Source: Halobacteriovorax marinus SJ (GTDB lineage Bacteria; Bdellovibrionota; Bacteriovoracia; Bacteriovoracales; Bacteriovoracaceae). Taken from it: DNA of 64,000 nt. Under the pieces are notes generated by a model that did no database searches, was not told the origin of the DNA, and saw only the letters and a program-made list of their open reading frames with translations. The stretch covers positions 744,001-808,000 of the forward strand of contig NC_016620.1 of the NCBI RefSeq assembly GCF_000210915.2, given 5' to 3'. The position numbers and the translations under genes are program-made. This document shows positions 1-64,000 of this stretch, in pieces; position 1 is the first letter of the stretch; the number at the start of each line of letters is the position of its first letter.

Positions 1-29
1 AGCATCAGCCATTTCATTTGATGTTTCAT
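1..29 (-). CDS. start of a gene cut by the window edge
   Basis: Only the first nine codons are visible (MKHQMKWLM). The ATG at 29-27 has a good ribosome binding site upstream on the minus strand (AGAAAGGA, about 6 bases before it). It lies downstream of the pal and DUF4398 genes on the same strand and is probably the next gene of that operon. The basic start followed by hydrophobic residues would fit a signal peptide, but too little is visible to name it. Confidence 0.5.
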
Positions 30-57
30 AAAGATTCCTTTCTCTAATTAAAACGTA

Positions 58-360
58 TTATAAATTTTCTAGGGTCTGTTTTCTAATGGCAATAAACTCT
101 GCTCTTTCAGAAAACTTCTTAGATAGGATAGCGTATTGTTTCGCTTTATTGAAATACTTTCTCTTATACGCCGACTTAGCTTTTAAGTAATAGAATTCAG
201 CTTTTCTAAAAATTCCGGGGGAGAGTGTCTGTGCTTTAGATTCCTTGGCGGCTAGAAATGCCACTTGGGCCAGACTCATTTCAAGCTTTGGGCGTGTGGT
301 GGCTAAACCACACCCCCAAAATTGTATTAAAAGTAAAATTAAGACTACTTTTCTGATCAT
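58..360 (-). CDS. small DUF4398-like lipoprotein
   Basis: A 100-residue protein with a short basic start, a hydrophobic stretch and a lipobox-like end (FWGC, Cys17), so probably a lipid-anchored periplasmic protein. The mature part is an alpha-helical region rich in Ala, Lys and Tyr (a SLAQ..AxxA pattern followed by KAEFYYLKAKSAY). This resembles DUF4398 proteins, which often sit beside OmpA/Pal genes. Its ATG overlaps the stop codon of the upstream pal-like gene by one base (TAATG), so the two are probably translationally coupled. The family assignment is from pattern memory only; the exact role is unknown, likely envelope-related. Confidence 0.6.
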   Translation of the reverse strand: MIRKVVLILLLIQFWGCGLATTRPKLEMSLAQVAFLAAKESKAQTLSPGIFRKAEFYYLKAKSAYKRKYFNKAKQYAILSKKFSERAEFIAIRKQTLENL

Positions 361-869
361 TATTTTGCAGTAATGATGAAATTACCTCTTCTATTTGAGG
401 CCCATGCACTTTCATCGTGACCAAAAGCAACTGGTCTTTCTTTACCAAATGAAATTGTTGAGATTCTTGAAGAGTTAACTCCCATAGCAACTAGGTGGTC
501 TTTTACAGCAACAGCTCTTCTCTCACCAAGTGCAAGGTTATACTGTACTCCACCTCTCTCATCACAGTGACCTTCAACTTGAATTTCAACAGATGGGTTA
601 GCTTTTAAGAATTCAGCATTTGCATTTAATGTTTCACGTGCAGATGTTGAAAGAACAGATGAGTTGAAACCAAAGAATACAGTTTTGATTGGTCCAGCTT
701 TACCTGAGTCAGAGTCAGCATTTAACTCAAGAGCAGAGGCGTCAGCACCAACTGATTCCATAGTTTGGTTGTCGTTTACTTCTTTTTTCTTAGTCGAACT
801 ACAGCTCGCTAATGAAAGTGAAAGTGTTAATACAGCGAGTAAAGTCATTGGCTTGAAAGTAAATTTCAT
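360..869 (-). CDS. pal: peptidoglycan-associated lipoprotein, OmpA family
   Basis: A 169-residue protein with a signal peptide ending in a lipobox (LASC, Cys23), a low-complexity linker to about residue 60, then an OmpA/Pal domain. The domain shows the family landmarks VEGHCDERG near residue 100, the ALGERRA helix, and a late NRRG segment. Pal proteins anchor the outer membrane to peptidoglycan through diaminopimelate and usually work with the Tol system. The start has a clear AGGAG site. The following DUF4398-like gene overlaps its stop codon. No tol genes are visible in this window. Confidence 0.85.
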   Translation of the reverse strand: MKFTFKPMTLLAVLTLSLSLASCSSTKKKEVNDNQTMESVGADASALELNADSDSGKAGPIKTVFFGFNSSVLSTSARETLNANAEFLKANPSVEIQVEGHCDERGGVQYNLALGERRAVAVKDHLVAMGVNSSRISTISFGKERPVAFGHDESAWASNRRGNFIITAK

Positions 870-962
870 TTGTGCTCCTTAAATATGTTTTAAAAAAGAT
901 TTATATTCCTATAACTTATTGAGATATTATAACGAAAAAAACTCTTATTAGGTACAGTAAAT

Positions 963-3674
963 ATGAAAAATCATATTGGCCGAGCTTTGTTGTCGGTTAT
1001 TTTCTTTTTGTTCTCAACTCATCTTGTTAACGCCAGAATGGGAGGTAGTGTTGAAACCTCCCATCTAGAAGTGGACACGGCCTATGGCCCTTATCGCTTC
1101 GAAATTCATCTTCCAGATTACGAAGAGAATTTTAGAAATCGCGTACTCTCTATACTAGAGAAAAATACTGCTAAACTTGCCGACTATTTTAAATACGCCC
1201 CAAGTGCATTGATCCATATCACTTTAAAAGAAGGCGTCCAAGAGGCCAATGGAAGTGCAACAGTATTTCCATTTAATCATATTGTTCTTCGAAAATTTCC
1301 TCCTCTTGGAAGAGATCACTTAATCTCAAGTCCAAACTCTCTTGGACAGTTAATAATTCATGAACTCGTTCATATTATCCACATGGATCAAACGAGAGGA
1401 GTGTTGAAATTGTCCAAGGGAATCTTTGGAACTTTTGGAAAGTGGGGAGGTATAGCACCTAGGTGGTTCATAGAGGGAATAGCGACTTGGGCCGAGAGTG
1501 CGCTCACAGATTCGGGAAGACTTAGAAGTGAGCTCTTAAAAGTTGAGTGGGAACAGGCCTTTAAAGATGCGAACTTTTGCCAGACAATTGATTGTCTAGA
1601 CGATCCGGGAACTCCTCCTTATGGACAATATGCTTATTGGACGGGAGCGTTCTTTATGGAGTTTTTAGAGAGTAAGTCTAAGAACTCAGTACAGTGTTTA
1701 ATTTTTGCCAATAGTAATAATATTCCATTCTTTTTAAATAGCGCCTTTAAAGAGTGTTTTAATAAGAGTGCTGGGCAATTATATGATGAGTTTAGAGAGG
1801 ACTTTTTAAAGAAGTATAGGCAGCGTGAAATAGACGAGAAAGAATTTGTAAAAATAAAATATTTCTTCTCTAGAAAATCACTTCAAGAAGGTTTTGCTCT
1901 TGTTGATAATAAGCTTCTTAGTGTTGAGTTTAAAAATGATGTGAAAGTACTCTTAGAGCAACCTCTCGACTCTTCTAAAGTGAAAGAGATAAAGTTATCA
2001 GAAAGACTTTCACGCATATATAAGAATTCAAGCTCTTCTGCATCGATTGTAACTTTTCCAAATATAAGAAATAACTCAAAGAGAAATCACTCATTCTATG
2101 AGAAAGGTTTTATTTCTAAAAATAAGAGATTGGGAGAGTTCTTCTATGGACTAAATGACTCCACTTGGGTCTTTGAGTTTAATAAAGGACGTTGGGTAAT
2201 AAATAATGGAGAATTTACTTTTCCAGAAGAAATCTCTCTCTCTTACTTCAAGGGGGCAGGGGAGTTTGTATATTTTAAACTCTTTGATGCAAGAAAAGAA
2301 GTAAGCTACTTCGCAAGATATAATACTGTAAAAAAGAGAGTTGAACTTCAGAGAGAAGTCGCAAGTGATTTTAAAATATTAGATAATTGCCGCGAAGATC
2401 TAATACTTAGAGAGAGTGGTCAACTCTATAAAATGTCTGAGGGGAGAATTGCAAAAGTTGTAGGTGAAAAGTCTCAAATAATCATTGAGGGAAGTTTTGA
2501 AAAAAATCAATCAGTAGTTGTTTTAAAAGATTCTCCGAACTCTCTCTATAAATGGAGTAAGGGATGTGATGATTTAAGAGGCGATCAAAAACTCTCTAAA
2601 AGAGTTAACTTCAAAGAAGTTGATTTAGAAAGAGAAAGCTTAGAAGAAATTACAACAAAGAGAAGTTCATACCCTGGCTTTAGACATTTTTTACCGACAC
2701 ATTGGATGATTAACTACGTCCAATCAACTGATGAATTATCTTATTGGAGTGCGCTCTCTATTATTACTGATCCAGATAGCCGCCACACTCTTAGCCTAAA
2801 AGGATTATTCTATACAGGGATTTCAGAGGTCACTCCTGAATTAAGTTATACCTATCAATTTCCAAATGATTTCTTTCTCTCTTTGAATCACTCTAAGGCC
2901 TATACTTCTAGTTCGCAGAGAAGAAGTTATGACTCAAATCAATCTAATTCAATTTACTTCTCTAAATTCTTTGAGTTGGGGAATTTTGATTTAAAGACCT
3001 CCCTCTATGCAGGTCATTTTGAAGTGGATGACTTCATTTCTTCAAGAGATGAAAAAGAGTATGGAACAATAATTAAAGTAAAACATGTAAAGGTCAGAGA
3101 TGATGACTTTCTCTCTAAGGCCTTACTTAAGGCAAGGCTCTTTAAAAGAGAGGTAGAGGGAACTTCTAATTATAATGGTATGCAATCTATTGCAGAGGTA
3201 GAGTTTCGATTATTAAGTGATTTGAATTTTTCTACAGATATTGGATATAGCTCTCTTGATAAAAGAGACTTTAGAAGTGGTGTGATTTATGGAGGTGGAA
3301 GCTACACTGAGTATCATCAATTCTATGGGCTAGGCTATAGTGATATTTTTGGAAATGAAGTTAAATCTATGCGACTTCACTTTGATTATTCTCTCTTTGA
3401 TATTTACCGTGGAGCGGGGCTCTTTCCTCTCTTCGTACAAGAACTTCATCTCTTAGCGGGAACTGATTTTATTGCAGCAGATAGAATATTCCTAGTGAAT
3501 CAATACCTTAGAAATTCATCTGTACAGTCATATTGGGCAGGAGTTAGGGCCGACTTTACAGTGGCATACGCATTGCCCATTTCAATTGATATTATTCGAT
3601 CTCAAGTATTGAATAGATTTGGTCAAGATAAAGACTCAACAATTTCAGTCATTAGAGGGAGTTTTAGCTTTTAA
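963..3674 (+). CDS. secreted HExxH zinc peptidase with probable outer-membrane C-terminus
   Basis: A 903-residue protein with an N-terminal signal peptide (cut likely near residue 24). The N-terminal third is a gluzincin-like peptidase domain: HELVH at 133-137 (two His ligands and the catalytic Glu134) and a downstream Glu171 in FIEGIATWAES, the usual third ligand in this clan. The central part looks like beta-strand repeats. The last 250 or so residues alternate polar and aromatic residues and the protein ends in Phe, typical of outer-membrane barrels. I infer a surface-exposed or barrel-anchored protease, possibly for host or envelope digestion. It is transcribed divergently from pal. The barrel is inferred from residue pattern only. 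Confidence 0.65.
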   Translation: MKNHIGRALLSVIFFLFSTHLVNARMGGSVETSHLEVDTAYGPYRFEIHLPDYEENFRNRVLSILEKNTAKLADYFKYAPSALIHITLKEGVQEANGSATVFPFNHIVLRKFPPLGRDHLISSPNSLGQLIIHELVHIIHMDQTRGVLKLSKGIFGTFGKWGGIAPRWFIEGIATWAESALTDSGRLRSELLKVEWEQAFKDANFCQTIDCLDDPGTPPYGQYAYWTGAFFMEFLESKSKNSVQCLIFANSNNIPFFLNSAFKECFNKSAGQLYDEFREDFLKKYRQREIDEKEFVKIKYFFSRKSLQEGFALVDNKLLSVEFKNDVKVLLEQPLDSSKVKEIKLSERLSRIYKNSSSSASIVTFPNIRNNSKRNHSFYEKGFISKNKRLGEFFYGLNDSTWVFEFNKGRWVINNGEFTFPEEISLSYFKGAGEFVYFKLFDARKEVSYFARYNTVKKRVELQREVASDFKILDNCREDLILRESGQLYKMSEGRIAKVVGEKSQIIIEGSFEKNQSVVVLKDSPNSLYKWSKGCDDLRGDQKLSKRVNFKEVDLERESLEEITTKRSSYPGFRHFLPTHWMINYVQSTDELSYWSALSIITDPDSRHTLSLKGLFYTGISEVTPELSYTYQFPNDFFLSLNHSKAYTSSSQRRSYDSNQSNSIYFSKFFELGNFDLKTSLYAGHFEVDDFISSRDEKEYGTIIKVKHVKVRDDDFLSKALLKARLFKREVEGTSNYNGMQSIAEVEFRLLSDLNFSTDIGYSSLDKRDFRSGVIYGGGSYTEYHQFYGLGYSDIFGNEVKSMRLHFDYSLFDIYRGAGLFPLFVQELHLLAGTDFIAADRIFLVNQYLRNSSVQSYWAGVRADFTVAYALPISIDIIRSQVLNRFGQDKDSTISVIRGSFSF

Positions 3675-3765
3675 CTCAAGAAAGAATAAAGAAGATTCCA
3701 AATTAGGTTTAATGTAATCTCGTTTTTGGATATAATACTGAAAAACCTTTTTTGATGAGATTGAT

Positions 3766-4158
3766 ATGATAAATATACTTGCCGTAGATGATGAAGATGA
3801 TGTTGCAGCTCTTTATAAAGTTTTCTTTAAAAAAGAACAGAAGAAAGAGTTAGTAAAACTTCATTGTGTGAAGTCTGGAAAAGAATGCATTGATTTTTTG
3901 AATTCTTCAGAAGGTGAAGATGTTCATATTGTTCTCTGTGATATCAATATGCCGGAAATGGATGGTTTTGAAGTTCTCACTAGAATCAGACAAACGATGG
4001 AGAGTGTAAAAGTATTTATGATCTCCGCTTATGATAATGATGAATACTTAGAGAAGGCCATCAGTCTTGGAAGTGAGCGCTATTTTACAAAGCCGGTAGA
4101 TTTCAATCTCTTAAAAGATACTATTCAAGAATTTTACCCAGAATATGAAGCGAGTTAG
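3766..4158 (+). CDS. single-domain response regulator
   Basis: A 130-residue receiver domain with no output domain. The acidic cluster is near residues 8-11 (DDED), the phosphoacceptor is Asp59 (LCDINMP), the switch residue is Ser87 in MISAYD and the conserved lysine is Lys109 in FTKP. Stand-alone receivers of this type act by protein contact (CheY- or Spo0F-like) rather than by binding DNA. No histidine kinase lies nearby. The gene runs convergently into ltaE, overlapping its end by four bases. Confidence 0.85.
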   Translation: MINILAVDDEDDVAALYKVFFKKEQKKELVKLHCVKSGKECIDFLNSSEGEDVHIVLCDINMPEMDGFEVLTRIRQTMESVKVFMISAYDNDEYLEKAISLGSERYFTKPVDFNLLKDTIQEFYPEYEAS

Positions 4159-5171
4159 TTAAACTCGCTAAGTACCTTATTAATTTCAGATATAATATCT
4201 CCCTCTAAATCAAGGTGAGTCACAAATCGAATGGCCTGCCCACCAAAGTGTACCGCTAAAATATTTTTAGACTTTAAATACTCTAGAAACTCTTGTGGAT
4301 TCACATCCTCATCAAGGTGAAAAATAATAATATTTGTTCTTACAGGAATGACCTTCTCTATAAAGTTAAACTTTGAGAGAAGCTCTCCAATATCCTTGGC
4401 CAATTGATGATCTTCTTTGAGTCTTTCAATATTATTGTCGAGAGCGTAGATTCCCGCTTGAGCGAGAAAGCCAGCTTGTCTCATACCACCGCCGAGAACT
4501 TTTCTAAGCCTCTTAGCCTTCGCTATAAATTCTTTATCCCCAAGAAGAAGAGATCCAACAGGTGCCCCTAAACCTTTAGAGAGGCAGATAGAAATGGAAT
4601 CAAAGATAGCTCCAAGATCTTTAGGTGTGTAGTCCTCTTCAATAATGGCATTAAAGACTCTCGCCCCATCTAGGTGAAGCTTTAGATTATTCTGTCTGAC
4701 CACTTCTAGAATTTCTTTTAATTCACTTAGGCTATATGTTTCGCCGCCACCTCTATTTGTTGTATTTTCTAGAGAGACTAGCCTTGAAATAGGTTTGTGA
4801 ATGTCATCTGGATTGATGGCATCTCGTATTTGCTTGGCCGTGATTTTTCCACTCTTTCCGTCTAGAAGCTTTACGCTTGCCCTTGAGTTGTGAAAGATCC
4901 CACCGCCTTCATATTGATAAATATGAGAGTCTTTCTCTAGAATAATTTCTTCTAGGTTTCCAACGTGAGTGGCAATGGCAATTTGATTGGTCATCGTTCC
5001 GCTCGGACAAAAGAGGGCCGCCTCCATACCAAATAATTCACAGGCCTTTACCTGGAGTGCGTTTATACTCGGGTCTTCATTGAAGACATCATCTCCAACT
5101 TCTGCTCTCATCATGGAGTCTAGCATTTTTGGGGAGGGTTTTGTTACTGTATCGCTTCTTAAATCTATCAT
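4155..5171 (-). CDS. ltaE: low-specificity L-threonine aldolase
   Basis: A 338-residue PLP enzyme that splits threonine or allo-threonine to glycine and acetaldehyde. Its N-terminus (MIDLRSDTVTKP) is the family signature. DGARVFNA near 168-175 carries the PLP-contacting Asp, and the Schiff-base Lys199 sits in SKGLGAPVGS. Length is normal for the family. It stands alone on the minus strand, convergent with the response regulator. A bidirectional hairpin separates it from the next minus-strand gene. Confidence 0.92.
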   Translation of the reverse strand: MIDLRSDTVTKPSPKMLDSMMRAEVGDDVFNEDPSINALQVKACELFGMEAALFCPSGTMTNQIAIATHVGNLEEIILEKDSHIYQYEGGGIFHNSRASVKLLDGKSGKITAKQIRDAINPDDIHKPISRLVSLENTTNRGGGETYSLSELKEILEVVRQNNLKLHLDGARVFNAIIEEDYTPKDLGAIFDSISICLSKGLGAPVGSLLLGDKEFIAKAKRLRKVLGGGMRQAGFLAQAGIYALDNNIERLKEDHQLAKDIGELLSKFNFIEKVIPVRTNIIIFHLDEDVNPQEFLEYLKSKNILAVHFGGQAIRFVTHLDLEGDIISEINKVLSEFN

Positions 5172-5210
5172 AGAGAAATGATACTTTAGATAATGTTGTT
5201 GGAAAAGTTA

Positions 5211-5231
5211 AAAGGCCCTGATAAGGGCCTT
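5211..5231 (-). terminator. rho-independent terminator
   Basis: A seven-base perfect stem (AAGGCCC / GGGCCTT) with a six-base loop, followed on the minus strand by T-rich sequence. It lies just past the stop of the 5239-6204 gene and is that gene's likely terminator. Confidence 0.75.
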
Positions 5232-5238
5232 GAAGATA

Positions 5239-6204
5239 TTAATTAATTCTTGCTCTGATTGTTCTTAGAATCGGTCTATTTCGATTAAAAGAATTGAAGT
5301 TAAATGTGAGGTTTAGATCTCTTTGTTCCGATCTAATCTCACCATCTATAGCTTGACAGTAGATATCGATCCAGAAATTCAGTCTAACTCTCGTTCTCGT
5401 TTGAACTTGATGTGGTCTATCCCAGTGTCCGTTAGAGAGATTGAATCCGTAAACAATTTCATCATCACCACATTCGATCTTATTAAAGATGAGTGGGTTG
5501 ATACTCTTAGTTTCATCTTTATAAGTATATTGAATTTTAGAAGTTGTGTAATTCAACTCACTAGCAAAGAGTTGAACATCAAGTTCTTCTCTTTTCATTT
5601 CAATTCTATAAATTGATAGATTATCTTCCCAAAGGTTTCTTACCTTCGCTCCTAGTTGATCAAGGAAGCTATGGCTTGCAACTCCTGCTTGGTGACCTAA
5701 TTCGTGAACGAGGATTCCTAGCATCGCAGGAATATTATTTGCGATTAAAGTGGCTTCTTCAAGATTAACAAAGATCTTTGTCTCAGGGCTAAAGCCTGTT
5801 TTTGCAACTCTTGCTGTTTGGTCATCTTCGCTTTTAAAGAAGTCTCCAGCAATATCTTCGCTAACAAAGAGAATCGGTCGCTCTTGATTAATTTTTTCAA
5901 TGTAAACTTGATTGATTTCTCTAAGGAGTAATCTCTCTTGTTCTGTATCTACACAACCGTATGAGTTTAAACATACTTGGATGGCCGATTGAATATTATA
6001 GTATGCAGACATGAAGTTTTGCTCAATAAGTCCGCCACCGTTTCCAACAATATCTCCAGACCCAAGTCTTTCTACGATCAATGCCGCTTGTCTTTCAAAT
6101 TCAAGGTTGAGTAGGTCTCTCTCAGGAATTGAGACTCTCGTAAGCTTATTTGCAGAAGCAAGGTTTGGTAAAAGTAAAAATAATAATAGTGTAATGTGCT
6201 TCAT
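5239..6204 (-). CDS. secreted HExxH zinc metallopeptidase, unknown family
   Basis: A 321-residue protein with a typical signal peptide (cut after about residue 18, ..LASA). HELGH at 167-171 gives a zinc site. The extended pattern HELGHQAGVASH places another His at 178, one residue further than in classical metzincins (HExxHxxGxxH), so I do not assign it to that clan. The C-terminal 120 residues look like beta strands. Together with other secreted peptidases in this window it fits a degradative, predatory lifestyle (inference). The upstream TIGR02147-like regulator gene ends 8 bp before this start, so the two form an operon. Confidence 0.6.
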   Translation of the reverse strand: MKHITLLLFLLLPNLASANKLTRVSIPERDLLNLEFERQAALIVERLGSGDIVGNGGGLIEQNFMSAYYNIQSAIQVCLNSYGCVDTEQERLLLREINQVYIEKINQERPILFVSEDIAGDFFKSEDDQTARVAKTGFSPETKIFVNLEEATLIANNIPAMLGILVHELGHQAGVASHSFLDQLGAKVRNLWEDNLSIYRIEMKREELDVQLFASELNYTTSKIQYTYKDETKSINPLIFNKIECGDDEIVYGFNLSNGHWDRPHQVQTRTRVRLNFWIDIYCQAIDGEIRSEQRDLNLTFNFNSFNRNRPILRTIRARIN

Positions 6205-6212
6205 TCTATTTC

Positions 6213-7070
6213 CTAGTGTCTTACAACTTCACGTGTATGTTTGAAAAATTGCATATTCAACTGGTAGAGTTCATCTGCTTCAGTCGTAGAAAATTTATTA
6301 TTAAAGTCTTTGATAAATTCAAAGATAGCTTTTTTGGCAGCGTCTACATCCTCTGGTTTTACTCTCATAGTTACTGAAGTTACCTGTCTCTCTTTCACAG
6401 GTTGTTCTTCAATTGCCTCTAGGGCCCTATTGATCATTCCAAAGTGATGTCTTTTAATTGCGGAACTTGGCACGTCATTTGTCGTGAGAAGTCCCTCTTT
6501 TAATACTATTAATTTCCCATTCTCGTCACGACCAATGGCTTCCATTTCAGTCATTATATTTAGGGCATTTCGAATTTGAGAAGGTGTTACTTTCTTTCTT
6601 AATTTTTTAAAAATCCAGTCCTCATCTTCAATAAAACAAGGCATAGATATCAATTGTTTAATGGCCAAGAAGTACCATTCACTAATGGCAGAGAATTCCT
6701 TTAACCCAAGTGCAATAGCCGTTGAGCCAGAGTTGAGTTCAGCAATTTTCTCTAAGATTTCTTTTGTGTCTTTCTTCTTTTTATTGGCCTTCTCCAATTG
6801 GACGAGAAGCATAAGATATTGCCTCTCTTTCATATTCATCTCTAGATCTTCAGCTAGAGCGTTAATCATTTCAAAACTAGGGGAGCGTTGTCCCTTGATG
6901 ACCATTGTTAATGAACTTGGAGATTTGTAGCCTAGGCGGTTAGCCCAAGACTGAAGATTATTTGAAGTATGAGAGTAGAGACCATCAGGCATACCAACTT
7001 TAACGAGGTAATCGCGATAATCATCGAAATCGAAAAGTGAAATTCTAGGTTGTTCTACAGTTTCTCTCAT
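6213..7070 (-). CDS. TIGR02147/DUF4423-type regulator
   Basis: A 285-residue cytoplasmic protein. It begins with SLFDFDDYRDYL and a helix-turn-helix-like region near residues 40-75 (SWANRLGYKSPSSLTMVIKGQRSPS), followed by helical segments and the C-terminal DUF4423-like half. This combination matches the TIGR02147 family. Members are putative DNA-binding regulators. It is co-transcribed with the downstream secreted peptidase (8-bp gap) and may control it. The family call is from recognised sequence pattern; the regulatory role is inferred. Confidence 0.75.
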   Translation of the reverse strand: MRETVEQPRISLFDFDDYRDYLVKVGMPDGLYSHTSNNLQSWANRLGYKSPSSLTMVIKGQRSPSFEMINALAEDLEMNMKERQYLMLLVQLEKANKKKKDTKEILEKIAELNSGSTAIALGLKEFSAISEWYFLAIKQLISMPCFIEDEDWIFKKLRKKVTPSQIRNALNIMTEMEAIGRDENGKLIVLKEGLLTTNDVPSSAIKRHHFGMINRALEAIEEQPVKERQVTSVTMRVKPEDVDAAKKAIFEFIKDFNNKFSTTEADELYQLNMQFFKHTREVVRH

Positions 7071-7091
7071 AATTCTCTTTTGCTTATACAG

Positions 7092-7118
7092 AAAAAGGCC
7101 CTTCTAAGAAGGACCCTT
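7092..7118 (-). terminator. rho-independent terminator
   Basis: On the minus strand a stem of AAGG plus CCTTC pairs with GAAGG plus CCTT, with a small internal loop, followed by five T. It lies just downstream of the 7137-7652 gene and before the regulator gene. Confidence 0.7.
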
Positions 7119-7136
7119 ATTCACACTACTTATTTA

Positions 7137-7652
7137 TTATTCACAATCTTCGATTGAAAGAGTTTTTGTGAAAAGCTTTCTTCCAACTCTATCGTCTCTA
7201 TCTCTACCGTTTCTTGTAACTTTGTGTACGTCAATCTCGTGAGATAGTGGAAGAGTGTAGTTGTAAGTTTCGTAAGCAACACATACTCTGTCACCTTCTC
7301 TTCTTGATCCTCTCCATTCCCACTTAGAACATCTTTCTCTTGTACCTTCGATAGCTGCTACACCGTAGTACTCAACTTCTCTTGTACAAACTCTTGAACC
7401 GTCTCTTCCACCTCTGAAGTCCCACTCAACACATTTGCTGATTGCTTTCTTAGTCTTAAGAACGTCACCGTCTTTACATACGAAAAATGCAGAAGTCATT
7501 GGACCGTTGTCAAGCTTAACTGATGGCTCTTGGAAAGTTACTCTTGAAAAGTGTCTTCTGATTGTATCCCATGAATCGTTAGCTGTTGGCATGTGCGCAG
7601 AAGCTGAAGCTGTCATGATGATTGATGCTGCAAGAATAAAAAGTTTTTTCAT
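7137..7652 (-). CDS. secreted cysteine-containing protein, unknown
   Basis: A 171-residue protein with a clear signal peptide (cut near ..SASA-HM, residue 19). The mature part is rich in Arg, Cys and Trp. It has two similar segments, one around CVEWDFRGGRDGSRVC and one around CSKWEWRGSRREGDRVC, suggesting an internal duplication of a disulphide-bonded unit. I do not recognise the family. It has its own terminator and a long upstream region shared with the divergent 7930 gene, so it is probably a single-gene unit. Confidence 0.6.
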   Translation of the reverse strand: MKKLFILAASIIMTASASAHMPTANDSWDTIRRHFSRVTFQEPSVKLDNGPMTSAFFVCKDGDVLKTKKAISKCVEWDFRGGRDGSRVCTREVEYYGVAAIEGTRERCSKWEWRGSRREGDRVCVAYETYNYTLPLSHEIDVHKVTRNGRDRDDRVGRKLFTKTLSIEDCE

Positions 7653-7929
7653 TTTGTTCTCCTAATTGAGTTAGTTATTAAGTTCTTTTGAACTGTGTTT
7701 CAAATCTGAAATCAAACTAACTTTGGAAGAATGTTCCGTAAATCTAAATTCACAAAATGTTTAACAAATATTTCACAACATGTGAAACGCTTCTGTACTT
7801 TTTTTACTATCTTTTAAAATCAAGAGGTTATCTGTTTTTAAGTGAAAAATTAGATAAGTTTCAGATATTTATTTACGTTGCGCTAATGCTCGCAGAGGGA
7901 TAAATTTCAAAAAAAATTTGGAGCCTATA
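7653..7929. promoter_or_regulatory. divergent promoter region with inverted repeat
   Basis: This 277-bp gap separates two divergently transcribed secreted-protein genes. At 7771-7787 it holds a perfect inverted repeat, TTTCACA-ACA-TGTGAAA, with a related half-site (TTCACAAAATG) about 20 bp to its left. This looks like an operator for a dimeric regulator; the regulator is unknown. No gene is visible here. Confidence 0.45.
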
Positions 7930-8424
7930 ATGATGAAAGTAATTTCTTTTCTTTTTTTGACAGCATTTATTTGCACGAATTCTCTTGCATCAATTGGAAA
8001 GGGAGAATTAATAGAGGCCATTAAGGGGCGCTATATTCTTCAAACAAATGAAGCCGGTGAAATTCACTTTCTCATTCGCTCAAGTGGAAAGTTACAAGTT
8101 ATTAAATCTGATTGGTATGACTCCAATGAGAGTGCGACAACATACCCTGCAAAGTTCACTATTGAGCAAGGGGATAATGGACTGCTTAGAGGAATGCCTG
8201 TTGGACACTTGATTTTCTCTGAGGGATCAGATGAGCAGGCAATTGATTATCATTTGATTTTAACTGCGGAACAAAATTGGAATAGAGAGAATCCTTCAAT
8301 TCGCTTACTCTCTTCCTTTGCCCTAGAGAATGATGGGCCCAACGAAGTGGCCACTGTGCTTTCAACAAAGCTCTCCCTCTTAAAGTATAGTGTGAAGTAT
8401 AAGAAATTCATTCTCCTAAAATAA
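7930..8424 (+). CDS. secreted protein, unknown
   Basis: The ATG at 7930 is chosen because GGAG sits 6 bases upstream (7920-7923); a TTG at 7918 would read through that site. The 164-residue product begins MMKVISFLFLTAFICTNSLAS, a signal peptide. The mature part (about 145 residues) looks beta-rich, with no motif I recognise. A strong terminator follows. Function unknown. Confidence 0.6.
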   Translation: MMKVISFLFLTAFICTNSLASIGKGELIEAIKGRYILQTNEAGEIHFLIRSSGKLQVIKSDWYDSNESATTYPAKFTIEQGDNGLLRGMPVGHLIFSEGSDEQAIDYHLILTAEQNWNRENPSIRLLSSFALENDGPNEVATVLSTKLSLLKYSVKYKKFILLK

Positions 8425-8428
8425 TTTA

Positions 8429-8455
8429 AACCTTCTGCAAAGAAGGTTTTTTTTT
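8429..8455 (+). terminator. rho-independent terminator
   Basis: AACCTTCT and AGAAGGTT form an eight-base perfect stem around a short GCAA loop, followed by a run of T. It ends the 7930-8424 unit. Confidence 0.85.
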
Positions 8456-8502
8456 ATCTTTTTTAGAGCTAAAATATTTAAGAATTTTTCTAAGGAGAGT
8501 TT

Positions 8503-9072
8503 ATGGATAAGAAATGGGGTTATATCGGAGCATTTATTCTAGGTGCAATCTTTGCTGGTTCAGCGACTTTTAGTGTGATGGATAATTCTCTTGAGCAAGA
8601 GAGAATAAAAATCGTTAAATTAGAAAAAGAAATTCAAGATCTAAATGATGGCATTAATATTCCCAATCCATTTCCGAGTTTGAATAAGCAGTTAAATGCA
8701 ATGAAAAAACAATTCGACGAAGAGATGGAGGATGAAGAATCTTTCTTTGGTGGAGTTGCTAAAAGTGTTCAGGCCTTTAGTGCTGGAATGAATAGTGGAG
8801 AAATCACTGAAAGAGAAGATGATAAGTATCTCTACTATGATATTAAAGTCGGAAGCTCTGAAAAGAACGTCATCAATGTAAATGTTAGAGATGGCCAGCT
8901 CATGGTCTCTGGAAATATTGTTAACGAAGTAAATAATGGGGGAGTGAAGAGCTCTTTTAGTTCATCATTTACAAAATCTAGAAGTCTACCAAGCAATGTA
9001 GATCAAAATAATTTTAAGTTAGAAGAAAATAAAGAGGATGGAATCCTCACAATTAAGTTTGAGAAAATCTAG
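8503..9072 (+). CDS. membrane-anchored Hsp20/alpha-crystallin-like protein
   Basis: A 189-residue protein with an N-terminal transmembrane segment (residues 6-25, GYIGAFILGAIFAGSATF), a coiled-coil-like stretch (about 30-70), and a C-terminal domain. That domain follows the alpha-crystallin pattern: YYDIKV, VRDGQLMVSG, a strand with FTKSRSLP, and a final GILTIKFEK. Small heat-shock proteins hold unfolding proteins in solution; a membrane-tethered version would work at the periplasmic or inner face. The start has AAGGAGAG upstream. Assignment rests on the C-terminal strand pattern. Confidence 0.65.
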   Translation: MDKKWGYIGAFILGAIFAGSATFSVMDNSLEQERIKIVKLEKEIQDLNDGINIPNPFPSLNKQLNAMKKQFDEEMEDEESFFGGVAKSVQAFSAGMNSGEITEREDDKYLYYDIKVGSSEKNVINVNVRDGQLMVSGNIVNEVNNGGVKSSFSSSFTKSRSLPSNVDQNNFKLEENKEDGILTIKFEKI

Positions 9073-9100
9073 AAGGGAGAGGAGAGATCCCCCTTCTAGA
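9068..9100. terminator. bidirectional terminator
   Basis: A ten-base perfect stem, TCTAGAAGGG / CCCTTCTAGA, lies between the convergent 8503 and 9108 genes. It starts inside the stop of the former and is followed by T-rich sequence on the plus side. Confidence 0.7.
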
Positions 9101-9107
9101 CTTTACT

Positions 9108-9758
9108 TTATTTCACTATATAAACTTCCGCTTTGTTTAAATAGTTCAATAATCTTTGGTTAAAATCGTTAGGCACTGAACCTAGCACATAGGGTTGCTC
9201 CAAATGTGCTAGGCCCAGTGTATTTAATTTAGGATAGCTTCGTAGAATATCTGTATGGAAGTGATCGTCTAGAAACTTCGTCCTTTGTAGGACTGGGAGT
9301 ATACAGGTATCGGTGAGAGAGAAACCTGAATGATGGAATGTTGAACGTCCTGTAATACTTTGTTCAAGCCGTCCAAGTTGTGTTTGAAGTAATAAAATAT
9401 TCTTTTCATAAGTTTCTTTGTCCTTTGCCGTCATGGCGGAATATTGAGTTATTGTAAGGGCGCTACAAAACTCAGACCAGGCTCGAAGTTTAGCCTTTTC
9501 TAGAGGATCGTCTGGGAGAAATTCTCCTCCGGTTATCTCATCTAGAAACTCGTTGATGACAGCGCTTTCAAAAATAATCTCATCATCAACTCTTAAGCAG
9601 GGTACTTTCCCAAGGGGAGAAATTTTTAGAAACCACTCTGGCTTATCCTTTAAGTCGATGTGTGTGACTTTGTGTTTAATGTCTTTCTTCAAAAGGGTAA
9701 TAATCGACCTTTGAACAAAAGGGCATAAATCAAAGCTTATGAGTTCTAAGGTTTTCAT
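9108..9758 (-). CDS. glutathione S-transferase family protein
   Basis: 216 residues from the ATG at 9758, which has GGAG just upstream; longer reading frames extend into the divergent promoter. The N-terminal thioredoxin-like domain has CPFVQR near residues 12-17 (a possible catalytic Cys, as in omega-like GSTs), the cis-proline region GKVPCL, and the glutathione-binding ESAVINEFLDE. The C-terminal half is helical. It probably conjugates or reduces thiol adducts in the cytoplasm; the substrate is unknown. It is transcribed divergently from the MATE exporter, which may share a detoxification role. Confidence 0.85.
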   Translation of the reverse strand: MKTLELISFDLCPFVQRSIITLLKKDIKHKVTHIDLKDKPEWFLKISPLGKVPCLRVDDEIIFESAVINEFLDEITGGEFLPDDPLEKAKLRAWSEFCSALTITQYSAMTAKDKETYEKNILLLQTQLGRLEQSITGRSTFHHSGFSLTDTCILPVLQRTKFLDDHFHTDILRSYPKLNTLGLAHLEQPYVLGSVPNDFNQRLLNYLNKAEVYIVK

Positions 9759-9877
9759 TTTTTCTCCTCGTGAAAAGCTAAATTTAGTATAGGCGGGTAA
9801 TTTATTTAGAGTGTTATGTCTAAGTGACCTCTTTGTTAAAATTGTGCAAACTTCTAAGGAGGTGCTATAACCGTTAT

Positions 9878-11224
9878 ATGAAAGCACAATTGACGCAAGG
9901 AGATATCACTAAGCAACTTGTCTCATTAGCTGGGCCAATGATCTTTGGTGTCTTTTCAATCATTATTTTTAATCTCGTCGATACATACTATATCGGAAAA
10001 TTGGGACATAGAGAGTTGGCCGCAGTGGCCTTCACGTTTCCTATTCCGCTCATAGTTGGTGCTGTTGCTTTTGGTATTGGGATCGCGGCGACTTCATTCG
10101 TTTCGATGGCCCTTGGCTCTGGGCGCTCTCACGAAGTTGCACGCTATGCTACTGACAGTATTTCTATGGTTGTTATCCTTGGGATAATTTTGGCCATTAT
10201 TGGTGAGCTAACAATTGAGCCGCTCTTTCTCTTTATGGGTGCACCCAAAGATCTCATTCCTCTTATCGCAGAGTATATGCGCGTTTGGTATCTCTCTATT
10301 CCTCTCATTGTGATTCCAATGACAGGCAATAGTGTTATTAGAGCAATGGGAAATACAAAGTTTCCTGCCATGGTGATGGCCGTTGCAGGGCTTGGAAATT
10401 TTATTTTTGATCCACTTCTCATTTTTGGTATTGGACCGTTTCCGGCCATGGGACTAAAGGGAGCAGCAGTGGCGACAGCCATCTCTCGCTTCTTTACTTT
10501 GATTGCGGCCCTCTATGTTTTAAGAAAGAAATACGATGTTCTTACGAATCCTTTTATTCCTTTTAAACAACTCTTAGATAATTGGAGAAAGATTACTCAA
10601 GTTGCGTTCCCTGCGTTTTTAAATAATTTAGTTAATCCAATTGCAATGTTTATACTTACAAAACTAGTGGCCTCTCATGGTGAAATTGTTGTGGCCGGCT
10701 TTGGAGTGGGGACGAGAATAGAGTCTCTCTTTGCTATTGTTTTAATCGGTGTTGCAGCTTCGCTCTCTCCATTTGTGGGACAGAATTATGGAGCGAAGAA
10801 GTACTCGCGAATTAGAAAGGCTATATACTTGGCCAATAAATATTCTGCTCTATGGATTTTTATTTGCGGAATTTTTCTTATGTTCTTAGCTGATGGACTC
10901 GTTCGCGTATTTAACGACAACCCAAAAGTTATTGAAGTGGCCAGTACATATTTAAAGATTATGATCTTCTCAATTATTGGTCTTGCTCTCATGCAAAACT
11001 CTGTAGCCTCACATAATTCCATTGGAAAATCTAAGACTTCGTTAACGATTAATCTTCTAAGAATTTTTGTGATCCACCTTCCACTGGCCATTGTGCTTGG
11101 AAATCTCTTCTCGTATGAGGGAATTTATTGGGCCGGCTTTATCGCCAACTTCCTTGGTGGAATCATTGGCTCTTTCTTTCTCTATAAGCTCTTTCAGAAG
11201 TTTCCAGCAGAAGACCCTATCTAA
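9878..11224 (+). CDS. MATE family efflux transporter
   Basis: 449 residues from the ATG at 9878; an AGGAGG lies 14 bases upstream, a rather long spacing. About twelve hydrophobic segments are arranged as two similar halves. The start LVSLAGPMIFGVFSIIIFNLVDTY is typical of MATE proteins, where the Asp in LVDTYYIG is conserved. These inner-membrane antiporters export drugs or metabolites in exchange for Na+ or H+. It is divergent from the glutathione transferase. Confidence 0.88.
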   Translation: MKAQLTQGDITKQLVSLAGPMIFGVFSIIIFNLVDTYYIGKLGHRELAAVAFTFPIPLIVGAVAFGIGIAATSFVSMALGSGRSHEVARYATDSISMVVILGIILAIIGELTIEPLFLFMGAPKDLIPLIAEYMRVWYLSIPLIVIPMTGNSVIRAMGNTKFPAMVMAVAGLGNFIFDPLLIFGIGPFPAMGLKGAAVATAISRFFTLIAALYVLRKKYDVLTNPFIPFKQLLDNWRKITQVAFPAFLNNLVNPIAMFILTKLVASHGEIVVAGFGVGTRIESLFAIVLIGVAASLSPFVGQNYGAKKYSRIRKAIYLANKYSALWIFICGIFLMFLADGLVRVFNDNPKVIEVASTYLKIMIFSIIGLALMQNSVASHNSIGKSKTSLTINLLRIFVIHLPLAIVLGNLFSYEGIYWAGFIANFLGGIIGSFFLYKLFQKFPAEDPI

Positions 11225-11332
11225 GTGTTTGAATATTAATAGTTTACCTCTCGTGTTGCTGTGCAAAAAATACAGGTTCTAATGCATTAATTTAAGGAGC
11301 TGATATAGTGGGCCCATTCAAAAGGAGCCCTT

Positions 11333-13003
11333 GTGCGCGTAAGCTTAATTCTACTTTCACTACTCATTCTTAGTTCTTGCTCAAAGAGCGAACAGGCCGC
11401 TAGTGGTGCTGGGAAAGAGTTGATTGCCTCATCTATTTATGGGGGCGATAGAGTTGAAGAGGGAAAGTGGAAGAGTGTCGTCTCCATTTCAAAACTTAAT
11501 TATAAAGACGAAGTGACAACAAGCTTTTGTACGGGAACGCTTATTGATAAGAAAACAGTACTAAGTGCTGCTCACTGTTTTAAGCGCGTGAAAGATTACT
11601 ACCTGCGCTCGGCCGCAATCACTCTAGATAATATAGACGCTAAAGAGAGAAGCTTTATCAGAATTAAGAATGTGAGAATTCATCCTGACTATACGGGAGA
11701 GAATTCTGCTAGTGACTTTGCTCTCATTGACCTTGAGAGCGAGGCAAATGTGTCTGACGATGAGATTCTTCCTATCTACACATCTACTGACTATGAAAAA
11801 GGTCAAGGTGTAGAGTTAGTTGGTTTTGGAAAAACGGAAGCTGGTACAAATGGAATAAAGTTTGAAGTCTCTACGCAGATTAGAGAAGACTTACAAACTG
11901 AGTTCAGTGCTGGTGGGAACGGAAAGGATACTTGTGCTGGCGACTCTGGTGGTCCGCTCTTTATTAAAAATGAAGAGGGTATCTTTGCACTGGCGGGAGT
12001 AACTTCAAGAACTCCCGATGATGCTAATTCCTATTGTGGTGATAAAACAATTTATGGAAAAGCTGCTCACGCGATGAAGTGGATTGAAAGTGAGAGGCTT
12101 ATAGATAAAGCGCTAGCACTGAACTCTAAAGAGTCTATCGACGTTTTAAAGTTGGCAGCGAAATCTTTTCGTAAGTACTATAAAGTCTATCAGCACCTTG
12201 GAGAGTATTATCTAAAATTCTCCATGCATGATTTAGCGGAGTCAGCTCTTCTTAAGGCGATTATTCTAAGAAAGGATGACAAGAGATCGCTAGATCTTCT
12301 TAGGGAACTCTATTCAGTGACTGGCGATATCGATAAGGAAATTACAATTTTAAAGAGATTACTCTTTCTCTCTCCGGGAGAAGAGTCTTACTTTCTTCGT
12401 TTAGATTTCTTTGGTCAGACGAGTGAGGCAGAAATCACTCGAGGGCTTGGTCGCTTTAGAAGTGGTGATATCCACATGGCACTAGCTGATTTAGAACTGC
12501 ACCGAGATAATAGTAGAGCGGCCTTTGTTCTTTCATTCTGTGAATTTAAGTCTAGAAATTACGAAGAGGCCAAGATCATTTTAAACTCAATAAAAGAAGA
12601 AATTCCCTTTGTCGATATCCGCGATAGTAGAGGTGATAGCTTTCTTATGGCCGCTGTGTTTGAAGGGGAAGAAGAGATTGTTCGAGAGCTTCTACGATTT
12701 AAACCCAACCTAAAGGTGAAGGATAGTTATGGAAATAACTTGGCCCAAATCGCATGGTGGGCAAAGGAATTCTCTCTTGTAAAATTAATGGTCTCCCTTG
12801 GAGTTGAGTGGAATGCCAATGACTACTTCCAACAATTTATCTACTTCATTCAAGGAGAGAGAATTTCCGAAGTTAGATTTTTCTTAGATATGGGAGTTGA
12901 TATCAATTTAGTAGGGCCAAAGGGTGAAAGAGCGATTAACCTAGCTAGAGAAACCGGAAACCTTGAACTCATAAAGTTGATTGAAAACTATGGCAAAGAA
13001 TAG
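11333..13003 (+). CDS. trypsin-like protease lipoprotein fused to TPR and ankyrin repeats
   Basis: A 556-residue protein from a GTG with AAGGAG upstream. The signal peptide ends in a lipobox (LSSC, Cys16). Residues about 37-250 form an S1 serine protease: His81 (SAAHCF), Asp128 (SDFALIDL) and Ser205 (GDSGGPLF). Residues about 260-420 are helical TPR-like repeats, and about 425-556 hold ankyrin-like repeats (DSRGDSFLMAAVFEGEEEIV, then DSYGNN, then GPKGERAINLA). It is a predicted envelope-anchored protease with protein-contact modules. The next gene starts inside its 3' end. Confidence 0.8.
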   Translation: MRVSLILLSLLILSSCSKSEQAASGAGKELIASSIYGGDRVEEGKWKSVVSISKLNYKDEVTTSFCTGTLIDKKTVLSAAHCFKRVKDYYLRSAAITLDNIDAKERSFIRIKNVRIHPDYTGENSASDFALIDLESEANVSDDEILPIYTSTDYEKGQGVELVGFGKTEAGTNGIKFEVSTQIREDLQTEFSAGGNGKDTCAGDSGGPLFIKNEEGIFALAGVTSRTPDDANSYCGDKTIYGKAAHAMKWIESERLIDKALALNSKESIDVLKLAAKSFRKYYKVYQHLGEYYLKFSMHDLAESALLKAIILRKDDKRSLDLLRELYSVTGDIDKEITILKRLLFLSPGEESYFLRLDFFGQTSEAEITRGLGRFRSGDIHMALADLELHRDNSRAAFVLSFCEFKSRNYEEAKIILNSIKEEIPFVDIRDSRGDSFLMAAVFEGEEEIVRELLRFKPNLKVKDSYGNNLAQIAWWAKEFSLVKLMVSLGVEWNANDYFQQFIYFIQGERISEVRFFLDMGVDINLVGPKGERAINLARETGNLELIKLIENYGKE

Positions 13004-13739
13004 AGAACAATATAAATCAAAAATCCTAAAAACAGAATTAATCACACCTAACCTCAGAAGACTGACAGTTGATATTGCTGGGCTTGAACATATTGATTCA
13101 AATGCTAGAGGTGGTTATATAAAGCTAGCGGTCATGAGAGACGGTGAGGAACTAAAGAGAAGTATCTCTATCGCTGAAGTAGACACTGAAAAGAAAGTCA
13201 TGGCGCTCGATTTTGTTAATCACGGCGGAGCTGGTCCAGCAGCGCAATTTGCTAGAGAGGCCACGGTAAATAGTGAGATCACTTTCTACGGGCCAGGACC
13301 TAGAAGAGATGTGGACACAACATGTTCTGAGTATATTTTCGTAGGAGATATGACAGCGTTTCCCGCTCTTAAAGCTCAACTTGAATTAATGAAAGAGAGA
13401 AATGAAGCAAAGAAATGTCACGTTATCGTAGAGGCGAAATCTAGTGAGGACTTCTCATACTTTTCTAAACTAGAGGATTATGAGCACTTTGATTTTACAT
13501 TCATTGAAGGGAATTTCACGGCACTTTCGCTACTTGAAAACTTAAAGAAGACTTCCATCGATACTTCTAAGAACCTCTCTCTTTGGTGCGCCGGTGAGCG
13601 CTTGGCGATCAATGAAATTCGCGGCTATCTAAGAGAGAATAGTGAGCTAAATTTTGAAGATAAGTATACGAGTAGCTATTGGCAATGTGGCCTAGATCAG
13701 AGTGAGCATTCAAAATTAAAGAAAACGGATGTTATTTAA
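12990..13739 (+). CDS. siderophore-interacting protein (ferric-siderophore reductase family)
   Basis: 249 residues from the ATG at 12990, overlapping the end of the protease gene by 14 bases. Family landmarks are the FAD-binding RSISIAEV, the DFVNHGGAGPAAQFA stretch (usually DFxxHGxxGPAxxWA), YGPGPRR, and the NAD(P)H-domain entry FVGDMTAFPAL. Such enzymes release iron from imported siderophores by reducing it in the cytoplasm. The aromatic YxIR of the canonical FAD site is replaced by SISI. No uptake genes are adjacent, so its partner is not visible. Confidence 0.8.
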   Translation: MAKNREQYKSKILKTELITPNLRRLTVDIAGLEHIDSNARGGYIKLAVMRDGEELKRSISIAEVDTEKKVMALDFVNHGGAGPAAQFAREATVNSEITFYGPGPRRDVDTTCSEYIFVGDMTAFPALKAQLELMKERNEAKKCHVIVEAKSSEDFSYFSKLEDYEHFDFTFIEGNFTALSLLENLKKTSIDTSKNLSLWCAGERLAINEIRGYLRENSELNFEDKYTSSYWQCGLDQSEHSKLKKTDVI

Positions 13740-13773
13740 AACTCTATAAGTTATTGGTATTAAAGACCTTTTA

Positions 13774-13798
13774 GGGCCGATGATTCTTTGTACGGCCC
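13774..13798 (+). terminator. possible terminator hairpin
   Basis: GGGCCG and CGGCCC form a six-base GC-rich stem with a 13-base loop, 35 bp past the siderophore-protein gene. There is no strong T run after it, so it could instead be a leader structure of the next gene. Confidence 0.35.
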
Positions 13799-13852
13799 GT
13801 GTAATTTCTACACTTAGAGCTTCCCTGTGCGCGTTTCACCTTATTCTAAGGT

Positions 13853-14944
13853 ATGCAAAATTTTAAGCGTCTACCTTCATTTATTCTTCTATTGGCCATG
13901 AGTCTCGCTCCTTTGAGTACGCTTTCGGCAGAGATCGATTCCTATAGAAATGCTCGCTTTTCGGGAGAGGGTTCAAGTTATATTGACTCTGTTATTAACG
14001 AAAGAATGAAGAGCGCAGTCCTAGAGTTAAATGATTTAGAAGTTGCTTGTCCAGTTAACGCACGAGAGGGGGATGATGTCTATGATGTGATGAAGTCACA
14101 TATTTCTTCTCCTTTTATTGGTCACGCCATTGCAGTTGAATTTGATGAAACACTTCCTGAGGGAAGAATTGTAAGAACGAATTTTGATTACTCAGTCTAC
14201 TCAACCATTAACTGGCTAGAAGGTGTCTCTTTAAACTTAAAAGGACTCTTAGGCGTAACAAAGATTGGTGGAAGAAGAGTTGGCGTTGATAAACTTGGAC
14301 ACTTCTTTGTAGAGGGCTTTGGCTTCTTTAGAAGGGCCTACGTAAAGAAAGAGGGAAGTGTTGCTAACGCTATTCGCTGGGGGAAGTTCACTGAGAACTC
14401 TTACTTTGGACTGACGACGACAGGTGTTTACTCCAATGCCGATCTCGTGGCGAACTTCAATGGTATGAGATTTTGGAACATGCTCTTTCTCTTTGAAAAG
14501 GATGCAGCTTTCAACTCTAAGAACCGCTATAGTGAAACACCATTTTTAAGTTGTGATAATGCCAAGTGGAAGTTGAATAAGAAATTTAGTATTCGCTACT
14601 TTGTTGATGATAGTTGGGATGAGAGTTTAAATTGTAATTACTATGATTCAGAAAAGATTCAAGATGCTGTCGTCAATGCACAGGCCATCCAAATGGGGTA
14701 TAGCGAACTCTCTAAGAATGATGGAATGGTTTGTCCAAGAGTGAAGAGAGATTGCTCTTACGAAAAATATAAGTATGGAAAATTCGCAAGAGACCTTCTG
14801 CACGAATCATGCTTTGATGAAAAGAAAGCGTATAGAGTGAATCCTGAACTATATAATTATGCCAACTTCCCAAGCTTCTACGATGGAGGAGCTGTCTATG
14901 AATGGAGCGAGTGGAGCACCACTTCCGAGAATATCTTCAACTAA
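13853..14944 (+). CDS. secreted protein, unknown
   Basis: A 363-residue protein with a signal peptide (cut near ..STLSA-EI, residue 25). The mature part has several Cys pairs and a conserved-looking segment around VDKLGHFFVEGFGFFRRAY, in which His and Glu spaced HFFVE lie near residue 150. I cannot assign a family. The start lacks a well-spaced ribosome site, so it is less certain. It converges on the LAS peptidase gene with 10 bp between the stops. Confidence 0.6.
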   Translation: MQNFKRLPSFILLLAMSLAPLSTLSAEIDSYRNARFSGEGSSYIDSVINERMKSAVLELNDLEVACPVNAREGDDVYDVMKSHISSPFIGHAIAVEFDETLPEGRIVRTNFDYSVYSTINWLEGVSLNLKGLLGVTKIGGRRVGVDKLGHFFVEGFGFFRRAYVKKEGSVANAIRWGKFTENSYFGLTTTGVYSNADLVANFNGMRFWNMLFLFEKDAAFNSKNRYSETPFLSCDNAKWKLNKKFSIRYFVDDSWDESLNCNYYDSEKIQDAVVNAQAIQMGYSELSKNDGMVCPRVKRDCSYEKYKYGKFARDLLHESCFDEKKAYRVNPELYNYANFPSFYDGGAVYEWSEWSTTSENIFN

Positions 14945-14954
14945 GAGCTAGTCC

Positions 14955-16283
14955 CTAGAGACCGTTGTTACAGGTCTCTAAAGTCTTATCGGCCTCTTCA
15001 TCAAAGCAGACATGGATATGATTATCGTGACCGCGCATATGTGTGGCCGCAGTCTCTCTTTTAATTGTCGGATCGTTGAAGTAAATCGGCGAACCTCCGG
15101 CCCTTTCAAGGAGTTCGATAAAGCGCTGAGTTTTATCGCGAGAATATCTCTCCCATCCATACTTAAGTCCATTCGTCGTATCATCGTCATTCTTTCTAAA
15201 AGGTCTTAGATCGATACAATCTCCAGAGCCGTGAGTACTGTGACTTCTCCACGATCTTGGGTGATAGAGATCTCCAAACATGGCCTTACAACCTGGCTCA
15301 CTACATTCTTGTTGCCACTTCTTTAGTACTTGTGTGAAAGCACAAAGAGCATTGGGCTTTAAGTAGGCATCGGAATTTGCCTTATCATCACCTCGGTAGT
15401 GGATACTTCCAAAAGGACCTGCACCGTTGCTATCAATTGGAACTTTTACGAGTTCTTTTCTTCTTTCAATTGGAGTATTTCCTCTCCAGTCTTGGTGAGA
15501 GGGAACGACTTCAAGATCTGAAAGTCTAAAGTTTGGATCGTCACTCGAGAAATTCTTTAAGATGCTTCTAAAGGCATCGAATTGATTATCTTTAATTGGC
15601 ATTGATCCTTCAAAGAAATTACACTCTCTAAAATTTACGTAATTAGATTGAAGCTCATTGCTATCGTCGTCGATAACAGTCATTTCATAGCTTGAGAAAC
15701 AAGTTTCAGCTTCACCTTCTGGAAGTTCTTCATCTGGTATACAGCAATTTCTTACTTTGAATTTTCCATTCTCCATATTGAGTTTAATATAGTAATTTCT
15801 ATCGTCTTCAATTCCTGGAGTATCGTAGAGGGGAGAGTCCTTCTCTACGGCAAAAGTATATTGATCGACGGAGCGAAGACTTTTAATACTCATCCAGCCT
15901 TTGTCGTTCTTTTGAACTCTCGTTTGTCGTCCCGTTCCTAGGGCAACACTCTTAATATTGTCGGCCGAGCGACCTCTCGTTCTATGTTTAAGTTCATTCT
16001 CTGCTTTTTCAGAAGGAGTGGTAAGAACCTTTACAGGCACGCGACCATTTTCAGATCCTTCAAATTGTTCATAGACTTGTGGGTCGATGAAGACAATAGA
16101 GCCTCTTGGAATATACTTGTCTTTAATATTGGCGTTTTCAAGGTTTCTAAAATTCTCGTACATTTTATCACCTTGTCTATACTCATCACTAACATAGAAC
16201 GGAGGGAAGTCCACAAGATCTTCGTAGCATTCATAGCTTGCAAAAACTGAAGTTGAAAGAAGTAGAAGAAGGAGTGTTTTCAT
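14955..16283 (-). CDS. LAS-type (MepA-like) secreted peptidoglycan hydrolase
   Basis: 442 residues from the ATG at 16283, two bases after the stop of the upstream gene. A signal peptide (..VFAS) is followed by about 320 residues with SH3-like beta strands. The C-terminal catalytic part has HSTHGSGDCIDL near residues 348-359 and GHDNHIHV near the end. These are the H..H..D plus HxH zinc pattern of LAS peptidases such as MepA and D-Ala-D-Ala peptidases. It probably cuts peptidoglycan cross-links in the periplasm or in prey. Coupled with the preceding secreted-protein gene. Confidence 0.72.
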   Translation of the reverse strand: MKTLLLLLLSTSVFASYECYEDLVDFPPFYVSDEYRQGDKMYENFRNLENANIKDKYIPRGSIVFIDPQVYEQFEGSENGRVPVKVLTTPSEKAENELKHRTRGRSADNIKSVALGTGRQTRVQKNDKGWMSIKSLRSVDQYTFAVEKDSPLYDTPGIEDDRNYYIKLNMENGKFKVRNCCIPDEELPEGEAETCFSSYEMTVIDDDSNELQSNYVNFRECNFFEGSMPIKDNQFDAFRSILKNFSSDDPNFRLSDLEVVPSHQDWRGNTPIERRKELVKVPIDSNGAGPFGSIHYRGDDKANSDAYLKPNALCAFTQVLKKWQQECSEPGCKAMFGDLYHPRSWRSHSTHGSGDCIDLRPFRKNDDDTTNGLKYGWERYSRDKTQRFIELLERAGGSPIYFNDPTIKRETAATHMRGHDNHIHVCFDEEADKTLETCNNGL

Positions 16284-16284
16284 T

Positions 16285-16728
16285 TTAATCGCCACCGGTA
16301 ATTTCCATGTTCTGAGTACAAAGTATTTTCTTATTTTTTAAAATCTTAAATTCGAGAGTCCCTCCGTGAAAGGTTTGGACTTCTTCAAACCATTTCATCA
16401 ATTCAATATCTGCTATTCCTTCTTCTGATATTGGCGCCTCGAGAGTTTTTGAAAATTTCATATTCTCAAGGTCTTTACCAGTATAGGTCAATTTCAGTTG
16501 GTCACCGTCTTTAAACTTAAGGCGTCCGTATTCACCATCATGAATGGAAAGAGATTTAGGGAGTTTAGACCACTTCTTTACAGGGATGGCCTTCTTGCCA
16601 ACGAAATTCATACCACTTAGCTCAGCAGAAATTTCGCTGCTATCACAGGGGCCAGCAGCGTGGGCCTGCAACAAAAGTAGGCAGAATGTAGAAAAAATTA
16701 GTCCTCTCACAAAGGACTTATCGGGCAT
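16285..16728 (-). CDS. secreted protein, unknown
   Basis: 147 residues with a signal peptide (cut near ..LQAHA-AG, residue 24), two Cys likely forming a disulphide (Cys28 and Cys138), and otherwise beta-rich sequence. It lies 2 bp upstream of the LAS peptidase gene in the same operon and could be a helper or inhibitor of it, but no motif supports that. I do not recognise the family. Confidence 0.55.
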   Translation of the reverse strand: MPDKSFVRGLIFSTFCLLLLQAHAAGPCDSSEISAELSGMNFVGKKAIPVKKWSKLPKSLSIHDGEYGRLKFKDGDQLKLTYTGKDLENMKFSKTLEAPISEEGIADIELMKWFEEVQTFHGGTLEFKILKNKKILCTQNMEITGGD

Positions 16729-16742
16729 TTAGACCCAATTCT

Positions 16743-17138
16743 TTAAAAAAAGCTCTTTATGTGACTAGCTACTGTATCTGGGTAAAAGTACGTGAGAAGA
16801 AGGGCAATAAGCGCCGGAAGTGACTGAATAAAGAAGATTTTCCTTGAGGCCGTAAGGGCACCGTAGACTCCCGCAACGACGACGCAAATGAGGAAGAAGA
16901 CCTGAAATTGGTGACCAATTTGTCCGCCTTTATAAAGTCCGTAAACGAGGCTAGCACTCAAGAATCCGTTATAGAGCCCTTGATTGGCGGCCAAGACCTT
17001 TGAGCTTCTAGCCGCTTCAAGCTTGTGTCCAAAGACTTTCAACCCAAGTGGCCTATCCCAGTGAAACATCTCTAGGATGAGAAAGAAGAAGTGCAGTAGG
17101 GCAACGAGTGCGGTGAAAATCTTTGCAGTTAGAATCAT
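16743..17138 (-). CDS. DUF1304 membrane protein
   Basis: 131 residues with four hydrophobic segments and the family features: HFFFLILEMFHWDRP near residues 16-30 and the NQGLYNGFLS motif near 53-62. DUF1304 proteins are small inner-membrane proteins of unknown function. It sits 14 bp upstream of the two secreted-protein genes on the same strand and may be the first gene of that operon. Confidence 0.8.
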   Translation of the reverse strand: MILTAKIFTALVALLHFFFLILEMFHWDRPLGLKVFGHKLEAARSSKVLAANQGLYNGFLSASLVYGLYKGGQIGHQFQVFFLICVVVAGVYGALTASRKIFFIQSLPALIALLLTYFYPDTVASHIKSFF

Positions 17139-17228
17139 GGTGGTCCTTATTCTTTAAGTTATTCTAGTTTACTTAAGTATAGTTTATGAAGGTACTTTGC
17201 TGAAGTATTTATTTTTGGCGCGAAAGTA

Positions 17229-17246
17229 TGTTCTATTCCTAGAACA
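17229..17246. promoter_or_regulatory. inverted-repeat operator
   Basis: TGTTCTA-TTCC-TAGAACA is a perfect 7-4-7 inverted repeat, 88 bp before the 17334 gene and 91 bp upstream of the divergent DUF1304 gene. It could bind a dimeric repressor; the GAAC-type halves are vaguely LexA-like but the regulator is not known. Confidence 0.45.
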
Positions 17247-17333
17247 TAATTTTATAAAATGTTGAAATTTCTTCTTCCTATTTTGGCATGTGCTTTGCAT
17301 TAGATACTGGGCGAATTAGGGAAAGGAGAAAAA

Positions 17334-18500
17334 ATGAATAAGCAAATCTTAATTATAATGTTATTACTTACAGCTTCAGCTTTTGCGGAGACTACAGCTG
17401 GGAATCTTCAACTATTTAATGTGGGTTCAGGTAATTCTCGTGGAGAGTATCTAGAGTTCAATGAGTCAAAGCCAAGTTTAAAAAGAGAGATTTCTGCTCT
17501 TAGATATTTTAGCGCTGATCTTGAGATGGATAAGGATATTGCGATAAGGGGTATTAAGCAAGTTGCCTTGGTAATTAATCATACGTCTAATGGTGAAGTA
17601 TCTTTTCAAGCTGCATTCCACTCTATTAAAGAGAGTGTAGTGAAGAGCGGTGTACATGATGGTTTAATTATTCCAGCTTTAAATTTGATTGATTCATATA
17701 TAGTTAATGGTCGTAAGGATCTCGTTGCAAATTTAAGTCCCGTTATTTCAGGACTTAATCCTAAGATTGGTTCACTTCTAAGGTCTAACTTAAACTTAGA
17801 AACAGAATTTGATATTAGGTCTGAGCTTCAGCAAAAATTGAGCTTAGTTGATAGTGCTGACTTTTCTGATATGGAATCAGAGGAAGAGTTTTCTAGAAAC
17901 TTTGGACTGACTTCAACAGTGAATCCAGATTTTAACGAAGTGAATATTGAGTTTTTCAGAACTGAAACAGTAAGAACATTAGGTGAAAATACGAGGGGAC
18001 CAAGAGAGTTTGAAGGGGATAATAATACTGATATCGAAGTTTTTGCTAATCCATCAGGTCGTGGCCCTATTATGGGGGAGAGGGTTTCAAGCGGAAATGC
18101 TTGTATGAGAGGTTGTATTGGAGGATTTGTTGGAGGTGGTTTTGCTGGAATTCCTGCAGGCATTCCAGGTATTGTTTTTGGTGGTATTGGTGGAGGTATT
18201 GCTGGTTGCGTATCTTCTTGTGGGGGAGGCTCTCCAGAAGAGACTCCGCCTGTATCTACTCCACACATTGATAATCCTCCTACTATTGTAGAGCCACCAG
18301 TTGAAGATACTCCAGATGACGAAGTGCCTGAGGACGAAACACCTGATGAAGAACCTGAGGATGATGATAATCCAGATGATGATGGTGACGAGGATAGTAG
18401 GGGCTTTGGGTTATTTTCTCTAAGAGAATTTGAGGAGAATAACTTTATGAACAATGTTAGAATTAGAAATAATATAAGATTTAATGAACAAGGGTTATAA
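17334..18500 (+). CDS. secreted protein with glycine zipper and acidic Pro-rich tail, unknown
   Basis: 388 residues, start supported by AAAGGAG. A signal peptide (..SAFA) leads to a helical N-terminal domain of about 220 residues. A glycine-rich hydrophobic segment (about 255-300) with four flanking Cys follows, able to insert in or pack on a membrane. Then comes a long Pro/Asp/Glu tail to about residue 360. Glycine zippers occur in outer-membrane and toxin-like proteins. No known family recognised. The next gene follows after 3 bp. Confidence 0.55.
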   Translation: MNKQILIIMLLLTASAFAETTAGNLQLFNVGSGNSRGEYLEFNESKPSLKREISALRYFSADLEMDKDIAIRGIKQVALVINHTSNGEVSFQAAFHSIKESVVKSGVHDGLIIPALNLIDSYIVNGRKDLVANLSPVISGLNPKIGSLLRSNLNLETEFDIRSELQQKLSLVDSADFSDMESEEEFSRNFGLTSTVNPDFNEVNIEFFRTETVRTLGENTRGPREFEGDNNTDIEVFANPSGRGPIMGERVSSGNACMRGCIGGFVGGGFAGIPAGIPGIVFGGIGGGIAGCVSSCGGGSPEETPPVSTPHIDNPPTIVEPPVEDTPDDEVPEDETPDEEPEDDDNPDDDGDEDSRGFGLFSLREFEENNFMNNVRIRNNIRFNEQGL

Positions 18501-18503
18501 GAA

Positions 18504-18803
18504 ATGAATAAGAATATAGTAATCGCATCTCTACTTTTTAGTATCTACGGTTCAATTGTGGGGCACTTTCTAGGGGCCCAAGAGGGACAAGCAATGGTAA
18601 GTTTCGTAGGGTTCTTTATTTCAGGATTGATTTTTTCTAAGATCACAAAGAGGGTGTTTAACTTTCCATTAGAGATCATTGTGATGGTGGTACTATTTCC
18701 TGTGGGAATACTTCTAGGGTATTCAAGTCTTTTAATCTTCAATATTCTATTGATTGTCGCACTTCAAGTGGTGGTAAAGCATCTCAGAGAAAATCAGGTG
18801 TAA
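18504..18803 (+). CDS. small membrane protein, unknown
   Basis: 99 residues with three to four hydrophobic segments covering nearly the whole protein. The start is 3 bp after the stop of the glycine-zipper protein gene, so they are co-transcribed and may act together at the envelope. No family recognised. Confidence 0.6.
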   Translation: MNKNIVIASLLFSIYGSIVGHFLGAQEGQAMVSFVGFFISGLIFSKITKRVFNFPLEIIVMVVLFPVGILLGYSSLLIFNILLIVALQVVVKHLRENQV

Positions 18804-18855
18804 AATAGACTTAAATCCCGACTTGTGGTAAATTCAAGTTTCGCATTACTTCAAT

Positions 18856-19240
18856 GGGGGTGCCCTGGTTTCGACGGGTTGCTAGAAGTTTTGTGGGCGT
18901 GTCCAGGCTGGTGTCCAAGGTCCTGGTTAAAAGGAGACCAAACCATAATTGCAGAATCTAATTTTGCTCCAGCTATGGCCGCTTAATTTAATTAACGCCG
19001 CCGCTTTAAGTAGCTTGAGGGGTTAGCATCCAATAAACAGAAGCTAACATCCCAGTGGTAACAACTGGCTAACTTGTTACGCAGCAACTGCCATGCAATG
19101 CTGTTGAAAAAACAAGTGGGGTTTGTCGAGTTCGCGTAATTCGAACAGTCTTGTCTTCTGACGATAAATGAAGACTACGCACGTAGTCCGCACTATGGAA
19201 ATCAACTCGGACGCGGGTTCGATTCCCGCCACCTCCACCA
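18856..19240 (+). ncRNA. ssrA: tmRNA
   Basis: Transfer-messenger RNA, which rescues stalled ribosomes and adds a degradation tag. The 5' end GGGGGTGCCCTGGTTTCGAC and the 3' end with a TTCGATTCCCGCC T-arm and CCACCTCCACCA are both canonical. The ends pair as a seven-base acceptor stem. The tag frame is at 18951-18986 and reads AESNFAPAMAA then stop. Several pseudoknot-type stems follow, for example GACTACG-CA-CGTAGTC near 19173-19188. Its 3' end is the insertion site of the downstream elements. Confidence 0.95.
19231..19240 (+). other. attachment site at the ssrA 3' end (left end of element 1)
   Basis: The last bases of ssrA (ACCTCCACCA) recur exactly at 34455-34464; a longer 17-base match is at 41883-41899. 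An integrase gene lies about 660 bp inside, as expected for an integrative element that targets tmRNA and restores its 3' end. Confidence 0.75.
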
Positions 19241-19392
19241 ATCTTCTCTTATGTAATATTAGTTACTTAACTTTTCTTCCCGTCTTTTCCCTTTAGTTCC
19301 TTTTTCATTATTTAAGTCCATGATTTTATTCGATAATTCCTCTGGCTCGCTTCCTTTTATTTCCCATTTTTTCATTTTAAAACTCAAATCTT

Positions 19393-19443
19393 GGTGTACC
19401 TTGTGGTGGGCTAGGTGGTGTACTACTACGCAGTGACTACGCA
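19393..19443. repeat. short direct repeats, possible integrase arm sites
   Basis: GGTGTAC occurs at 19393 and 19417, and ACTACGCA at 19425 and 19436 (11-bp period). The 11-base GGTGGTGTACT at 19414-19424 reappears at 34398-34408, just inside the right end of element 1. This arrangement fits arm-type binding sites of the element's integrase. The rest of the 265-bp gap after ssrA shows no gene. Confidence 0.4.
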
Positions 19444-19474
19444 CTTGATAAAGATTTTCTGAAATTAGCCGAAA

Positions 19475-19504
19475 AATAACTACACGCTTAGTTAGGTAGT
19501 TATT
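19475..19504. promoter_or_regulatory. operator-like inverted repeat before the HTH gene
   Basis: AATAACTAC and GTAGTTATT form a perfect 9-base inverted repeat with a 12-base spacer, ending one base before the GTG start of the XRE-type regulator. Such a site would let the regulator block its own expression. Confidence 0.5.
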
Positions 19505-19505
19505 A

Positions 19506-19910
19506 GTGAAAAAAGTTAGAAGACACCATAAGGTCATCATCACTCCCCAAGCAAAGGTCTTAAAATCTTTGCGTGAGAAGAAGAAACTCTCAACGAGGGA
19601 GGTAGCCGAGGCCCTTGGACTTTCGGGGTCATATATCTCACAGATTGAAAATGGACGAACTAATGTTCCTAGTGGAGAGCGAATGCTTTCTCTCTTAGAG
19701 CTATACGGGATAAAGCCAAAATACTTTAAACAGCTTGTTAAAGAATGGAAGGATGGGCCAAATGAATTGGTAAAGGCCCAAGAGCTTCTCTCGTCACTTC
19801 AAGAGAGTGAGTTAAAGATAGCTATAAATTTACTTGATTTATTAGCATCAAAGAAAATTGACTCAAAACAGATTGAGCTACTTGAAACTATGTTGAGTCA
19901 TTTTAGTTAG
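19506..19910 (+). CDS. XRE-family transcriptional regulator
   Basis: 134 residues from a GTG with no visible ribosome site. Residues about 17-70 form a classic XRE helix-turn-helix (LREKKKLSTREVAEALGLSG then SYISQIENGRTNVPS). The C-terminal half is helical. It lies between ssrA and the integrase, convergent with the integrase and overlapping its end by 8 bases. It probably controls element maintenance or excision and itself through the adjacent inverted repeat (inference). Confidence 0.8.
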   Translation: MKKVRRHHKVIITPQAKVLKSLREKKKLSTREVAEALGLSGSYISQIENGRTNVPSGERMLSLLELYGIKPKYFKQLVKEWKDGPNELVKAQELLSSLQESELKIAINLLDLLASKKIDSKQIELLETMLSHFS

Positions 19911-21003
19911 AGCTTTTCTTTGTCGTGGGAAAGCTAATAACATTTTCCTGAATTTGTTCAGAGTCATCAAAGATATTGATGTCCATTTCAATCTTGTCAG
20001 TACACCCCTGAAGGTCACTTCCATCAAGCCTTATATAGCCCATTGTTGTCTTTAACTCTTTATGACCAACCATCTCTTGAACCGAAATGATGTCTTGGCC
20101 CTTTCTAAGAAGGTGCGTAATAAAGCTTGCTCTTAGTGAGTGATAGTTTGTTAGTTTGATTCCAATATGTCTCTGAATCTCTTTTAATACCTCAGCACCT
20201 TTCCCGCCTTCCCATTTCTTTATTCTTGGTAGGATAAATTCATCTTCATGCTTTCCTTTATAAAGCTTTAATAGATACTCTCTAACCTGTGAGTTCATTG
20301 GAACGAACCTTGATGTTCCGTTCTTTGGAGGCCCCCATATCTTCTCTTTCTTTTTCCATGCTCTTTGGATGAAAAGATGGTTTCTTTCCCAATCAATATC
20401 AGAGAACTTTATTCCTAGAGCTTCTCCATGTCTTAAGCCAAATTGATAGGTGACATAAAATATGGAGAACCAAGAATGGTCGACTTCTTTCATATATGTG
20501 AGAAGCTTAGTTATTTCTCCAACCGTCATAGCCTGTAGTTTACGGTCAGTCTTTTTTGGAAAAGTAATTTTAGAAGCAGGGTTGCTTGGAATTGTTCTCA
20601 TGTCTACCTGCAAGTTGAACACTTGTTTTATGTATTTTAGAACTTCGTGCTTGTTGGACTCCAAGGTTGTAATAAGTCCTAAAACATCATTATAAGATAT
20701 AGTCTCAATAGGTCTATCATCCCATTGTTTAGTATGTTTTTCTAAAACACACTTTCTATTGTAAAGGGTTTCAAGTGAGTTCTCTTTGTTCATGTATCCA
20801 TAGTATTGCTTTTTAGCTTCTTTCCAAATGTTTGAAGGTGGATTGAGATAGGCTTGATAAAGTTCTTCTAGTTCTTCTTGTAACTCCTTCTTCATAGCCC
20901 TCCGCTGGCCCTGAGTGGAAGATAGTGGAAGGGTTCTCTTTCTTTCCACTTGTCTTCCACCAATCCTTTTTTTTACTCTAATTTTATGACTTAACTTTTT
21001 CAT
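19903..21003 (-). CDS. tyrosine integrase of element 1
   Basis: 366 residues. An N-terminal basic arm region and SAM-like core-binding part (to about residue 150) precede the catalytic domain with the full set of residues: Arg191 (QFGLRHGEALG), Lys227, His288 and Arg291 (HSLRASF), His314 (VGHKELKTT) and nucleophile Tyr323 (MGYIRL). It would catalyse site-specific integration at the ssrA end. The upstream 185-residue protein, 8 bp away in the same operon, is a relative without the histidines. Confidence 0.92.
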   Translation of the reverse strand: MKKLSHKIRVKKRIGGRQVERKRTLPLSSTQGQRRAMKKELQEELEELYQAYLNPPSNIWKEAKKQYYGYMNKENSLETLYNRKCVLEKHTKQWDDRPIETISYNDVLGLITTLESNKHEVLKYIKQVFNLQVDMRTIPSNPASKITFPKKTDRKLQAMTVGEITKLLTYMKEVDHSWFSIFYVTYQFGLRHGEALGIKFSDIDWERNHLFIQRAWKKKEKIWGPPKNGTSRFVPMNSQVREYLLKLYKGKHEDEFILPRIKKWEGGKGAEVLKEIQRHIGIKLTNYHSLRASFITHLLRKGQDIISVQEMVGHKELKTTMGYIRLDGSDLQGCTDKIEMDINIFDDSEQIQENVISFPTTKKSSN

Positions 21004-21011
21004 ATAGAACC

Positions 21012-21569
21012 TTAAACTTGGGTATGTGCTTGATTGATATATCTATCAATCGTTTGTGATGACTTAAAGCCCATAGTTCTCATTAACTCTTTCTTATCGA
21101 CACCATCTTGATAAAGATGAATGATGCGAGAAGTTCTAAGAGTCGCCAAGTTAGCCTGTGGAAAGTGCTCTTTGAACTTTTGCCTCATTTGCCTTATGAG
21201 AAGGAGTCTCTTATCTCCTATAACGGCAAAAAAACTAAAGAGTGTTCTATGGATAAAGAAAGGTAGTATTTGGGGTGGGATTAAGATTTTTCTTGGAGAA
21301 GAAGCTTCTTCACATGAGTCTATTATAGAACCATTAGGACAAGTTCTTGTATCCAACTCTCTGAAGACATCAAATTCGTTAGTTTCAGGTAAAAAAGAGT
21401 CCTCTCTTAGACCTAGGGTCTCTCTTGTCCTTAACCCTAGATAATATTGTGTTGAGAACAAGGGAAAGAGGTGAGAACCTTCTTCTTTTAAAGTAGATAG
21501 AAAGGCTTGAATCTTCTCTTGTGAGATGGCCTGAGTAGATTTGTGAGTTATTTTTTCTTTGGTTTGCAT
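21012..21569 (-). CDS. degenerate tyrosine-recombinase-like protein
   Basis: 185 residues corresponding to a catalytic domain only. It aligns with the neighbouring integrase: LGLRTRETLGL gives Arg47, Lys94 lies in a PRKILIP hairpin, and LRTSRIIHLYQDG gives Arg145. The expected His three residues before Arg145 is Ala142, and the GH motif is MGF (Phe168). Tyr177 is kept at the right spacing. Losing both His suggests weak or no catalysis, so it may be a regulatory or structural partner, or a decaying copy. The frame is intact, which favours a retained function. It overlaps the upstream HTH gene by 22 bases. Confidence 0.7.
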   Translation of the reverse strand: MQTKEKITHKSTQAISQEKIQAFLSTLKEEGSHLFPLFSTQYYLGLRTRETLGLREDSFLPETNEFDVFRELDTRTCPNGSIIDSCEEASSPRKILIPPQILPFFIHRTLFSFFAVIGDKRLLLIRQMRQKFKEHFPQANLATLRTSRIIHLYQDGVDKKELMRTMGFKSSQTIDRYINQAHTQV

Positions 21570-21766
21570 TTTTTACTCCTGTGATTAGTTTTGTTGTACT
21601 CTTCAAGGTCTTTCTGAGTAAACCTATATGGGCCTCTGTTAGAGAAAAGCCTACTTGGTTCAAGCTCTCCCTCATAAACCTTGTTATATAGAGTTTTAAC
21701 TGAAACCCTGATTATCTTAGCAAACTCTTTTGCAGTGAAGTATTGAGTATCAGATGTATTATTCAT
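21548..21766 (-). CDS. excisionase-like helix-turn-helix protein
   Basis: 72 residues: YFTAKEFAKIIRVSVKTLYNKVYEGELEPSRLF..GPYRFTQKDLEEY is the winged-helix DNA-binding pattern of MerR/excisionase-type proteins, followed by a very basic tail. It is in operon with the recombinase pair, so it probably directs excision. A GAGC-type ribosome site precedes the start. Confidence 0.75.
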   Translation of the reverse strand: MNNTSDTQYFTAKEFAKIIRVSVKTLYNKVYEGELEPSRLFSNRGPYRFTQKDLEEYNKTNHRSKKCKPKKK

Positions 21767-21778
21767 TGTGAGCTCCTT

Positions 21779-22006
21779 TTAGAATGGTGGGTTGATAATT
21801 ATTCTTTCTTCAACCCCTGTAATCTTTTTGCCTTCAAAGCGAATAGATAGCTCTCCCCATGAATGGGCTTCAATTGTCTCGTTGAGCATCTCATTAAAAA
21901 CCTTTAAGGTTGCGTTTACCCTCAAGCTACTACGAAAATCTTTGAGCATCTCCTTCTCTTTTAACTTCACTTTTGTAAAAAACTGTTCTTTTGATAATTC
22001 CATCAT
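21779..22006 (-). CDS. small conserved-looking protein, unknown
   Basis: 75 residues from the ATG at 22006, chosen because GGAG lies about 8 bases upstream; the longer open frame upstream is not supported. The protein is amphipathic and charged (KVKLKEKEMLKDFRSSL, then SIRFEGKKITGVEERI). No motif recognised. It is the first of the small genes leading into the excisionase/recombinase operon. Confidence 0.5.
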   Translation of the reverse strand: MMELSKEQFFTKVKLKEKEMLKDFRSSLRVNATLKVFNEMLNETIEAHSWGELSIRFEGKKITGVEERIIINPPF

Positions 22007-22145
22007 GATGGTTCTCCTAGTTATTTTGTGCAGTCGTTTGCACGGTTTTATTAGTATTTTCTGGTTATGGTCTGCGGGAAGTGATTTGAACCTTCTTCCC
22101 CATATAGGTGGTAGCTTATAAAAAACTAAAATAATAAAGTGATGA

Positions 22146-22178
22146 ACTGTGGTTTTTAGCGAAGCTAAGAAACACAGT
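22146..22178 (-). other. structured hairpin in an operon gap
   Basis: A 15-base imperfect stem. The outer ACTGTG/CACAGT and inner TTAGC/GCTAA are perfect, capped by a TTC loop. It lies in the 223-bp gap (22007-22229) between two minus-strand genes. It could be a terminator-like or processing structure, or a small RNA. Nothing else is visible in that gap. Confidence 0.4.
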
Positions 22179-22229
22179 AGTCCATTTCTAATTCTTGTAA
22201 TAGGGTAGCTCTTGAATACAAGTAATTCT

Positions 22230-22895
22230 TTATTGAGGGACATTTTTGACCTCAGGGGTAGGGAAGTGATCGAACTGAGTGAAGGGGCAAGTCTGGTCTA
22301 GGGGAGGTACAAAATTGTCCTGAGTATAAGAATTAACCTGACTTCTTAAATACTCTTCACCTTCAGCATAGTTTTTTTCAAAATAGTCCAGACTCTTTTG
22401 GTAGTATTCTTGAATGGTCTTATTTTTGACCATTTCTCGCCAATCGTTCCAATGTATATGACTTGCAAGTTTACCTTTGTATGGGAGATAACGAAGGTCT
22501 GGGTCTACAACAAGATAGTGATTTGTACTGCCAGAGCCTCTACTGAAAGTGTAGATATACTTCTTCTCTCTTAGACTACGAACAGCTCTTTTAAATGTCG
22601 CTCTAGTTTTTGCGGTAAGACTTGCCATGTAATTTAGACTAGAGAAATTTCCATCTTCAAGGTTATCGGACATTCCTTTAATTTGAATGAGGGCCCTGAG
22701 TTCTCCATCTGAAATGTTGGGGTCATGGAAAGGTGGTAAATGGACTTTGTTAAAATACTTTGTTATTTCTTCTTGGCTATCATCATCCTCTTCAAGTTGT
22801 AGCTTTTGTCGCTCTCCTTTAGGTATTGAAGAGTGATAAACTGGATTGATGGTGTATAGCCATTTGCTTCTTAGAGCATCTATCTCATTGTTCAT
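22230..22895 (-). CDS. winged-helix protein, possible replication protein
   Basis: 221 residues. Residues about 60-125 have a winged-helix pattern (SDGELRALIQIKG, SLTAKTRATFKRAVRSLREKKYIYTFSRGSG), as in the DNA-binding parts of replication initiators and phage replication proteins. The C-terminal tail is acidic and aromatic. In an integrative element this suggests a replication or copy-control protein. The family is not certain. Confidence 0.45.
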   Translation of the reverse strand: MNNEIDALRSKWLYTINPVYHSSIPKGERQKLQLEEDDDSQEEITKYFNKVHLPPFHDPNISDGELRALIQIKGMSDNLEDGNFSSLNYMASLTAKTRATFKRAVRSLREKKYIYTFSRGSGSTNHYLVVDPDLRYLPYKGKLASHIHWNDWREMVKNKTIQEYYQKSLDYFEKNYAEGEEYLRSQVNSYTQDNFVPPLDQTCPFTQFDHFPTPEVKNVPQ

Positions 22896-22996
22896 ATTAT
22901 CCTTCTCACTTTTATATCCTTATGAACCTTAAAAGGTTATAGGCTGATAATATGACCTGAGGTGAATATTTAATACATATTTAAAAGGGACTAAAT

Positions 22997-24127
22997 TTAC
23001 GCTTTATTTTTTAGCATAGAGTTGAGTAAGGCCAATAATTTAGGGGGAGCTTTTTCTCCTGAAGGAGTCTCGACGTAGATTTGGTCTAGCCATTTCTCAA
23101 AACAAGCTTGATAATTTGTTGTTCTTATTAATTTATATTTTGCTTTGTCTAGGCAGTAGTTAAATTCCCCAAAGGCTCCGTACTGAGAATTAATTAAGTT
23201 ACTACGTTGTGGATGCTCTCGATGGTTCTTTGGGTTTCGACCTTTTTTCCTAGCGATGCCATATATCTCATCATACTTTTTGATGTTCTTTTCAAATGCC
23301 TCCCAACTTAAAGTAACCAATTCTTTATTTCTAAGCACTTCATAGGCTATTTTTCGAGGGGAATTTTCTTGTTCTATTTTATGTTTAAACTCATCTTCAC
23401 TAAGTTTTATATTATATATTTCTTGGAGCTTGGACTTATCATTTAATTCTATAATCTCATTGTAAAGCAAGGGATAGTTTAGATAACAAATCATATCTTT
23501 TAGAGTCTTTGTCCCGATAGAACTCCAAGGAGATAGATTATACTTTTCGACAATACCATCTTCAATAATTAACTCTTGAACATCCTTGTTAGATAGATAA
23601 TCTTTTGAAAAGAATAATAGCTCCTGTAAATATTCACTTTGCTTAGTAAACAAGAATAGTAATTCGTACAGTGCTAGTTTTGCCCTAACAAATTCACTCA
23701 GGCCCATATCGTATGAATAGCTTGATGAAAGGCGATGACCACCAACACATTGTTTTATTTCTAAAATATTTGACGGCTTAATATAATCTTTGATTGGGAA
23801 GACCTCTTCAACCTTGAACTCTTGTAACCTTAGTTCATCATTTTCGTTTAGGAGGTGAGTGACTCTAGTAAAATAACAATAGAAAATATCAATTTCAGTA
23901 ATAGGAAGTGTTTCAATTAGAAGAGGTTGTACAATTTCTACTTCACCCTTATATACTTGGTAAACTAATTCAAAAAAATCATCACCAAATTCATGCCAAA
24001 TTAAATGTAGTCGATAGGCAATACCAACAAAATCTTCTTTTTCAGGAATTCCAAGCTTGTATATGTCTTTGGGATAGATAAAATAGTTATCCCCCAATTC
24101 TCCATTATCTACTTTTTTTACTTTCAT
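22997..24127 (-). CDS. unknown protein of element 1
   Basis: 376 residues, cytoplasmic, mostly helical and rich in Glu, Lys and Tyr. No signal peptide, membrane segment or motif that I recognise. The C-terminal third has a basic stretch (ARKKGRNPKNHREHPQRSN) that may contact nucleic acid. It begins the minus-strand block of element 1; a 156-bp gap with no visible gene lies upstream. Confidence 0.5.
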   Translation of the reverse strand: MKVKKVDNGELGDNYFIYPKDIYKLGIPEKEDFVGIAYRLHLIWHEFGDDFFELVYQVYKGEVEIVQPLLIETLPITEIDIFYCYFTRVTHLLNENDELRLQEFKVEEVFPIKDYIKPSNILEIKQCVGGHRLSSSYSYDMGLSEFVRAKLALYELLFLFTKQSEYLQELLFFSKDYLSNKDVQELIIEDGIVEKYNLSPWSSIGTKTLKDMICYLNYPLLYNEIIELNDKSKLQEIYNIKLSEDEFKHKIEQENSPRKIAYEVLRNKELVTLSWEAFEKNIKKYDEIYGIARKKGRNPKNHREHPQRSNLINSQYGAFGEFNYCLDKAKYKLIRTTNYQACFEKWLDQIYVETPSGEKAPPKLLALLNSMLKNKA

Positions 24128-24283
24128 ATTTCAGTTTAAGTGTTGCAAAAACCTTCGTTTCTAATAACTAGACTCGTGTGCAAAATACGGCCCTTTAATC
24201 ACTTTATCGGATTTTTTCAGATTTATTTAAATTTCAATGGTTTATCGAATAAAGAGGGGATAAAGGATAGAAACTGAGAAAAG

Positions 24284-24556
24284 CTATTGGGTAAAGAGAT
24301 GCTGAAAGTCTTTCCATGTTTTTTTGGGAACTGATTTGATTAAGAACTTTGTGACTCCCTGAGTGTCAAGAACAAGGTCATTGTTAATTATGCCAATTAG
24401 GAAATGGTCATCACAAGACTTTAAGACGTTGCCACGAACTTTTGCTATCGGTTTTAAATTTATGTCAAAGACAATATTATTCACACGCCAACCAATCAAC
24501 TTTTTGTCCTTGTCATAGAATAGATGATGATGGTTTGAGCTTTCATTGTTCTGCAT
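24284..24556 (-). CDS. small repeat-type protein, paralogue of its neighbour
   Basis: 90 residues from the ATG at 24556 (a TTG seven codons earlier is possible). The pattern IGWRVNNIVFDINLKPIAKV..NDLVLDTQGV aligns with the neighbouring 24647 product (IAWSLGTDIFDTSF..NRVLDINGK), so the two are ancient duplicates. Short beta segments ending in D-x-x-G resemble four-fold beta-flap proteins, which are often near mobile or toxin loci; this is tentative. Confidence 0.45.
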   Translation of the reverse strand: MQNNESSNHHHLFYDKDKKLIGWRVNNIVFDINLKPIAKVRGNVLKSCDDHFLIGIINNDLVLDTQGVTKFLIKSVPKKTWKDFQHLFTQ

Positions 24557-24646
24557 ATAAAAATTGTAATACAACACTAACCTGAATTCTAGCTCCAGAG
24601 AGTAGTATTAAACTGCTCTATTATTTAATCTATAAGTATCTAAGAA

Positions 24647-24949
24647 TTACACCTGAATCAGAGTATAGAGGACTTTGCCGTTTATATCTAAAACTCGATT
24701 ATCACTTAGCTGGCCAATTATTTCTCCATCCTCTAGGGACAAAATGTTTTTTCCTACTATATACATAATTAACCTGAAGGAGGTATCGAAAATATCAGTA
24801 CCTAAGCTCCAAGCAATAGGTTCATCATTTAGGTTAAAGAAGAGAAGACCTGAATTGTTCTCATTAATCAGGTCTAACTTTTCAAAGAGTGTTTCAATTT
24901 CAGATTTTTTAAAAATTGCAGAGGCCAAACTAAACCTACCTGTAATCAA
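24647..24949 (-). CDS. small repeat-type protein, paralogue of its neighbour
   Basis: 100 residues from a TTG inside the end of the lipoprotein gene (14-base overlap). Its beta-repeat pattern (PIAWSLGTDIFD, LEDGEIIGQL, NRVLDINGKVLY) matches the downstream 24284 product. No catalytic motif. Likely part of the operon 26181-24284 with the membrane protein and lipoprotein. Confidence 0.45.
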   Translation of the reverse strand: MITGRFSLASAIFKKSEIETLFEKLDLINENNSGLLFFNLNDEPIAWSLGTDIFDTSFRLIMYIVGKNILSLEDGEIIGQLSDNRVLDINGKVLYTLIQV

Positions 24950-25796
24950 GCATTCTCTTTAGGTCATCTTTGTGAGTATAAATAAACTGACGATGCTGTT
25001 CACAGTTATCGAGCTTTCCATCCTTTTCCTTTGATAATAGATGTGTATATCTTTGAATATCGCTCTCCGCATTTTGGACTTCAATACCATAAGCTTTCTT
25101 TGTGCGTTCAGGTCTTCTTCGCCCGTGTTTGGTTTTTAGAGCAATCCCATAATTATGATGAATAACTTTAAGGTTATGCTTGCTGTCTTCAAGCAAACTT
25201 TTTGCTAGGCATTTACGAAAGTTAGCATCGGACATATTTCTTTTGAGGGTTCTTCTAAGAGCGTCTTGTCTTTTTGCTCTTCTAGTATCGGATTGCTTTC
25301 TAATAATCGCATCTGTCCTTGTCTTGTAGTTTGATAGCATCTCTCTATAATTATATTTTTTTGTGCTCTTCCAACTTGAACTCCCGTCATTAATGTCACC
25401 ATCAAAGATACTCATGTCTGTTTTTTTGTGAAAGTGAGAACTATCTAGTCCCAAATGAGGAGAACCTGTATAAAAATATTTCGCTGAAGACCATCCTAGT
25501 TTCTCAAAACAGGTATGCTTTCCTCTACATTGCTCTAGGCTTTTTTGAATTTTGTTTAGGCCATCAATGACAATAGACTTTTTAATCCCTGTAAACTTCA
25601 CTGGTTTATTATATCTTTCCGTTATGACGTAAAAATCAAATGTATTGTAGGGACTTTCTTTGATACTTTGCACAGCCTTAGGAATATCACCCTGTCTCAA
25701 ATAGGTGAGCATTTTTTCGTAGCTAGATTGCTTTCCCTTATCTACCGTCGCACAGCTAATTAATGTCATTATCAATATAAGACTAGGCCACTTCAT
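24936..25796 (-). CDS. lipoprotein of unknown function
   Basis: 286 residues with a signal peptide ending in a lipobox (LISC, Cys15). The mature part is basic and helical, with a region rich in Arg, Lys and Asp (KQSDTRRAKRQDALRRTLKR) near residues 165-190. It overlaps the upstream membrane-protein gene by 14 bases and is followed by the paralogous small genes. The grouping of membrane protein, lipoprotein and small proteins suggests one envelope-located function. Confidence 0.6.
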   Translation of the reverse strand: MKWPSLILIMTLISCATVDKGKQSSYEKMLTYLRQGDIPKAVQSIKESPYNTFDFYVITERYNKPVKFTGIKKSIVIDGLNKIQKSLEQCRGKHTCFEKLGWSSAKYFYTGSPHLGLDSSHFHKKTDMSIFDGDINDGSSSWKSTKKYNYREMLSNYKTRTDAIIRKQSDTRRAKRQDALRRTLKRNMSDANFRKCLAKSLLEDSKHNLKVIHHNYGIALKTKHGRRRPERTKKAYGIEVQNAESDIQRYTHLLSKEKDGKLDNCEQHRQFIYTHKDDLKRMLDYR

Positions 25797-26181
25797 CTTT
25801 TATCTCCTTGCTGTCATCATTTTCGTTCTTGTTAGATGGTTTATCCTTTTTATCTTCATCAAGAGGTGAGAAAGCATACCAATTCACAGCGAAAATAATT
25901 GTAAATGCAATAAGACCAACGATAATTGCACCACCCCATTCTCCTTTCTCAATGAAGCCTGAAGTAATCATATAGGTTGCATACGATGCAATTAAGAAGG
26001 CCGAGGTTGCGTAAAGTTGAGGAATAGAAATAGTTATGAGCATTGATAGTAACGTTAAACCAACTCCCCACCAACTCTCTATTCCGTGGATATTATGAAT
26101 GATTAGAAAATATTCTATTAATACAATTAATTGAATGAATGAGCGTCCAATAGAATCAATAGTGTTAAGTTTCTGTGCCAT
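25783..26181 (-). CDS. inner-membrane protein, unknown
   Basis: 132 residues from the ATG at 26181, which has GGAG upstream. Four hydrophobic segments lie between about residues 15 and 110 and a highly charged cytoplasmic tail (DEDKKDKPSNKNENDDSKE) follows. It overlaps the lipoprotein gene by 14 bases, implying coupled translation. Confidence 0.6.
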   Translation of the reverse strand: MAQKLNTIDSIGRSFIQLIVLIEYFLIIHNIHGIESWWGVGLTLLSMLITISIPQLYATSAFLIASYATYMITSGFIEKGEWGGAIIVGLIAFTIIFAVNWYAFSPLDEDKKDKPSNKNENDDSKEIKDEVA

Positions 26182-26226
26182 TTCATTCTCCAATCTTATA
26201 TGATGCAAACGCTTGCACTCTTTTTC

Positions 26227-26568
26227 CTACTCGTCTTCAAAGCTTGGTTTTTTTACAATTGGCCTACCCGAAGCAATTTTCTCTACTGAAATTTTGACCC
26301 AACCTTCAAAAATCTTTTCAGTGAGAATATCTTCAAGATTAATAAGCTCGTTATTACTTTTTCCAAAGAGTAGATATTCAATATCTACACCAAAAAAATC
26401 AGCAACGACTTTGAGTTGAGTCCAAGACTTAGGGTTAGCATTTGCAGACCAACTTTTTAAATTGGAGCTAGATACACCTGTGGCATCTGAAAGTTTATTG
26501 AAGGTGATACCTTTCTTCTTCATAAGTGCTGTGAGCACTTTACCAATTTTAAGTTCATCGTCATTCAT
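26227..26568 (-). CDS. XRE-family regulator
   Basis: 113 residues. Residues about 8-65 are a helix-turn-helix domain (IGKVLTALMKKKGITFNKLSDATGVSSSNLKSWSA) with a following helix typical of phage-repressor-like proteins. It heads the minus-strand operon of the membrane protein and lipoprotein and is preceded by nested palindromes at 26609-26637, probable operators. Confidence 0.75.
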   Translation of the reverse strand: MNDDELKIGKVLTALMKKKGITFNKLSDATGVSSSNLKSWSANANPKSWTQLKVVADFFGVDIEYLLFGKSNNELINLEDILTEKIFEGWVKISVEKIASGRPIVKKPSFEDE

Positions 26569-26608
26569 ACTGCCCTTAACGGTACTTAACTAATTTAATT
26601 CACTAATG

Positions 26609-26637
26609 GTTGGCCAACTGACTAGCTAGTTAGGTAG
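26609..26637. promoter_or_regulatory. adjacent palindromes before the XRE gene
   Basis: GTTGGCCAAC (26609-26618) and ACTAGCTAGT (26621-26630) are two perfect palindromes in tandem. The 11-base TAGTTAGGTAG that overlaps the second one also occurs at 19489-19499 in the promoter of the other XRE gene. They look like repressor sites. Confidence 0.4.
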
Positions 26638-26645
26638 CCGACCAG

Positions 26646-27263
26646 TTATTTTTCTTCAGCTTCTCTCTTGTGTTTAGATAAAATACGACTCACAGATGAT
26701 GGTGAGCATCCATGTAATTTTGCAATTGCTCTAACTGAGAGGTCTGTCATTGTTGCGGTTTGAATTATTTTTTCGTGTGAGAGTGAGCGCTTGCGACCTA
26801 ATTGAATACCTTTTTCTCTGCAAGCTTGAAGGCCAATTCGGGTGCGTTCCCCGCAGATTTCAGATTCGAGAGTTGATACAGCACCCAAAATCGACATTAC
26901 AAGTCGGCCATGAATGCTATTAATATTAAACGATTCTGTGAGGCTTTCAAACTCGCAATCGTTATCTTGAAGTTTTTGAATGATTGATAAAAGGTCTTTA
27001 AGTGAACGACTGACTCTTGAAAGCGACACAGTAACGATTTTACTGACAAGACCCTCTTGAACTTCAGACATCAATTTATCTAGTGAGGGCCTTTTGTTTA
27101 CCGCTAATCGACCAGAGAAATTCTCATCTGAGTAGATTTTGTAATTCTCTATCCCGTTTTGTTTGCAGTAGCGTTCAAGGTACATTCTTTGCGAGACGTT
27201 ACCTTTCGCTTGGTGCTTAGTTGAAGTCCTGACATAGAGTGCTACATATCTTTGTTCTTTCAT
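26646..27263 (-). CDS. serine recombinase (resolvase/invertase family)
   Basis: 205 residues from the ATG at 27263. The N-terminal catalytic domain begins RYVALYVRTSTKHQ, with the nucleophile Ser in VRTST, then the conserved SRVSRSLKDLL helix and GRLVMSILGAVSTLE. The C-terminal part is a Hin-like helix-turn-helix (LSVRAIAKLHGCSPSSVSRIL). It could resolve element dimers or invert DNA. It is divergent from the ribbon-helix-helix/nuclease pair, and repeats lie between them. Confidence 0.88.
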   Translation of the reverse strand: MKEQRYVALYVRTSTKHQAKGNVSQRMYLERYCKQNGIENYKIYSDENFSGRLAVNKRPSLDKLMSEVQEGLVSKIVTVSLSRVSRSLKDLLSIIQKLQDNDCEFESLTESFNINSIHGRLVMSILGAVSTLESEICGERTRIGLQACREKGIQLGRKRSLSHEKIIQTATMTDLSVRAIAKLHGCSPSSVSRILSKHKREAEEK

Positions 27264-27284
27264 ATTTGTATTATAACACAATGT

Positions 27285-27316
27285 GCAATACATTTGTAGT
27301 GCATTTGCAACACATT
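27285..27316. promoter_or_regulatory. direct repeats between divergent genes
   Basis: GCAATACATT (27285-27294) and GCAACACATT (27307-27316) are near-identical direct repeats with a 22-bp period, also framed by AATGTG and CACATT ends. The position between the resolvase gene and the ribbon-helix-helix gene suggests an autoregulatory or recombination site. Confidence 0.4.
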
Positions 27317-27364
27317 GAAATATGGTTTATTCTGTCTGTATATCTTTTTCTAAAGTGAGGAAAT

Positions 27365-27571
27365 ATGGCAAAAAAGAAAGGCAACAACCCTAAAAAAGTG
27401 AAGGATTATAACATCCCTGAGTCAGGTGATAAGTTAGATGCAACCCTGAGTATTAGGCTTTCTTCAGAGCTAAAGGATAGACTTCAAAGCTACTGTAAAA
27501 AGAATGGGTTTACTACTAATTACATAGTTAATCACATCTTCAATGAGTTTCTCGACACACAAGGTGCTTAA
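27365..27571 (+). CDS. ribbon-helix-helix DNA-binding protein
   Basis: 68 residues: a basic start, then DATLSIRLSSELKDRLQSYCKKNGFTTN followed by YIVNHIFNEFL, the strand-helix-helix pattern of CopG/Arc-type repressors. AGTGAGGA lies upstream of the ATG. The nuclease gene starts three bases after its stop, so it probably represses or tethers that nuclease, much as antitoxins do. Confidence 0.7.
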   Translation: MAKKKGNNPKKVKDYNIPESGDKLDATLSIRLSSELKDRLQSYCKKNGFTTNYIVNHIFNEFLDTQGA

Positions 27572-27573
27572 AA

Positions 27574-28623
27574 ATGTCTTTCTTTCAGTCTATTTCAATT
27601 GCTTCTCAGGAAAGGATTCACAGTCAGGTTTTTAGTTGGTTTTTTTCTCCTGATTGTAAAGCAACAAATGAACATAACAAAATATCCTTATTGGAGAAAA
27701 TTGTTGGCCAAGGTTTCAGCTCTGAAAAAATTATTAAAGTGACAACTGAAGAAGAAAACATCGACATCATAATCTATAAGGATAAGGCAATTGTTGCATT
27801 TGAGAACAAAATCAAGTCCACCACTCATAGTAATCAGCTTGAAAAGTATGATTCGATATTATCAAAGAAGCCTATTAATCAAGTTTATAAAATTTATCTC
27901 TCGCTATTTGATGAAGATATTAATAATACCAACTGGAAACTTATTACACACCGTGATGTCTCCAAGATTTTTCAATCCATTTCTTATAATACCTCCTCAA
28001 ATGACTCTGTAATTTTTCAGGATTACCTTGAGTTCTATACAACACTAGGAGATTCTGCTTTTGAATTTTTAAAAACTCCCTCAGGATTTGAAAGGGTGTT
28101 CAAAGATGGTTCATTAAAAAAGCATGAAAAAAGCATTTCTAGCTACGCTTCATCACTAGAAAGCTTTATTTGCATTAATCAACTTGAGACAATTTTTCAA
28201 AAGATGTTCTATAAAAAGCTTGCTCAAGATTTAGGTTTCTCAAGTCAGGATTATCTCATAGAAGAAACTAGGGGTAATGCTCTCATAAATCTTTATGTAT
28301 CGGATTTCATCAAAGAAGAGGTTGTCTATCAACTAGGCGTTCAACTACAAAGAAACAGTATAAAAGTTATTTTTCAAGATAAGGCCTACAACAAATCCAG
28401 TCACAAAAATCTTCCCGAAAGAGTAGTCAAGTTCTTTAAGGAGAATTTGTTCTTTAAGAATAAGAGCGAGTCATTTAATCCACCTCGCTCCAAGTGTTAT
28501 TTCTCCAAATCAGCAACATTTGTATGGGGAAGCCAACTTGATGAGTTAAGAAAAAGGGAAATCAGTGAATTGATTGCATCTTTGAAAGGCGATATTACCC
28601 CTAAACTAAATGGACTTATTTAA
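27574..28623 (+). CDS. PD-(D/E)XK nuclease family protein
   Basis: 349 residues. The N-terminal domain has the nuclease signature: Glu13 (QERIHSQVFSWFFSP), Asp64 (NIDIIIYKD) and Glu77-Asn-Lys79 (AFENKIKSTTHSNQLEKY). This is close to the pattern of the PDDEXK_4-type family. Such proteins are recurrent in defence islands and some are toxins. It is coupled to the small ribbon-helix-helix gene. The C-terminal half is unassigned. A defence or toxin-antitoxin role is inferred. Confidence 0.75.
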   Translation: MSFFQSISIASQERIHSQVFSWFFSPDCKATNEHNKISLLEKIVGQGFSSEKIIKVTTEEENIDIIIYKDKAIVAFENKIKSTTHSNQLEKYDSILSKKPINQVYKIYLSLFDEDINNTNWKLITHRDVSKIFQSISYNTSSNDSVIFQDYLEFYTTLGDSAFEFLKTPSGFERVFKDGSLKKHEKSISSYASSLESFICINQLETIFQKMFYKKLAQDLGFSSQDYLIEETRGNALINLYVSDFIKEEVVYQLGVQLQRNSIKVIFQDKAYNKSSHKNLPERVVKFFKENLFFKNKSESFNPPRSKCYFSKSATFVWGSQLDELRKREISELIASLKGDITPKLNGLI

Positions 28624-29041
28624 AGGTTATTTTTCCTTGGTTTCGTGGAGGAATGATGTGGAAATCATGGTGCAATCGTTCTGTAAAAACTCTATAACTA
28701 ACTAAAACTTCGTTCAAAAATAGCCTATTTTTACACAGTCATTTTCTATTTGCGGTAAATTTTATGTCGTTTCTCCAAATTTTTATGTCGTTTCTTTGCG
28801 AAACAGGTGCTTTTTGGACATTTAAATTTTTAGGAAGAATAAGGATTTTATCAGTAACATCAAATAGTTATACTCGAAAAGACCGAATCTAAATATTGAA
28901 ACCTTATTTTTCTTTATTAGTGAGCTTTCACGATTCCGTAATGATTTATAAACAATATCGGTTTTAGATAGCAAGGCTTCTAGTGGTCATGTCAAAAGAA
29001 ACCTTGTCCTAATTTAGTGCTGAAGTTCGATAGCTTTCTGA
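28624..29041. repeat. gene-free stretch with a 15-bp tandem direct repeat
   Basis: No gene is visible in these 418 bp. TTTTATGTCGTTTCT occurs at 28760-28774 and 28781-28795, a 21-bp period that would place both on one face of the helix. This resembles iteron or operator spacing. The rest is AT-rich with no clear hairpin. Confidence 0.45.
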
Positions 29042-29638
29042 TTATGAGGTTAGCCTAAAGTCATTTGGCATTGTTGCAAAATTACCGTCTTTTAAAAACA
29101 CCATTTTAAAAATTTCGAGTCTATCTACGCTAGAAAAGGTTATATTGTTTTTGTATTCGGCCTCTGAGATGTACCACTCCCAATCATCAAGAGATAGCTT
29201 ATGTTGGTTATCAAATAAAAGCTTCGCTAACTCAAGCTCAGATTCTGAAGCTTTTATCAATTCATTCCATTTCTTAAATCCCACGAGCTGAGAAATAAAG
29301 TGCTGAGCATTCATTAAAGTGAAGTTTTTGTCTTCATCAAGGTCGTATGTAACGACAATGTTGTCGATGTCAAAAAAAAATGGGTTGTATCGGTGCAGGT
29401 CGCAATCTGCTACCTCGTCGTAATACTTTTCTTTAGTTTTAAAATCTTTGAGAAGGTTTTTGGCTTGTCGTTTGAAAAAGTTAATGTGATTCATAATATA
29501 ATCCTTTTGATTAACCAATCTCATTATCTTGTGATGCACTCGTAATCTGTTTCGATAATAATCTTGGTCAAAGGTTATATTATCTAGGTATTGGTTGATG
29601 AAATCTTTGCACGAGTGAGCAGGCTTACCAATCAGCAC
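29042..29638 (-). CDS. unknown protein
   Basis: 198 residues from a GTG. The C-terminal part has MNAQHFISQLVGFKKWNELIKAS and ELAKLLFDNQHKLSLDDWEWYI, a pattern I have the impression of seeing in uncharacterised proteins on other mobile elements; I cannot attach a function. No membrane segment. It is monocistronic, with an inverted repeat at 29674-29688 upstream. Confidence 0.5.
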   Translation of the reverse strand: MLIGKPAHSCKDFINQYLDNITFDQDYYRNRLRVHHKIMRLVNQKDYIMNHINFFKRQAKNLLKDFKTKEKYYDEVADCDLHRYNPFFFDIDNIVVTYDLDEDKNFTLMNAQHFISQLVGFKKWNELIKASESELELAKLLFDNQHKLSLDDWEWYISEAEYKNNITFSSVDRLEIFKMVFLKDGNFATMPNDFRLTS

Positions 29639-29673
29639 AAAACCATCCTATTTTCAATCATGCAAACTGTCAA

Positions 29674-29688
29674 TAACACAAGGTGTTA
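29674..29688. promoter_or_regulatory. operator-like inverted repeat
   Basis: TAACAC-AAG-GTGTTA is a perfect 6-3-6 inverted repeat, 36 bp upstream of the minus-strand gene that begins at 29638. It lies in an otherwise featureless 314-bp gap (29639-29952). Confidence 0.4.
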
Positions 29689-29952
29689 AGTGCCAGTTTA
29701 AGGTAGTTTATAGTCCCTAGTAGAGCTAAGGTGAGTTTATTAATTAACACTTATACTAAACTCCTAACTGAAAGTTCTAAACCCTACCAATATAAGTGTT
29801 CCATTAATCACCCCTTATTGCATCAAGCCTTATTCCTATCTATTATCAGATATGAAGCTTTTAAAGTTGGACATTACTATTTCTCTGCTTAGAAGCTATA
29901 AGTGTGTTTAAATGCGGAATAAAGGCCATAAAAGATAGGAGTGAGAATCGTC

Positions 29953-30525
29953 TTAAAGTTTATAGTTATGCTTGCTGAACTTTTCTTCCCAACGCTTGAA
30001 GTTTTTATCACCTATTTTCATATTGATACCAAGAGGGATGTTCTTGTTTCCTTTGGATGCCTTTTCGCTAAGATTGTATTTTTTCGCAAGGCCGTACTTC
30101 TTGGACTCAATATCTAAGTCCTTGCGTGAAATATAAAATATATAGTCATTTATTTTACCGCTCTCGAAGTTGCGATAATCAATGATGACAAAACAATAAT
30201 AGTCTATATCTTCCCACTCCCTCATTCCTCTAAGAGTTATAGAAGAGTTTTTTAAGGGAGTTATGATTGAGGATTTTATCTCAATAAAACGATTTTGGTT
30301 CTTAGCATCTCCTTGCTCCTTTTTTCCCGAAACAGATTCCCACTTATTAACCTTGATGACTCTCTTTTCAATATCAACTCCACGAGAGCGAAGGTTTCTC
30401 ATGGAAACGGCCATCAAAAAATCCTTTTTGGATAAATTATTAAGGTATTCACTTCCTTGCACATCAATCATCTCTTGCAATGACCAATGCTCTTTAAAAG
30501 TCTTTTCTAGGTTAGGTAGGGACAT
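29953..30525 (-). CDS. PD-(D/E)XK endonuclease-like protein (third gene of NDT-HNH operon)
   Basis: 190 residues. The core QGDAKNQNRFIEIKSSI gives Asp73 and Glu82-Ile-Lys84, the two-part nuclease motif with a shorter gap than usual; WEDIDYYCFVIIDYR looks like a following core strand. It resembles small type II-like restriction enzymes, but no methyltransferase is present. Its start overlaps the HNH gene by 14 bases. Probably the DNA-cutting part of a three-gene defence module (inference). Confidence 0.6.
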   Translation of the reverse strand: MSLPNLEKTFKEHWSLQEMIDVQGSEYLNNLSKKDFLMAVSMRNLRSRGVDIEKRVIKVNKWESVSGKKEQGDAKNQNRFIEIKSSIITPLKNSSITLRGMREWEDIDYYCFVIIDYRNFESGKINDYIFYISRKDLDIESKKYGLAKKYNLSEKASKGNKNIPLGINMKIGDKNFKRWEEKFSKHNYKL

Positions 30526-31390
30526 TATCTTTTCCTGCTTTTTCCAAAAACTCTAATACTTGACGGAAATAGCTTCTTTGGTTTCCTCGTTTCATTTTTC
30601 CGTTAGTTATTATAACAATATGTCCAAGGTCATGAGCTTTATCATATTGAGGGTAGCCATTCATATTTGCAGGAATGTTCAACATTCCGACAAATTCTCC
30701 TAAGATACCTACTGTAATACCAATATTTCTTGGGCCCGGTGTAAAGGCTACTAAACTACCTTTTAAAACTCTGCACATTGCCCTTTGAAGTTCATAGGCT
30801 TGCTTTTGATTTTCGGGTTCTCCACCTCTTAGAAAGTCATAGACTCTTGTTTCTACAGCTTTAAGTTCTTCCTCAGAACAATTACTCGGCCCTCTCATTA
30901 TTGTTCTTAGGTCTTCGTGTTTAACCTTGTTTCTAAACCAATCCCCATAAACAAAGTAGCCCGCAGATAGAGCAATTTTTGAAGCTAGTTGGAGGTGAAT
31001 ATCTATATCCATCTTTAGAGACATTCCAATAGTTTCACCTCCAATTGCAGGTTTTATGGTTTTAGTCTTAGGGTCAAATACTTCGATATGTCTTTTGGCC
31101 TTATCCAAATTTACTTGAACAGGGCTACCATCCTCTAACTTTCCTTTTTTTACAGTTGGTACGGGTCTCTTCTTAGAATGTCCACGAGCATCGTATTCGT
31201 TTCTTCTTTGCATAACGAGAAAATCATTAGAATATTTGCCATCTATTTTTGAACCAACCTTAGAGTTAAAGACCTTATCAACGGGTATAGTAAACTCATC
31301 ACATCCACCAAGAGATAGAGGGATAATATGCTCAGGCGAAGTCTGGTCTTCACTCAGTTCTTGGTTAGTATATGGACACCAAATTGCCAT
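30512..31390 (-). CDS. HNH endonuclease-like protein
   Basis: 292 residues. The N-terminus has WCPYTNQ then SPEHIIPLSLGGCDEF with His21 and, further on, FNSKVGSKIDG with the Asn near 42. Together these form an HNH fold of the kind with a leading CxxT knuckle. The remaining 240 residues are unassigned, with a possible binding domain. It is translationally coupled on both sides: a one-base TAATG overlap with the NDT-like gene and 14 bases with the PD-(D/E)XK gene. Confidence 0.65.
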   Translation of the reverse strand: MAIWCPYTNQELSEDQTSPEHIIPLSLGGCDEFTIPVDKVFNSKVGSKIDGKYSNDFLVMQRRNEYDARGHSKKRPVPTVKKGKLEDGSPVQVNLDKAKRHIEVFDPKTKTIKPAIGGETIGMSLKMDIDIHLQLASKIALSAGYFVYGDWFRNKVKHEDLRTIMRGPSNCSEEELKAVETRVYDFLRGGEPENQKQAYELQRAMCRVLKGSLVAFTPGPRNIGITVGILGEFVGMLNIPANMNGYPQYDKAHDLGHIVIITNGKMKRGNQRSYFRQVLEFLEKAGKDNVPT

Positions 31391-32427
31391 TACTTATTTT
31401 TTCCTATTGTTGCCTCAATCCTGTTAGATAGCCTTTCTTTTAATTCTTCATGGTTTGACCAAGTTACTAAGTTCAAATGCTTCACATCAAAGTGACAATT
31501 CTTTAGGTCTTCTTTGTTTACAATGTGAATTACTGGTAATCCTCTACCTTTGGCGTAACCGGCCTCATAATAAACACCAGTCTTTTGGTGGGTTAGTTCA
31601 GCAATAAGAAATTTCGACTTATTTATAAGAGAAACTACTTTGTCCATGATGCCATCGTTATGCTCTTCTTCGTCTACAATTTTTGTATCCCATCCTAGTC
31701 CTTCACAAGCTTCTTTTATTGAGTTTCTCGTTTCAGGCCCAAGCTCTTTCTTCTCATTGTCAGTAAAGGCCATCGCTATGAAAGCAGTATTTGGATTTTG
31801 TGAGGTTTCTTTTTCCACGGCTTGCCAACCAGAGGGAGTTAGTGAAACCTGAGGAGAAGTAAACAGTGCATCTGCAAATTGCTTTTCAAACTCTTTATGC
31901 TCTTGTTTAAGAAATGCTTCCCCTTGACCAGTCAGTCTAACGTATGACCATTCAAGAAGTGGCTTTAACCAAATGACAAACTCTTGTTTAGATGAAATCT
32001 TTAGTCCGTACATATCTCTTAGTGTGAACGGCACGAAATCAAAAGGTGCTCTTTTTTCTAACTTCTTTGCAAGGAGTAATAATATTTCATTTGATTTACT
32101 TGAATAATCATTAGGAATATCAGTGTAATCTTCAAAGTATTTTATCACTACATTCTTTTCGTTGAAGGTCTCTACATTTCCGGCCTCTTGCTCACTCCAT
32201 ATCCAGTATGGTGTTAATCCCATCTCATTTAACTTTACTGTCTCTGAGGCACAGTTCAGTTTAGTTTGGCTAGAAAGTTCACTGTTTCCAGTGGACATTA
32301 GTGCAGAATGATTATCTAACCAATATCTTCCGCATCCTTGGCTTCTAAAAATGTGGCCATCATAACTTGATAGCATATCAACTTCAGCATCTTCATTTGT
32401 AAAAAAACAAGGTTGTTTACCTTCCAT
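31390..32427 (-). CDS. protein with C-terminal nucleoside-deoxyribosyltransferase-like domain
   Basis: 345 residues. The N-terminal 75 residues contain Cys7, Cys32, Cys59 and His residues in CFFTNE..IFRSQGCGRYW, a possible metal-binding recognition part. The middle is helical. Residues about 213-320 form an NDT-like fold: NTAFIAMAF, SKFLIAELTHQKTGVYYEAGYAKG with Glu288, and GLPVIHIV. Related domains act as nucleotide-splitting or nucleotide-sensing effectors in anti-phage systems, including retrons. It is the first gene of the coupled NDT-HNH-nuclease operon. Confidence 0.6.
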   Translation of the reverse strand: MEGKQPCFFTNEDAEVDMLSSYDGHIFRSQGCGRYWLDNHSALMSTGNSELSSQTKLNCASETVKLNEMGLTPYWIWSEQEAGNVETFNEKNVVIKYFEDYTDIPNDYSSKSNEILLLLAKKLEKRAPFDFVPFTLRDMYGLKISSKQEFVIWLKPLLEWSYVRLTGQGEAFLKQEHKEFEKQFADALFTSPQVSLTPSGWQAVEKETSQNPNTAFIAMAFTDNEKKELGPETRNSIKEACEGLGWDTKIVDEEEHNDGIMDKVVSLINKSKFLIAELTHQKTGVYYEAGYAKGRGLPVIHIVNKEDLKNCHFDVKHLNLVTWSNHEELKERLSNRIEATIGKNK

Positions 32428-32531
32428 TTAGACCTCTTCTTTTTGCTTTTCTATTCTCTCTATCTATCATATAACGTGACGTATTAGAATAAAGATTTGT
32501 TTAATTAACCTTTTATAAGCGATTGGGCTAG

Positions 32532-33242
32532 ATGTCATACAACGAGATGGTTAGAGAAGTATTTATGAGTAAACCTTGGGAGCTTCAGTATGACGGTTCT
32601 AAGCTAATTATCAACGTAGCAAAGCTATCTGTTCAACACAATGTCAGGTGTTTTTTCTCTCATCCTAAAACAGAACACGATGCTCATGAGAGCTTATTTA
32701 GATTTTTTAATGAAGTATCGTGGTTTCAAAAAACATCAATCTCTAACATTAATGGATGTATTGTTCACGGCTCTAATGTTTATTATAACTACAACATAAA
32801 CCAAGAGTCATACCTCTTAGAGTTCGAGCAGAGAGTCTTTGATAAGAAACAGCACCTTGGCCTTGGTTTTTTTAGAGAAGCCATATCGAATGAGAGTCCT
32901 TTTTATCGGTTACTATGTTTCTACAAAATCCTTGAAGTCCCTTTTGAGAAATCTAAGCACAAAGACAAAGTTGAGTGGATAAAAGAATGTATAACAACGC
33001 TAGAATCTGAGCTTGCTTGTTCGTTTAGAGACCGCAAGGTTCATTACCTTGGAGGAAAAAGTCTTGATGAATGGCTTTACATTGATGGGCGACATGGAGT
33101 GGCCCATGCCCACCTCAATCACCCAGTTAGAGACCCAAATAACTATCAAGATTGGGAAGACATCAAGTGGGCCAATACAGTCCTAGAAGAATTAGCAAAA
33201 AAGACCATAGTGCAAAAGCTAAGTGTTCAGGAATCCCTTTAA
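32532..33242 (+). CDS. unknown protein with possible HEPN-type RX4H motif
   Basis: 236 residues, no signal or membrane segment. Near the C-terminus, IDGRHGVAHAH contains Arg187-x4-His192, the spacing of the catalytic motif in HEPN ribonucleases, on what looks like a helix. This also resembles the end of MauJ-like proteins. A start at the ATG at 32565 is equally possible (AGAAG upstream). It is divergent from the NDT-HNH operon and overlaps the end of the convergent 33219 gene by 24 bases. Confidence 0.5.
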   Translation: MSYNEMVREVFMSKPWELQYDGSKLIINVAKLSVQHNVRCFFSHPKTEHDAHESLFRFFNEVSWFQKTSISNINGCIVHGSNVYYNYNINQESYLLEFEQRVFDKKQHLGLGFFREAISNESPFYRLLCFYKILEVPFEKSKHKDKVEWIKECITTLESELACSFRDRKVHYLGGKSLDEWLYIDGRHGVAHAHLNHPVRDPNNYQDWEDIKWANTVLEELAKKTIVQKLSVQESL

Positions 33243-34271
33243 TAATTCATCTCTCTTATGTTCAAGCTCATTAAGCTTTATGTCTATTTCAAGTCTCTTT
33301 TCATCCAAATTGAAGTCGAGTAACTCCTGCTCTTTATCCTTTAACTTTTTTTGAAGCTCATCTATTGATAGATGAAAAAAGTGTTCGCTATCACTTCTAA
33401 GCTCGAAACTGTATTTTAACGCTTCTTCTTGAGTGACATCTGGAATGAGGTCAATGAAGTAATAATATCTATTTATAACCTCTTTAATTGCGTGAATATC
33501 TTTTTCTATCTCACTAACTTTTTCGCTCAGTTCATTTTGGGAGTCAACAATAGATGGGATTAGTACTTCTTCGATTTCCCTATACTCGGCTTTTTGAGAA
33601 GGCGACAACTGTGCAATCGCTTGCATTACTCTTTCTTTTAAGGTCATTTCGTGTGGTTGAGTTGCAGGACTATTGAATTCTTTAAGCAATTCGACTTCTT
33701 CCCAATAGGCCTCAGTATCCATTATACCTTTTATCTTCCTAAGCTTATCCTCTTGGTTCATTTTCCAAAGTTTGAAATCAAGTTGAAAGAACCCATACTT
33801 ATAAAGACTTTCTGAGTTATTTATCGCAAAGTACATCATTTGCATGAAGTGGATAAACCCGAAAGTTTGAATCATTTTCTTAATATTAGAAATATTATGA
33901 ATATAGCTTTGAGATGGCCTTCGAGGTCTAGCAACATCACTTATAAATCTAGGGTTCCTTTTTTCCATTTCGGCTTCGTAGTAATCTTTAGTCGCATACC
34001 AGGCCCAATCTTTGTTCCAGTCGTTAGAAATACTATGCTTTAGCATTTGTGCAATGAACTCGCAGAATTTACCTTTTGTACTTAGCTTCCTCGTATTTAT
34101 ATCAAGAGCAATTTGAGCCTTGATGCGAATTGAGGTATCTCGAACTTTTAAGCCAAGTCCTCTATAGCTTCTTTTGTGATTTGATAGTGTAATTGTAGAT
34201 AGTATGTATCCATGCTGAATATTCTTTAGTGGGTTATTACTTTCTTGGTTCATTAAATCTCTGTCCTTCAT
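33219..34271 (-). CDS. unknown coiled-coil protein
   Basis: 350 residues, start supported by GGAG. The N-terminal 200 residues have no motif I know. Residues about 240-345 are strongly charged, heptad-like helices (SEKVSEIEKDIHAIKEVINR, then DELQKKLKDKEQELL) indicating a long coiled coil. It is the last gene before the right end of element 1 and converges on the HEPN-like gene. Confidence 0.5.
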   Translation of the reverse strand: MKDRDLMNQESNNPLKNIQHGYILSTITLSNHKRSYRGLGLKVRDTSIRIKAQIALDINTRKLSTKGKFCEFIAQMLKHSISNDWNKDWAWYATKDYYEAEMEKRNPRFISDVARPRRPSQSYIHNISNIKKMIQTFGFIHFMQMMYFAINNSESLYKYGFFQLDFKLWKMNQEDKLRKIKGIMDTEAYWEEVELLKEFNSPATQPHEMTLKERVMQAIAQLSPSQKAEYREIEEVLIPSIVDSQNELSEKVSEIEKDIHAIKEVINRYYYFIDLIPDVTQEEALKYSFELRSDSEHFFHLSIDELQKKLKDKEQELLDFNLDEKRLEIDIKLNELEHKRDELLKGFLNT

Positions 34272-34397
34272 ACAAGCTCTCCATTGTCTTAATTGTTGAG
34301 CTTTTGTTTTTCATGCGAGTTCTCCAATGTCTACTTCATCTAAGTTCCTTAGATTTCACTTTCAGTTTATATAAAAATTTGAGAGAATGGTGTGCGG

Positions 34398-34408
34398 GGT
34401 GGTGTACT
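34398..34408. repeat. copy of the element 1 arm-like repeat
   Basis: GGTGGTGTACT, identical to 19414-19424, sits 46 bp inside the right attachment site of element 1. The matched position at both ends supports a role in integrase binding. Confidence 0.4.
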
Positions 34409-34454
34409 GCGATTAAGAAATGCAGTAAAAACTTTGAGTTACACTCGAAGAATT

Positions 34455-34464
34455 ACCTCCACCA
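34455..34464 (+). other. attachment site between elements 1 and 2
   Basis: ACCTCCACCA is the same ten bases as the ssrA 3' end. It leads directly into the 79-bp repeat at 34458-34536. It is the likely right end of element 1 and left end of element 2. Confidence 0.65.
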
Positions 34465-34536
34465 GATCAAGCTAAGTGCTTAATAAAAAAGGGAAACTTT
34501 GGTTTCCCTTTTTTGATTGTGGCAGAAATGTGGCAA
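34458..34536 (+). repeat. 79-bp att-adjacent direct repeat, copy 1
   Basis: Matches 46607-46685 at about 75 of 79 positions. It contains the end of the ssrA-like sequence (TCCACCA), a terminator hairpin, and a TGTGGCA doublet (34517-34536) also found at 41713-41732. The doublet looks like integrase arm sites. Confidence 0.8.
34485..34514 (+). terminator. strong terminator inside the att repeat
   Basis: AAAAAAGGGAAAC and GTTTCCCTTTTTT form a perfect 13-base stem with a TTTG loop. It probably represents the original terminator that follows ssrA-type sequence, or insulates the element boundary. A near-identical hairpin is at 46634-46663. Confidence 0.8.
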
Positions 34537-34537
34537 A

Positions 34538-35566
34538 TTATGGAAATAATTGGTGAGGCATTGTTCTTCTGAGAAACTCTAAGCACTTTTCATTTTTTAC
34601 TTGGTTAGTATTCTTAATTGCATCAAACCGATTAAGGTCTTCAATTAATGTATTTTCAAGACCGTATGAAGTATACATAATTCTCTTGGTAGTATCTTCA
34701 AGTAACCTTTGATCTTGAAAAAGTATTTTGTTGTTATACATATCAAAGCCATAGCCTAGAATAAATATATTATCTGCTTCTTTTATGATTTCATGAATCC
34801 TTGAGAGTTTTGCAAGATAAAAAGGGTTGTTATTGTTAGAGTCAATATTTCCTCTAATAAAGCCTACTTGTTTTGAGTTATCATAGATTGTTTTAAAGTC
34901 AATCTCTTGTTGAACATATGCTCCAGGTTGAGTGAGAATTTGCTTATTTGATTGTCTGTAGGGCTGATTGTTTAGTTTTCCATAAACATGAGTTATAAAG
35001 TCTCTGGTATTTAAAACACTCTTAGCGTCCTTTATTCCATGTTCTTTTTCTAAATGATGAATCAACTTATTCTCAAAAAACGAGTCATAGTTAAAACTTA
35101 TAACCTTAGGCAAATTTTCAAAGAAGTCTTTTGTTTGGAATGATATTTTCCTGTTGAAATAGTAGTCTATCCAATTGTCGGTATGATCCATTTCCATTCG
35201 ATCAAGGTCTTCGTAGTATGAAATAATAGAACTGACTATATACTTACCAAATTCTTTTTCTTCGTCACTTCTATGCGGAGAAGACAAGTATGTATCTATT
35301 GTGAATGATCCAGCAGTTCTAAAGTCTTTCTTAAACTTTTCTTTATCAAAATTAGGATTTATTTTTTTTGTAAAGTATTCGATACAAGAATTATAATAAC
35401 TGTTAAAATTGTCATCATCTTCGTAAAACTTAGGGTCTTCATGTCTATAAACATCTGGATGTATTTCTATACCATCGTTGATAATGATCTTTTTTAGCTG
35501 TTCCCCTGTTGGGAAACCGTAACTTGCTGATGAGCCAGCACCCAATATAAATACGTCATTTTTCAT
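34538..35566 (-). CDS. SIR2-like domain protein
   Basis: 342 residues from the ATG at 35566 (GGAG upstream). The start MKNDVFILGAGSSASYGFPTG is the NAD-binding GAGSS-type loop of SIR2-like defence proteins. Later VISFNYDSFFE and IFILGYGFDMYNN match other conserved parts of this group, which also includes AbiH-like proteins. Such proteins typically deplete NAD on phage infection, causing abortive death (family knowledge). It sits just inside the element boundary and ends 1 bp after the att repeat, a common cargo position. Confidence 0.75.
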   Translation of the reverse strand: MKNDVFILGAGSSASYGFPTGEQLKKIIINDGIEIHPDVYRHEDPKFYEDDDNFNSYYNSCIEYFTKKINPNFDKEKFKKDFRTAGSFTIDTYLSSPHRSDEEKEFGKYIVSSIISYYEDLDRMEMDHTDNWIDYYFNRKISFQTKDFFENLPKVISFNYDSFFENKLIHHLEKEHGIKDAKSVLNTRDFITHVYGKLNNQPYRQSNKQILTQPGAYVQQEIDFKTIYDNSKQVGFIRGNIDSNNNNPFYLAKLSRIHEIIKEADNIFILGYGFDMYNNKILFQDQRLLEDTTKRIMYTSYGLENTLIEDLNRFDAIKNTNQVKNEKCLEFLRRTMPHQLFP

Positions 35567-35704
35567 AAATACTCCATCGTTTCGGTTAAATGTTCGGGGT
35601 TTTTTACGCAAACTTAATCGGCATAAGAGAGTCAAATATTACTTAAGAAAAACTGTAATACTTCTTATGTATAAAACCTCTTCCTTTTACAGAAGAGGTA
35701 ATAG

Positions 35705-36856
35705 TTATTTAAAGCTAACAACCTCAGCCGCCTCTCTTAAGAAATCTTGATCTAGATGAGCGTAAATCATCGTAGTCTTAATATCTGTATGGCCGAGAAG
35801 TTTTTGAAGTGTGTATATGTTTCCACCATTCATCATGAAGTGACTGGCGAAAGTGTGACGTAAGTCGTGAAATCGGATTATATTTTCTAATCCGGCTTCA
35901 CGTTGTGATTTTTTAAAGTGTCTTTGTGTAACATGGTCATAGGGAAGTGGTTTTCCTGTTTGTGTTGAAAAAACGAACTTCGAAATACGTGTTCTAAGGC
36001 GTTTTTGAAGTATATCCCTAACGATTGTATTCATTGGAACGTAACGTCCTCTATGGGTCTTTGTAGTGTTTCTAATACCATCTCTTGTTAGAGAGCGATT
36101 TATCACTAAGTTGTTAGTAGTGAAGTCAACTCTATCCCAACATAGACCACAGATCTCTCCAAGTCTTAGTCCAGTATTTAAAGCAACTATGTATAAGTCC
36201 AATAGGGGATTAGCTTTATTAAAATCTATAAAGACTCTAATTTCTTCTTTGCTCCAAAAAGTTAAATGTCTTGGCTCTTCTTGAAGTTCTGGATAGCCAC
36301 GAACAGGACTCTTTAGAAGATATTCTAACTTAACAGCATCATTTAAAATTGTTTTGAACTCCATCATTACTTTATTAACAGTTCTTGCTGATTTTCCAGT
36401 TTCAATAATAGAGTTTTCTAACAAACGAGCGTGTTGGTATCGAATATGTTTAAGTTGAATTTCTCCAAGGATAGGTAAAATGTGATTTCTTAAATCACTT
36501 ACGTAGGCTTGTTGAGTTTTCTTAGCCTTTCGACCTTTTACTTGTGTCTCAAACCAAGTTGCAACAAAGTCTTTAAATTTTACGTCATTTTTGATGTATA
36601 TGCCGGTGTCTTGTATACCAGTCTTTTCTAGAAGCAGTTCAGCTTTAAATTTGTCAGCGTCATATTTTCTAGAGAAGGACTTTGTTATTCTTCTACCATC
36701 TGGCATTCTAACATCAATGCGGTATTTCTTTGCAGGAGGTTGCTTCGTTAGTGGTTTCTTGTGAGTTCGAGTAGATTTCTTTTTACCCGAAAATACATCA
36801 TTATCACCGTTTTTTCCTGTTAAAATACCGTTTTTTTTCTCGTCTAGTTTTGGCAT
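35705..36856 (-). CDS. tyrosine integrase of element 2
   Basis: 383 residues from the ATG at 36856, with AGGAG upstream. After a basic linker come a core-binding domain and a catalytic domain with NTGLRLGEICGLCW (Arg), KTHRGRYVP (Lys), HDLRHTFASHF (His, Arg), LGHTDIKTTMIYAHL (His, Tyr nucleophile). All catalytic residues are present. It is unlike the element 1 integrase in sequence, so elements 1 and 2 arrived separately. Predicted to act at ssrA-end sites. Confidence 0.92.
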   Translation of the reverse strand: MPKLDEKKNGILTGKNGDNDVFSGKKKSTRTHKKPLTKQPPAKKYRIDVRMPDGRRITKSFSRKYDADKFKAELLLEKTGIQDTGIYIKNDVKFKDFVATWFETQVKGRKAKKTQQAYVSDLRNHILPILGEIQLKHIRYQHARLLENSIIETGKSARTVNKVMMEFKTILNDAVKLEYLLKSPVRGYPELQEEPRHLTFWSKEEIRVFIDFNKANPLLDLYIVALNTGLRLGEICGLCWDRVDFTTNNLVINRSLTRDGIRNTTKTHRGRYVPMNTIVRDILQKRLRTRISKFVFSTQTGKPLPYDHVTQRHFKKSQREAGLENIIRFHDLRHTFASHFMMNGGNIYTLQKLLGHTDIKTTMIYAHLDQDFLREAAEVVSFK

Positions 36857-36990
36857 AAATGCTCCTTTCTTGATGAAAAGGGCTTGTTGCCTGTTACTGT
36901 CCACATTATTTGAATGTTAAAGAACAGTAGGCTTATATCAAATTGAATAAAAAATAGAAGTGTTTTCATTGTAGTTAATTCCTAAAAGGC

Positions 36991-37914
36991 TTAGTTTCGG
37001 CCACTTAGTCTTCGTCTAGAATTCTCTACAAAATACCTTTTAGCTGTTTGTTCAGTAATTTCCATGTTTTTACTATAAAAACCCTGTCTTTTTACTTTTT
37101 TATAAGTAAGTTCGAAGTATTTATCTATCGCTTCACTATACTTTCTAGACTTAAGAATCTTTAGTATTCGAAGAGACTTATCTAGATTGTAAAAATCATT
37201 TATTGCATAAATAAATGAGGAGATATTCATAAAAGCTGAATTTGATCTAATATCAATTAATGATAGTTCTTTATCTGGAGAGACAGACTTTGCTTGGTGA
37301 ATTGCTCCAAAGACAGGTATTAAGTATCTTTGTGCAGTTCTGTTTAATATTTGAATTAGATTCGCTTGTACTTCTGGAGCGGAATCACCGTAAGAAGAGG
37401 TCGAAAAGTTATCAATATATAAAATATCTATTTTCTGTTCATTTATAACTTTAAAAAGATCTTTAACCCAAATTCTAGGACAATAGGAAGCCTCATCAGA
37501 TATATCATTTCGATCAATCAAAAGAATTCTTTCTAAAAGCTCTTGTTTATCCTTCTCAGACCTTGCTTTAATATCTAGAACAGGCTCTATGGCTTCTTTA
37601 ATGTCTGACTTGTTACCTTCTGAGAGAAAAAGTAATACTCTATACCCATTTAAAGAATTTTCGGCCATAAGGCTATGAATTAGAGTTGATTTTCCTTTAT
37701 TGGTTCTTCCTAGAAGAAGATGTATATGGCCAGCTTGTAAACCGTTGTGAGCCTTTAGGAATTTATACTTCGTTTTAAATTCTTTATTATTTTCTGATAT
37801 TTTAATTGTATTAAGGGAGTATTTATTTGGAGCTTCTTTATGTTGTTTTACTTCTTCTGGAATTTCTAACATGAATCTAATATCTTTTACTTCTTTGAAC
37901 TTCCTGTTCTTCAT
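36991..37914 (-). CDS. RecA-fold ATPase, replication-type (RepA/DnaB-like)
   Basis: 307 residues. A Walker A GRTNKGKST near residues 69-77, a Walker B-like strand ILYIDNFST and a later GAIHQAK sensor strand indicate a RecA-type ATPase like those in plasmid RepA helicases and phage DNA-replication proteins. Together with the small winged-helix protein upstream it looks like the replication module of element 2. Confidence 0.7.
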   Translation of the reverse strand: MKNRKFKEVKDIRFMLEIPEEVKQHKEAPNKYSLNTIKISENNKEFKTKYKFLKAHNGLQAGHIHLLLGRTNKGKSTLIHSLMAENSLNGYRVLLFLSEGNKSDIKEAIEPVLDIKARSEKDKQELLERILLIDRNDISDEASYCPRIWVKDLFKVINEQKIDILYIDNFSTSSYGDSAPEVQANLIQILNRTAQRYLIPVFGAIHQAKSVSPDKELSLIDIRSNSAFMNISSFIYAINDFYNLDKSLRILKILKSRKYSEAIDKYFELTYKKVKRQGFYSKNMEITEQTAKRYFVENSRRRLSGRN

Positions 37915-37994
37915 GGTTAATCCTTATTTTTTAATGCTATTTCTTTTCTTATATTATTATTGCCTCAGTTAATGAGCCTATATAGGCTCATTAT

Positions 37995-38303
37995 TTAAGA
38001 AGAGTTATCTCCGCATTTTTTTGGTACGAGGAGCTTATATTGACTATTTCCTGTGTATATTGAGCCTTTTTTTACTGTTAAGAAGTCATTTTCTACCAAT
38101 TCTGTAATGAGCTTTCTTAAAGTATTATCACTGCCTATTTTAAGATCTTTCATAATACCTTTCTGGCTAGGAAAGAGTCTTTGGCCATTTCCACAATATG
38201 ACTTATATTTGAGGTAAGCGTATATTCCTATTGCTTTTAGACTAAGAGTCTTTGATTGGAAAATCTCGTTAGGTATCTGTGTAAAGTTCTTTTTTAGAGC
38301 CAT
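37995..38303 (-). CDS. winged-helix protein, replication/regulation
   Basis: 102 residues. FTQIPNEIFQSKTLSLKAIGIYAYLKYKS, LFPSQKGIMKDLKIGSDNTLRKLITELVENDFLTVKK is a winged-helix domain as found in replication-initiator and phage helix-turn-helix proteins. It overlaps the excisionase-like gene by 10 bases and precedes the RecA-fold ATPase. Confidence 0.65.
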   Translation of the reverse strand: MALKKNFTQIPNEIFQSKTLSLKAIGIYAYLKYKSYCGNGQRLFPSQKGIMKDLKIGSDNTLRKLITELVENDFLTVKKGSIYTGNSQYKLLVPKKCGDNSS

Positions 38304-38503
38304 AACTGCTCCTTAGGTTCTTCATCATGTGTTAATGATTCTATCCAGTTCAATAGGTGTTCTTCGTGAAACCTTACTAAGCGTCCTATTTTAATATAGG
38401 GAATTTCTTTTCTAAAAACAGCTGTTCTTAGTCTGGATACTTTGAGTGAGAGAAGCTGTGCAGCTTCTTCAATTGTTAATAATCTTTTGTTTGGGTTGTC
38501 CAT
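38294..38503 (-). CDS. excisionase-like helix-turn-helix protein
   Basis: 69 residues with the pattern RLLTIEEAAQLLSLKVSRLR..IPYIKIGRLVRFHEEHLLNWI, a small winged-helix DNA-binding domain typical of AlpA/excisionase proteins. Likely the recombination directionality factor for the element 2 integrase and first gene of a small operon. GGAG lies upstream. Confidence 0.8.
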   Translation of the reverse strand: MDNPNKRLLTIEEAAQLLSLKVSRLRTAVFRKEIPYIKIGRLVRFHEEHLLNWIESLTHDEEPKEQLWL

Positions 38504-38623
38504 CTTGGAGCCTCCGTAAAATAAGTCAGCATCATTGCTGAGTTACTTACAAAGGTAGAGTATGTTTTGAATGGGGAGAATCCAGCAGAATTTAAAATTT
38601 AAAATAATTTATTCTGCAGTAGC

Positions 38624-39379
38624 TTAAAGTGAGTAATTTTCAGTGGTTATCTTGTTGTAAGTTTTTATGTATCTGTTGATTCTATCTCTATTCTCTTTTA
38701 CATATTCTGATGAAAAATTGAATTTTTTGCTAAATAATTCTGGAAAGTTCTTATGGCATAAGTTGAGAAAATCAAAGTATAAGTGCCAATAGTTGGTAAG
38801 TTGGTTTTGAAAAATACCTTTGAAGGCTGTATAAAACATATATTCTGGAAAATTCTTATTCTGTGTAAATAGTGGGAGAAAACTCTCAGCCTTAGAGGTG
38901 TATGTTTTCATTTTATCATAATCAAATTGTGTCGGTATCTCTTTGATTATGTTCTCTTTTACTTCTTCACTAATTCCAAGTGATGACAGTTTTTTATCCG
39001 CTATTTCATGCTGTACTTCTTCTGCCGTAGGAAAATTTTCAATATTTTTTCTGACTTTTAAGTTGGATAGGGAATTGAAGAGAAAAGTTATTCCAAGTAT
39101 TGAATGGATATTAAGCAGAATAATATTTTTTAATTCATTATGTTGTTCTAGTAGTGTGCTAACTTGATGCTCTAGCTCTGAAAGACTTTCTTTATTAAAT
39201 GTAGGAAGCTCCGAGCATATGGATCTAAGCTCTTCTTCAATATCGTGATCATCAATATTCAATTCATCTTCATTTAAGAATGATTTTAAAATATTGAAGA
39301 AGTATTCAGGGTTAAGAATATCATTAAGATCTAATTCTTCTGTTTGTATTTCTTCTTTTTTCATAACTTTACTTATCAT
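38624..39379 (-). CDS. unknown protein beside the retron
   Basis: 251 residues, acidic at the N-terminus and helical throughout, with no motif or membrane segment I recognise. It points away from the retron; the 194 bp between its start and the retron RNA probably hold both promoters. Start uncertain between ATG at 39379 and 39364. Could be an accessory or an unrelated cargo gene. Confidence 0.5.
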   Translation of the reverse strand: MISKVMKKEEIQTEELDLNDILNPEYFFNILKSFLNEDELNIDDHDIEEELRSICSELPTFNKESLSELEHQVSTLLEQHNELKNIILLNIHSILGITFLFNSLSNLKVRKNIENFPTAEEVQHEIADKKLSSLGISEEVKENIIKEIPTQFDYDKMKTYTSKAESFLPLFTQNKNFPEYMFYTAFKGIFQNQLTNYWHLYFDFLNLCHKNFPELFSKKFNFSSEYVKENRDRINRYIKTYNKITTENYSL

Positions 39380-39573
39380 ATTATTTTTTATTCAAGTTTT
39401 GTATTTTTATAGAATATTTTTTTTCGTCATTCATGCCAACCAATGAAACATCAAGAAATCTTAAGTTGTAATTGTTAAAGTACATTATAAAGCCTCGTTT
39501 GAGGAGTGTTCATTTTTTTACTAGAAAAAATGATCATCTGTACTATTTATAAATTTCAACTAGAATTATTAAT

Positions 39574-39731
39574 GTGTAGGTGATCTAGCGTAAAAGCATA
39601 TGCTTTTGGGACTTGGTATAAAGTCTTGTTTGAATTTTTAGTTTTCACGCCAAATGAAAATTACCCTGCCAAATGCGGTCGCTTTGTCCGGCTAATTTTA
39701 TTTGGCTTTTATAAAAGTAGTGATCCTACAC
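39574..39731 (+). ncRNA. retron msr-msd RNA
   Basis: Folded by eye. The ends GTGTAGG (39574-39580) and CCTACAC (39725-39731) form the a1/a2 stem. Directly after a1 is TAGC (39586-39589), whose G (39588) is the likely branching guanosine. Two msr hairpins follow: AAAAGC-ATAT-GCTTTT at 39592-39607 and GACTT..AAGTC at 39610-39625. The msd part is a long stem with arms 39649-39663 and 39693-39706 (one bulge), plus an inner hairpin. It sits 11 bp before the effector gene and upstream of the RT, the Eco1 (Ec86) order. Confidence 0.8.
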
Positions 39732-39742
39732 TTTTAATTATA

Positions 39743-40699
39743 ATGATAAGCAATATTAGATATGGAAATCCTTATTCGTGTTCGTTAGTGGAAGAGTTAA
39801 ATAAGCTAAAGAAATATTTGGAAAACAATCCTACACTTAGAATAGAAAAAAATGCTCCAAGAATGGTAATGATTTGCGGTGCAAATCTGTTTACTGAAGA
39901 TGGAGAGTTCGTAGGACTCTCAAAGAGAAGAGAAGCATTAAAAAGTTTTATTCTTAATAAGTATAAGAATATTGTTCCTATTTTTGCCGAAGAAGTATTT
40001 GATGTTCTAGATAATCAAAACCTCTTAAATATTGAGCAGTATATGCTTGAATTTTGTGACTATATTGTAATTGTTCTTGAGAGCTATAGTAGCTTATGTG
40101 AGCTTGGTGCGTTTTCACATAATGAAAAACTTAGGAAGAAGTTAATAATCATCAATGATTCAAGGTTTAAAAATGCTAATTCATATATTAATGAGGGCCC
40201 TCTTAGAGCTGTACGAGAAGAGAATGATGGAAAATCGAGACTACTCTGGTATAAAATGATAAACCCTTCTGATCAATTAGATTCAATTAGTGATATTTAT
40301 AAAGAGTTTGATAGTTTACTTTCTAAAATTGAGAGAAAGAAGTCATCAGATATTAAACAATTTGATTTAGATTTATTTACTGATATTAGACCTGATAAAG
40401 CTAATCGCACTTATCTATTCTTGGTTCACGATATGATCCTCCTCTTAGAGCCAATTACACATAAGGAGTTAATAGATCTTTTTAAATTTTGCTTTGGAGA
40501 GAGATCTTTTGATTTCCTAAAGTTTTATCTTGGAATGTTAAATGCTATGGGGACTATAAAGTATGTAGAGAAAGAAGGTAAAAAATATTATAGGGCATTA
40601 GATAGTCATGAGTATATAAAGCATAGTTACGACTACAAAAGAAGTCGCACCATTTTTAGAGTCTTTTCTCATAGATATAGGTTGAACGATGATTTATAG
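39743..40699 (+). CDS. retron effector, nucleoside-deoxyribosyltransferase-like with C-terminal DNA-binding domain
   Basis: 318 residues from the ATG at 39743. A longer frame from 39626 exists but its first 39 codons lie mostly in the msd RNA and are rejected. The N-terminal half has the NDT-like fold: MVMICGANLF, YIVIVLESYSSLCELGAFS with Glu113 and Glu120, then a KKLIIIND strand. The C-terminal 90 residues look like a winged helix. In Eco1-type retrons this protein is the toxic effector that the RT-msDNA complex restrains. It overlaps the RT gene by 11 bases. Confidence 0.8.
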   Translation: MISNIRYGNPYSCSLVEELNKLKKYLENNPTLRIEKNAPRMVMICGANLFTEDGEFVGLSKRREALKSFILNKYKNIVPIFAEEVFDVLDNQNLLNIEQYMLEFCDYIVIVLESYSSLCELGAFSHNEKLRKKLIIINDSRFKNANSYINEGPLRAVREENDGKSRLLWYKMINPSDQLDSISDIYKEFDSLLSKIERKKSSDIKQFDLDLFTDIRPDKANRTYLFLVHDMILLLEPITHKELIDLFKFCFGERSFDFLKFYLGMLNAMGTIKYVEKEGKKYYRALDSHEYIKHSYDYKRSRTIFRVFSHRYRLNDDL

Positions 40700-41654
40700 A
40701 GAAATTTCAAAATTTTACAATATTCCTCAAGAAGAAGTTCAAGATTTTATATCTTCCAATAAAACGAAGTATTTCAGGTTTGAAATACCTAAGCGAAATG
40801 GAAAGTTTCGTACGATAACCCATCCTAGACACGAATTAAAAATAGTACAATATTGGCTTGTGGAGAAAGTGTTTTCTCGTATGAACTATGTGTCATGTTC
40901 TTCTTATGCTTATATCAAAGAGAGAGATATATTAAAGAATGCTAGAAAACATCAAAGGAATAGTCATTTTTTGAGTGTAGATTTTAGTAATTTCTTTGAA
41001 TCAATTACATTTAAATTGTTAGAGCCTTTTTTAGAAAAGTTTTATCATTCAACCGAAGTAGAGTACTCGCTAGAAGAGTTAAAAAATGTTGTTAAAAGGT
41101 CTTGTTTCGATTCATATGGTCGTTTACCGGTTGGATTTGTTACTTCTTCAATCATTTCAAATATCGTTATGTTTGATTTTGATTTAAGAATAAACGTCCT
41201 ACTTATGTCGAGGAAAATGCTCGGAAGGGTAGTATATACTCGTTATGCAGACGATGTAACGATATCTACTAATAAGGAAGGTGCTATAAGAGAAATATAC
41301 GAGTTATTTTGCAAAGGACTTATTTCTGAATTTAATAGTGAAATCACTCTTAATGCTAGCAAGACAAAAGTAAGGCATAAAAGATGTGGAAATGTTTTAG
41401 TTACTGGACTGAGAATAACTAAAGATAGCCGAATAACGATCCATAAGAACTATAAAGAGCGTGTGAAGAAATTAATTCATGATAACTATAAATCTGAAGA
41501 CCTCTCTGTTGTTTCTCGGATTATAGGTCATCTTAATTTCATAAAATATGTAGATGCAAACTATTCTCATAAGCTGAATATTAAATATTTTAGCGAGATA
41601 AATGAGCTCAAACTTAGGTATCAAGCATTGTTTAGTGCGAAGTCTTATATCTAG
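40689..41654 (+). CDS. retron reverse transcriptase
   Basis: 321 residues, near the usual length for Eco1-type RTs. Motifs in order: KRNGKFRTITHP, the retron X motif NARKH (NAxxH), SVDFSNFF (first catalytic Asp), LPVGFVTSSIISN (normally LPQG..SP), TRYADDVTIS (catalytic YADD) and the retron Y motif VTG in NVLVTGLRIT. It primes from the branching G of the msr RNA and copies msd. The Gln of LPQG is Val here, which is unusual. Confidence 0.92.
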   Translation: MIYREISKFYNIPQEEVQDFISSNKTKYFRFEIPKRNGKFRTITHPRHELKIVQYWLVEKVFSRMNYVSCSSYAYIKERDILKNARKHQRNSHFLSVDFSNFFESITFKLLEPFLEKFYHSTEVEYSLEELKNVVKRSCFDSYGRLPVGFVTSSIISNIVMFDFDLRINVLLMSRKMLGRVVYTRYADDVTISTNKEGAIREIYELFCKGLISEFNSEITLNASKTKVRHKRCGNVLVTGLRITKDSRITIHKNYKERVKKLIHDNYKSEDLSVVSRIIGHLNFIKYVDANYSHKLNIKYFSEINELKLRYQALFSAKSYI

Positions 41655-41712
41655 ATTTTCAATCTATCAGTAAAAATTTTGTTAAATCTCCTACGAAACT
41701 CCACCACTTTCT

Positions 41713-41732
41713 TTGTGGCAGAAATGTGGCAA
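41713..41732 (+). repeat. TGTGGCA doublet, arm-like site
   Basis: A 20-base stretch with TGTGGCA twice (11-bp period), identical to 34517-34536 and nearly so to 46666-46685. It lies about 150 bp before the 17-bp ssrA-end copy. Confidence 0.55.
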
Positions 41733-41882
41733 TCCGTAAAATTACCCTCTAATTTCAAATATTGTGGACAATAACTAACAACAAGCCCAAGTTTGTTAAG
41801 ACGATAAAACTATTATGTTTTATCGTGGTTTATATTGGATTACTTACATTTGGTGTAGTTGGTAGAAATAGCACCTCCGCCG

Positions 41883-41899
41883 TCCCGCCACCTCCACCA
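41883..41899 (+). other. attachment site between elements 2 and 3
   Basis: TCCCGCCACCTCCACCA is identical to the last 17 bases of ssrA (19224-19240), including part of its T-arm. It marks the right end of element 2. The 460-bp gap 41655-42114 around it has no supported gene. Confidence 0.75.
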
Positions 41900-42114
41900 A
41901 CTGCAACGCTGAACGAACACCAGTTAAGCAGTTGGATGTACATTTGAAATTCTTCGATTTTCCCCAAAGTTCGCCTAGCATTCGCGGTAAAACAGGTGTG
42001 ACCACTTGGGTGATCGAATTCCTTCACTTAAGAAATCTTAATCGAAAAACATTTATTGCATTTGGAATATGTTCCGATATAGGAAATTACTAATTTATAT
42101 TTGGAGAATATTCA

Positions 42115-43839
42115 ATGTCTGAAGCTGAAGAGAGGAAGCCTCGTTTAAAGAATTTAAAAATTAAAAACTTTCGTTCAATAGGAAAGACTGAAGTTTCAAT
42201 TGATTTAGATGATATCGTTGTTCTAATAGGACCCAACAATGTAGGAAAATCATCTATATTGAACGCTTATGAGCTGATTATGAAAGATGGCTCTAAAGAG
42301 TGTTCTGTAAAACTGGAAGATTTTCATTTGAAGAAAGAGCCTGAAAGTGAAGAAGAATACTTAGAGATTACACTTGAAACGATTGTATATGACAATTCTC
42401 CTGGAGATGATTGGGTAGAAGAGATTGAAGATGAAAATGTTGTAAAAGAAAAGTGGATTGCTACAAAACCTGGGAAACTTGTGCGAGTGGGCTACAATGT
42501 GAAAGACAATAAATGGGCAAGTGTTGATCAGAAAAAAGACAAGGTTCCTTGGGGAGCTGCAAACGTAGCAAACTCTAGGAGACCATTACCTCATAAAATT
42601 AGTCCTTTTGATACTCCTGAAAAGCAAACAAAGGAAATCACCGATTTAGTTTCAGAAATTCTTGATGAAAAACTCAGAGAAGATAAAGAGGTTGATGGGG
42701 AAGTTGTAGAGTCAGAATATTCAAAATTATTAGAATCTATTAAATCAACCAAAGATAAAATTATTAATGAAAATAAAGAGGTTATTGAAGAACTTGAGAA
42801 AGAGTTTACAGAGTTAATAGGAAAAGTTTTTCCAAAAAATATAGTGAAATTGACTCAGAACTTAGAAAATATGTCGGAATTGAAATTGGATATTTTTAAA
42901 GAGCATTTAAGTGTTTTAATGGGGCCAGAAAATGGTTTCCTTTCGGAAATTGCTCGACAAGGAAGCGGTGCTCGAAGAACTGTTATGTGGACCGCTTTAA
43001 AAATTTTAGCTGAGAAGAAAAAGAGTGAATTGAAGAGTGAGAGGCCACACGTTTTGATTATTGATGAACCTGAAATCTGCTTACATCCCTCAGCGATTAG
43101 AGAGTCATGTAATGTCTTGTATGAAATACCAGAACAAAAAAATTGGCAAGTAATGTTAACTACTCACTCACCAGTTTTTGTAGATCTATCAAAGGACAAC
43201 ACTTCAATTGTGAAAGTTTACAAAGATGTTGAAAATGAAGTGATAAAATCTACAACCGTCTTTAGAACCAGTGAAGTGAACCTTTCAGCAGATGATAAAA
43301 CAAACCTCAAGTTGTTAAATATATGTGACTCTTATTTTACTGAATTTTTTTTTAGTCGAAAAATTATAGTTGTAGAGGGAGATACTGAATATACAGCATT
43401 TCAATGTATAAAAAATAAAAATACAGACCTATTTAAAGATGTTCATATAATTAGAGCTAGAGGAAAAGCAGTAATTGTTTCAATTTGTAAAATCTTAAAT
43501 AAATTTAATGCTCCTTATAGTGTTCTGCATGATGCAGATACAGAGTTGACGCAAAATAGTAAGAAAAATCCTATGTGGGCGATTAATGAGAAGATATATA
43601 ATGAGGCGAAGAAGTCTCCAAAAAGTAAGGTGATTGCATCCTTAAGTGACTTTGAAGAGGCGATGTTTAATGAGTCAGTAACAAAAGATAAACCATTTTT
43701 TACTTACTCTAAGTTGGAAAGCTCAGTTGAATTAACAAGTAAGTGTCATTCTTTATTAAGTTACCTTATTGGAGGTGATGAGAAAATCCCAGAAGGGTTT
43801 GTTGAGTGGAATGAAATTGAGGAACTGAAGCAAAAATGA
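42115..43839 (+). CDS. OLD-family ATPase/TOPRIM endonuclease
   Basis: 574 residues, start supported by GGAG. It has an AAA/ABC-type ATPase with Walker A GPNNVGKSS (39-47), signature-like QGSGARR (282-288), Walker B HVLIIDEPE (312-320) and the TTHSP histidine (349-353). A TOPRIM domain follows, with Glu421 (IIVVEGDTEY) and Asp473/Asp475 (LHDAD). OLD proteins are ATP-regulated DNA nucleases used in phage exclusion; GajA of Gabija belongs here, but no UvrD-type GajB follows. So this is either a stand-alone OLD or part of an unnamed pairing with the genes 183 bp downstream. Confidence 0.85.
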   Translation: MSEAEERKPRLKNLKIKNFRSIGKTEVSIDLDDIVVLIGPNNVGKSSILNAYELIMKDGSKECSVKLEDFHLKKEPESEEEYLEITLETIVYDNSPGDDWVEEIEDENVVKEKWIATKPGKLVRVGYNVKDNKWASVDQKKDKVPWGAANVANSRRPLPHKISPFDTPEKQTKEITDLVSEILDEKLREDKEVDGEVVESEYSKLLESIKSTKDKIINENKEVIEELEKEFTELIGKVFPKNIVKLTQNLENMSELKLDIFKEHLSVLMGPENGFLSEIARQGSGARRTVMWTALKILAEKKKSELKSERPHVLIIDEPEICLHPSAIRESCNVLYEIPEQKNWQVMLTTHSPVFVDLSKDNTSIVKVYKDVENEVIKSTTVFRTSEVNLSADDKTNLKLLNICDSYFTEFFFSRKIIVVEGDTEYTAFQCIKNKNTDLFKDVHIIRARGKAVIVSICKILNKFNAPYSVLHDADTELTQNSKKNPMWAINEKIYNEAKKSPKSKVIASLSDFEEAMFNESVTKDKPFFTYSKLESSVELTSKCHSLLSYLIGGDEKIPEGFVEWNEIEELKQK

Positions 43840-44022
43840 TTTTTTTGGAACATTTTCAATCCCCTTAGCCTTTTTGTAGTAACCGAATGTAATTTACAAG
43901 ATAGGATATTACAAAACGTGTGGTATCGCTTTTTATGAGTGAGTTGAAGTTTACATGGTTATATGCGGTATGCAAATGATCACTTAGAAGCTTAAAAAGG
44001 GGATTACTAAGGGGAGAGAGGA

Positions 44023-44709
44023 ATGACAAGTTTAAAAGTGAAGCGTGAGATTGTTGAGAGACGAATCAACAGAATCAAAGAGTATGTTTTTGAATCTAAT
44101 GAACTAGAGCAGGTATATATTGATGACCAAAAAATGATTAGTAGATTATGTGATGACACTAATTCTTTAAAAATTGCTTTATATGATTACTTCGCTAGGA
44201 TTAGCTGGATTGAAATTGATAACCAATTAAATAAAAGTGAACAACTTTTTCGTAGGAGTATTTTCGGTGATATTCATATTATGGTTGAAGATATTAATTT
44301 AGGTGAGGAGTCTTCTTTAAAGGTCTATAAAACTCTGTTTGATGAAGAGCTTGAAGAGGGAATAATTCACTTTTTGCCACTCCTTGGGAAGAATAATAGA
44401 AACTTAAAGGCTGGAGTTGCTACCGAAAATCATGGTTTTGGGTATCATTATCATTATTGTAAAGGAAAAAATATTGCTCGTCATGATCGAACGACATTGC
44501 AATTTACTAATGATGTAAAAGACATTGGAAAAAATGATTTTACCATGTACTCCGGTCAGCATGGATCAGGGATAAAAGTAGTTGCAGATGAAGTTAATGG
44601 TAAAATAAGAACGTCTTTAATTAGTAAAAATAAGGATTTGGTAAAAAAGTATAAAAAAAATTGGTTAAAGGTTTCTAAGGACTTTGAGGAATTTAAATTG
44701 TTCTCGTAG
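44023..44709 (+). CDS. unknown protein, first gene of a three-gene module
   Basis: 228 residues, with a good ribosome site (AGAGAGGA). No known motif. It has an unusual aromatic and His-rich run (HGFGYHYHYCKGKNIARHD, near 137-155) that could bind metal or a nucleotide, then a basic C-terminus. It is followed after 28 bp by the zinc-ribbon gene and then the nuclease gene without a gap. The tight order suggests one system, function unknown. Confidence 0.5.
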   Translation: MTSLKVKREIVERRINRIKEYVFESNELEQVYIDDQKMISRLCDDTNSLKIALYDYFARISWIEIDNQLNKSEQLFRRSIFGDIHIMVEDINLGEESSLKVYKTLFDEELEEGIIHFLPLLGKNNRNLKAGVATENHGFGYHYHYCKGKNIARHDRTTLQFTNDVKDIGKNDFTMYSGQHGSGIKVVADEVNGKIRTSLISKNKDLVKKYKKNWLKVSKDFEEFKLFS

Positions 44710-44737
44710 TTAGAAATTGAAAAAATGGTGAAATATT

Positions 44738-44983
44738 TTGTTTAAGATATCTACAAAAGTAACAGGTGACTTTGATTTGGGAATTGATAAGCAATGGGTA
44801 GAAATTTCATGCCCTCAGTGTTTATTGGAAGAGTCTGTTCAAATCAAAGATTTATTAAATGAAAAGCTAATAATATGTAGAGGATGTAAAATCTTGATTC
44901 GGCCAGTTGATGAATGGGATGACGCCAAAAGACAGATCAAAAAAATAAATGAACAGTTTAAGAATATATTCAAAGGATTCTAG
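44738..44983 (+). CDS. zinc-ribbon protein
   Basis: 81 residues from a TTG; no ATG is available in frame. CPQC near 27-30 and CRGC near 49-52 make a four-Cys zinc ribbon, followed by a charged helix. Its stop abuts the ATG of the nuclease gene (0 bp), so translation is coupled. It could be an adaptor or nucleic-acid-binding subunit of the nuclease. Confidence 0.55.
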   Translation: MFKISTKVTGDFDLGIDKQWVEISCPQCLLEESVQIKDLLNEKLIICRGCKILIRPVDEWDDAKRQIKKINEQFKNIFKGF

Positions 44984-45976
44984 ATGGACTATCAAATAGC
45001 TCAAAGAACAAGATACTTACTACAGACGAGAGTTAGGAGAGTTAAAAATGCTGGAGAAAACCAGTATCAAGAACAATTAAAATTTTTCTTACAATTCCTG
45101 AACTCAAACATAGTATTTTCTTCCGTTTTAAAAGAGCTTGAGGGGACAAGCACATTAGAAAAAGAGAGCTTTTTGGAAGCATTAAATAATGGGGAAGGGT
45201 ATAACTTTGAATGTGAGTTAGATTATATCTTTGCCTCTTATCTTGGGTTGAAGTTCCTTGTTGATGTAGACATGAATAGATTTACAAGCTCTTTGATCGC
45301 TGCGTTTAGTACAGCGAATGGAGGAGGTAGACATCAAAGTAATATTGATGAAATGCTAGAGGATGTAAATACCTATTGGTTGAATTATTTGTATGAGTTC
45401 TTGGACGAATCAATTGATAATCGAAATAGTATCTTGTTTGTTTTGAAAAAGTATAAACAAAATGCTGAATGGTTTAGAAAAAAGCGGTTGTTGAATATTG
45501 CAAACGATGGTGCTGTCTATGGGAAAAAAGGAGAGAAAGGGCTTGCCTTAGATCTTTACGAATCAATACATAATGATGGGATAGATTTTACTATAGAACC
45601 TTCTTCAGCTTCTGGTGAGGTAGACTTAATTGCCAATCAGTCAGGAGAAGAAAGAGTCGTTCTCGATGCGAAGTATATAGGGGAAGGTGAAAGCTCTTCG
45701 CAAATAAAAACTAAGGTCGTTAAGGCTTTTAGACAGGTTCATGATTATTGTAATGATTATAATACCTCTAATGGTTATATATTATTTTATATAAATGCAG
45801 AGGTTGCATTAGATATTGAATCAGATGAGTTAGATGGTTTCAGAGTTGTGAACCTTAATGGAAGGGCTTTATTTTTTATTAATGTTGATATTTATGAGAA
45901 TGAAAAGTCCGCATCACAAAGAAAAGCACTTGAGCGTGTTTCTATAGTTAAGACTGACTTGATAAAAGACAATTAA
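44984..45976 (+). CDS. PD-(D/E)XK nuclease of a three-gene module
   Basis: 330 residues. The C-terminal half carries a restriction-enzyme-like core: Glu184 on the first helix (KKGEKGLALDLYE), Asp214 (SGEVDLIAN) and Asp228-Ala-Lys230 (RVVLDAKY), followed by an FRQVHDYC helix and strand YILFYI. The N-terminal 170 residues are helical and unassigned, possibly for target recognition. It ends convergently with a small membrane-protein gene (4-base overlap). Confidence 0.65.
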   Translation: MDYQIAQRTRYLLQTRVRRVKNAGENQYQEQLKFFLQFLNSNIVFSSVLKELEGTSTLEKESFLEALNNGEGYNFECELDYIFASYLGLKFLVDVDMNRFTSSLIAAFSTANGGGRHQSNIDEMLEDVNTYWLNYLYEFLDESIDNRNSILFVLKKYKQNAEWFRKKRLLNIANDGAVYGKKGEKGLALDLYESIHNDGIDFTIEPSSASGEVDLIANQSGEERVVLDAKYIGEGESSSQIKTKVVKAFRQVHDYCNDYNTSNGYILFYINAEVALDIESDELDGFRVVNLNGRALFFINVDIYENEKSASQRKALERVSIVKTDLIKDN

Positions 45977-46152
45977 ATCAAGGAATGTTTTTTATCAGTT
46001 AGTCGTTGTGTGAATTTTTCTAGAGAAGGTAGCCCCTTTTGAACTTTTATAAGAGCTTCTTTCTTGATGACCTTACTCGAAAAATTCAAAACACTAGCTC
46101 CTGTAATTATCGTAAAAATTATCGCAAGAAATATCTCAATTATTGCACGCAT
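45973..46152 (-). CDS. small single-pass membrane protein
   Basis: 59 residues. MRAIIEIFLAIIFTIITGASVLN is one hydrophobic segment, followed by a basic tail. The ATG at 46152 has AGGA about 7 bases upstream, in the end of the broken recombinase gene, so it was probably co-transcribed with it. No family recognised. Confidence 0.4.
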   Translation of the reverse strand: MRAIIEIFLAIIFTIITGASVLNFSSKVIKKEALIKVQKGLPSLEKFTQRLTDKKHSLI

Positions 46153-46153
46153 A

Positions 46154-46609
46154 CTATTTTTCCTTTTTAAGTTCTCTTAATATGATGGCGCGGACAGAAG
46201 GCCCATGCCATTTGCCTTTGGTTTTGGTTAATCGTTTTTTATCATTTAAGTAATTGGCGATATTTGCATATCCCCATCCCTCGGCTCGAAGTTTAAGCAT
46301 GAGTTGAAGTGTGGCCCGCTCGCCTTTGTGGGGAACGAGTTTGTTTTTCTGAACTTTTCAGCCAAATCTTGGAATGGGAGGTTTGCGAACTTCTTTTTTG
46401 ATTCCAAGAAGTCTTATGGCATCACTAATGGCAGCTCGTGACCATCTTGATTTAGTTACCTTGTGAATTTGATTACTGGAAAGGTCTTTTTCAAGGTACA
46501 AAGTCCGCAAAAGCTCAGGATTTTGAATGGGCTTATTGAAGAAATGTGTTATAAAAATAGGAACATATAGATTTGCGTTATAGAGTTCGCTTAGCTCTTC
46601 GCAAGGTCC
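46154..46609 (-). pseudogene. broken serine-recombinase C-terminal fragment
   Basis: The minus strand reads an open stretch of about 150 codons without a start, cut at the att repeat. It contains a resolvase-like helix-turn-helix (IHKVTKSRWSRAAISDAIRLLG) and, after a stop TGA at 46358-46360, KNKLVPHKGER and LRAEGWGYANIANYLN, then KGKWHGPSVRAII. These match the recombinase domain of large serine recombinases. The TGA stands where Trp (TGG) is expected after PRFG. A one-base change plus truncation has inactivated it. Confidence 0.65.
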
Positions 46610-46685
46610 ACCAGATCAAGCTAAGCGCTTAATAAAAAAGGGAAATTTTGGTTTCCCTTTTTTGATTGTGGCAGAAGTGTGGTAA
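46607..46685 (+). repeat. 79-bp att-adjacent direct repeat, copy 2
   Basis: Matches 34458-34536 with about four differences, including the 13-base terminator stem (one change in the loop region) and the TGTGGCA doublet (second copy changed to TGTGGTA). The ssrA-like part is reduced to GTCCACCA. Likely right end of element 3. Confidence 0.8.
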
Positions 46686-46735
46686 TTTTTTTGATAGCAT
46701 CTACGTCATCCTTTATAGTCTCCTATCTGTATTAT

Positions 46736-48232
46736 TTAAAATTTCTTGTTGAATTTTCTAAAAGCCTGTAAAGATTGAAAAAGTATTGCAGAGTTTAATG
46801 CTGAATGAAATATATATAATCCTTTGATGTTAATAGTATCGTCTTTTAAAAATTGGAAGGTTACTAGGTATTTATAGAAATCAGTAAAAATACCTAAAAA
46901 AGGTTCACTTTTTAAAAGTAGAAAACCTTTATCCCAATTTGAAAAAAGTAGACTAAAAAATAATGATAAAAATATTGGTCTTATGATGCTGAATCCATTT
47001 CCAGTTAGCTCATTAAAATTTAATATAAGTAAGTTCGTAAGTTTCTTGTATATTGGTAGCGTGGAATAGCTTATTTGTTTAACTTGATAGTGTCTTTCTA
47101 TATCAAAGAAAAGTTCAGTATTTAAGATGTCCCTGTGTCGGAAGTATATATTCTTTAGATCACGATAAATATTTACTTTCGCTTCGTAAGACTCAGATTT
47201 GTCTTCTCTCGAATAAATTCGAGGGTGAGACCCCCATTCAACAAGGTCTAGATTCATCTCTTTTATATTGGAGTTAATAAAGAAAACATCTGTATTTTCT
47301 AGGTTAGTGTTACCAAATTCGGTATTAGATAAATTTGAATTAAAGAACTTTATTGAGCTTTCAGGCTCTAAGTATATTTTCCTGATATTGAGTTCATTGT
47401 TCTTCTTCTTATTAATGAAACTAAGCTCCATCTTTATTTTAATCGAACTGATTGAAAGTTCTTTGAAAGAGTTAATTGTAATTTTACTATATCCTGTTCC
47501 AAATAAATGCTCATAGTAGAGGTCCTCAGGAATGTCATCTTGAGTTAGAGATTCAAAGTGAACGATTGATCTTGGAAGCGCTAAGTCTAAAGATTTAATC
47601 GAGTTGTCAGTTAACTCTAGTTCCGTCTCGGAGGGGATGAATAACTGTAGGTCATCGCTATCAAGGTTTCTTATGTAAATATAAATTTTTTTAAGTTCTG
47701 TTTCATATGTTCGTATTTTAACGTTATCTATTCTATTGTTTGATATAGTCAGGTTACTTGAAATTCTATTTTCTATTTTTAGAGACTTGATCTTATTATT
47801 GTTTACGATGAAGACTTCTTCGTTGATAGATGTAAAATCTAAGTCAGATAGATCACATGATTCTATTATTATTTTCATATGTAAATCTATAAAGCTTAGG
47901 TTGTTTTTAAACGTACATTGATTGAACTCTAGTTTATTCTCTTCATTGCTCGAGTTATCATCTCTGATCTCAATTAAGGGTTCAAAGTGGACAGAGGAAA
48001 ATTTAATATTATATTTAGAACTCTTTAGAAATAATAATCCTTTATTTTTTTCAAATGTGTGGCCAGTAATTACACAGTTTTTAAGTATAACAGTATTTTT
48101 ATTTCCATTTAGTTCTAAGTGAGAAGAGCCATTAATAAAGTTAATCAAATCACTGCCTAGTGTCTGTTGTCTTTGAATATAATTTAAGTCTTCCTGTATT
48201 TTTGAAAATGGTAACGTTAGCATAGTTAGCAA
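46736..48232 (-). CDS. pentapeptide-like repeat protein with C-terminal membrane segments
   Basis: 498 residues. From about residue 30 to 330 there are repeated short strands with a Leu/Phe/Ile every five residues and Asn between (LKIENRISSNLTISNNRIDNVKI, NSNLSNTEFGNTNLENTDVFF), like a right-handed beta-helix of pentapeptide type. Residues about 400-480 hold two or three hydrophobic segments. Such proteins occur in defence islands as possible pore-forming effectors, but this is inference. It is alone on the minus strand. Confidence 0.5.
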   Translation of the reverse strand: MLTMLTLPFSKIQEDLNYIQRQQTLGSDLINFINGSSHLELNGNKNTVILKNCVITGHTFEKNKGLLFLKSSKYNIKFSSVHFEPLIEIRDDNSSNEENKLEFNQCTFKNNLSFIDLHMKIIIESCDLSDLDFTSINEEVFIVNNNKIKSLKIENRISSNLTISNNRIDNVKIRTYETELKKIYIYIRNLDSDDLQLFIPSETELELTDNSIKSLDLALPRSIVHFESLTQDDIPEDLYYEHLFGTGYSKITINSFKELSISSIKIKMELSFINKKKNNELNIRKIYLEPESSIKFFNSNLSNTEFGNTNLENTDVFFINSNIKEMNLDLVEWGSHPRIYSREDKSESYEAKVNIYRDLKNIYFRHRDILNTELFFDIERHYQVKQISYSTLPIYKKLTNLLILNFNELTGNGFSIIRPIFLSLFFSLLFSNWDKGFLLLKSEPFLGIFTDFYKYLVTFQFLKDDTINIKGLYIFHSALNSAILFQSLQAFRKFNKKF

Positions 48233-48396
48233 TATATCACTAATAGGAATAATATCTAGCTGGAAACTTGAGCAGATGCTTTTATATTCTTTAAGAAATC
48301 TTGATTTATCTATACTAATTTAAAGTCAAGAAAACTTAATTTTGTAATCCCATGCTGTGGGATTAAAATATGGTGTGTATTTACTAAAGGAAGGTT

Positions 48397-49257
48397 ATGT
48401 CAAAAATTAAAGTCGGAACTTATTTTTTAGGTCGAGTAGTAAAATATGGAGTTCTTGATAATGAGAAATTAGTTGAGGCAATTACCAAAGGGAGTAAAGT
48501 CAGTTCGAGAAGCTATAACTGGTTAATCACTAATGTTAAACATGTAAAAAAAACTAATATTGAATATGTTTTTGGAAACCTTTCTAAATATACACCTGAA
48601 GGAGAGACAGTTATTGTTGATGAGGGAACTAGGAGGACTCACGACGACCATACTGAAAACCTTGCTCTTGCATCCGTACCGTTTGTATATTTACCTAAGT
48701 ACTCTGGAATTTGCTATTTAAGACTATGGAATCAAATAGATATAAACTCCTTTAAGGGGAGAGTTGGAGACATAATTGAAAATTATTTTAGTAATTTTTT
48801 TGTAGGTGTAGAAATTAATGATATCTCAGAGAACTATGCGTTCCTAAAAAAAGCCAAAAAGTTTTCAACAATTAATAAAATAGACTGTTCAATTCAACAA
48901 CCAAATCCACTATATGGTGATATCTGGAAGCATTTGAAAGAGTATCTAATTTCTAGAAACTCGAAAGAGTTAAGTATTTCAGAGGAGTCTAAAGATCAGT
49001 ATGGAATAGTTACAAATCTAAATGGTGGTCATAGTGATATTGAACTCAGTTTAACAGATGCTGCAATTCGTATGGCCCTGGCGGGATATGGAAAAGGAAG
49101 TGTTACCGGGATTTTGGATGGTGTTCCTGAAACAATAAAAACTAAAGATGATGTAATTAAAATTAAATTCCCTAAAGAACCAGATCCTGAAGAATTAGCT
49201 TTAGAGGCGCAAAAGAATTTTATGAGAATTAATAAAGTGCGTGGTTTAAAGCATTGA
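48397..49257 (+). CDS. unknown soluble protein, RexA-like position and size
   Basis: 286 residues, strong ribosome site (AAGGAAGG). Mixed alpha/beta, no membrane segment. I find no motif match. It is immediately followed, with a 4-base overlap, by a small membrane protein; the pair (286 + 147 residues) mirrors the lambda exclusion pair RexA (279) and RexB (144). The comparison rests on size, order and the partner only. DUF4747-type proteins are another possibility. Confidence 0.45.
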   Translation: MSKIKVGTYFLGRVVKYGVLDNEKLVEAITKGSKVSSRSYNWLITNVKHVKKTNIEYVFGNLSKYTPEGETVIVDEGTRRTHDDHTENLALASVPFVYLPKYSGICYLRLWNQIDINSFKGRVGDIIENYFSNFFVGVEINDISENYAFLKKAKKFSTINKIDCSIQQPNPLYGDIWKHLKEYLISRNSKELSISEESKDQYGIVTNLNGGHSDIELSLTDAAIRMALAGYGKGSVTGILDGVPETIKTKDDVIKIKFPKEPDPEELALEAQKNFMRINKVRGLKH

Positions 49258-49697
49258 AGCTAAAAAAAGTATGTGACAAATTTTTAGTATCACCAGAACT
49301 TCTAATTTATTTAGCTTGGACTTTTTTTCCTTCTGATCATGAGCTATTTAATCTTGTTAACAAAAAAATAATAGAACATAACGATAAATTACTAGGAATT
49401 TCATCATCATCATTTATTTTAATTCAAATTGGAGTTCTTTTTCCATTTAAAGATGGAGCAAATCTGATGAAAGGGTTTCCAAAAAAACAAGAACTATATG
49501 AAACCTGTCTAGCTGGTGCTCTCCATTATATATTATTCAGTTTACTATTAGTAGCATCATTTTTTCATGAAGTGATTGTTAAAATAGGAGTCAATAAATA
49601 CTATCCTATTGTTTCAGTCTTTGGTCTTTTGGTATTGATTATTACTACAGGTATGGCATTTATACATGTAAATATTCTTCTAAGAGATAGTGGTTGA
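49254..49697 (+). CDS. small membrane protein, RexB-like
   Basis: 147 residues from a TTG overlapping the previous stop codon. About three hydrophobic segments: around residues 60-75, 92-113 and 123-142. The last one (TTGMAFIHVNILL) faintly resembles the end of lambda RexB (FIHICILVF). Membrane depolarisation upon phage infection would be its role if it is RexB-like. Coupled translation with the 48397 gene is clear; the family call is tentative. Confidence 0.45.
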   Translation: MKLKKVCDKFLVSPELLIYLAWTFFPSDHELFNLVNKKIIEHNDKLLGISSSSFILIQIGVLFPFKDGANLMKGFPKKQELYETCLAGALHYILFSLLLVASFFHEVIVKIGVNKYYPIVSVFGLLVLIITTGMAFIHVNILLRDSG

Positions 49698-49787
49698 AGA
49701 GTTATTTTTTTCTAGCATTTCATTGTCATTGGTTGTCACTTGTAGTCTAATATATGAGTAAAATATTAATTATTTAGGAGTCACTTT

Positions 49788-49967
49788 ATGAGTGAACGGT
49801 GGTTGTCTGTTGTTGAAATAGCAGAGCATCTAGGGGTTTCTAAGGAAACAATTTATCGCTGGCTTGAGAAAGGAAAGATTCCTGCTCATCGAGTTGGGAA
49901 GCTGTGGAAGTTTAAGGCCACTGAAGTTGATAAATGGATCACTGCTGGTGGAGCAGAAGAGAATTAG
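49788..49967 (+). CDS. small helix-turn-helix (excisionase-family) protein upstream of hsdM
   Basis: 59 residues: MSERWLSVVEIAEHLGVSKE, TIYRWLEKGKIPAHRVGKLW, then KFKATEVDKWI. This is the MerR/excisionase winged-helix domain. Such small genes often precede type I restriction-modification operons. A TTAGGAG ribosome site is present. It lies 37 bp before hsdM and may control the operon. Confidence 0.8.
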   Translation: MSERWLSVVEIAEHLGVSKETIYRWLEKGKIPAHRVGKLWKFKATEVDKWITAGGAEEN

Positions 49968-50004
49968 GGCCCGAATTGAATTGGTAATGGAATTGGAGAA
50001 TTAA

Positions 50005-51747
50005 ATGACTCAAAAAGTAACGCAAGCTGAAATTAATAAAATCCTATGGGATGCCTGTGACACCTTCAGAGGTGTTGTCGATGCAGGAGAGTACAAGAAT
50101 TACATCCTAACGATGTTGTTCATTAAATACCTATCAGATACCTACGAAGAGAAGTACGAAGCCTATAGCGAGCAATTTAAGGGCAATGAGACCAGAATTA
50201 AAAGGGCCTTAGAGAAAGAAAACTTTGTACTGCCTGATGGTTGTCACTTCAATGATATTTATAAGCAAAAAGAAGAGAAGAATATCGGTGAGATTATCGA
50301 TGTTGCTCTTGAGAAGATTGAAAATGCTAACAAGGAAAAACTTGAGAACGTATTTAGAAACGTAAGTTTTAACTCTGAAGCTAATCTAGGAAAAACTAAG
50401 AGTAGGAACGCTAGACTTAAGCACCTTCTAGATGACTTCAATAGTCCTAAACTAAATATGAGAAAGTCTCACATTGGGAATATGGATGTTATTGGTAATG
50501 CCTATGAGTACTTGATCGCAAATTTTGCTGCTGGGGCAGGAAAGAAGGCTGGAGAGTTCTATACTCCTTCAGAAGTATCTCAATTACTTGCGATGCTTGT
50601 TAAACCAGAGAAGGGATCGAGAATATATGACCCGACTTGTGGTTCAGGATCTCTATTAATTCGTTGTGCAGAACAGTTAACAAAAAATGGAATTAATGAT
50701 TTTCAAATTTATGGTCAGGAGATTACTGGAGCTACTTGGGCTTTAGCGAAGATGAATATGTTCCTTCATGGTTTTGATCGCTCAGTCATTGAAAATGGCG
50801 ATACTATTAGAAACCCAATTCATTTAGAGAATGATGAGCTAATGACTTTTGATGTGGTTGTGGCCAATCCTCCTTTTAGTTTAGATAAGTGGGGAATTGA
50901 TGAAGCTAAGAGTGATTCTTATGGAAGATTTAATTACGGTATTCCTCCAAAGAGTTATGGAGAGTTGGCCTTTGTTCAACACATGGTCGCATCTTTAAAC
51001 GAGAATGGGCGATGTGCAGTGGTGCTTCCTCATGGTGTTCTTTTTAGAGGTTCGGCAGAAAAGAGAATTAGAGAAGGTTTAATTAATGATGACCTTTTAG
51101 AAGCAGTTATTGGCCTACCATCAGGTTTATTCTTTGGAACAGGTATTCCAGCCTCAATCATGGTTTTTAATAAGAAAAAGTCAGCCGATAGAAAAGACAA
51201 GGTCTTATTTATTAATGGTGATCTTGAATATCAAGAAGGAAAAAATCAAAACAAGTTAAGAGACCAGGATATAAATCATATCGTCGCAAATTATGTCGAG
51301 TTTAAAACAGAAGGTCTTTATAGACATGAGGACAAGCATTACTCAAGGGTAGTTGAATTAGATGAGATTAAAGAGAATGACTATAACCTAAATATTCGTC
51401 GTTACGCTGATACATCAGCACCTCCTGAAATATTTGATGTAAAGGCGATCCTTAATGGCGGAATCCCTAAATATGAAATTGAGGATGGTTATATCCAAGA
51501 TATTATTGATGGCTTTGATGTTTCAGTAGTCTTTGATGAAAGAGATAAAGAATATTATGTCTTTAAAAATGAAATAGACTCAAAAGAAAAAATTCGTGAA
51601 GTCATGGGGGATGTTGATCAAGCAATTATTTCTCAAGTAGAGAGGTGGTGGGAAAAATACTCAACTGCTTTAAGAGGTATTGAGTCTCAATGTGTTGAAG
51701 CCGAAAAAGAAATGAACTCTTTTCTTAAGGAATTGAGTTATGAGTAA
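50005..51747 (+). CDS. hsdM: type I restriction-modification methyltransferase subunit
   Basis: 580 residues. N-terminal helical HsdM domain (about 10-150), then an N6-adenine methyltransferase with SAM-binding DPTCGSG (209-215) and catalytic NPPF (288-291). It forms the methylase core with HsdS. Its last 8 bases overlap hsdS. Full length and intact. Confidence 0.95.
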   Translation: MTQKVTQAEINKILWDACDTFRGVVDAGEYKNYILTMLFIKYLSDTYEEKYEAYSEQFKGNETRIKRALEKENFVLPDGCHFNDIYKQKEEKNIGEIIDVALEKIENANKEKLENVFRNVSFNSEANLGKTKSRNARLKHLLDDFNSPKLNMRKSHIGNMDVIGNAYEYLIANFAAGAGKKAGEFYTPSEVSQLLAMLVKPEKGSRIYDPTCGSGSLLIRCAEQLTKNGINDFQIYGQEITGATWALAKMNMFLHGFDRSVIENGDTIRNPIHLENDELMTFDVVVANPPFSLDKWGIDEAKSDSYGRFNYGIPPKSYGELAFVQHMVASLNENGRCAVVLPHGVLFRGSAEKRIREGLINDDLLEAVIGLPSGLFFGTGIPASIMVFNKKKSADRKDKVLFINGDLEYQEGKNQNKLRDQDINHIVANYVEFKTEGLYRHEDKHYSRVVELDEIKENDYNLNIRRYADTSAPPEIFDVKAILNGGIPKYEIEDGYIQDIIDGFDVSVVFDERDKEYYVFKNEIDSKEKIREVMGDVDQAIISQVERWWEKYSTALRGIESQCVEAEKEMNSFLKELSYE

Positions 51748-52978
51748 AGTGAAGTTAGGGAATCACATCAAAAGCTATGCAGGTGGAACTCCTTCGAGAG
51801 GTAACATGGATTATTATCGAAATGGAACGATTCCTTGGGTAAAGTCTGGAGAGGTTTGTAGAAAGTATATCACCTCTGTTGAAGAAAAAATTACTGAGGA
51901 AGCGGTTCAAGGTTCTTCAGCGAAATGGTTTCCTGAAAATTCTGTTTTAGTAGCTTTGTATGGAGCGACAGCAGGCCAAGTATCGATAACGAAAATAAAA
52001 GGAACCTCTAACCAAGCGGTGTTATCAGTAAATGGTTTAGATGATTTTGATAATGAATATTTATACTATCTACTAACTCACTCTACTCCAGAATTGTTAG
52101 TTAAAGTGCAAGGATCGGGGCAACCAAATTTAAGTAAAAAAATTATTGATGAATTACAAGTCGAGTTAAAAGAGTTAGCTGAGCAAAAGAAAATCGCAGA
52201 AATTCTCACATCAGTAGATAAAGTCATTGAGTTAACTGAGATTGAAATAGAAAAACTTAAAAACCTTAAAAAAGGGATGATGCAAGACCTTTTAACTAAA
52301 GGGATTCGGCATACTAAGTTTAAAGATACTCCCATTGGGAAGATTCCTGAGAGTTGGGAGTGTTCTCAAATTAAAGATTTAATTAAAAATGGATTCATTG
52401 AAAAAGTACAAGATGGAAACCACGGGGGAGCATACCCTAGAGTTTCGGATTTTACAGAGAAAGGCATCCCGTTTGTTTCTGCTAAGAATTTACATGAGCA
52501 TGGATATGTAAAATTTAATGAATGTCCCAAGTTGCCTGAGAGTTATCTACCAAAGCTGAGAATTGGTTTTGGTAAGCCTGGAGATGTTATTTTTGCTCAT
52601 AATGCTACAGTTGGTCCAACAGCTTATGTTCCAAACTCTGGACAAGATTTTATTGTAAGCACATCTACAACCTTATATAGAAGCAATTCTGAAAAACTAG
52701 ATAATTATTATCTTTATGCAAGTTTATTATCACCGCTTTTTCAGACGCAAATTTCTAAAGTAATGGGGCAAACAACTAGAAACCAGGTTCCAATTACAGC
52801 ACAGAAAGAGATGTATTTGACGGTGCCACCTTTAAATGAACAAAACGAAATTAATAATGCTGTTAAAGCAATTTTGGGTACTTTAATAAGTAAAGAAGAG
52901 AAACTACAGAAGTTAGTTAGTTTAAAAAAAGGTTTGATGCAAGACCTCCTTACTGGAAAAGTAAGAGTGAAAGTCTAA
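51740..52978 (+). CDS. hsdS: type I restriction-modification specificity subunit
   Basis: 412 residues with two target-recognition domains, each starting with a K-L-G/P-W-like strand and ending in a conserved helix (LAEQKKIAEILTSVDKVIELTEIEIEKL.., and LNEQNEINNAVKAI..). The repeated KKGMMQDLL/KKGLMQDLL motifs mark the duplicated spacer helices. This determines which bipartite DNA site is methylated. Overlaps hsdM by 8 bases, 12 bp before hsdR. Confidence 0.92.
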   Translation: MSKVKLGNHIKSYAGGTPSRGNMDYYRNGTIPWVKSGEVCRKYITSVEEKITEEAVQGSSAKWFPENSVLVALYGATAGQVSITKIKGTSNQAVLSVNGLDDFDNEYLYYLLTHSTPELLVKVQGSGQPNLSKKIIDELQVELKELAEQKKIAEILTSVDKVIELTEIEIEKLKNLKKGMMQDLLTKGIRHTKFKDTPIGKIPESWECSQIKDLIKNGFIEKVQDGNHGGAYPRVSDFTEKGIPFVSAKNLHEHGYVKFNECPKLPESYLPKLRIGFGKPGDVIFAHNATVGPTAYVPNSGQDFIVSTSTTLYRSNSEKLDNYYLYASLLSPLFQTQISKVMGQTTRNQVPITAQKEMYLTVPPLNEQNEINNAVKAILGTLISKEEKLQKLVSLKKGLMQDLLTGKVRVKV

Positions 52979-52990
52979 ACGGAGATAAAT

Positions 52991-55900
52991 ATGAACTCGA
53001 TTCTATTCAAGGAAAGAATAGCCTCGCAAATACCAGCAGTGAAGCTACTAATTAATAGTGGATATAACTATTTAACTCCAAACGATTGCATTGAACAGCG
53101 GGGTGATACAAATACAGTCATCCTGAAAGATACGCTTAAAAAGTCACTTTTAAAGATCAATTCATTTTCTCATAATGGTGAAAAATTACCACTTCCTGAA
53201 GGTCTTATTGATGATGCAATTAAAGAGATTGTTGATTGGAATAACAATAATCTCAGGCAAGATAACAAAGACCTCTACTATCACCTAATAAATGGTAAAG
53301 GGCTAACTTTTCTACATGAAGGTGATCGAAAGAGTGCTCATCTTCACTTCTTTGATTTTAAAGAAATTGCTAATAACACTTTTCAAGTAACTGAAGAGTT
53401 TAAGGTTCAAAGAAATGGCCGTAAACAACACTATATCCCTGATGTTGTGATTCTTGTAAATGGGATGCCCTTTGCATCTATCGAGTGTAAGAAGCCTGGT
53501 CTGAACGACGCAGTTTTAAAAGGGATTGAGCAGCATATAAGAAACCAAAATCGAGAAGGAATAACTAAGTTCTACCTTTTTCAGCAAATTCTTGGATCAA
53601 TGGCTGGAAGTACAGGGGCTAGGTATGGATCAGTCGGAACACCTGAAGAGTTCTGGGGAACTTGGAAAGAAGATAACTTTGATAATATTGAAGATGAACT
53701 TAAAGATCTTGTTAATAAGAATATTGAATCAAGTGTTAAAGATAAGGTATTCGAGTTTCGCCATCCTGCAGATAGAGCAATTATGGAACAAAAGTGGAAT
53801 GAGGGAGCGAGAGAGGTTACTGCTCAAGATCAGCTTCTTTATTTCGTCTTTAGACCTGAAAGACTTCTAGATATTATTCACCACTATATAATCTATGAAA
53901 ATGAAACAAAGATTGCTCCTCGTCACCAGCAATACTTTGCAGTAGGTCAAGCCCTTAAAAGAGTTAAGAAGATTAAAGATAATTCAGCAAGAGAAGGTGG
54001 GGTTATCTGGCATACTACAGGTTCAGGTAAGTCCTACACTATGGTTATGCTGGCTAAGGCCTTAAGTGCCGACCCTGAGATAGATAATCCTAAGATTGTC
54101 GTTATTACAGATAGAAAGAGTCTTGATAAGCAAATATCAGATACATTTAGAGATTGTGGAGAAGAACCTCACAAGGCTAAGAATGGAGAAGATTTAAAAG
54201 AACGTATAGAAAAGCGAGACTATACAGTTCTCACAACAATTATTGATAAATTTGAAACAGCAGCTAAGAAGTACAAGGTTAAAGATGAATCACAAAATAT
54301 CTTTGTTCTTGTAGATGAGGGACATAGATCACAGTTTGGTGAGAACCATGCCTTGATGAAGAATACTTTTAAGAACGCAGCTTTCATCGCTTTTACAGGT
54401 ACTCCAATTAGAAAGATGGTTAAAAGTGAAGTTGATCAAGCAACTGAAGTTCAGTTCGGTGACTTTATTCATAAGTACACAATGGAAAATGCTCTTGATG
54501 ATGGAGCTGTTTGTCCAATTGTATATGAAGGGCGAATGGGAGAGTTAACAGGTGATCGTGAAAAACTAGATCGCTGGTTTGATCGTGTAACGAGAGATCT
54601 CAATGATGATCAGAAGGCCGCACTCAAGAAACGATTCTCAATGGAGCAGGAAGTTTTAAAAGCTGAAGATCGAATTAGGGCCATCTCACTAGATATAAAG
54701 AATCACTATCGCGAAAATTTCAGGTCTGAAGGTGAACCAACCAAAGACTTTATGAAAGGCCAGCTTGCAACTAACTCTAAAGGTGAGGCCTTAAACTATA
54801 AGAAGTTTCTTGAAGAGTTTGGAATGAAAGTTGAGCTAGTTATATCTCCTCCAGATATGCGTGAGGGTGCTAAGTCTATTGATGAGGATGATCGCTCAGA
54901 CATTGTTAAGTTCTGGGATGAAGCAATGGTTAAATACGGTGGAGAGAGAAAGTATCTGGAAACCATAGTTAAGAACTTTAAGAAAGAAGATGAACCAGAG
55001 ATTCTAATCGTTGTTGATAAACTACTTACGGGCTTTGATGCTCCAAGAAATGCCGTTCTATACGTTGATAAGAGACTTAAAGAGCATAATGTACTCCAAG
55101 CTATTGCAAGGGTTAATAGACTCTGTCCAAGAAAGTCTGAGGGGCTTGTAATCGATTATAGAGGTATCTTTGATGATATGAATGATGCCATCGACTTCTA
55201 TCGACAAATGGAAGGAGCCGATTACGATCCAGAAGATATTAAGGGAACATTATTTGATAAGGCTAAAGAGGTCGCAAAATTAGACGAGATGCTTAAAGCC
55301 CTTAAAGATCATTTCTCGTCAATTAGTAATATGACTGATGATGAAGAGATTGGTCGCTATTTGGCTGATGAGAATCGTCGAGCTGAGTTCTATCAGAAGT
55401 TCAGAAACTTCCACAATATCTATAAGTTGGCACTTGGTTTTGCTGAATGGACTTATGAGACCAGTGAAGCTGATAAGAAGAAGTACAAAGATGAGTATAA
55501 GTACTTTGCTGAACTTAGAACTGTAATTAAAGAACGTTATCCTGATGGGATCAACTATAAAGACTACGTTGATGATATTAAACGTCTCGTAGATGTAAAT
55601 CTTAAGTCTGATCCTCCAAAAGTGATCGTTGAGCAATTCAATATCTTCGAAAAAGAGAAATTTGAAGAAGAGACGAAGAAGAAGTCTGAGGGGGCTAGGG
55701 CCGATATTATTAGAAGTCTTGCTTCATCTCATATCACAGAGCACTTTGATGAGGACCCAATCTTCTATAAGAAATTATCAGAGGTAATTGAAGAGGCTTA
55801 CGAGAAATATCGCGATCGTCGTATTTCAGAAGCGGAATACCTAGAGATGATGCAAGATGTTCGTGATCGAATTGAAATTGACCTAGAAACTGATGTTCCA

Positions 55901-56209
55901 TCAAAAGTTGCAGAACATCAGACAACAAAGGCCTATTACAGAGTTATCGAAACTCTAATCAGCAAATTAGGTGAAATTGGCAAAGATGAAATTGCAAACT
56001 TTGCATTGAAGGTCGATGAGATCGTTAAGAGTCAAGCAGTTAAAGATTGGCACCTTGGCACAGACATTGAAAAGAAAATAATTGGTTCGATCGAAGTCGA
56101 AATTTTTTATCCATTAGAAGATAAGTTCGAAGTTACATTTACTGATGATGAGATGAAAGAAATTACGGACAATTTAATGCTGATCGCAAAAAGGCTGGAT
56201 TATAGATAA
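52991..56209 (+). CDS. hsdR: type I restriction endonuclease subunit
   Basis: 1072 residues. An N-terminal PD-(D/E)XK nuclease has Asp151 (PDVVIL) and Glu165-Cys-Lys167 (SIECKK). A superfamily 2 motor follows with Walker A TTGSGKS (342-348), DEGH (442-445) and later helicase motifs (FTGTPI, ARVNRL). It translocates DNA and cuts at a distance. Its stop overlaps the next gene's start by one base. Complete. Confidence 0.95.
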   Translation: MNSILFKERIASQIPAVKLLINSGYNYLTPNDCIEQRGDTNTVILKDTLKKSLLKINSFSHNGEKLPLPEGLIDDAIKEIVDWNNNNLRQDNKDLYYHLINGKGLTFLHEGDRKSAHLHFFDFKEIANNTFQVTEEFKVQRNGRKQHYIPDVVILVNGMPFASIECKKPGLNDAVLKGIEQHIRNQNREGITKFYLFQQILGSMAGSTGARYGSVGTPEEFWGTWKEDNFDNIEDELKDLVNKNIESSVKDKVFEFRHPADRAIMEQKWNEGAREVTAQDQLLYFVFRPERLLDIIHHYIIYENETKIAPRHQQYFAVGQALKRVKKIKDNSAREGGVIWHTTGSGKSYTMVMLAKALSADPEIDNPKIVVITDRKSLDKQISDTFRDCGEEPHKAKNGEDLKERIEKRDYTVLTTIIDKFETAAKKYKVKDESQNIFVLVDEGHRSQFGENHALMKNTFKNAAFIAFTGTPIRKMVKSEVDQATEVQFGDFIHKYTMENALDDGAVCPIVYEGRMGELTGDREKLDRWFDRVTRDLNDDQKAALKKRFSMEQEVLKAEDRIRAISLDIKNHYRENFRSEGEPTKDFMKGQLATNSKGEALNYKKFLEEFGMKVELVISPPDMREGAKSIDEDDRSDIVKFWDEAMVKYGGERKYLETIVKNFKKEDEPEILIVVDKLLTGFDAPRNAVLYVDKRLKEHNVLQAIARVNRLCPRKSEGLVIDYRGIFDDMNDAIDFYRQMEGADYDPEDIKGTLFDKAKEVAKLDEMLKALKDHFSSISNMTDDEEIGRYLADENRRAEFYQKFRNFHNIYKLALGFAEWTYETSEADKKKYKDEYKYFAELRTVIKERYPDGINYKDYVDDIKRLVDVNLKSDPPKVIVEQFNIFEKEKFEEETKKKSEGARADIIRSLASSHITEHFDEDPIFYKKLSEVIEEAYEKYRDRRISEAEYLEMMQDVRDRIEIDLETDVPSKVAEHQTTKAYYRVIETLISKLGEIGKDEIANFALKVDEIVKSQAVKDWHLGTDIEKKIIGSIEVEIFYPLEDKFEVTFTDDEMKEITDNLMLIAKRLDYR

Positions 56210-56919
56210 TGGAAAGTATTGATTTAGGTAAAAGGAAAGTTAATTACAGTTTGAAGAGGTCTAAAAGAAAGACCCTGGGGATAACAGTAAATGCTAAAGG
56301 CCAGGTCATTGTTACTGCTCCTGACTATATTCCGATGGATAAGATAGAAGAAGTAATTCAAAAGAGAAAGAACTGGATTATCGAGAAGGTTCAAGAAAAA
56401 GAGAGTAATCTTCAAATACAGCCTAAGCGTAAGTTTCTATCTGGTGAGTCTGTGTATCTTTTTGGCAGGCAGTACTATCTAAAGGTCATCAAATCCAATG
56501 ATTACCATATTGAGATGGGCCATAATCGCATTACTTTCTATGTCAGAGACCTGGATGAAGCAGAAGCTAAGGTATCTGAATACCTCGGTAATGAGTTCAG
56601 GGAACTGATTGCTTATAAAACGGCTGAATGTCTTGAAGTATTCAGGGATAGATACTCAATCCCAGTAGTTCCTGAGTTCAAGATCAGAAAAATGGCTAAA
56701 AGATGGGGAAGTTGTACTAAAGATGGAGTTATCAACCTTAATCCTATGTTGGTCGCGGCTTCTGCCGAATGTATTGAGTATGTCATCTTTCATGAGCTAA
56801 CACATTTGTTACATGATGATCATGATGATGAGTTTTTTAGAACGTTAAAAAGTGTTTGTCCTAAGTATAAATATTTGAAAGAAAAGTTAGAGAAAGAAAC
56901 AGTATTGTTTGAGGAGTAA
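56209..56919 (+). CDS. YgjP-like M48-type metallopeptidase
   Basis: 236 residues, one-base overlap with hsdR. HELTHLLHDDHDDEFF carries the HExxH zinc site and a downstream acidic residue, and MAKRWGSCTKDGVINLNPML precedes it, as in YgjP/SprT-like DUF45 proteins. These genes are often linked to type I restriction operons. The role there is unknown, perhaps control of HsdR turnover, which would be inference. Confidence 0.8.
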   Translation: MESIDLGKRKVNYSLKRSKRKTLGITVNAKGQVIVTAPDYIPMDKIEEVIQKRKNWIIEKVQEKESNLQIQPKRKFLSGESVYLFGRQYYLKVIKSNDYHIEMGHNRITFYVRDLDEAEAKVSEYLGNEFRELIAYKTAECLEVFRDRYSIPVVPEFKIRKMAKRWGSCTKDGVINLNPMLVAASAECIEYVIFHELTHLLHDDHDDEFFRTLKSVCPKYKYLKEKLEKETVLFEE

Positions 56920-56922
56920 AAG

Positions 56923-57396
56923 GTGAGTAATTTTGAAGTTTGGGCCCATGTTCAGCAGCAACAAATGAGATTCTTCTATTCTCTCACAGCACTTAGTTTT
57001 ACTATTTTAGGCCTTAGTGTTCAATTCTCTCCGAAGTACGGAAATGTATGTCCTTACTTATTAGTTATCTCATGGTTCGTCTTGCTTAAAAGTGGTTTGG
57101 TTGGTGGCTGGCGTTTATTAATGATACCTAACCTCCACAGACTAGATATGGAGAGCCAAGATTCTAGGAAGTTTATTAAAGATGTTGAAAAGGCAGAGTC
57201 TTGGCCGGGACCTGTTATTGGTACACCTCCAAGCAGAGAGAGTGTGCAACAAGCAAAAGATAACATTGAAAAAGCTGATAGTTATAAAGAAAAGCAAGAG
57301 AAGAAAGTATCTTGGACATACTATATCCAAGTGTATGGGTTTGTTCTTGGAGTATTTTTAAACTTGATTTTTGTTACGGTAAACTATTTAGATTAA
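56923..57396 (+). CDS. membrane protein of the type I operon
   Basis: 157 residues from a GTG, 3 bp after the peptidase gene. Two N-terminal hydrophobic segments (about 18-35 and 44-62) and one C-terminal (about 133-152) flank a charged loop with coiled-coil tendency. No family recognised. The strict adjacency suggests it belongs with the restriction operon and the following AlbA_2 protein. Confidence 0.55.
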   Translation: MSNFEVWAHVQQQQMRFFYSLTALSFTILGLSVQFSPKYGNVCPYLLVISWFVLLKSGLVGGWRLLMIPNLHRLDMESQDSRKFIKDVEKAESWPGPVIGTPPSRESVQQAKDNIEKADSYKEKQEKKVSWTYYIQVYGFVLGVFLNLIFVTVNYLD

Positions 57397-57407
57397 AAAG
57401 GTAATAA

Positions 57408-58379
57408 ATGAGTAATGCAGAGGGAATATTCAAGGATTTAATTGATAAAGAGAGTTTGAAAGAACTAATTAATGAAGTTGGTAAAGAAGATTTATATATA
57501 GACTTCAAGAGAGTACCCAATGCTTCCGAGGGGAAGTTCTGTGATTCTTGCAGAAAGAATTTAGGAAAAGGTCTTAGCGGATTTGCAAACTCAGCAGGTG
57601 GAGTACTCGTTTTTGGCGTTAAAGAAGAAGGTGATGATCTTTTGCTTGATCCAATTAATGAGGTTCGAAGTTTCGATCAAAAAATTCAAGAGAATATAAA
57701 TAGGCTGACTAGTTATAATGTTCCTGAAGTCATTTCAAAAATAATAACTGAGGGGGAAAATTCTGGTTACGTTGCTGTCTTGATTCCTAAATCAGACTTA
57801 GCTCCCCACCAGCTAATTCAAGACAAGAAGTATTATCGTAGAAGTGGTGAGTCATTTAAACCAATGGAGCACTATGAACTTGAGAATATGTTTGGCAGGG
57901 CACCAAAGCCTGTACTTGTTCCAGATATTATTATTGAGAGGAATGGAGGTTCTTCTACACATCATGACTATAAGTTGATTTTTGGTATTAGAAATAATGG
58001 CAGGTTAGCAGGTACATATCCTTTTTTGGGGATAAATTTGAATAATGGTTATTCAATTGATTCTTATGAACTAGATGGCAATAGAAACCCTGGACTACCG
58101 AAGCTGAGAAACTCTAATACTGGAGGGAACAGATTCGTTGAATACGGACAAGCTGGCGATACTATAGTATTTCCAGGTCATTTCTTAAAAGTAACTTGTG
58201 CCAAGATCAAGGAAGATAAAAGAACTAATACATTTAACTTGGGCGACTTTTCTGCTGATTTTAAAGTAGCATCTAAAGAATCACTATTAAGCGAGAGAAC
58301 AATTACAACTTCAATTGATGAAATTAAGGAAATGATTGCTTCAGGAAAGTCTTATTTTGAACTTTCAGAAGATAATTAA
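57408..58379 (+). CDS. AlbA_2 (Schlafen-type) domain protein of the type I operon
   Basis: 323 residues, 11 bp after the membrane-protein gene. Residues about 15-150 show the AlbA_2/Schlafen-like pattern: LYIDFKRVP, LSGFANSAGGVLVFGVKEEG, VAVLIPKSDLAPHQ and KYYRRSGESF. Family members bind nucleic acid and some cleave tRNA. The C-terminal domain is beta-rich and unassigned. Last gene of the extended restriction operon before the element end. Confidence 0.75.
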   Translation: MSNAEGIFKDLIDKESLKELINEVGKEDLYIDFKRVPNASEGKFCDSCRKNLGKGLSGFANSAGGVLVFGVKEEGDDLLLDPINEVRSFDQKIQENINRLTSYNVPEVISKIITEGENSGYVAVLIPKSDLAPHQLIQDKKYYRRSGESFKPMEHYELENMFGRAPKPVLVPDIIIERNGGSSTHHDYKLIFGIRNNGRLAGTYPFLGINLNNGYSIDSYELDGNRNPGLPKLRNSNTGGNRFVEYGQAGDTIVFPGHFLKVTCAKIKEDKRTNTFNLGDFSADFKVASKESLLSERTITTSIDEIKEMIASGKSYFELSEDN

Positions 58380-58950
58380 AAAATTTGTAGTACTTTGTAG
58401 TGTGCTGCACACCTAAACATTAATCAAATCAAATAGATAAGGTACCCTTCACCACCTCCACTATCGGATTCCGGTGGTGGAAGCCCTCTTTCCTTAAACA
58501 TTACTAAAATCAGCTACTTAATTACAGTAACTTGCGTTTGAATCGGACGTTGAGACCTGTCTGAACTTGTCTCAAACTGTCCCGATGTGGCTATTTGTGG
58601 CTCGGAGTTTATTTACGCTTTGCGGGAATTGATGAGAGAGGGGTAACTGAGGGGCTTAACTTCTTGCCAAGTAGTAATGGGAATAAGGAAATACTTAGTT
58701 TAATTTAAGTTCAATTTGTCGCCCCTTGGTCGACATTTTGTACCTTAATTAAACCAAAAATGAAATAATAAGGACTACCAATGTGTAGTCCCTTGCGAAA
58801 AGTACTTAACTAGGTGAATGTATTAATAAATGATGTCTAAATACATAATTTTGTATTTTTATGTGGTAAGTTGTTGTAAATATTGTCGTTTGAAATGAGG
58901 TTACAAAATTTTGTAATTTTTTTATGGTGTATTGTCGATAGGGAGTTATA
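58380..58950. other. gene-free boundary region with degenerate att-like sequence
   Basis: No gene in about 570 bp. CCACCTCCA at 58452-58460 is a partial ssrA-end copy inside a CACCACC..GGTGGTG inverted repeat. TTGAGAC..GTCTCAA is a 7-base inverted repeat further right. A TGTGGCT doublet (about 58595-58613, 10-bp period) resembles the TGTGGCA doublets at other element ends. This may be the outer right boundary of the stack, though weakly conserved. Confidence 0.35.
58841..58916. promoter_or_regulatory. two matched palindromic operators of the toxin-antitoxin operon
   Basis: ATACATAATTTTGTAT (58841-58856) and TTACAAAATTTTGTAA (58901-58916, a perfect palindrome) share WTACAWAATTTTGTAW and lie 60 bp apart centre to centre, just before the 58951 gene. 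This is typical of autorepression by the antitoxin (here the XRE-type protein), possibly with looping. Confidence 0.6.
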
Positions 58951-59334
58951 ATGGCTAAAAAGAAGCCAGACTACGATAGAGGAAGAATTGAAACAATCGA
59001 GCTAAAAAGGTCAATTGTTTTCAATGGTAATACTATTAAAAAAGCTGTTATTGAAATTGATCATATAAATTATGGACTTAACAGCAAGACGAGAGCTTTA
59101 AATACAAAGAAACGTACGAGTTTCACTGTAAAAGATGTTGAGAAGTTCATTATGCTTCTTGATGGAGAAGACATCATCCCAGATGACTACAAAGGGAAGA
59201 AGTCTCAGTTTAGCTTAAGAATCAACTGTCCAATAGATGGAAAGTTTTTTGATAAAGAATTCATAATGATTTTTGATACGCATTATGACAAAGAAGAAGA
59301 GATTCATACAATTACATTAATTCCAGGGTGGTAA
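58951..59334 (+). CDS. probable toxin-like protein paired with an XRE antitoxin
   Basis: 127 residues, beta-rich, start supported by GGGAG. Contains a conserved-looking KRTSFTVKDVEKFIMLLDGEDIIPDD helix and a final strand ITLIPGW. I do not recognise the family; the length and order (first gene, then an XRE gene one base later) match HigBA-like toxin-antitoxin loci with a RelE-type fold. The role is inferred from context. Confidence 0.5.
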   Translation: MAKKKPDYDRGRIETIELKRSIVFNGNTIKKAVIEIDHINYGLNSKTRALNTKKRTSFTVKDVEKFIMLLDGEDIIPDDYKGKKSQFSLRINCPIDGKFFDKEFIMIFDTHYDKEEEIHTITLIPGW

Positions 59335-59335
59335 T

Positions 59336-59767
59336 ATGAACTATACAAATGATGACATTTTAAAAAGAATTGAGAATGCTAAAAAGAACAAAAAGAAGCT
59401 TACTCATGTTACCGATAAAAGCTCTCTTTCAGTAGAAGACAAAGTTAAAATGAGTCTATGTAAGCACTTTGTTCAGTTTGCTAATGAGAAAAAAATGAAG
59501 TCTAAGGACTTAAGTGATTTAACTGGAATTCCTGCTAGTCGCATATCTGAAATTACAAATTACAAAATAAAAAAGTTCTCAGTCGATCAATTGTTAAAGA
59601 ACTTAACTGTCCTTGGGGAACACTCGCCACGAATTAGGGAGTACTTAATCTTTATAGAGAAGGCCATTGAAGTTCCTGCGCTTAAAGTTACTGAGACTAG
59701 GAAGCTGACTAAAGGAATTAAGACCTTTATGGAGGCAGGTGGGGGAGAAGGATTCCTTCACGCTTAA
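59336..59767 (+). CDS. XRE-type regulator, probable antitoxin
   Basis: 143 residues. Residues about 43-95 form a helix-turn-helix (LCKHFVQFANEKKMKSKDLSDLTGIPASRISEITNYKIKKF). The N-terminal 40 residues are basic and charged, as in HigA/MqsA-like antitoxins. It starts one base after the previous stop, so the two are coupled. It probably binds the two palindromes upstream of the operon. Confidence 0.6.
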   Translation: MNYTNDDILKRIENAKKNKKKLTHVTDKSSLSVEDKVKMSLCKHFVQFANEKKMKSKDLSDLTGIPASRISEITNYKIKKFSVDQLLKNLTVLGEHSPRIREYLIFIEKAIEVPALKVTETRKLTKGIKTFMEAGGGEGFLHA

Positions 59768-59925
59768 AAACAAGACCTTAAAGAATTTGTTATTTATACA
59801 GGGGAATTTGCCCCCTTCTTTTATCTACTTGTTAATTGTGTTACGAAAAATGTTGCTGGCGAATGTCGTACGAGACTTGCTGTTACAATGATGATTTAAA
59901 GTCAAATTTAAGTTGTAAAAGTTAT

Positions 59926-61110
59926 TTACTCTGCAAAAAATTCATCATAATCGAAATCTTCTCGTTCATCAAAGTCGCTTTCTTCAAGTGCATTTACATC
60001 AACTGAGTAGATTCTTTTGTCTATTACTATCTGAACGCCTTGAAATGCAGGATCGTTATATTGTGGAAAGTTATTTTCATCCATTTGAATTTTTCTTACG
60101 TTTAAGTACGGTAGATTATTTGGATTGTACTCATAGATTTCATAGTCATAATCAGACTCATGTGTACCCATTGGAATTGCTCCAAGCCAATCTTTAAATA
60201 TTTGTGTTTGAGTTTTTGGTTTTATATTTTCACAATATTTAACGATCTTTTTTATACCATTGTAGTTAATCTTTTTAGGTGGTGAATTTTTACCATCCTT
60301 ATTCCGCTTCATGAAACGATCGTGCCCTGATACTTTATACGGGCCAATTAACTCAGGCATTTTTAAGTATTTATCTAGGTCAAAAGGGGCGAGTTTAAGG
60401 AAATTAAGTTCGTCTAGAAGTTGCATGTAGAATCTAAGTAGCGTGTGTCTTTTTGTTTTTCTCGTATAATACAAGTCCTCAGGCTTGTTTGGTATATTAA
60501 ATTCATTAAATTCACTTCTCAATCTTTGGTTTGGACCGACTATCCCTTCATCTAGTGTAATAATAAAATCAGGGCGATATTTAATACTATCTAATTCCCC
60601 ATCAAGGGTTTTCAATTGATCAGCGATAACTTTTAGTTCCCTAGAAGCCTCAAATGCTACAACTAGTCCAACTATATTAGGGGCACCTAAGCCTGTTTTC
60701 ATGCCCATATTGTCATCATGAGTAAATCCTTGTTTTGGAATAATCTTTTTTAGGCTCTCTATGTTTTTGTATGCACTTTTCAGTTCCGTACTATTAAGAG
60801 ATGTTTTAACTTGAATTACACAGTAGACTATTTCTATAGGGAAAAGTGCATGGCCATCTTCGTAGATAAGCTTAGGGCATTTGTCTTTATCATAGATAAT
60901 AATGTCCATTTCACCGCTATGCTCATTATTTGACGTTACAACCTCACCTTTACCAAAACCATATTTACTTGGAAGCACAGTTTCTAAGAAAGACTTTATA
61001 ATATCCTCTCTGTTTGTACCTCTCCCAAGTTTATGATGAGCCTCTTTTGTGCTTTCAAAGTCTACTTTCATTTTTTGAGCTACGCTCATGAATTTTTTTC
61101 TTATATTCAT
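59926..61110 (-). CDS. DUF6602-like PD-(D/E)XK-fold protein
   Basis: 394 residues. Residues about 20-110 follow the DUF6602 pattern: GRGTNREDIIKSFLETVLPSKYG, GEMDIIIYDKD (Asp69), and IQVKTSL, where Lys102 is kept but the expected Glu at position 100 is Gln. This fold resembles restriction endonucleases. The C-terminal 200 residues are unassigned. Monocistronic, minus strand. The start has AGGGAAT upstream. A defence role is plausible for the location. Confidence 0.65.
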   Translation of the reverse strand: MNIRKKFMSVAQKMKVDFESTKEAHHKLGRGTNREDIIKSFLETVLPSKYGFGKGEVVTSNNEHSGEMDIIIYDKDKCPKLIYEDGHALFPIEIVYCVIQVKTSLNSTELKSAYKNIESLKKIIPKQGFTHDDNMGMKTGLGAPNIVGLVVAFEASRELKVIADQLKTLDGELDSIKYRPDFIITLDEGIVGPNQRLRSEFNEFNIPNKPEDLYYTRKTKRHTLLRFYMQLLDELNFLKLAPFDLDKYLKMPELIGPYKVSGHDRFMKRNKDGKNSPPKKINYNGIKKIVKYCENIKPKTQTQIFKDWLGAIPMGTHESDYDYEIYEYNPNNLPYLNVRKIQMDENNFPQYNDPAFQGVQIVIDKRIYSVDVNALEESDFDEREDFDYDEFFAE

Positions 61111-61468
61111 AGAATATTCCCTGCATGATTTTTATATAACTATAGACAAATATATTTTATATGAGAATAGGTTTTAAAATATCAGAGCATACCAAAATGA
61201 ATGGATTTGAATTAACTGGCAGACAGGTTGCCTCACTCTTTATTGAATATGGATGAATGGGGAGAGGGTCAAGATATTCTAGTTTTTGTGACAACAAATG
61301 ATAAAATTGATATGTTTAGGTGTGGAATACTGCTTCCATGAAGTTGCGTGATTTCAGGTGGATGGAGTCTTTTTACATGTATGACGTATTAGAATGCTTT
61401 ATTTCCTTACAGTAAAATTTCATCTTTAAAAAAAAGATTTAAGCGGATTAGAAAGCGATGGAGAATTT
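61111..61468. other. gene-free divergent promoter region
   Basis: No gene or strong repeat is visible in these 358 bp. They lie between the divergent DUF6602-like and AlbA_2 genes and presumably hold both promoters. I see no clear operator. Confidence 0.4.
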
Positions 61469-62671
61469 ATGAACTATTCTGACATATCAGAGATAAATGA
61501 GGCTGAAATAAGAGCACTTATCGAAAATGAAGTGATTGAAAATGCACATTTGGAATACAAAAAAGATATCCATTTTAATAATGATAAAGAAAAAAAAGAA
61601 CTCCTTGCTGATATTTGCTCATTCTGCAATATCGGTGGTGGGGTAATTCTTTATGGTATCGATGAAAAAAGGGATGAAGGAAAGACTACAGGATTACCTT
61701 CTTCTGTATGCGGTTTAAGTGTTAATCTTGATGAGGTTATTCGCAAAATTGACGAATCTGTAAGACATAGTATTGAGCCAAGAGTGATTGGTTTAAAAAT
61801 GGCACAGCTTGAGGTCGATGAGAAGATTGTACTTGTAATATTTATTCCCCGAAGTATTAATCCTCCCCACATGGTTACCTTTAAAGGAAGTAGTAGGTTT
61901 TGGAGAAGAGCAAATGCTAGTAAATATCAGATGGGAATGGAAGAGATAAGAGAATCTATATTAGGTGGAAATAATTTAAGAACTAAAATCAAAGAATTTA
62001 GGAATCAACGTATTGGAAGTATCCTGTCTAATGATACACCTGTTGAACTTGTAAGTAGCCCAAAAATTATTCTTCACATAATTCCAATAGATAATTTTTT
62101 AAATCCAAAGATCGACCTGTCAAAAATAAATCAGAATGATCGATTAGGTTACTTTCCAGTAACAGGAGCTTCTTGTAATGAAAGATTAAATTACGATGGG
62201 TTTTATACATATTGGGCTAGTTCTTATGAAAGTGGAGGAGAAAATTATTCATATACTCAGGTATATAGGAATGGTGTGATCGAAAGTGTCGATGCGTTTT
62301 CGATAGGAGAGAGGGGGGAAGACAAACAAAAGTTAATTCCAAGCGTTTCGTATGAAGAAGATTTGATTAAGTTCACTGATAGAGTTTTGGGCTACCTTGC
62401 TAGAGATGGAGTTTCAGGTCCTGCAATTCTATACTTAAGCCTTTTAGGAGTGAGAGGTTATGAAATGGCTATAGGATCTGGCTTTCTTCCACGTTTTAAT
62501 AAAACGACCATTGATAAGGATGACTTGATTTTGCCCGAAATATATATAGAAGATATTGAAAACTTTTCAGCTTTGTCAGTATTGAAATCTTCTTTCGATC
62601 TTATATGGAATGCTTGTGGGTTCGAGCGAAGCTTTAACTTTGATGAAAATGGAAATTGGAAAAGACGATAA
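61469..62671 (+). CDS. AlbA_2-domain protein, second copy
   Basis: 400 residues, start supported by GGAG. Residues about 10-160 give the AlbA_2/Schlafen pattern: NAHLEYKKDI, ADICSFCNIGGGVILYGIDE, and LVIFIPRSINPPHMV, then RFWRRAN. It differs clearly from the 57408 protein, so these are separate acquisitions. The C-terminal part (to residue 400) is unassigned. The AbiGi-like gene follows after 10 bp. Confidence 0.75.
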   Translation: MNYSDISEINEAEIRALIENEVIENAHLEYKKDIHFNNDKEKKELLADICSFCNIGGGVILYGIDEKRDEGKTTGLPSSVCGLSVNLDEVIRKIDESVRHSIEPRVIGLKMAQLEVDEKIVLVIFIPRSINPPHMVTFKGSSRFWRRANASKYQMGMEEIRESILGGNNLRTKIKEFRNQRIGSILSNDTPVELVSSPKIILHIIPIDNFLNPKIDLSKINQNDRLGYFPVTGASCNERLNYDGFYTYWASSYESGGENYSYTQVYRNGVIESVDAFSIGERGEDKQKLIPSVSYEEDLIKFTDRVLGYLARDGVSGPAILYLSLLGVRGYEMAIGSGFLPRFNKTTIDKDDLILPEIYIEDIENFSALSVLKSSFDLIWNACGFERSFNFDENGNWKRR

Positions 62672-62681
62672 GAGTTTTGCT

Positions 62682-63458
62682 ATGAGTAATTATAAAAGCT
62701 TAAGTTATATATCTAAGATCTTTTGGCACTTTCTTGGGCCTAAACCTGTAGACTATGTAGATGCGAAAGATAGACTTAGTTCATATCGGGAAATCCTGAC
62801 TAGACTTGAATCTATGATCAATGACTCAGAAGAAGTTGTTTTAGAACGATATATTGGGAATGGTAAGTTTTATGAGAGACAATTTGACTTTGCCGAAGAT
62901 AATTTTATGGCAAACTGGGGGACATTGAATTCAATCTCTACTCTTGATGAGAATAAAACATACTTGATCGAAGAACCTAAAGCTCTATGTTTTTGTGATA
63001 TACCCATAAATCATTTACCTGAACATATGAAAAAGTATGGTGATATTGGGATTGGAGTAAGAAAAGATGTTCTTCAATCAAAAGTAAATGACTTTTTACC
63101 TGTACACTACAGGCCAATTAGAAATAAGAGTGACTTCTTAAACATGAAGGATCATTTCTCAAAGAAAGATCCAAAAGAACGTAAGTTTCGCTTAAAGAGA
63201 TACTCTAAGATACCTACAGAGTTTAGTGAGTATGATGATGGTTATACTTCTAAGTCAAATACAGAAACTTTCAGCCAGATATATGAGGAGAGAGAATGGA
63301 GGACTTTTGAGAAGGTAAAGCTAAAACGAAGCGATATTAGTTTTGTTCTTTTACCTGATCGTAATATATTAAAGGGAAAAACTGAATTCAGAAAAATACA
63401 AGAATTAATAAACTCCGAAATTGGAGTTATTTATGCAGAAGAGTTGTACGGAGAATAA
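62682..63458 (+). CDS. AbiGi-like abortive-infection protein
   Basis: 258 residues from the ATG at 62682; an earlier ATG at 62610 lies inside the previous gene and is less likely. The central pattern ALCFCDIPINHLPEHMKKYGDI-GIGVRKD and LPVHYRPI match the AbiGi family (abortive phage resistance, the antitoxin-like partner), also WRTFEKV near the end. The following gene is cut by the window end and may be a partner, as AbiGii is for AbiGi. The function is by family resemblance only. Confidence 0.6.
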   Translation: MSNYKSLSYISKIFWHFLGPKPVDYVDAKDRLSSYREILTRLESMINDSEEVVLERYIGNGKFYERQFDFAEDNFMANWGTLNSISTLDENKTYLIEEPKALCFCDIPINHLPEHMKKYGDIGIGVRKDVLQSKVNDFLPVHYRPIRNKSDFLNMKDHFSKKDPKERKFRLKRYSKIPTEFSEYDDGYTSKSNTETFSQIYEEREWRTFEKVKLKRSDISFVLLPDRNILKGKTEFRKIQELINSEIGVIYAEELYGE

Positions 63459-64000
63459 GTGAAAAGAAAAAATATATTAAAAGGTTTACATAAATTTCTT
63501 GCAAAACAAGATAGTGTTGGAGAGTTATTAGAGATTTTAGTGTTACCCCAGGTGGTAAACAATAGTGATCTGGACCTTCGTAGAAGTATTGTTTTTACAA
63601 ACGTAGATAACCCAGAACAGCTTCTAGATAAGATAAATGATGCAGGCATTTTAATCGAAGATCGTAATCATAGAACATATCAAGACGTAGATCAAATTTT
63701 GGAAAGTGATCTCATTGACCTAGGGGATTACTCTTTAGAGAATAATTGGAGGTGTCGGATTCTTAGGGAGGGGACTGATTTCACCTTGAATACACCAAAT
63801 GATGAGCTTTCTAACCTCTTGCTCAAGTCATATTGGAGGTTGGTAATAACGCGGCACGAAGATCGCTATTTTCCAAAATATAATTTACAGCCTGTCTTTT
63901 ATTACCCTGGGGACAGTGTTGGTGAGATGGAGGACTTCAAGAAAGGTATATCCCAATTTGTTGAGTATATTTTAAAGTCTAAAAAACTCGACGTTAATTT
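63459..64000 (+). CDS. unknown protein, cut by the window edge
   Basis: Open from the GTG at 63459 (overlap zero with the previous stop) through the end of the window, at least 180 codons: VKRKNILKGLHKFLAKQDSV, later NVDNPEQLLDKINDAGILI and LLLKSYWRLVITRHEDRYF. No motif recognised. Position suggests an AbiGii-like or effector partner to the AbiGi-like gene, but no sequence evidence for that is visible. Confidence 0.5.
   Translation, partial: MKRKNILKGLHKFLAKQDSVGELLEILVLPQVVNNSDLDLRRSIVFTNVDNPEQLLDKINDAGILIEDRNHRTYQDVDQILESDLIDLGDYSLENNWRCRILREGTDFTLNTPNDELSNLLLKSYWRLVITRHEDRYFPKYNLQPVFYYPGDSVGEMEDFKKGISQFVEYILKSKKLDVN

Follow-up and report, generated by a model that had tools for sequence, protein, structure and literature searches.

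Analysis of the window, the whole 64,000-nucleotide stretch of Halobacteriovorax marinus SJ DNA, revealed that a small zinc-ribbon gene and the PD-(D/E)XK-type nuclease gene directly after it are a tight, conserved two-gene unit linked across phyla. We read this pair as a mobile two-component nuclease defence module, in which the nuclease would be the effector and the ribbon its recognition or control subunit, and give this reading a probability of about 0.5. The original prediction had joined both genes to an upstream gene for a 228-aa protein in a three-gene module; the ribbon and nuclease part stands, and the 228-aa part falls, that protein being a near-orphan absent from all 27 relatives of the pair. 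The finding is sharpened to two genes, with the 228-aa gene dispensable for first experiments.

Gene organization

ORF reading bore out the three predicted ORFs, with gaps of 28 nt between the 228-aa and ribbon ORFs and 0 nt between the ribbon and nuclease ORFs (Table 1). At ~32% GC, the chance of an uninterrupted run at a given place is ~1e-8 for 228 codons and ~4e-12 for 330 codons; for 81 codons it is 0.0016, so that this run is unremarkable by itself. The ribbon ORF is a real gene because it recurs before the nuclease, carries invariant cysteines and shows dN < dS in all pairs compared.

None of the three proteins gave a significant family match in Pfam, PADLOC, NCBIfam or PHROGs: PADLOC 2023 had no family for any of them, and NCBIfam 2026 returned sub-threshold matches only. 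Sequence searches of the PDB also gave no significant match for any of the three. The expectation that the set would match no nameable system therefore held for ribbon and nuclease, which matched no named family. No library searched has a name for the pair, and no description of it was found in the literature.

Table 1. Positions in the window of the conserved pair, its neighbours and the repeats of the element
Feature	Position	Strand	Remarks
Intact tmRNA gene	18856-19240		
Left att-type repeat, 82 nt	34458-34539	+	94% identical to 46607-46688
Putative integrase of the element, tyrosine-recombinase type	35705-36904	-	Read from sequence; C-terminal FHDLRHTFASHFMM motif
Internal att-like site	41700-41732	+	TCCACCA, then core TGTGGCAGAAATGTGGCAA at 41714-41732
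tmRNA 3'-end copy	41882-41899	+	TCCCGCCACCTCCACCA; 17/18 nt match to 19223-19240
Stand-alone OLD-type ATPase/TOPRIM nuclease	42115-43839	+	PADLOC Old E 1.2e-86; Pfam OLD-like_TOPRIM
Near-orphan, 228 aa (ORF 1 of the candidate module)	44023-44709	+	ATG start, AAGGGGAGAGAGGA just before start; HGFGYHYHYC run; outside the conserved pair
Zinc-ribbon partner, 81 aa	44738-44983	+	TTG start; CxxC knuckles C25-x2-C28 and C47-x2-C50; invariant D58
PD-(D/E)XK-type nuclease, 330 aa	44984-45976	+	ATG start; helical N-terminal half ~1-197, core ~184-302
Right att-type repeat, 82 nt	46607-46688	+	Core TGTGGCAGAAGTGTGGTAA; closes the segment

Recurrence and linkage of ribbon and nuclease

A tblastn search of plasmids identified four distant relatives of the nuclease, full- or part-length, and a profile from their alignment, run on 84,980 species genomes, added 23 further loci, giving a total of 27. 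These relatives are spread over candidate division WOR-3, Anaerolineae (Chloroflexota), Betaproteobacteria and Actinomycetota, with identities to the window nuclease mostly of 22–31% and, for Anaerolineae, of 39% over a part. Within the phylum of the window, the profile search found the nuclease in 1 of 291 genomes, and no relatives were found in viral contigs and phages. A weak match in genome G017 (E 8.7e-4, 39% over 51 aa) was dropped, as the profile search did not recover it.

The predicted linkage of the two genes was upheld: of the 24 relatives with a readable upstream side, 21 had a CxxC-CxxC ribbon ORF immediately before the nuclease, counted as loci and not as independent events, since most are from Streptomyces, L027 and L028 share one genome, and L005 and L026 one species. 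Left out of this count were L013 and L031, which lie at a contig edge, and L030, where the 5' end of the nuclease gene is gone. The ribbon-positive loci are L004, L005, L010, L011, L012 and L014–L029 (21 of all 27). Among the carriers are candidate division WOR-3, Anaerolineae, Variovorax, Zoogloea, Achromobacter, Polaromonas, Streptomyces, Sinosporangium and Streptacidiphilus. The distance from ribbon stop to nuclease start ranged from -5 to +8 nt (17 loci, the window among them), and dN was below dS for both genes, showing purifying selection. The three relatives without a ribbon (L006, L007 and L032) form one Streptomyces/Kitasatospora-type clade; a ribbon is thus not required in every case.

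Several copies are damaged. The nuclease is truncated, frame-shifted or interrupted at L011, L026, L027/L028 and L029, all with an intact upstream ribbon, and it is frequently broken at Streptomyces loci; at L021 the ribbon reading frame is shifted and the nuclease is full-length. Where an assembly is a draft, a frameshift may stem from sequencing error. An apparent 725-aa fusion at L011 (Anaerolineae) was ruled out, since it arises from an insertion between the nuclease start and the remainder.

These patterns bear on the main rival to the defence module, and the next after it, which is that the genes form a toxin-antitoxin (addiction) pair whose upstream ribbon would bind and silence the downstream nuclease and keep the mobile element in the cell. 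The small gene comes first and the larger enzyme second, overlapping or abutting, the pair is carried on plasmids, transposons and islands, and the broken nucleases beside intact ribbons fit a nuclease that is the costly part. A strict antitoxin role is nevertheless disfavoured because a full-length nuclease is kept without any ribbon at L006, L007 and L032 and with a damaged one at L021; the ribbon also has no recognisable DNA-binding autoregulator domain. We regard this explanation as unlikely, with a modest chance of being correct.

The 228-aa protein

Searches for the 228-aa protein covered the 27 loci, plasmids, phages, viral contigs and the 291 genomes of the phylum. By tblastn it was missing at every one of the 27 relative loci, and it had no relatives in the plasmid collection, the phage collection or the viral contigs, and among the 291 genomes it was found in its own alone. 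A second copy in genome G126 was ruled out as a spurious match to PurH, and the AlphaFold2 model of the protein was unusable (pLDDT 35). The nuclease is thus regularly found without the 228-aa protein (0 of 27 loci) and not regularly without the ribbon, which accompanies it at 21 of the 24 testable loci.

The 28-nt gap, the common strand and the lack of a terminator-like site between the 228-aa and ribbon genes would suit a three-gene module in which the 228-aa protein is a specificity or sensor subunit of the pair in this lineage. Its absence from all 27 pair relatives and from every other genome and collection searched, together with upstream genes that vary from place to place at the loci examined, makes such a third component very unlikely. 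The 228-aa protein is a near-orphan unlinked to the pair, and its gene and the OLD gene are most likely separate cargo in one segment.

The att-bounded segment in the window

The genes had been predicted to lie as cargo between an OLD gene and an element end, and both flanks were confirmed, one by the PADLOC Old match and the other by an 82-nt direct repeat beyond the nuclease; ribbon and nuclease do occupy a cargo position in an att-bounded island. The two copies of the repeat were the only ones in the genome by that search and contain a tmRNA-like TCCACCA, a terminator-like hairpin and the core TGTGGCAGAAATGTGGCAA. The core of the internal site is an exact copy of the one at 34518, with 0.02 chance matches expected in the window. 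Related repeats were present in three genomes of the same genus, some with a tmRNA 3' end attached. The genus thus seems to have an integration hotspot at its tmRNA gene: at L043–L045 and at the window sites, repeats of the tmRNA 3' end and of the core would delimit several islands in a stack.

Judged from these repeats, two islands may be stacked at the tmRNA gene, 34458-41700 and 41900-46607. To the first belong the integrase gene and the genes of an St85-type retron (NDT_II-A plus RT), and to the second the genes for OLD, the 228-aa protein, the ribbon and the nuclease. Relatives of the OLD protein, 45–47% identical, occur on Exiguobacterium and Bacillus plasmids. The St85-type (II-A) retron occupies 39626-41654 with genes for its effector (NDT) and its reverse transcriptase; the retron RNA was not located, and Rfam returned no match in 34000-54000. 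Beside the integrase and inside the left att repeat, 34538-35635 encodes a 365-aa protein that starts with a SIR2-like motif, VFILGAGSSASYGFPTG, and has no Pfam match at E 0.01.

Further genes were observed outside the repeats. Three linked genes on the minus strand (29953-32427) encode nucleoside deoxyribosyltransferase-like and HNH_5-like proteins, both sub-threshold, and a 190-aa protein, a possible further defence set. Just outside the right repeat, 46736-48232 on the minus strand encodes a 498-aa protein that weakly matches pentapeptide repeats and is hydrophobic towards its C terminus. Past the right repeat lies a type I restriction-modification operon (50005-56209), and two separate Schlafen AlbA_2 domain proteins are encoded downstream of it (57408-58379 and 61469-62671).

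Surroundings of the pair in other genomes

The neighbours of the pair repeatedly included mobile-element or defence genes. Only at L010 was a restriction-modification (RM) gene seen beside the pair, a type IIG RM gene that precedes it by 118 nt. An AbiJ_NTD4/PDC-S32 gene lies ~20 nt upstream of the pair at L014, an LmuA/Avs1a-like MBL gene is near it at L015, and a GajB-like helicase gene and a weak ZacB/DrmC match are near it in the plasmid region L004. No known defence gene was present in the stretch read at Streptomyces loci L016, L018 and L024. Defence neighbours vary by place, and their tally is a locus listing and not an enrichment over a background rate. The pair looks autonomous and mobile because its upstream gene varies at each place examined outside Streptomyces.

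Two neighbouring proteins were recorded. At L017 (2473-5715) and at similar Streptomyces loci, the gene just before the pair encodes a TniQ-like protein of 1080 aa in which the helicase-associated (HA) domain is repeated six times. At L015 (7006-10955), a gene for a 945-aa protein without a family match is directly followed by the LmuA/Avs1a-like MBL-fold gene, and these two might be a separate defence pair.

At several Streptomyces loci (L017, L019, L020, L021 and L027/L028) the pair comes right after tniA-tniB-tniQ in the same direction, and a different TniA/TniB adjoins it in Variovorax (L012). This arrangement would suit a transposition helper for Tn5053/Tn7-like elements, with the nuclease acting like TnsA, also a PD-(D/E)XK protein, and the ribbon as adaptor. 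In the window, however, the integrase of the element is of the tyrosine type, and the surroundings of the pair showed no Tni gene; tblastn found none in L004, L010, L011, L014, L015 and L022 either, and the nuclease has no TnsA family match. A transposition role is accordingly highly improbable.

Sequence and predicted structure of the two proteins

The four cysteines and D58 were invariant across 11 ribbon sequences, and the C-terminal tail of the ribbon is probably helical. Its profile matched only generic zinc-ribbon or GATA-type entries of the PDB (best E 0.0013).

The nuclease carries the motif pattern E...GExD...DxK...QxxxY, with E184, S208-x-S210-G211-E212-x-D214, D228-x-K230 and Q251-x3-Y255 invariant or near-invariant among 16 aligned members. 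Its AlphaFold2 model (mean pLDDT 81) has helices to residue 197, strands at 214–218 and 224–232, a helix at 238–258 and then more strands, a predicted order that is the one expected for a PD-(D/E)XK core; the loop 206–220 beside the active site was poorly modelled. Foldseek with this model gave nothing significant, the top three hits being EcoT38I (two chains) and McrC at E 0.04–0.07; EcoT38I ranked first (E 0.042), McrC 6ut6_G second (E 0.052) and EcoO109I sixth (E 0.75). Aligned by hhalign to a profile of six McrC proteins of the window's bacterial family, the nuclease scored 29.6 over the DxK...Q..Y stretch against a maximum of 21.5 in 100 column shuffles, with an HHalign probability of only 7%. 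The nuclease call thus draws on motifs and weak fold matches, since family matches were below significance. Alignment with OLD by hhalign gave nothing, and a pPIWI_RE_Z identity was dropped because one member's match (E 0.012) was not repeated in nine members re-scanned.

A weak PHROG match to "CRISPR/Cas system associated" (E 0.004) and the QxxxY motif give the core a weak RecB/Cas4-like resemblance. With carriers that are frequently mobile elements, this could indicate a housekeeping or repair accessory of such elements, for example in DNA-end processing, neither defensive nor toxic. The patchy occurrence (1 of 291 phylum genomes) and the restriction, AbiJ and MBL defence neighbours speak against that role, which we consider quite unlikely.

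Proposed function

Under the defence reading, the small protein would fold around one zinc ion, and its helical tail would probably dock onto the helical N-terminal half of the nuclease. The ribbon, as recognition or control subunit, would bring the nuclease to foreign nucleic acid or free it there, and the C-terminal PD-(D/E)XK domain (E184, D214, D228, K230, Q251xxxY255) would cut that nucleic acid, so that the pair might serve the cell as a compact defence of the restriction-like or abortive-infection sort. What the analysis shows are the two genes and their tight linkage across phyla, the invariant metal-ligand and catalytic-type residues, purifying selection, and mobile or defence surroundings that recur; zinc binding, the physical complex, nucleic-acid cleavage and the anti-phage purpose are inferred.

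The defence reading is favoured because the linkage is tight, the cysteine and nuclease motifs are invariant or near-invariant, dN is below dS, the model is PD-(D/E)XK-like, and the nuclease weakly resembles EcoT38I and McrC. The RM, AbiJ, MBL and Tni neighbours elsewhere and the retron, OLD gene and att repeats in the window also argue for it. It is weakened because family matches are below significance, the neighbours differ, three Streptomyces loci have no known defence gene in the stretch read, the Streptomyces nuclease is often broken, and three relatives lack a ribbon. A more specific version, a stand-alone two-component anti-phage system of several phyla whose separate ribbon licenses or recognises for an McrC-like nuclease without GTPase or methyltransferase, we advance tentatively, at rather less than an even chance. 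If true, a compact and hitherto unnamed two-gene nuclease system is common to WOR-3, Chloroflexota, Betaproteobacteria, Actinomycetota and this lineage.

Comparison with known systems

McrC of McrBC (PF10117) shares with the window nuclease the C-terminal PD-(D/E)XK core, with DxK and then Q..Y. The nuclease scored 13.0 bits for the Pfam McrC family against a cut-off of 23.9, no DUF2357 N-terminal domain was detected, and no McrB-type GTPase gene adjoined the window pair or figured among the genes read around the pair at L004, L010, L012, L014 and L015. The nuclease core is best described as McrC- or restriction-like and not as a McrBC member, since both a GTPase gene and a family-level score are lacking. 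The type II restriction enzymes EcoT38I and EcoO109I are PD-(D/E)XK proteins of a length near that of the window nuclease (TM ~0.2, not significant), and no methyltransferase adjoins the pair in the window segment 41900-46607.

Shedu SduA (PF14082) is likewise a defence nuclease of the PD-(D/E)XK kind, and is not known to have a ribbon partner. A Shedu identity was ruled out, as the nuclease had no Pfam match to the SduA_C domain and hhalign showed no relation (E 0.82). YnfU and ECs_2282 are small four-Cys ribbons too, to which the window ribbon's NCBIfam match was sub-threshold (18 of 36 bits); we know of no pairing of these small zinc-binding proteins with a nuclease.

CnuC of type I-A/II CoCoNuT systems, an McrC homologue with a zinc ribbon built in and with GTPase and coiled-coil partners, resembles the pair in that a zinc ribbon and a PD-(D/E)XK nuclease come together in it (PMC11090510). 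The pair differs from CnuC in that its ribbon is a separate small protein and the GTPase is absent. Mobile two-gene nuclease modules are a familiar kind, of which this pair is an unnamed one; if the defence reading is true, a separate zinc ribbon here controls or guides a restriction-type nuclease without a motor or a methylase.
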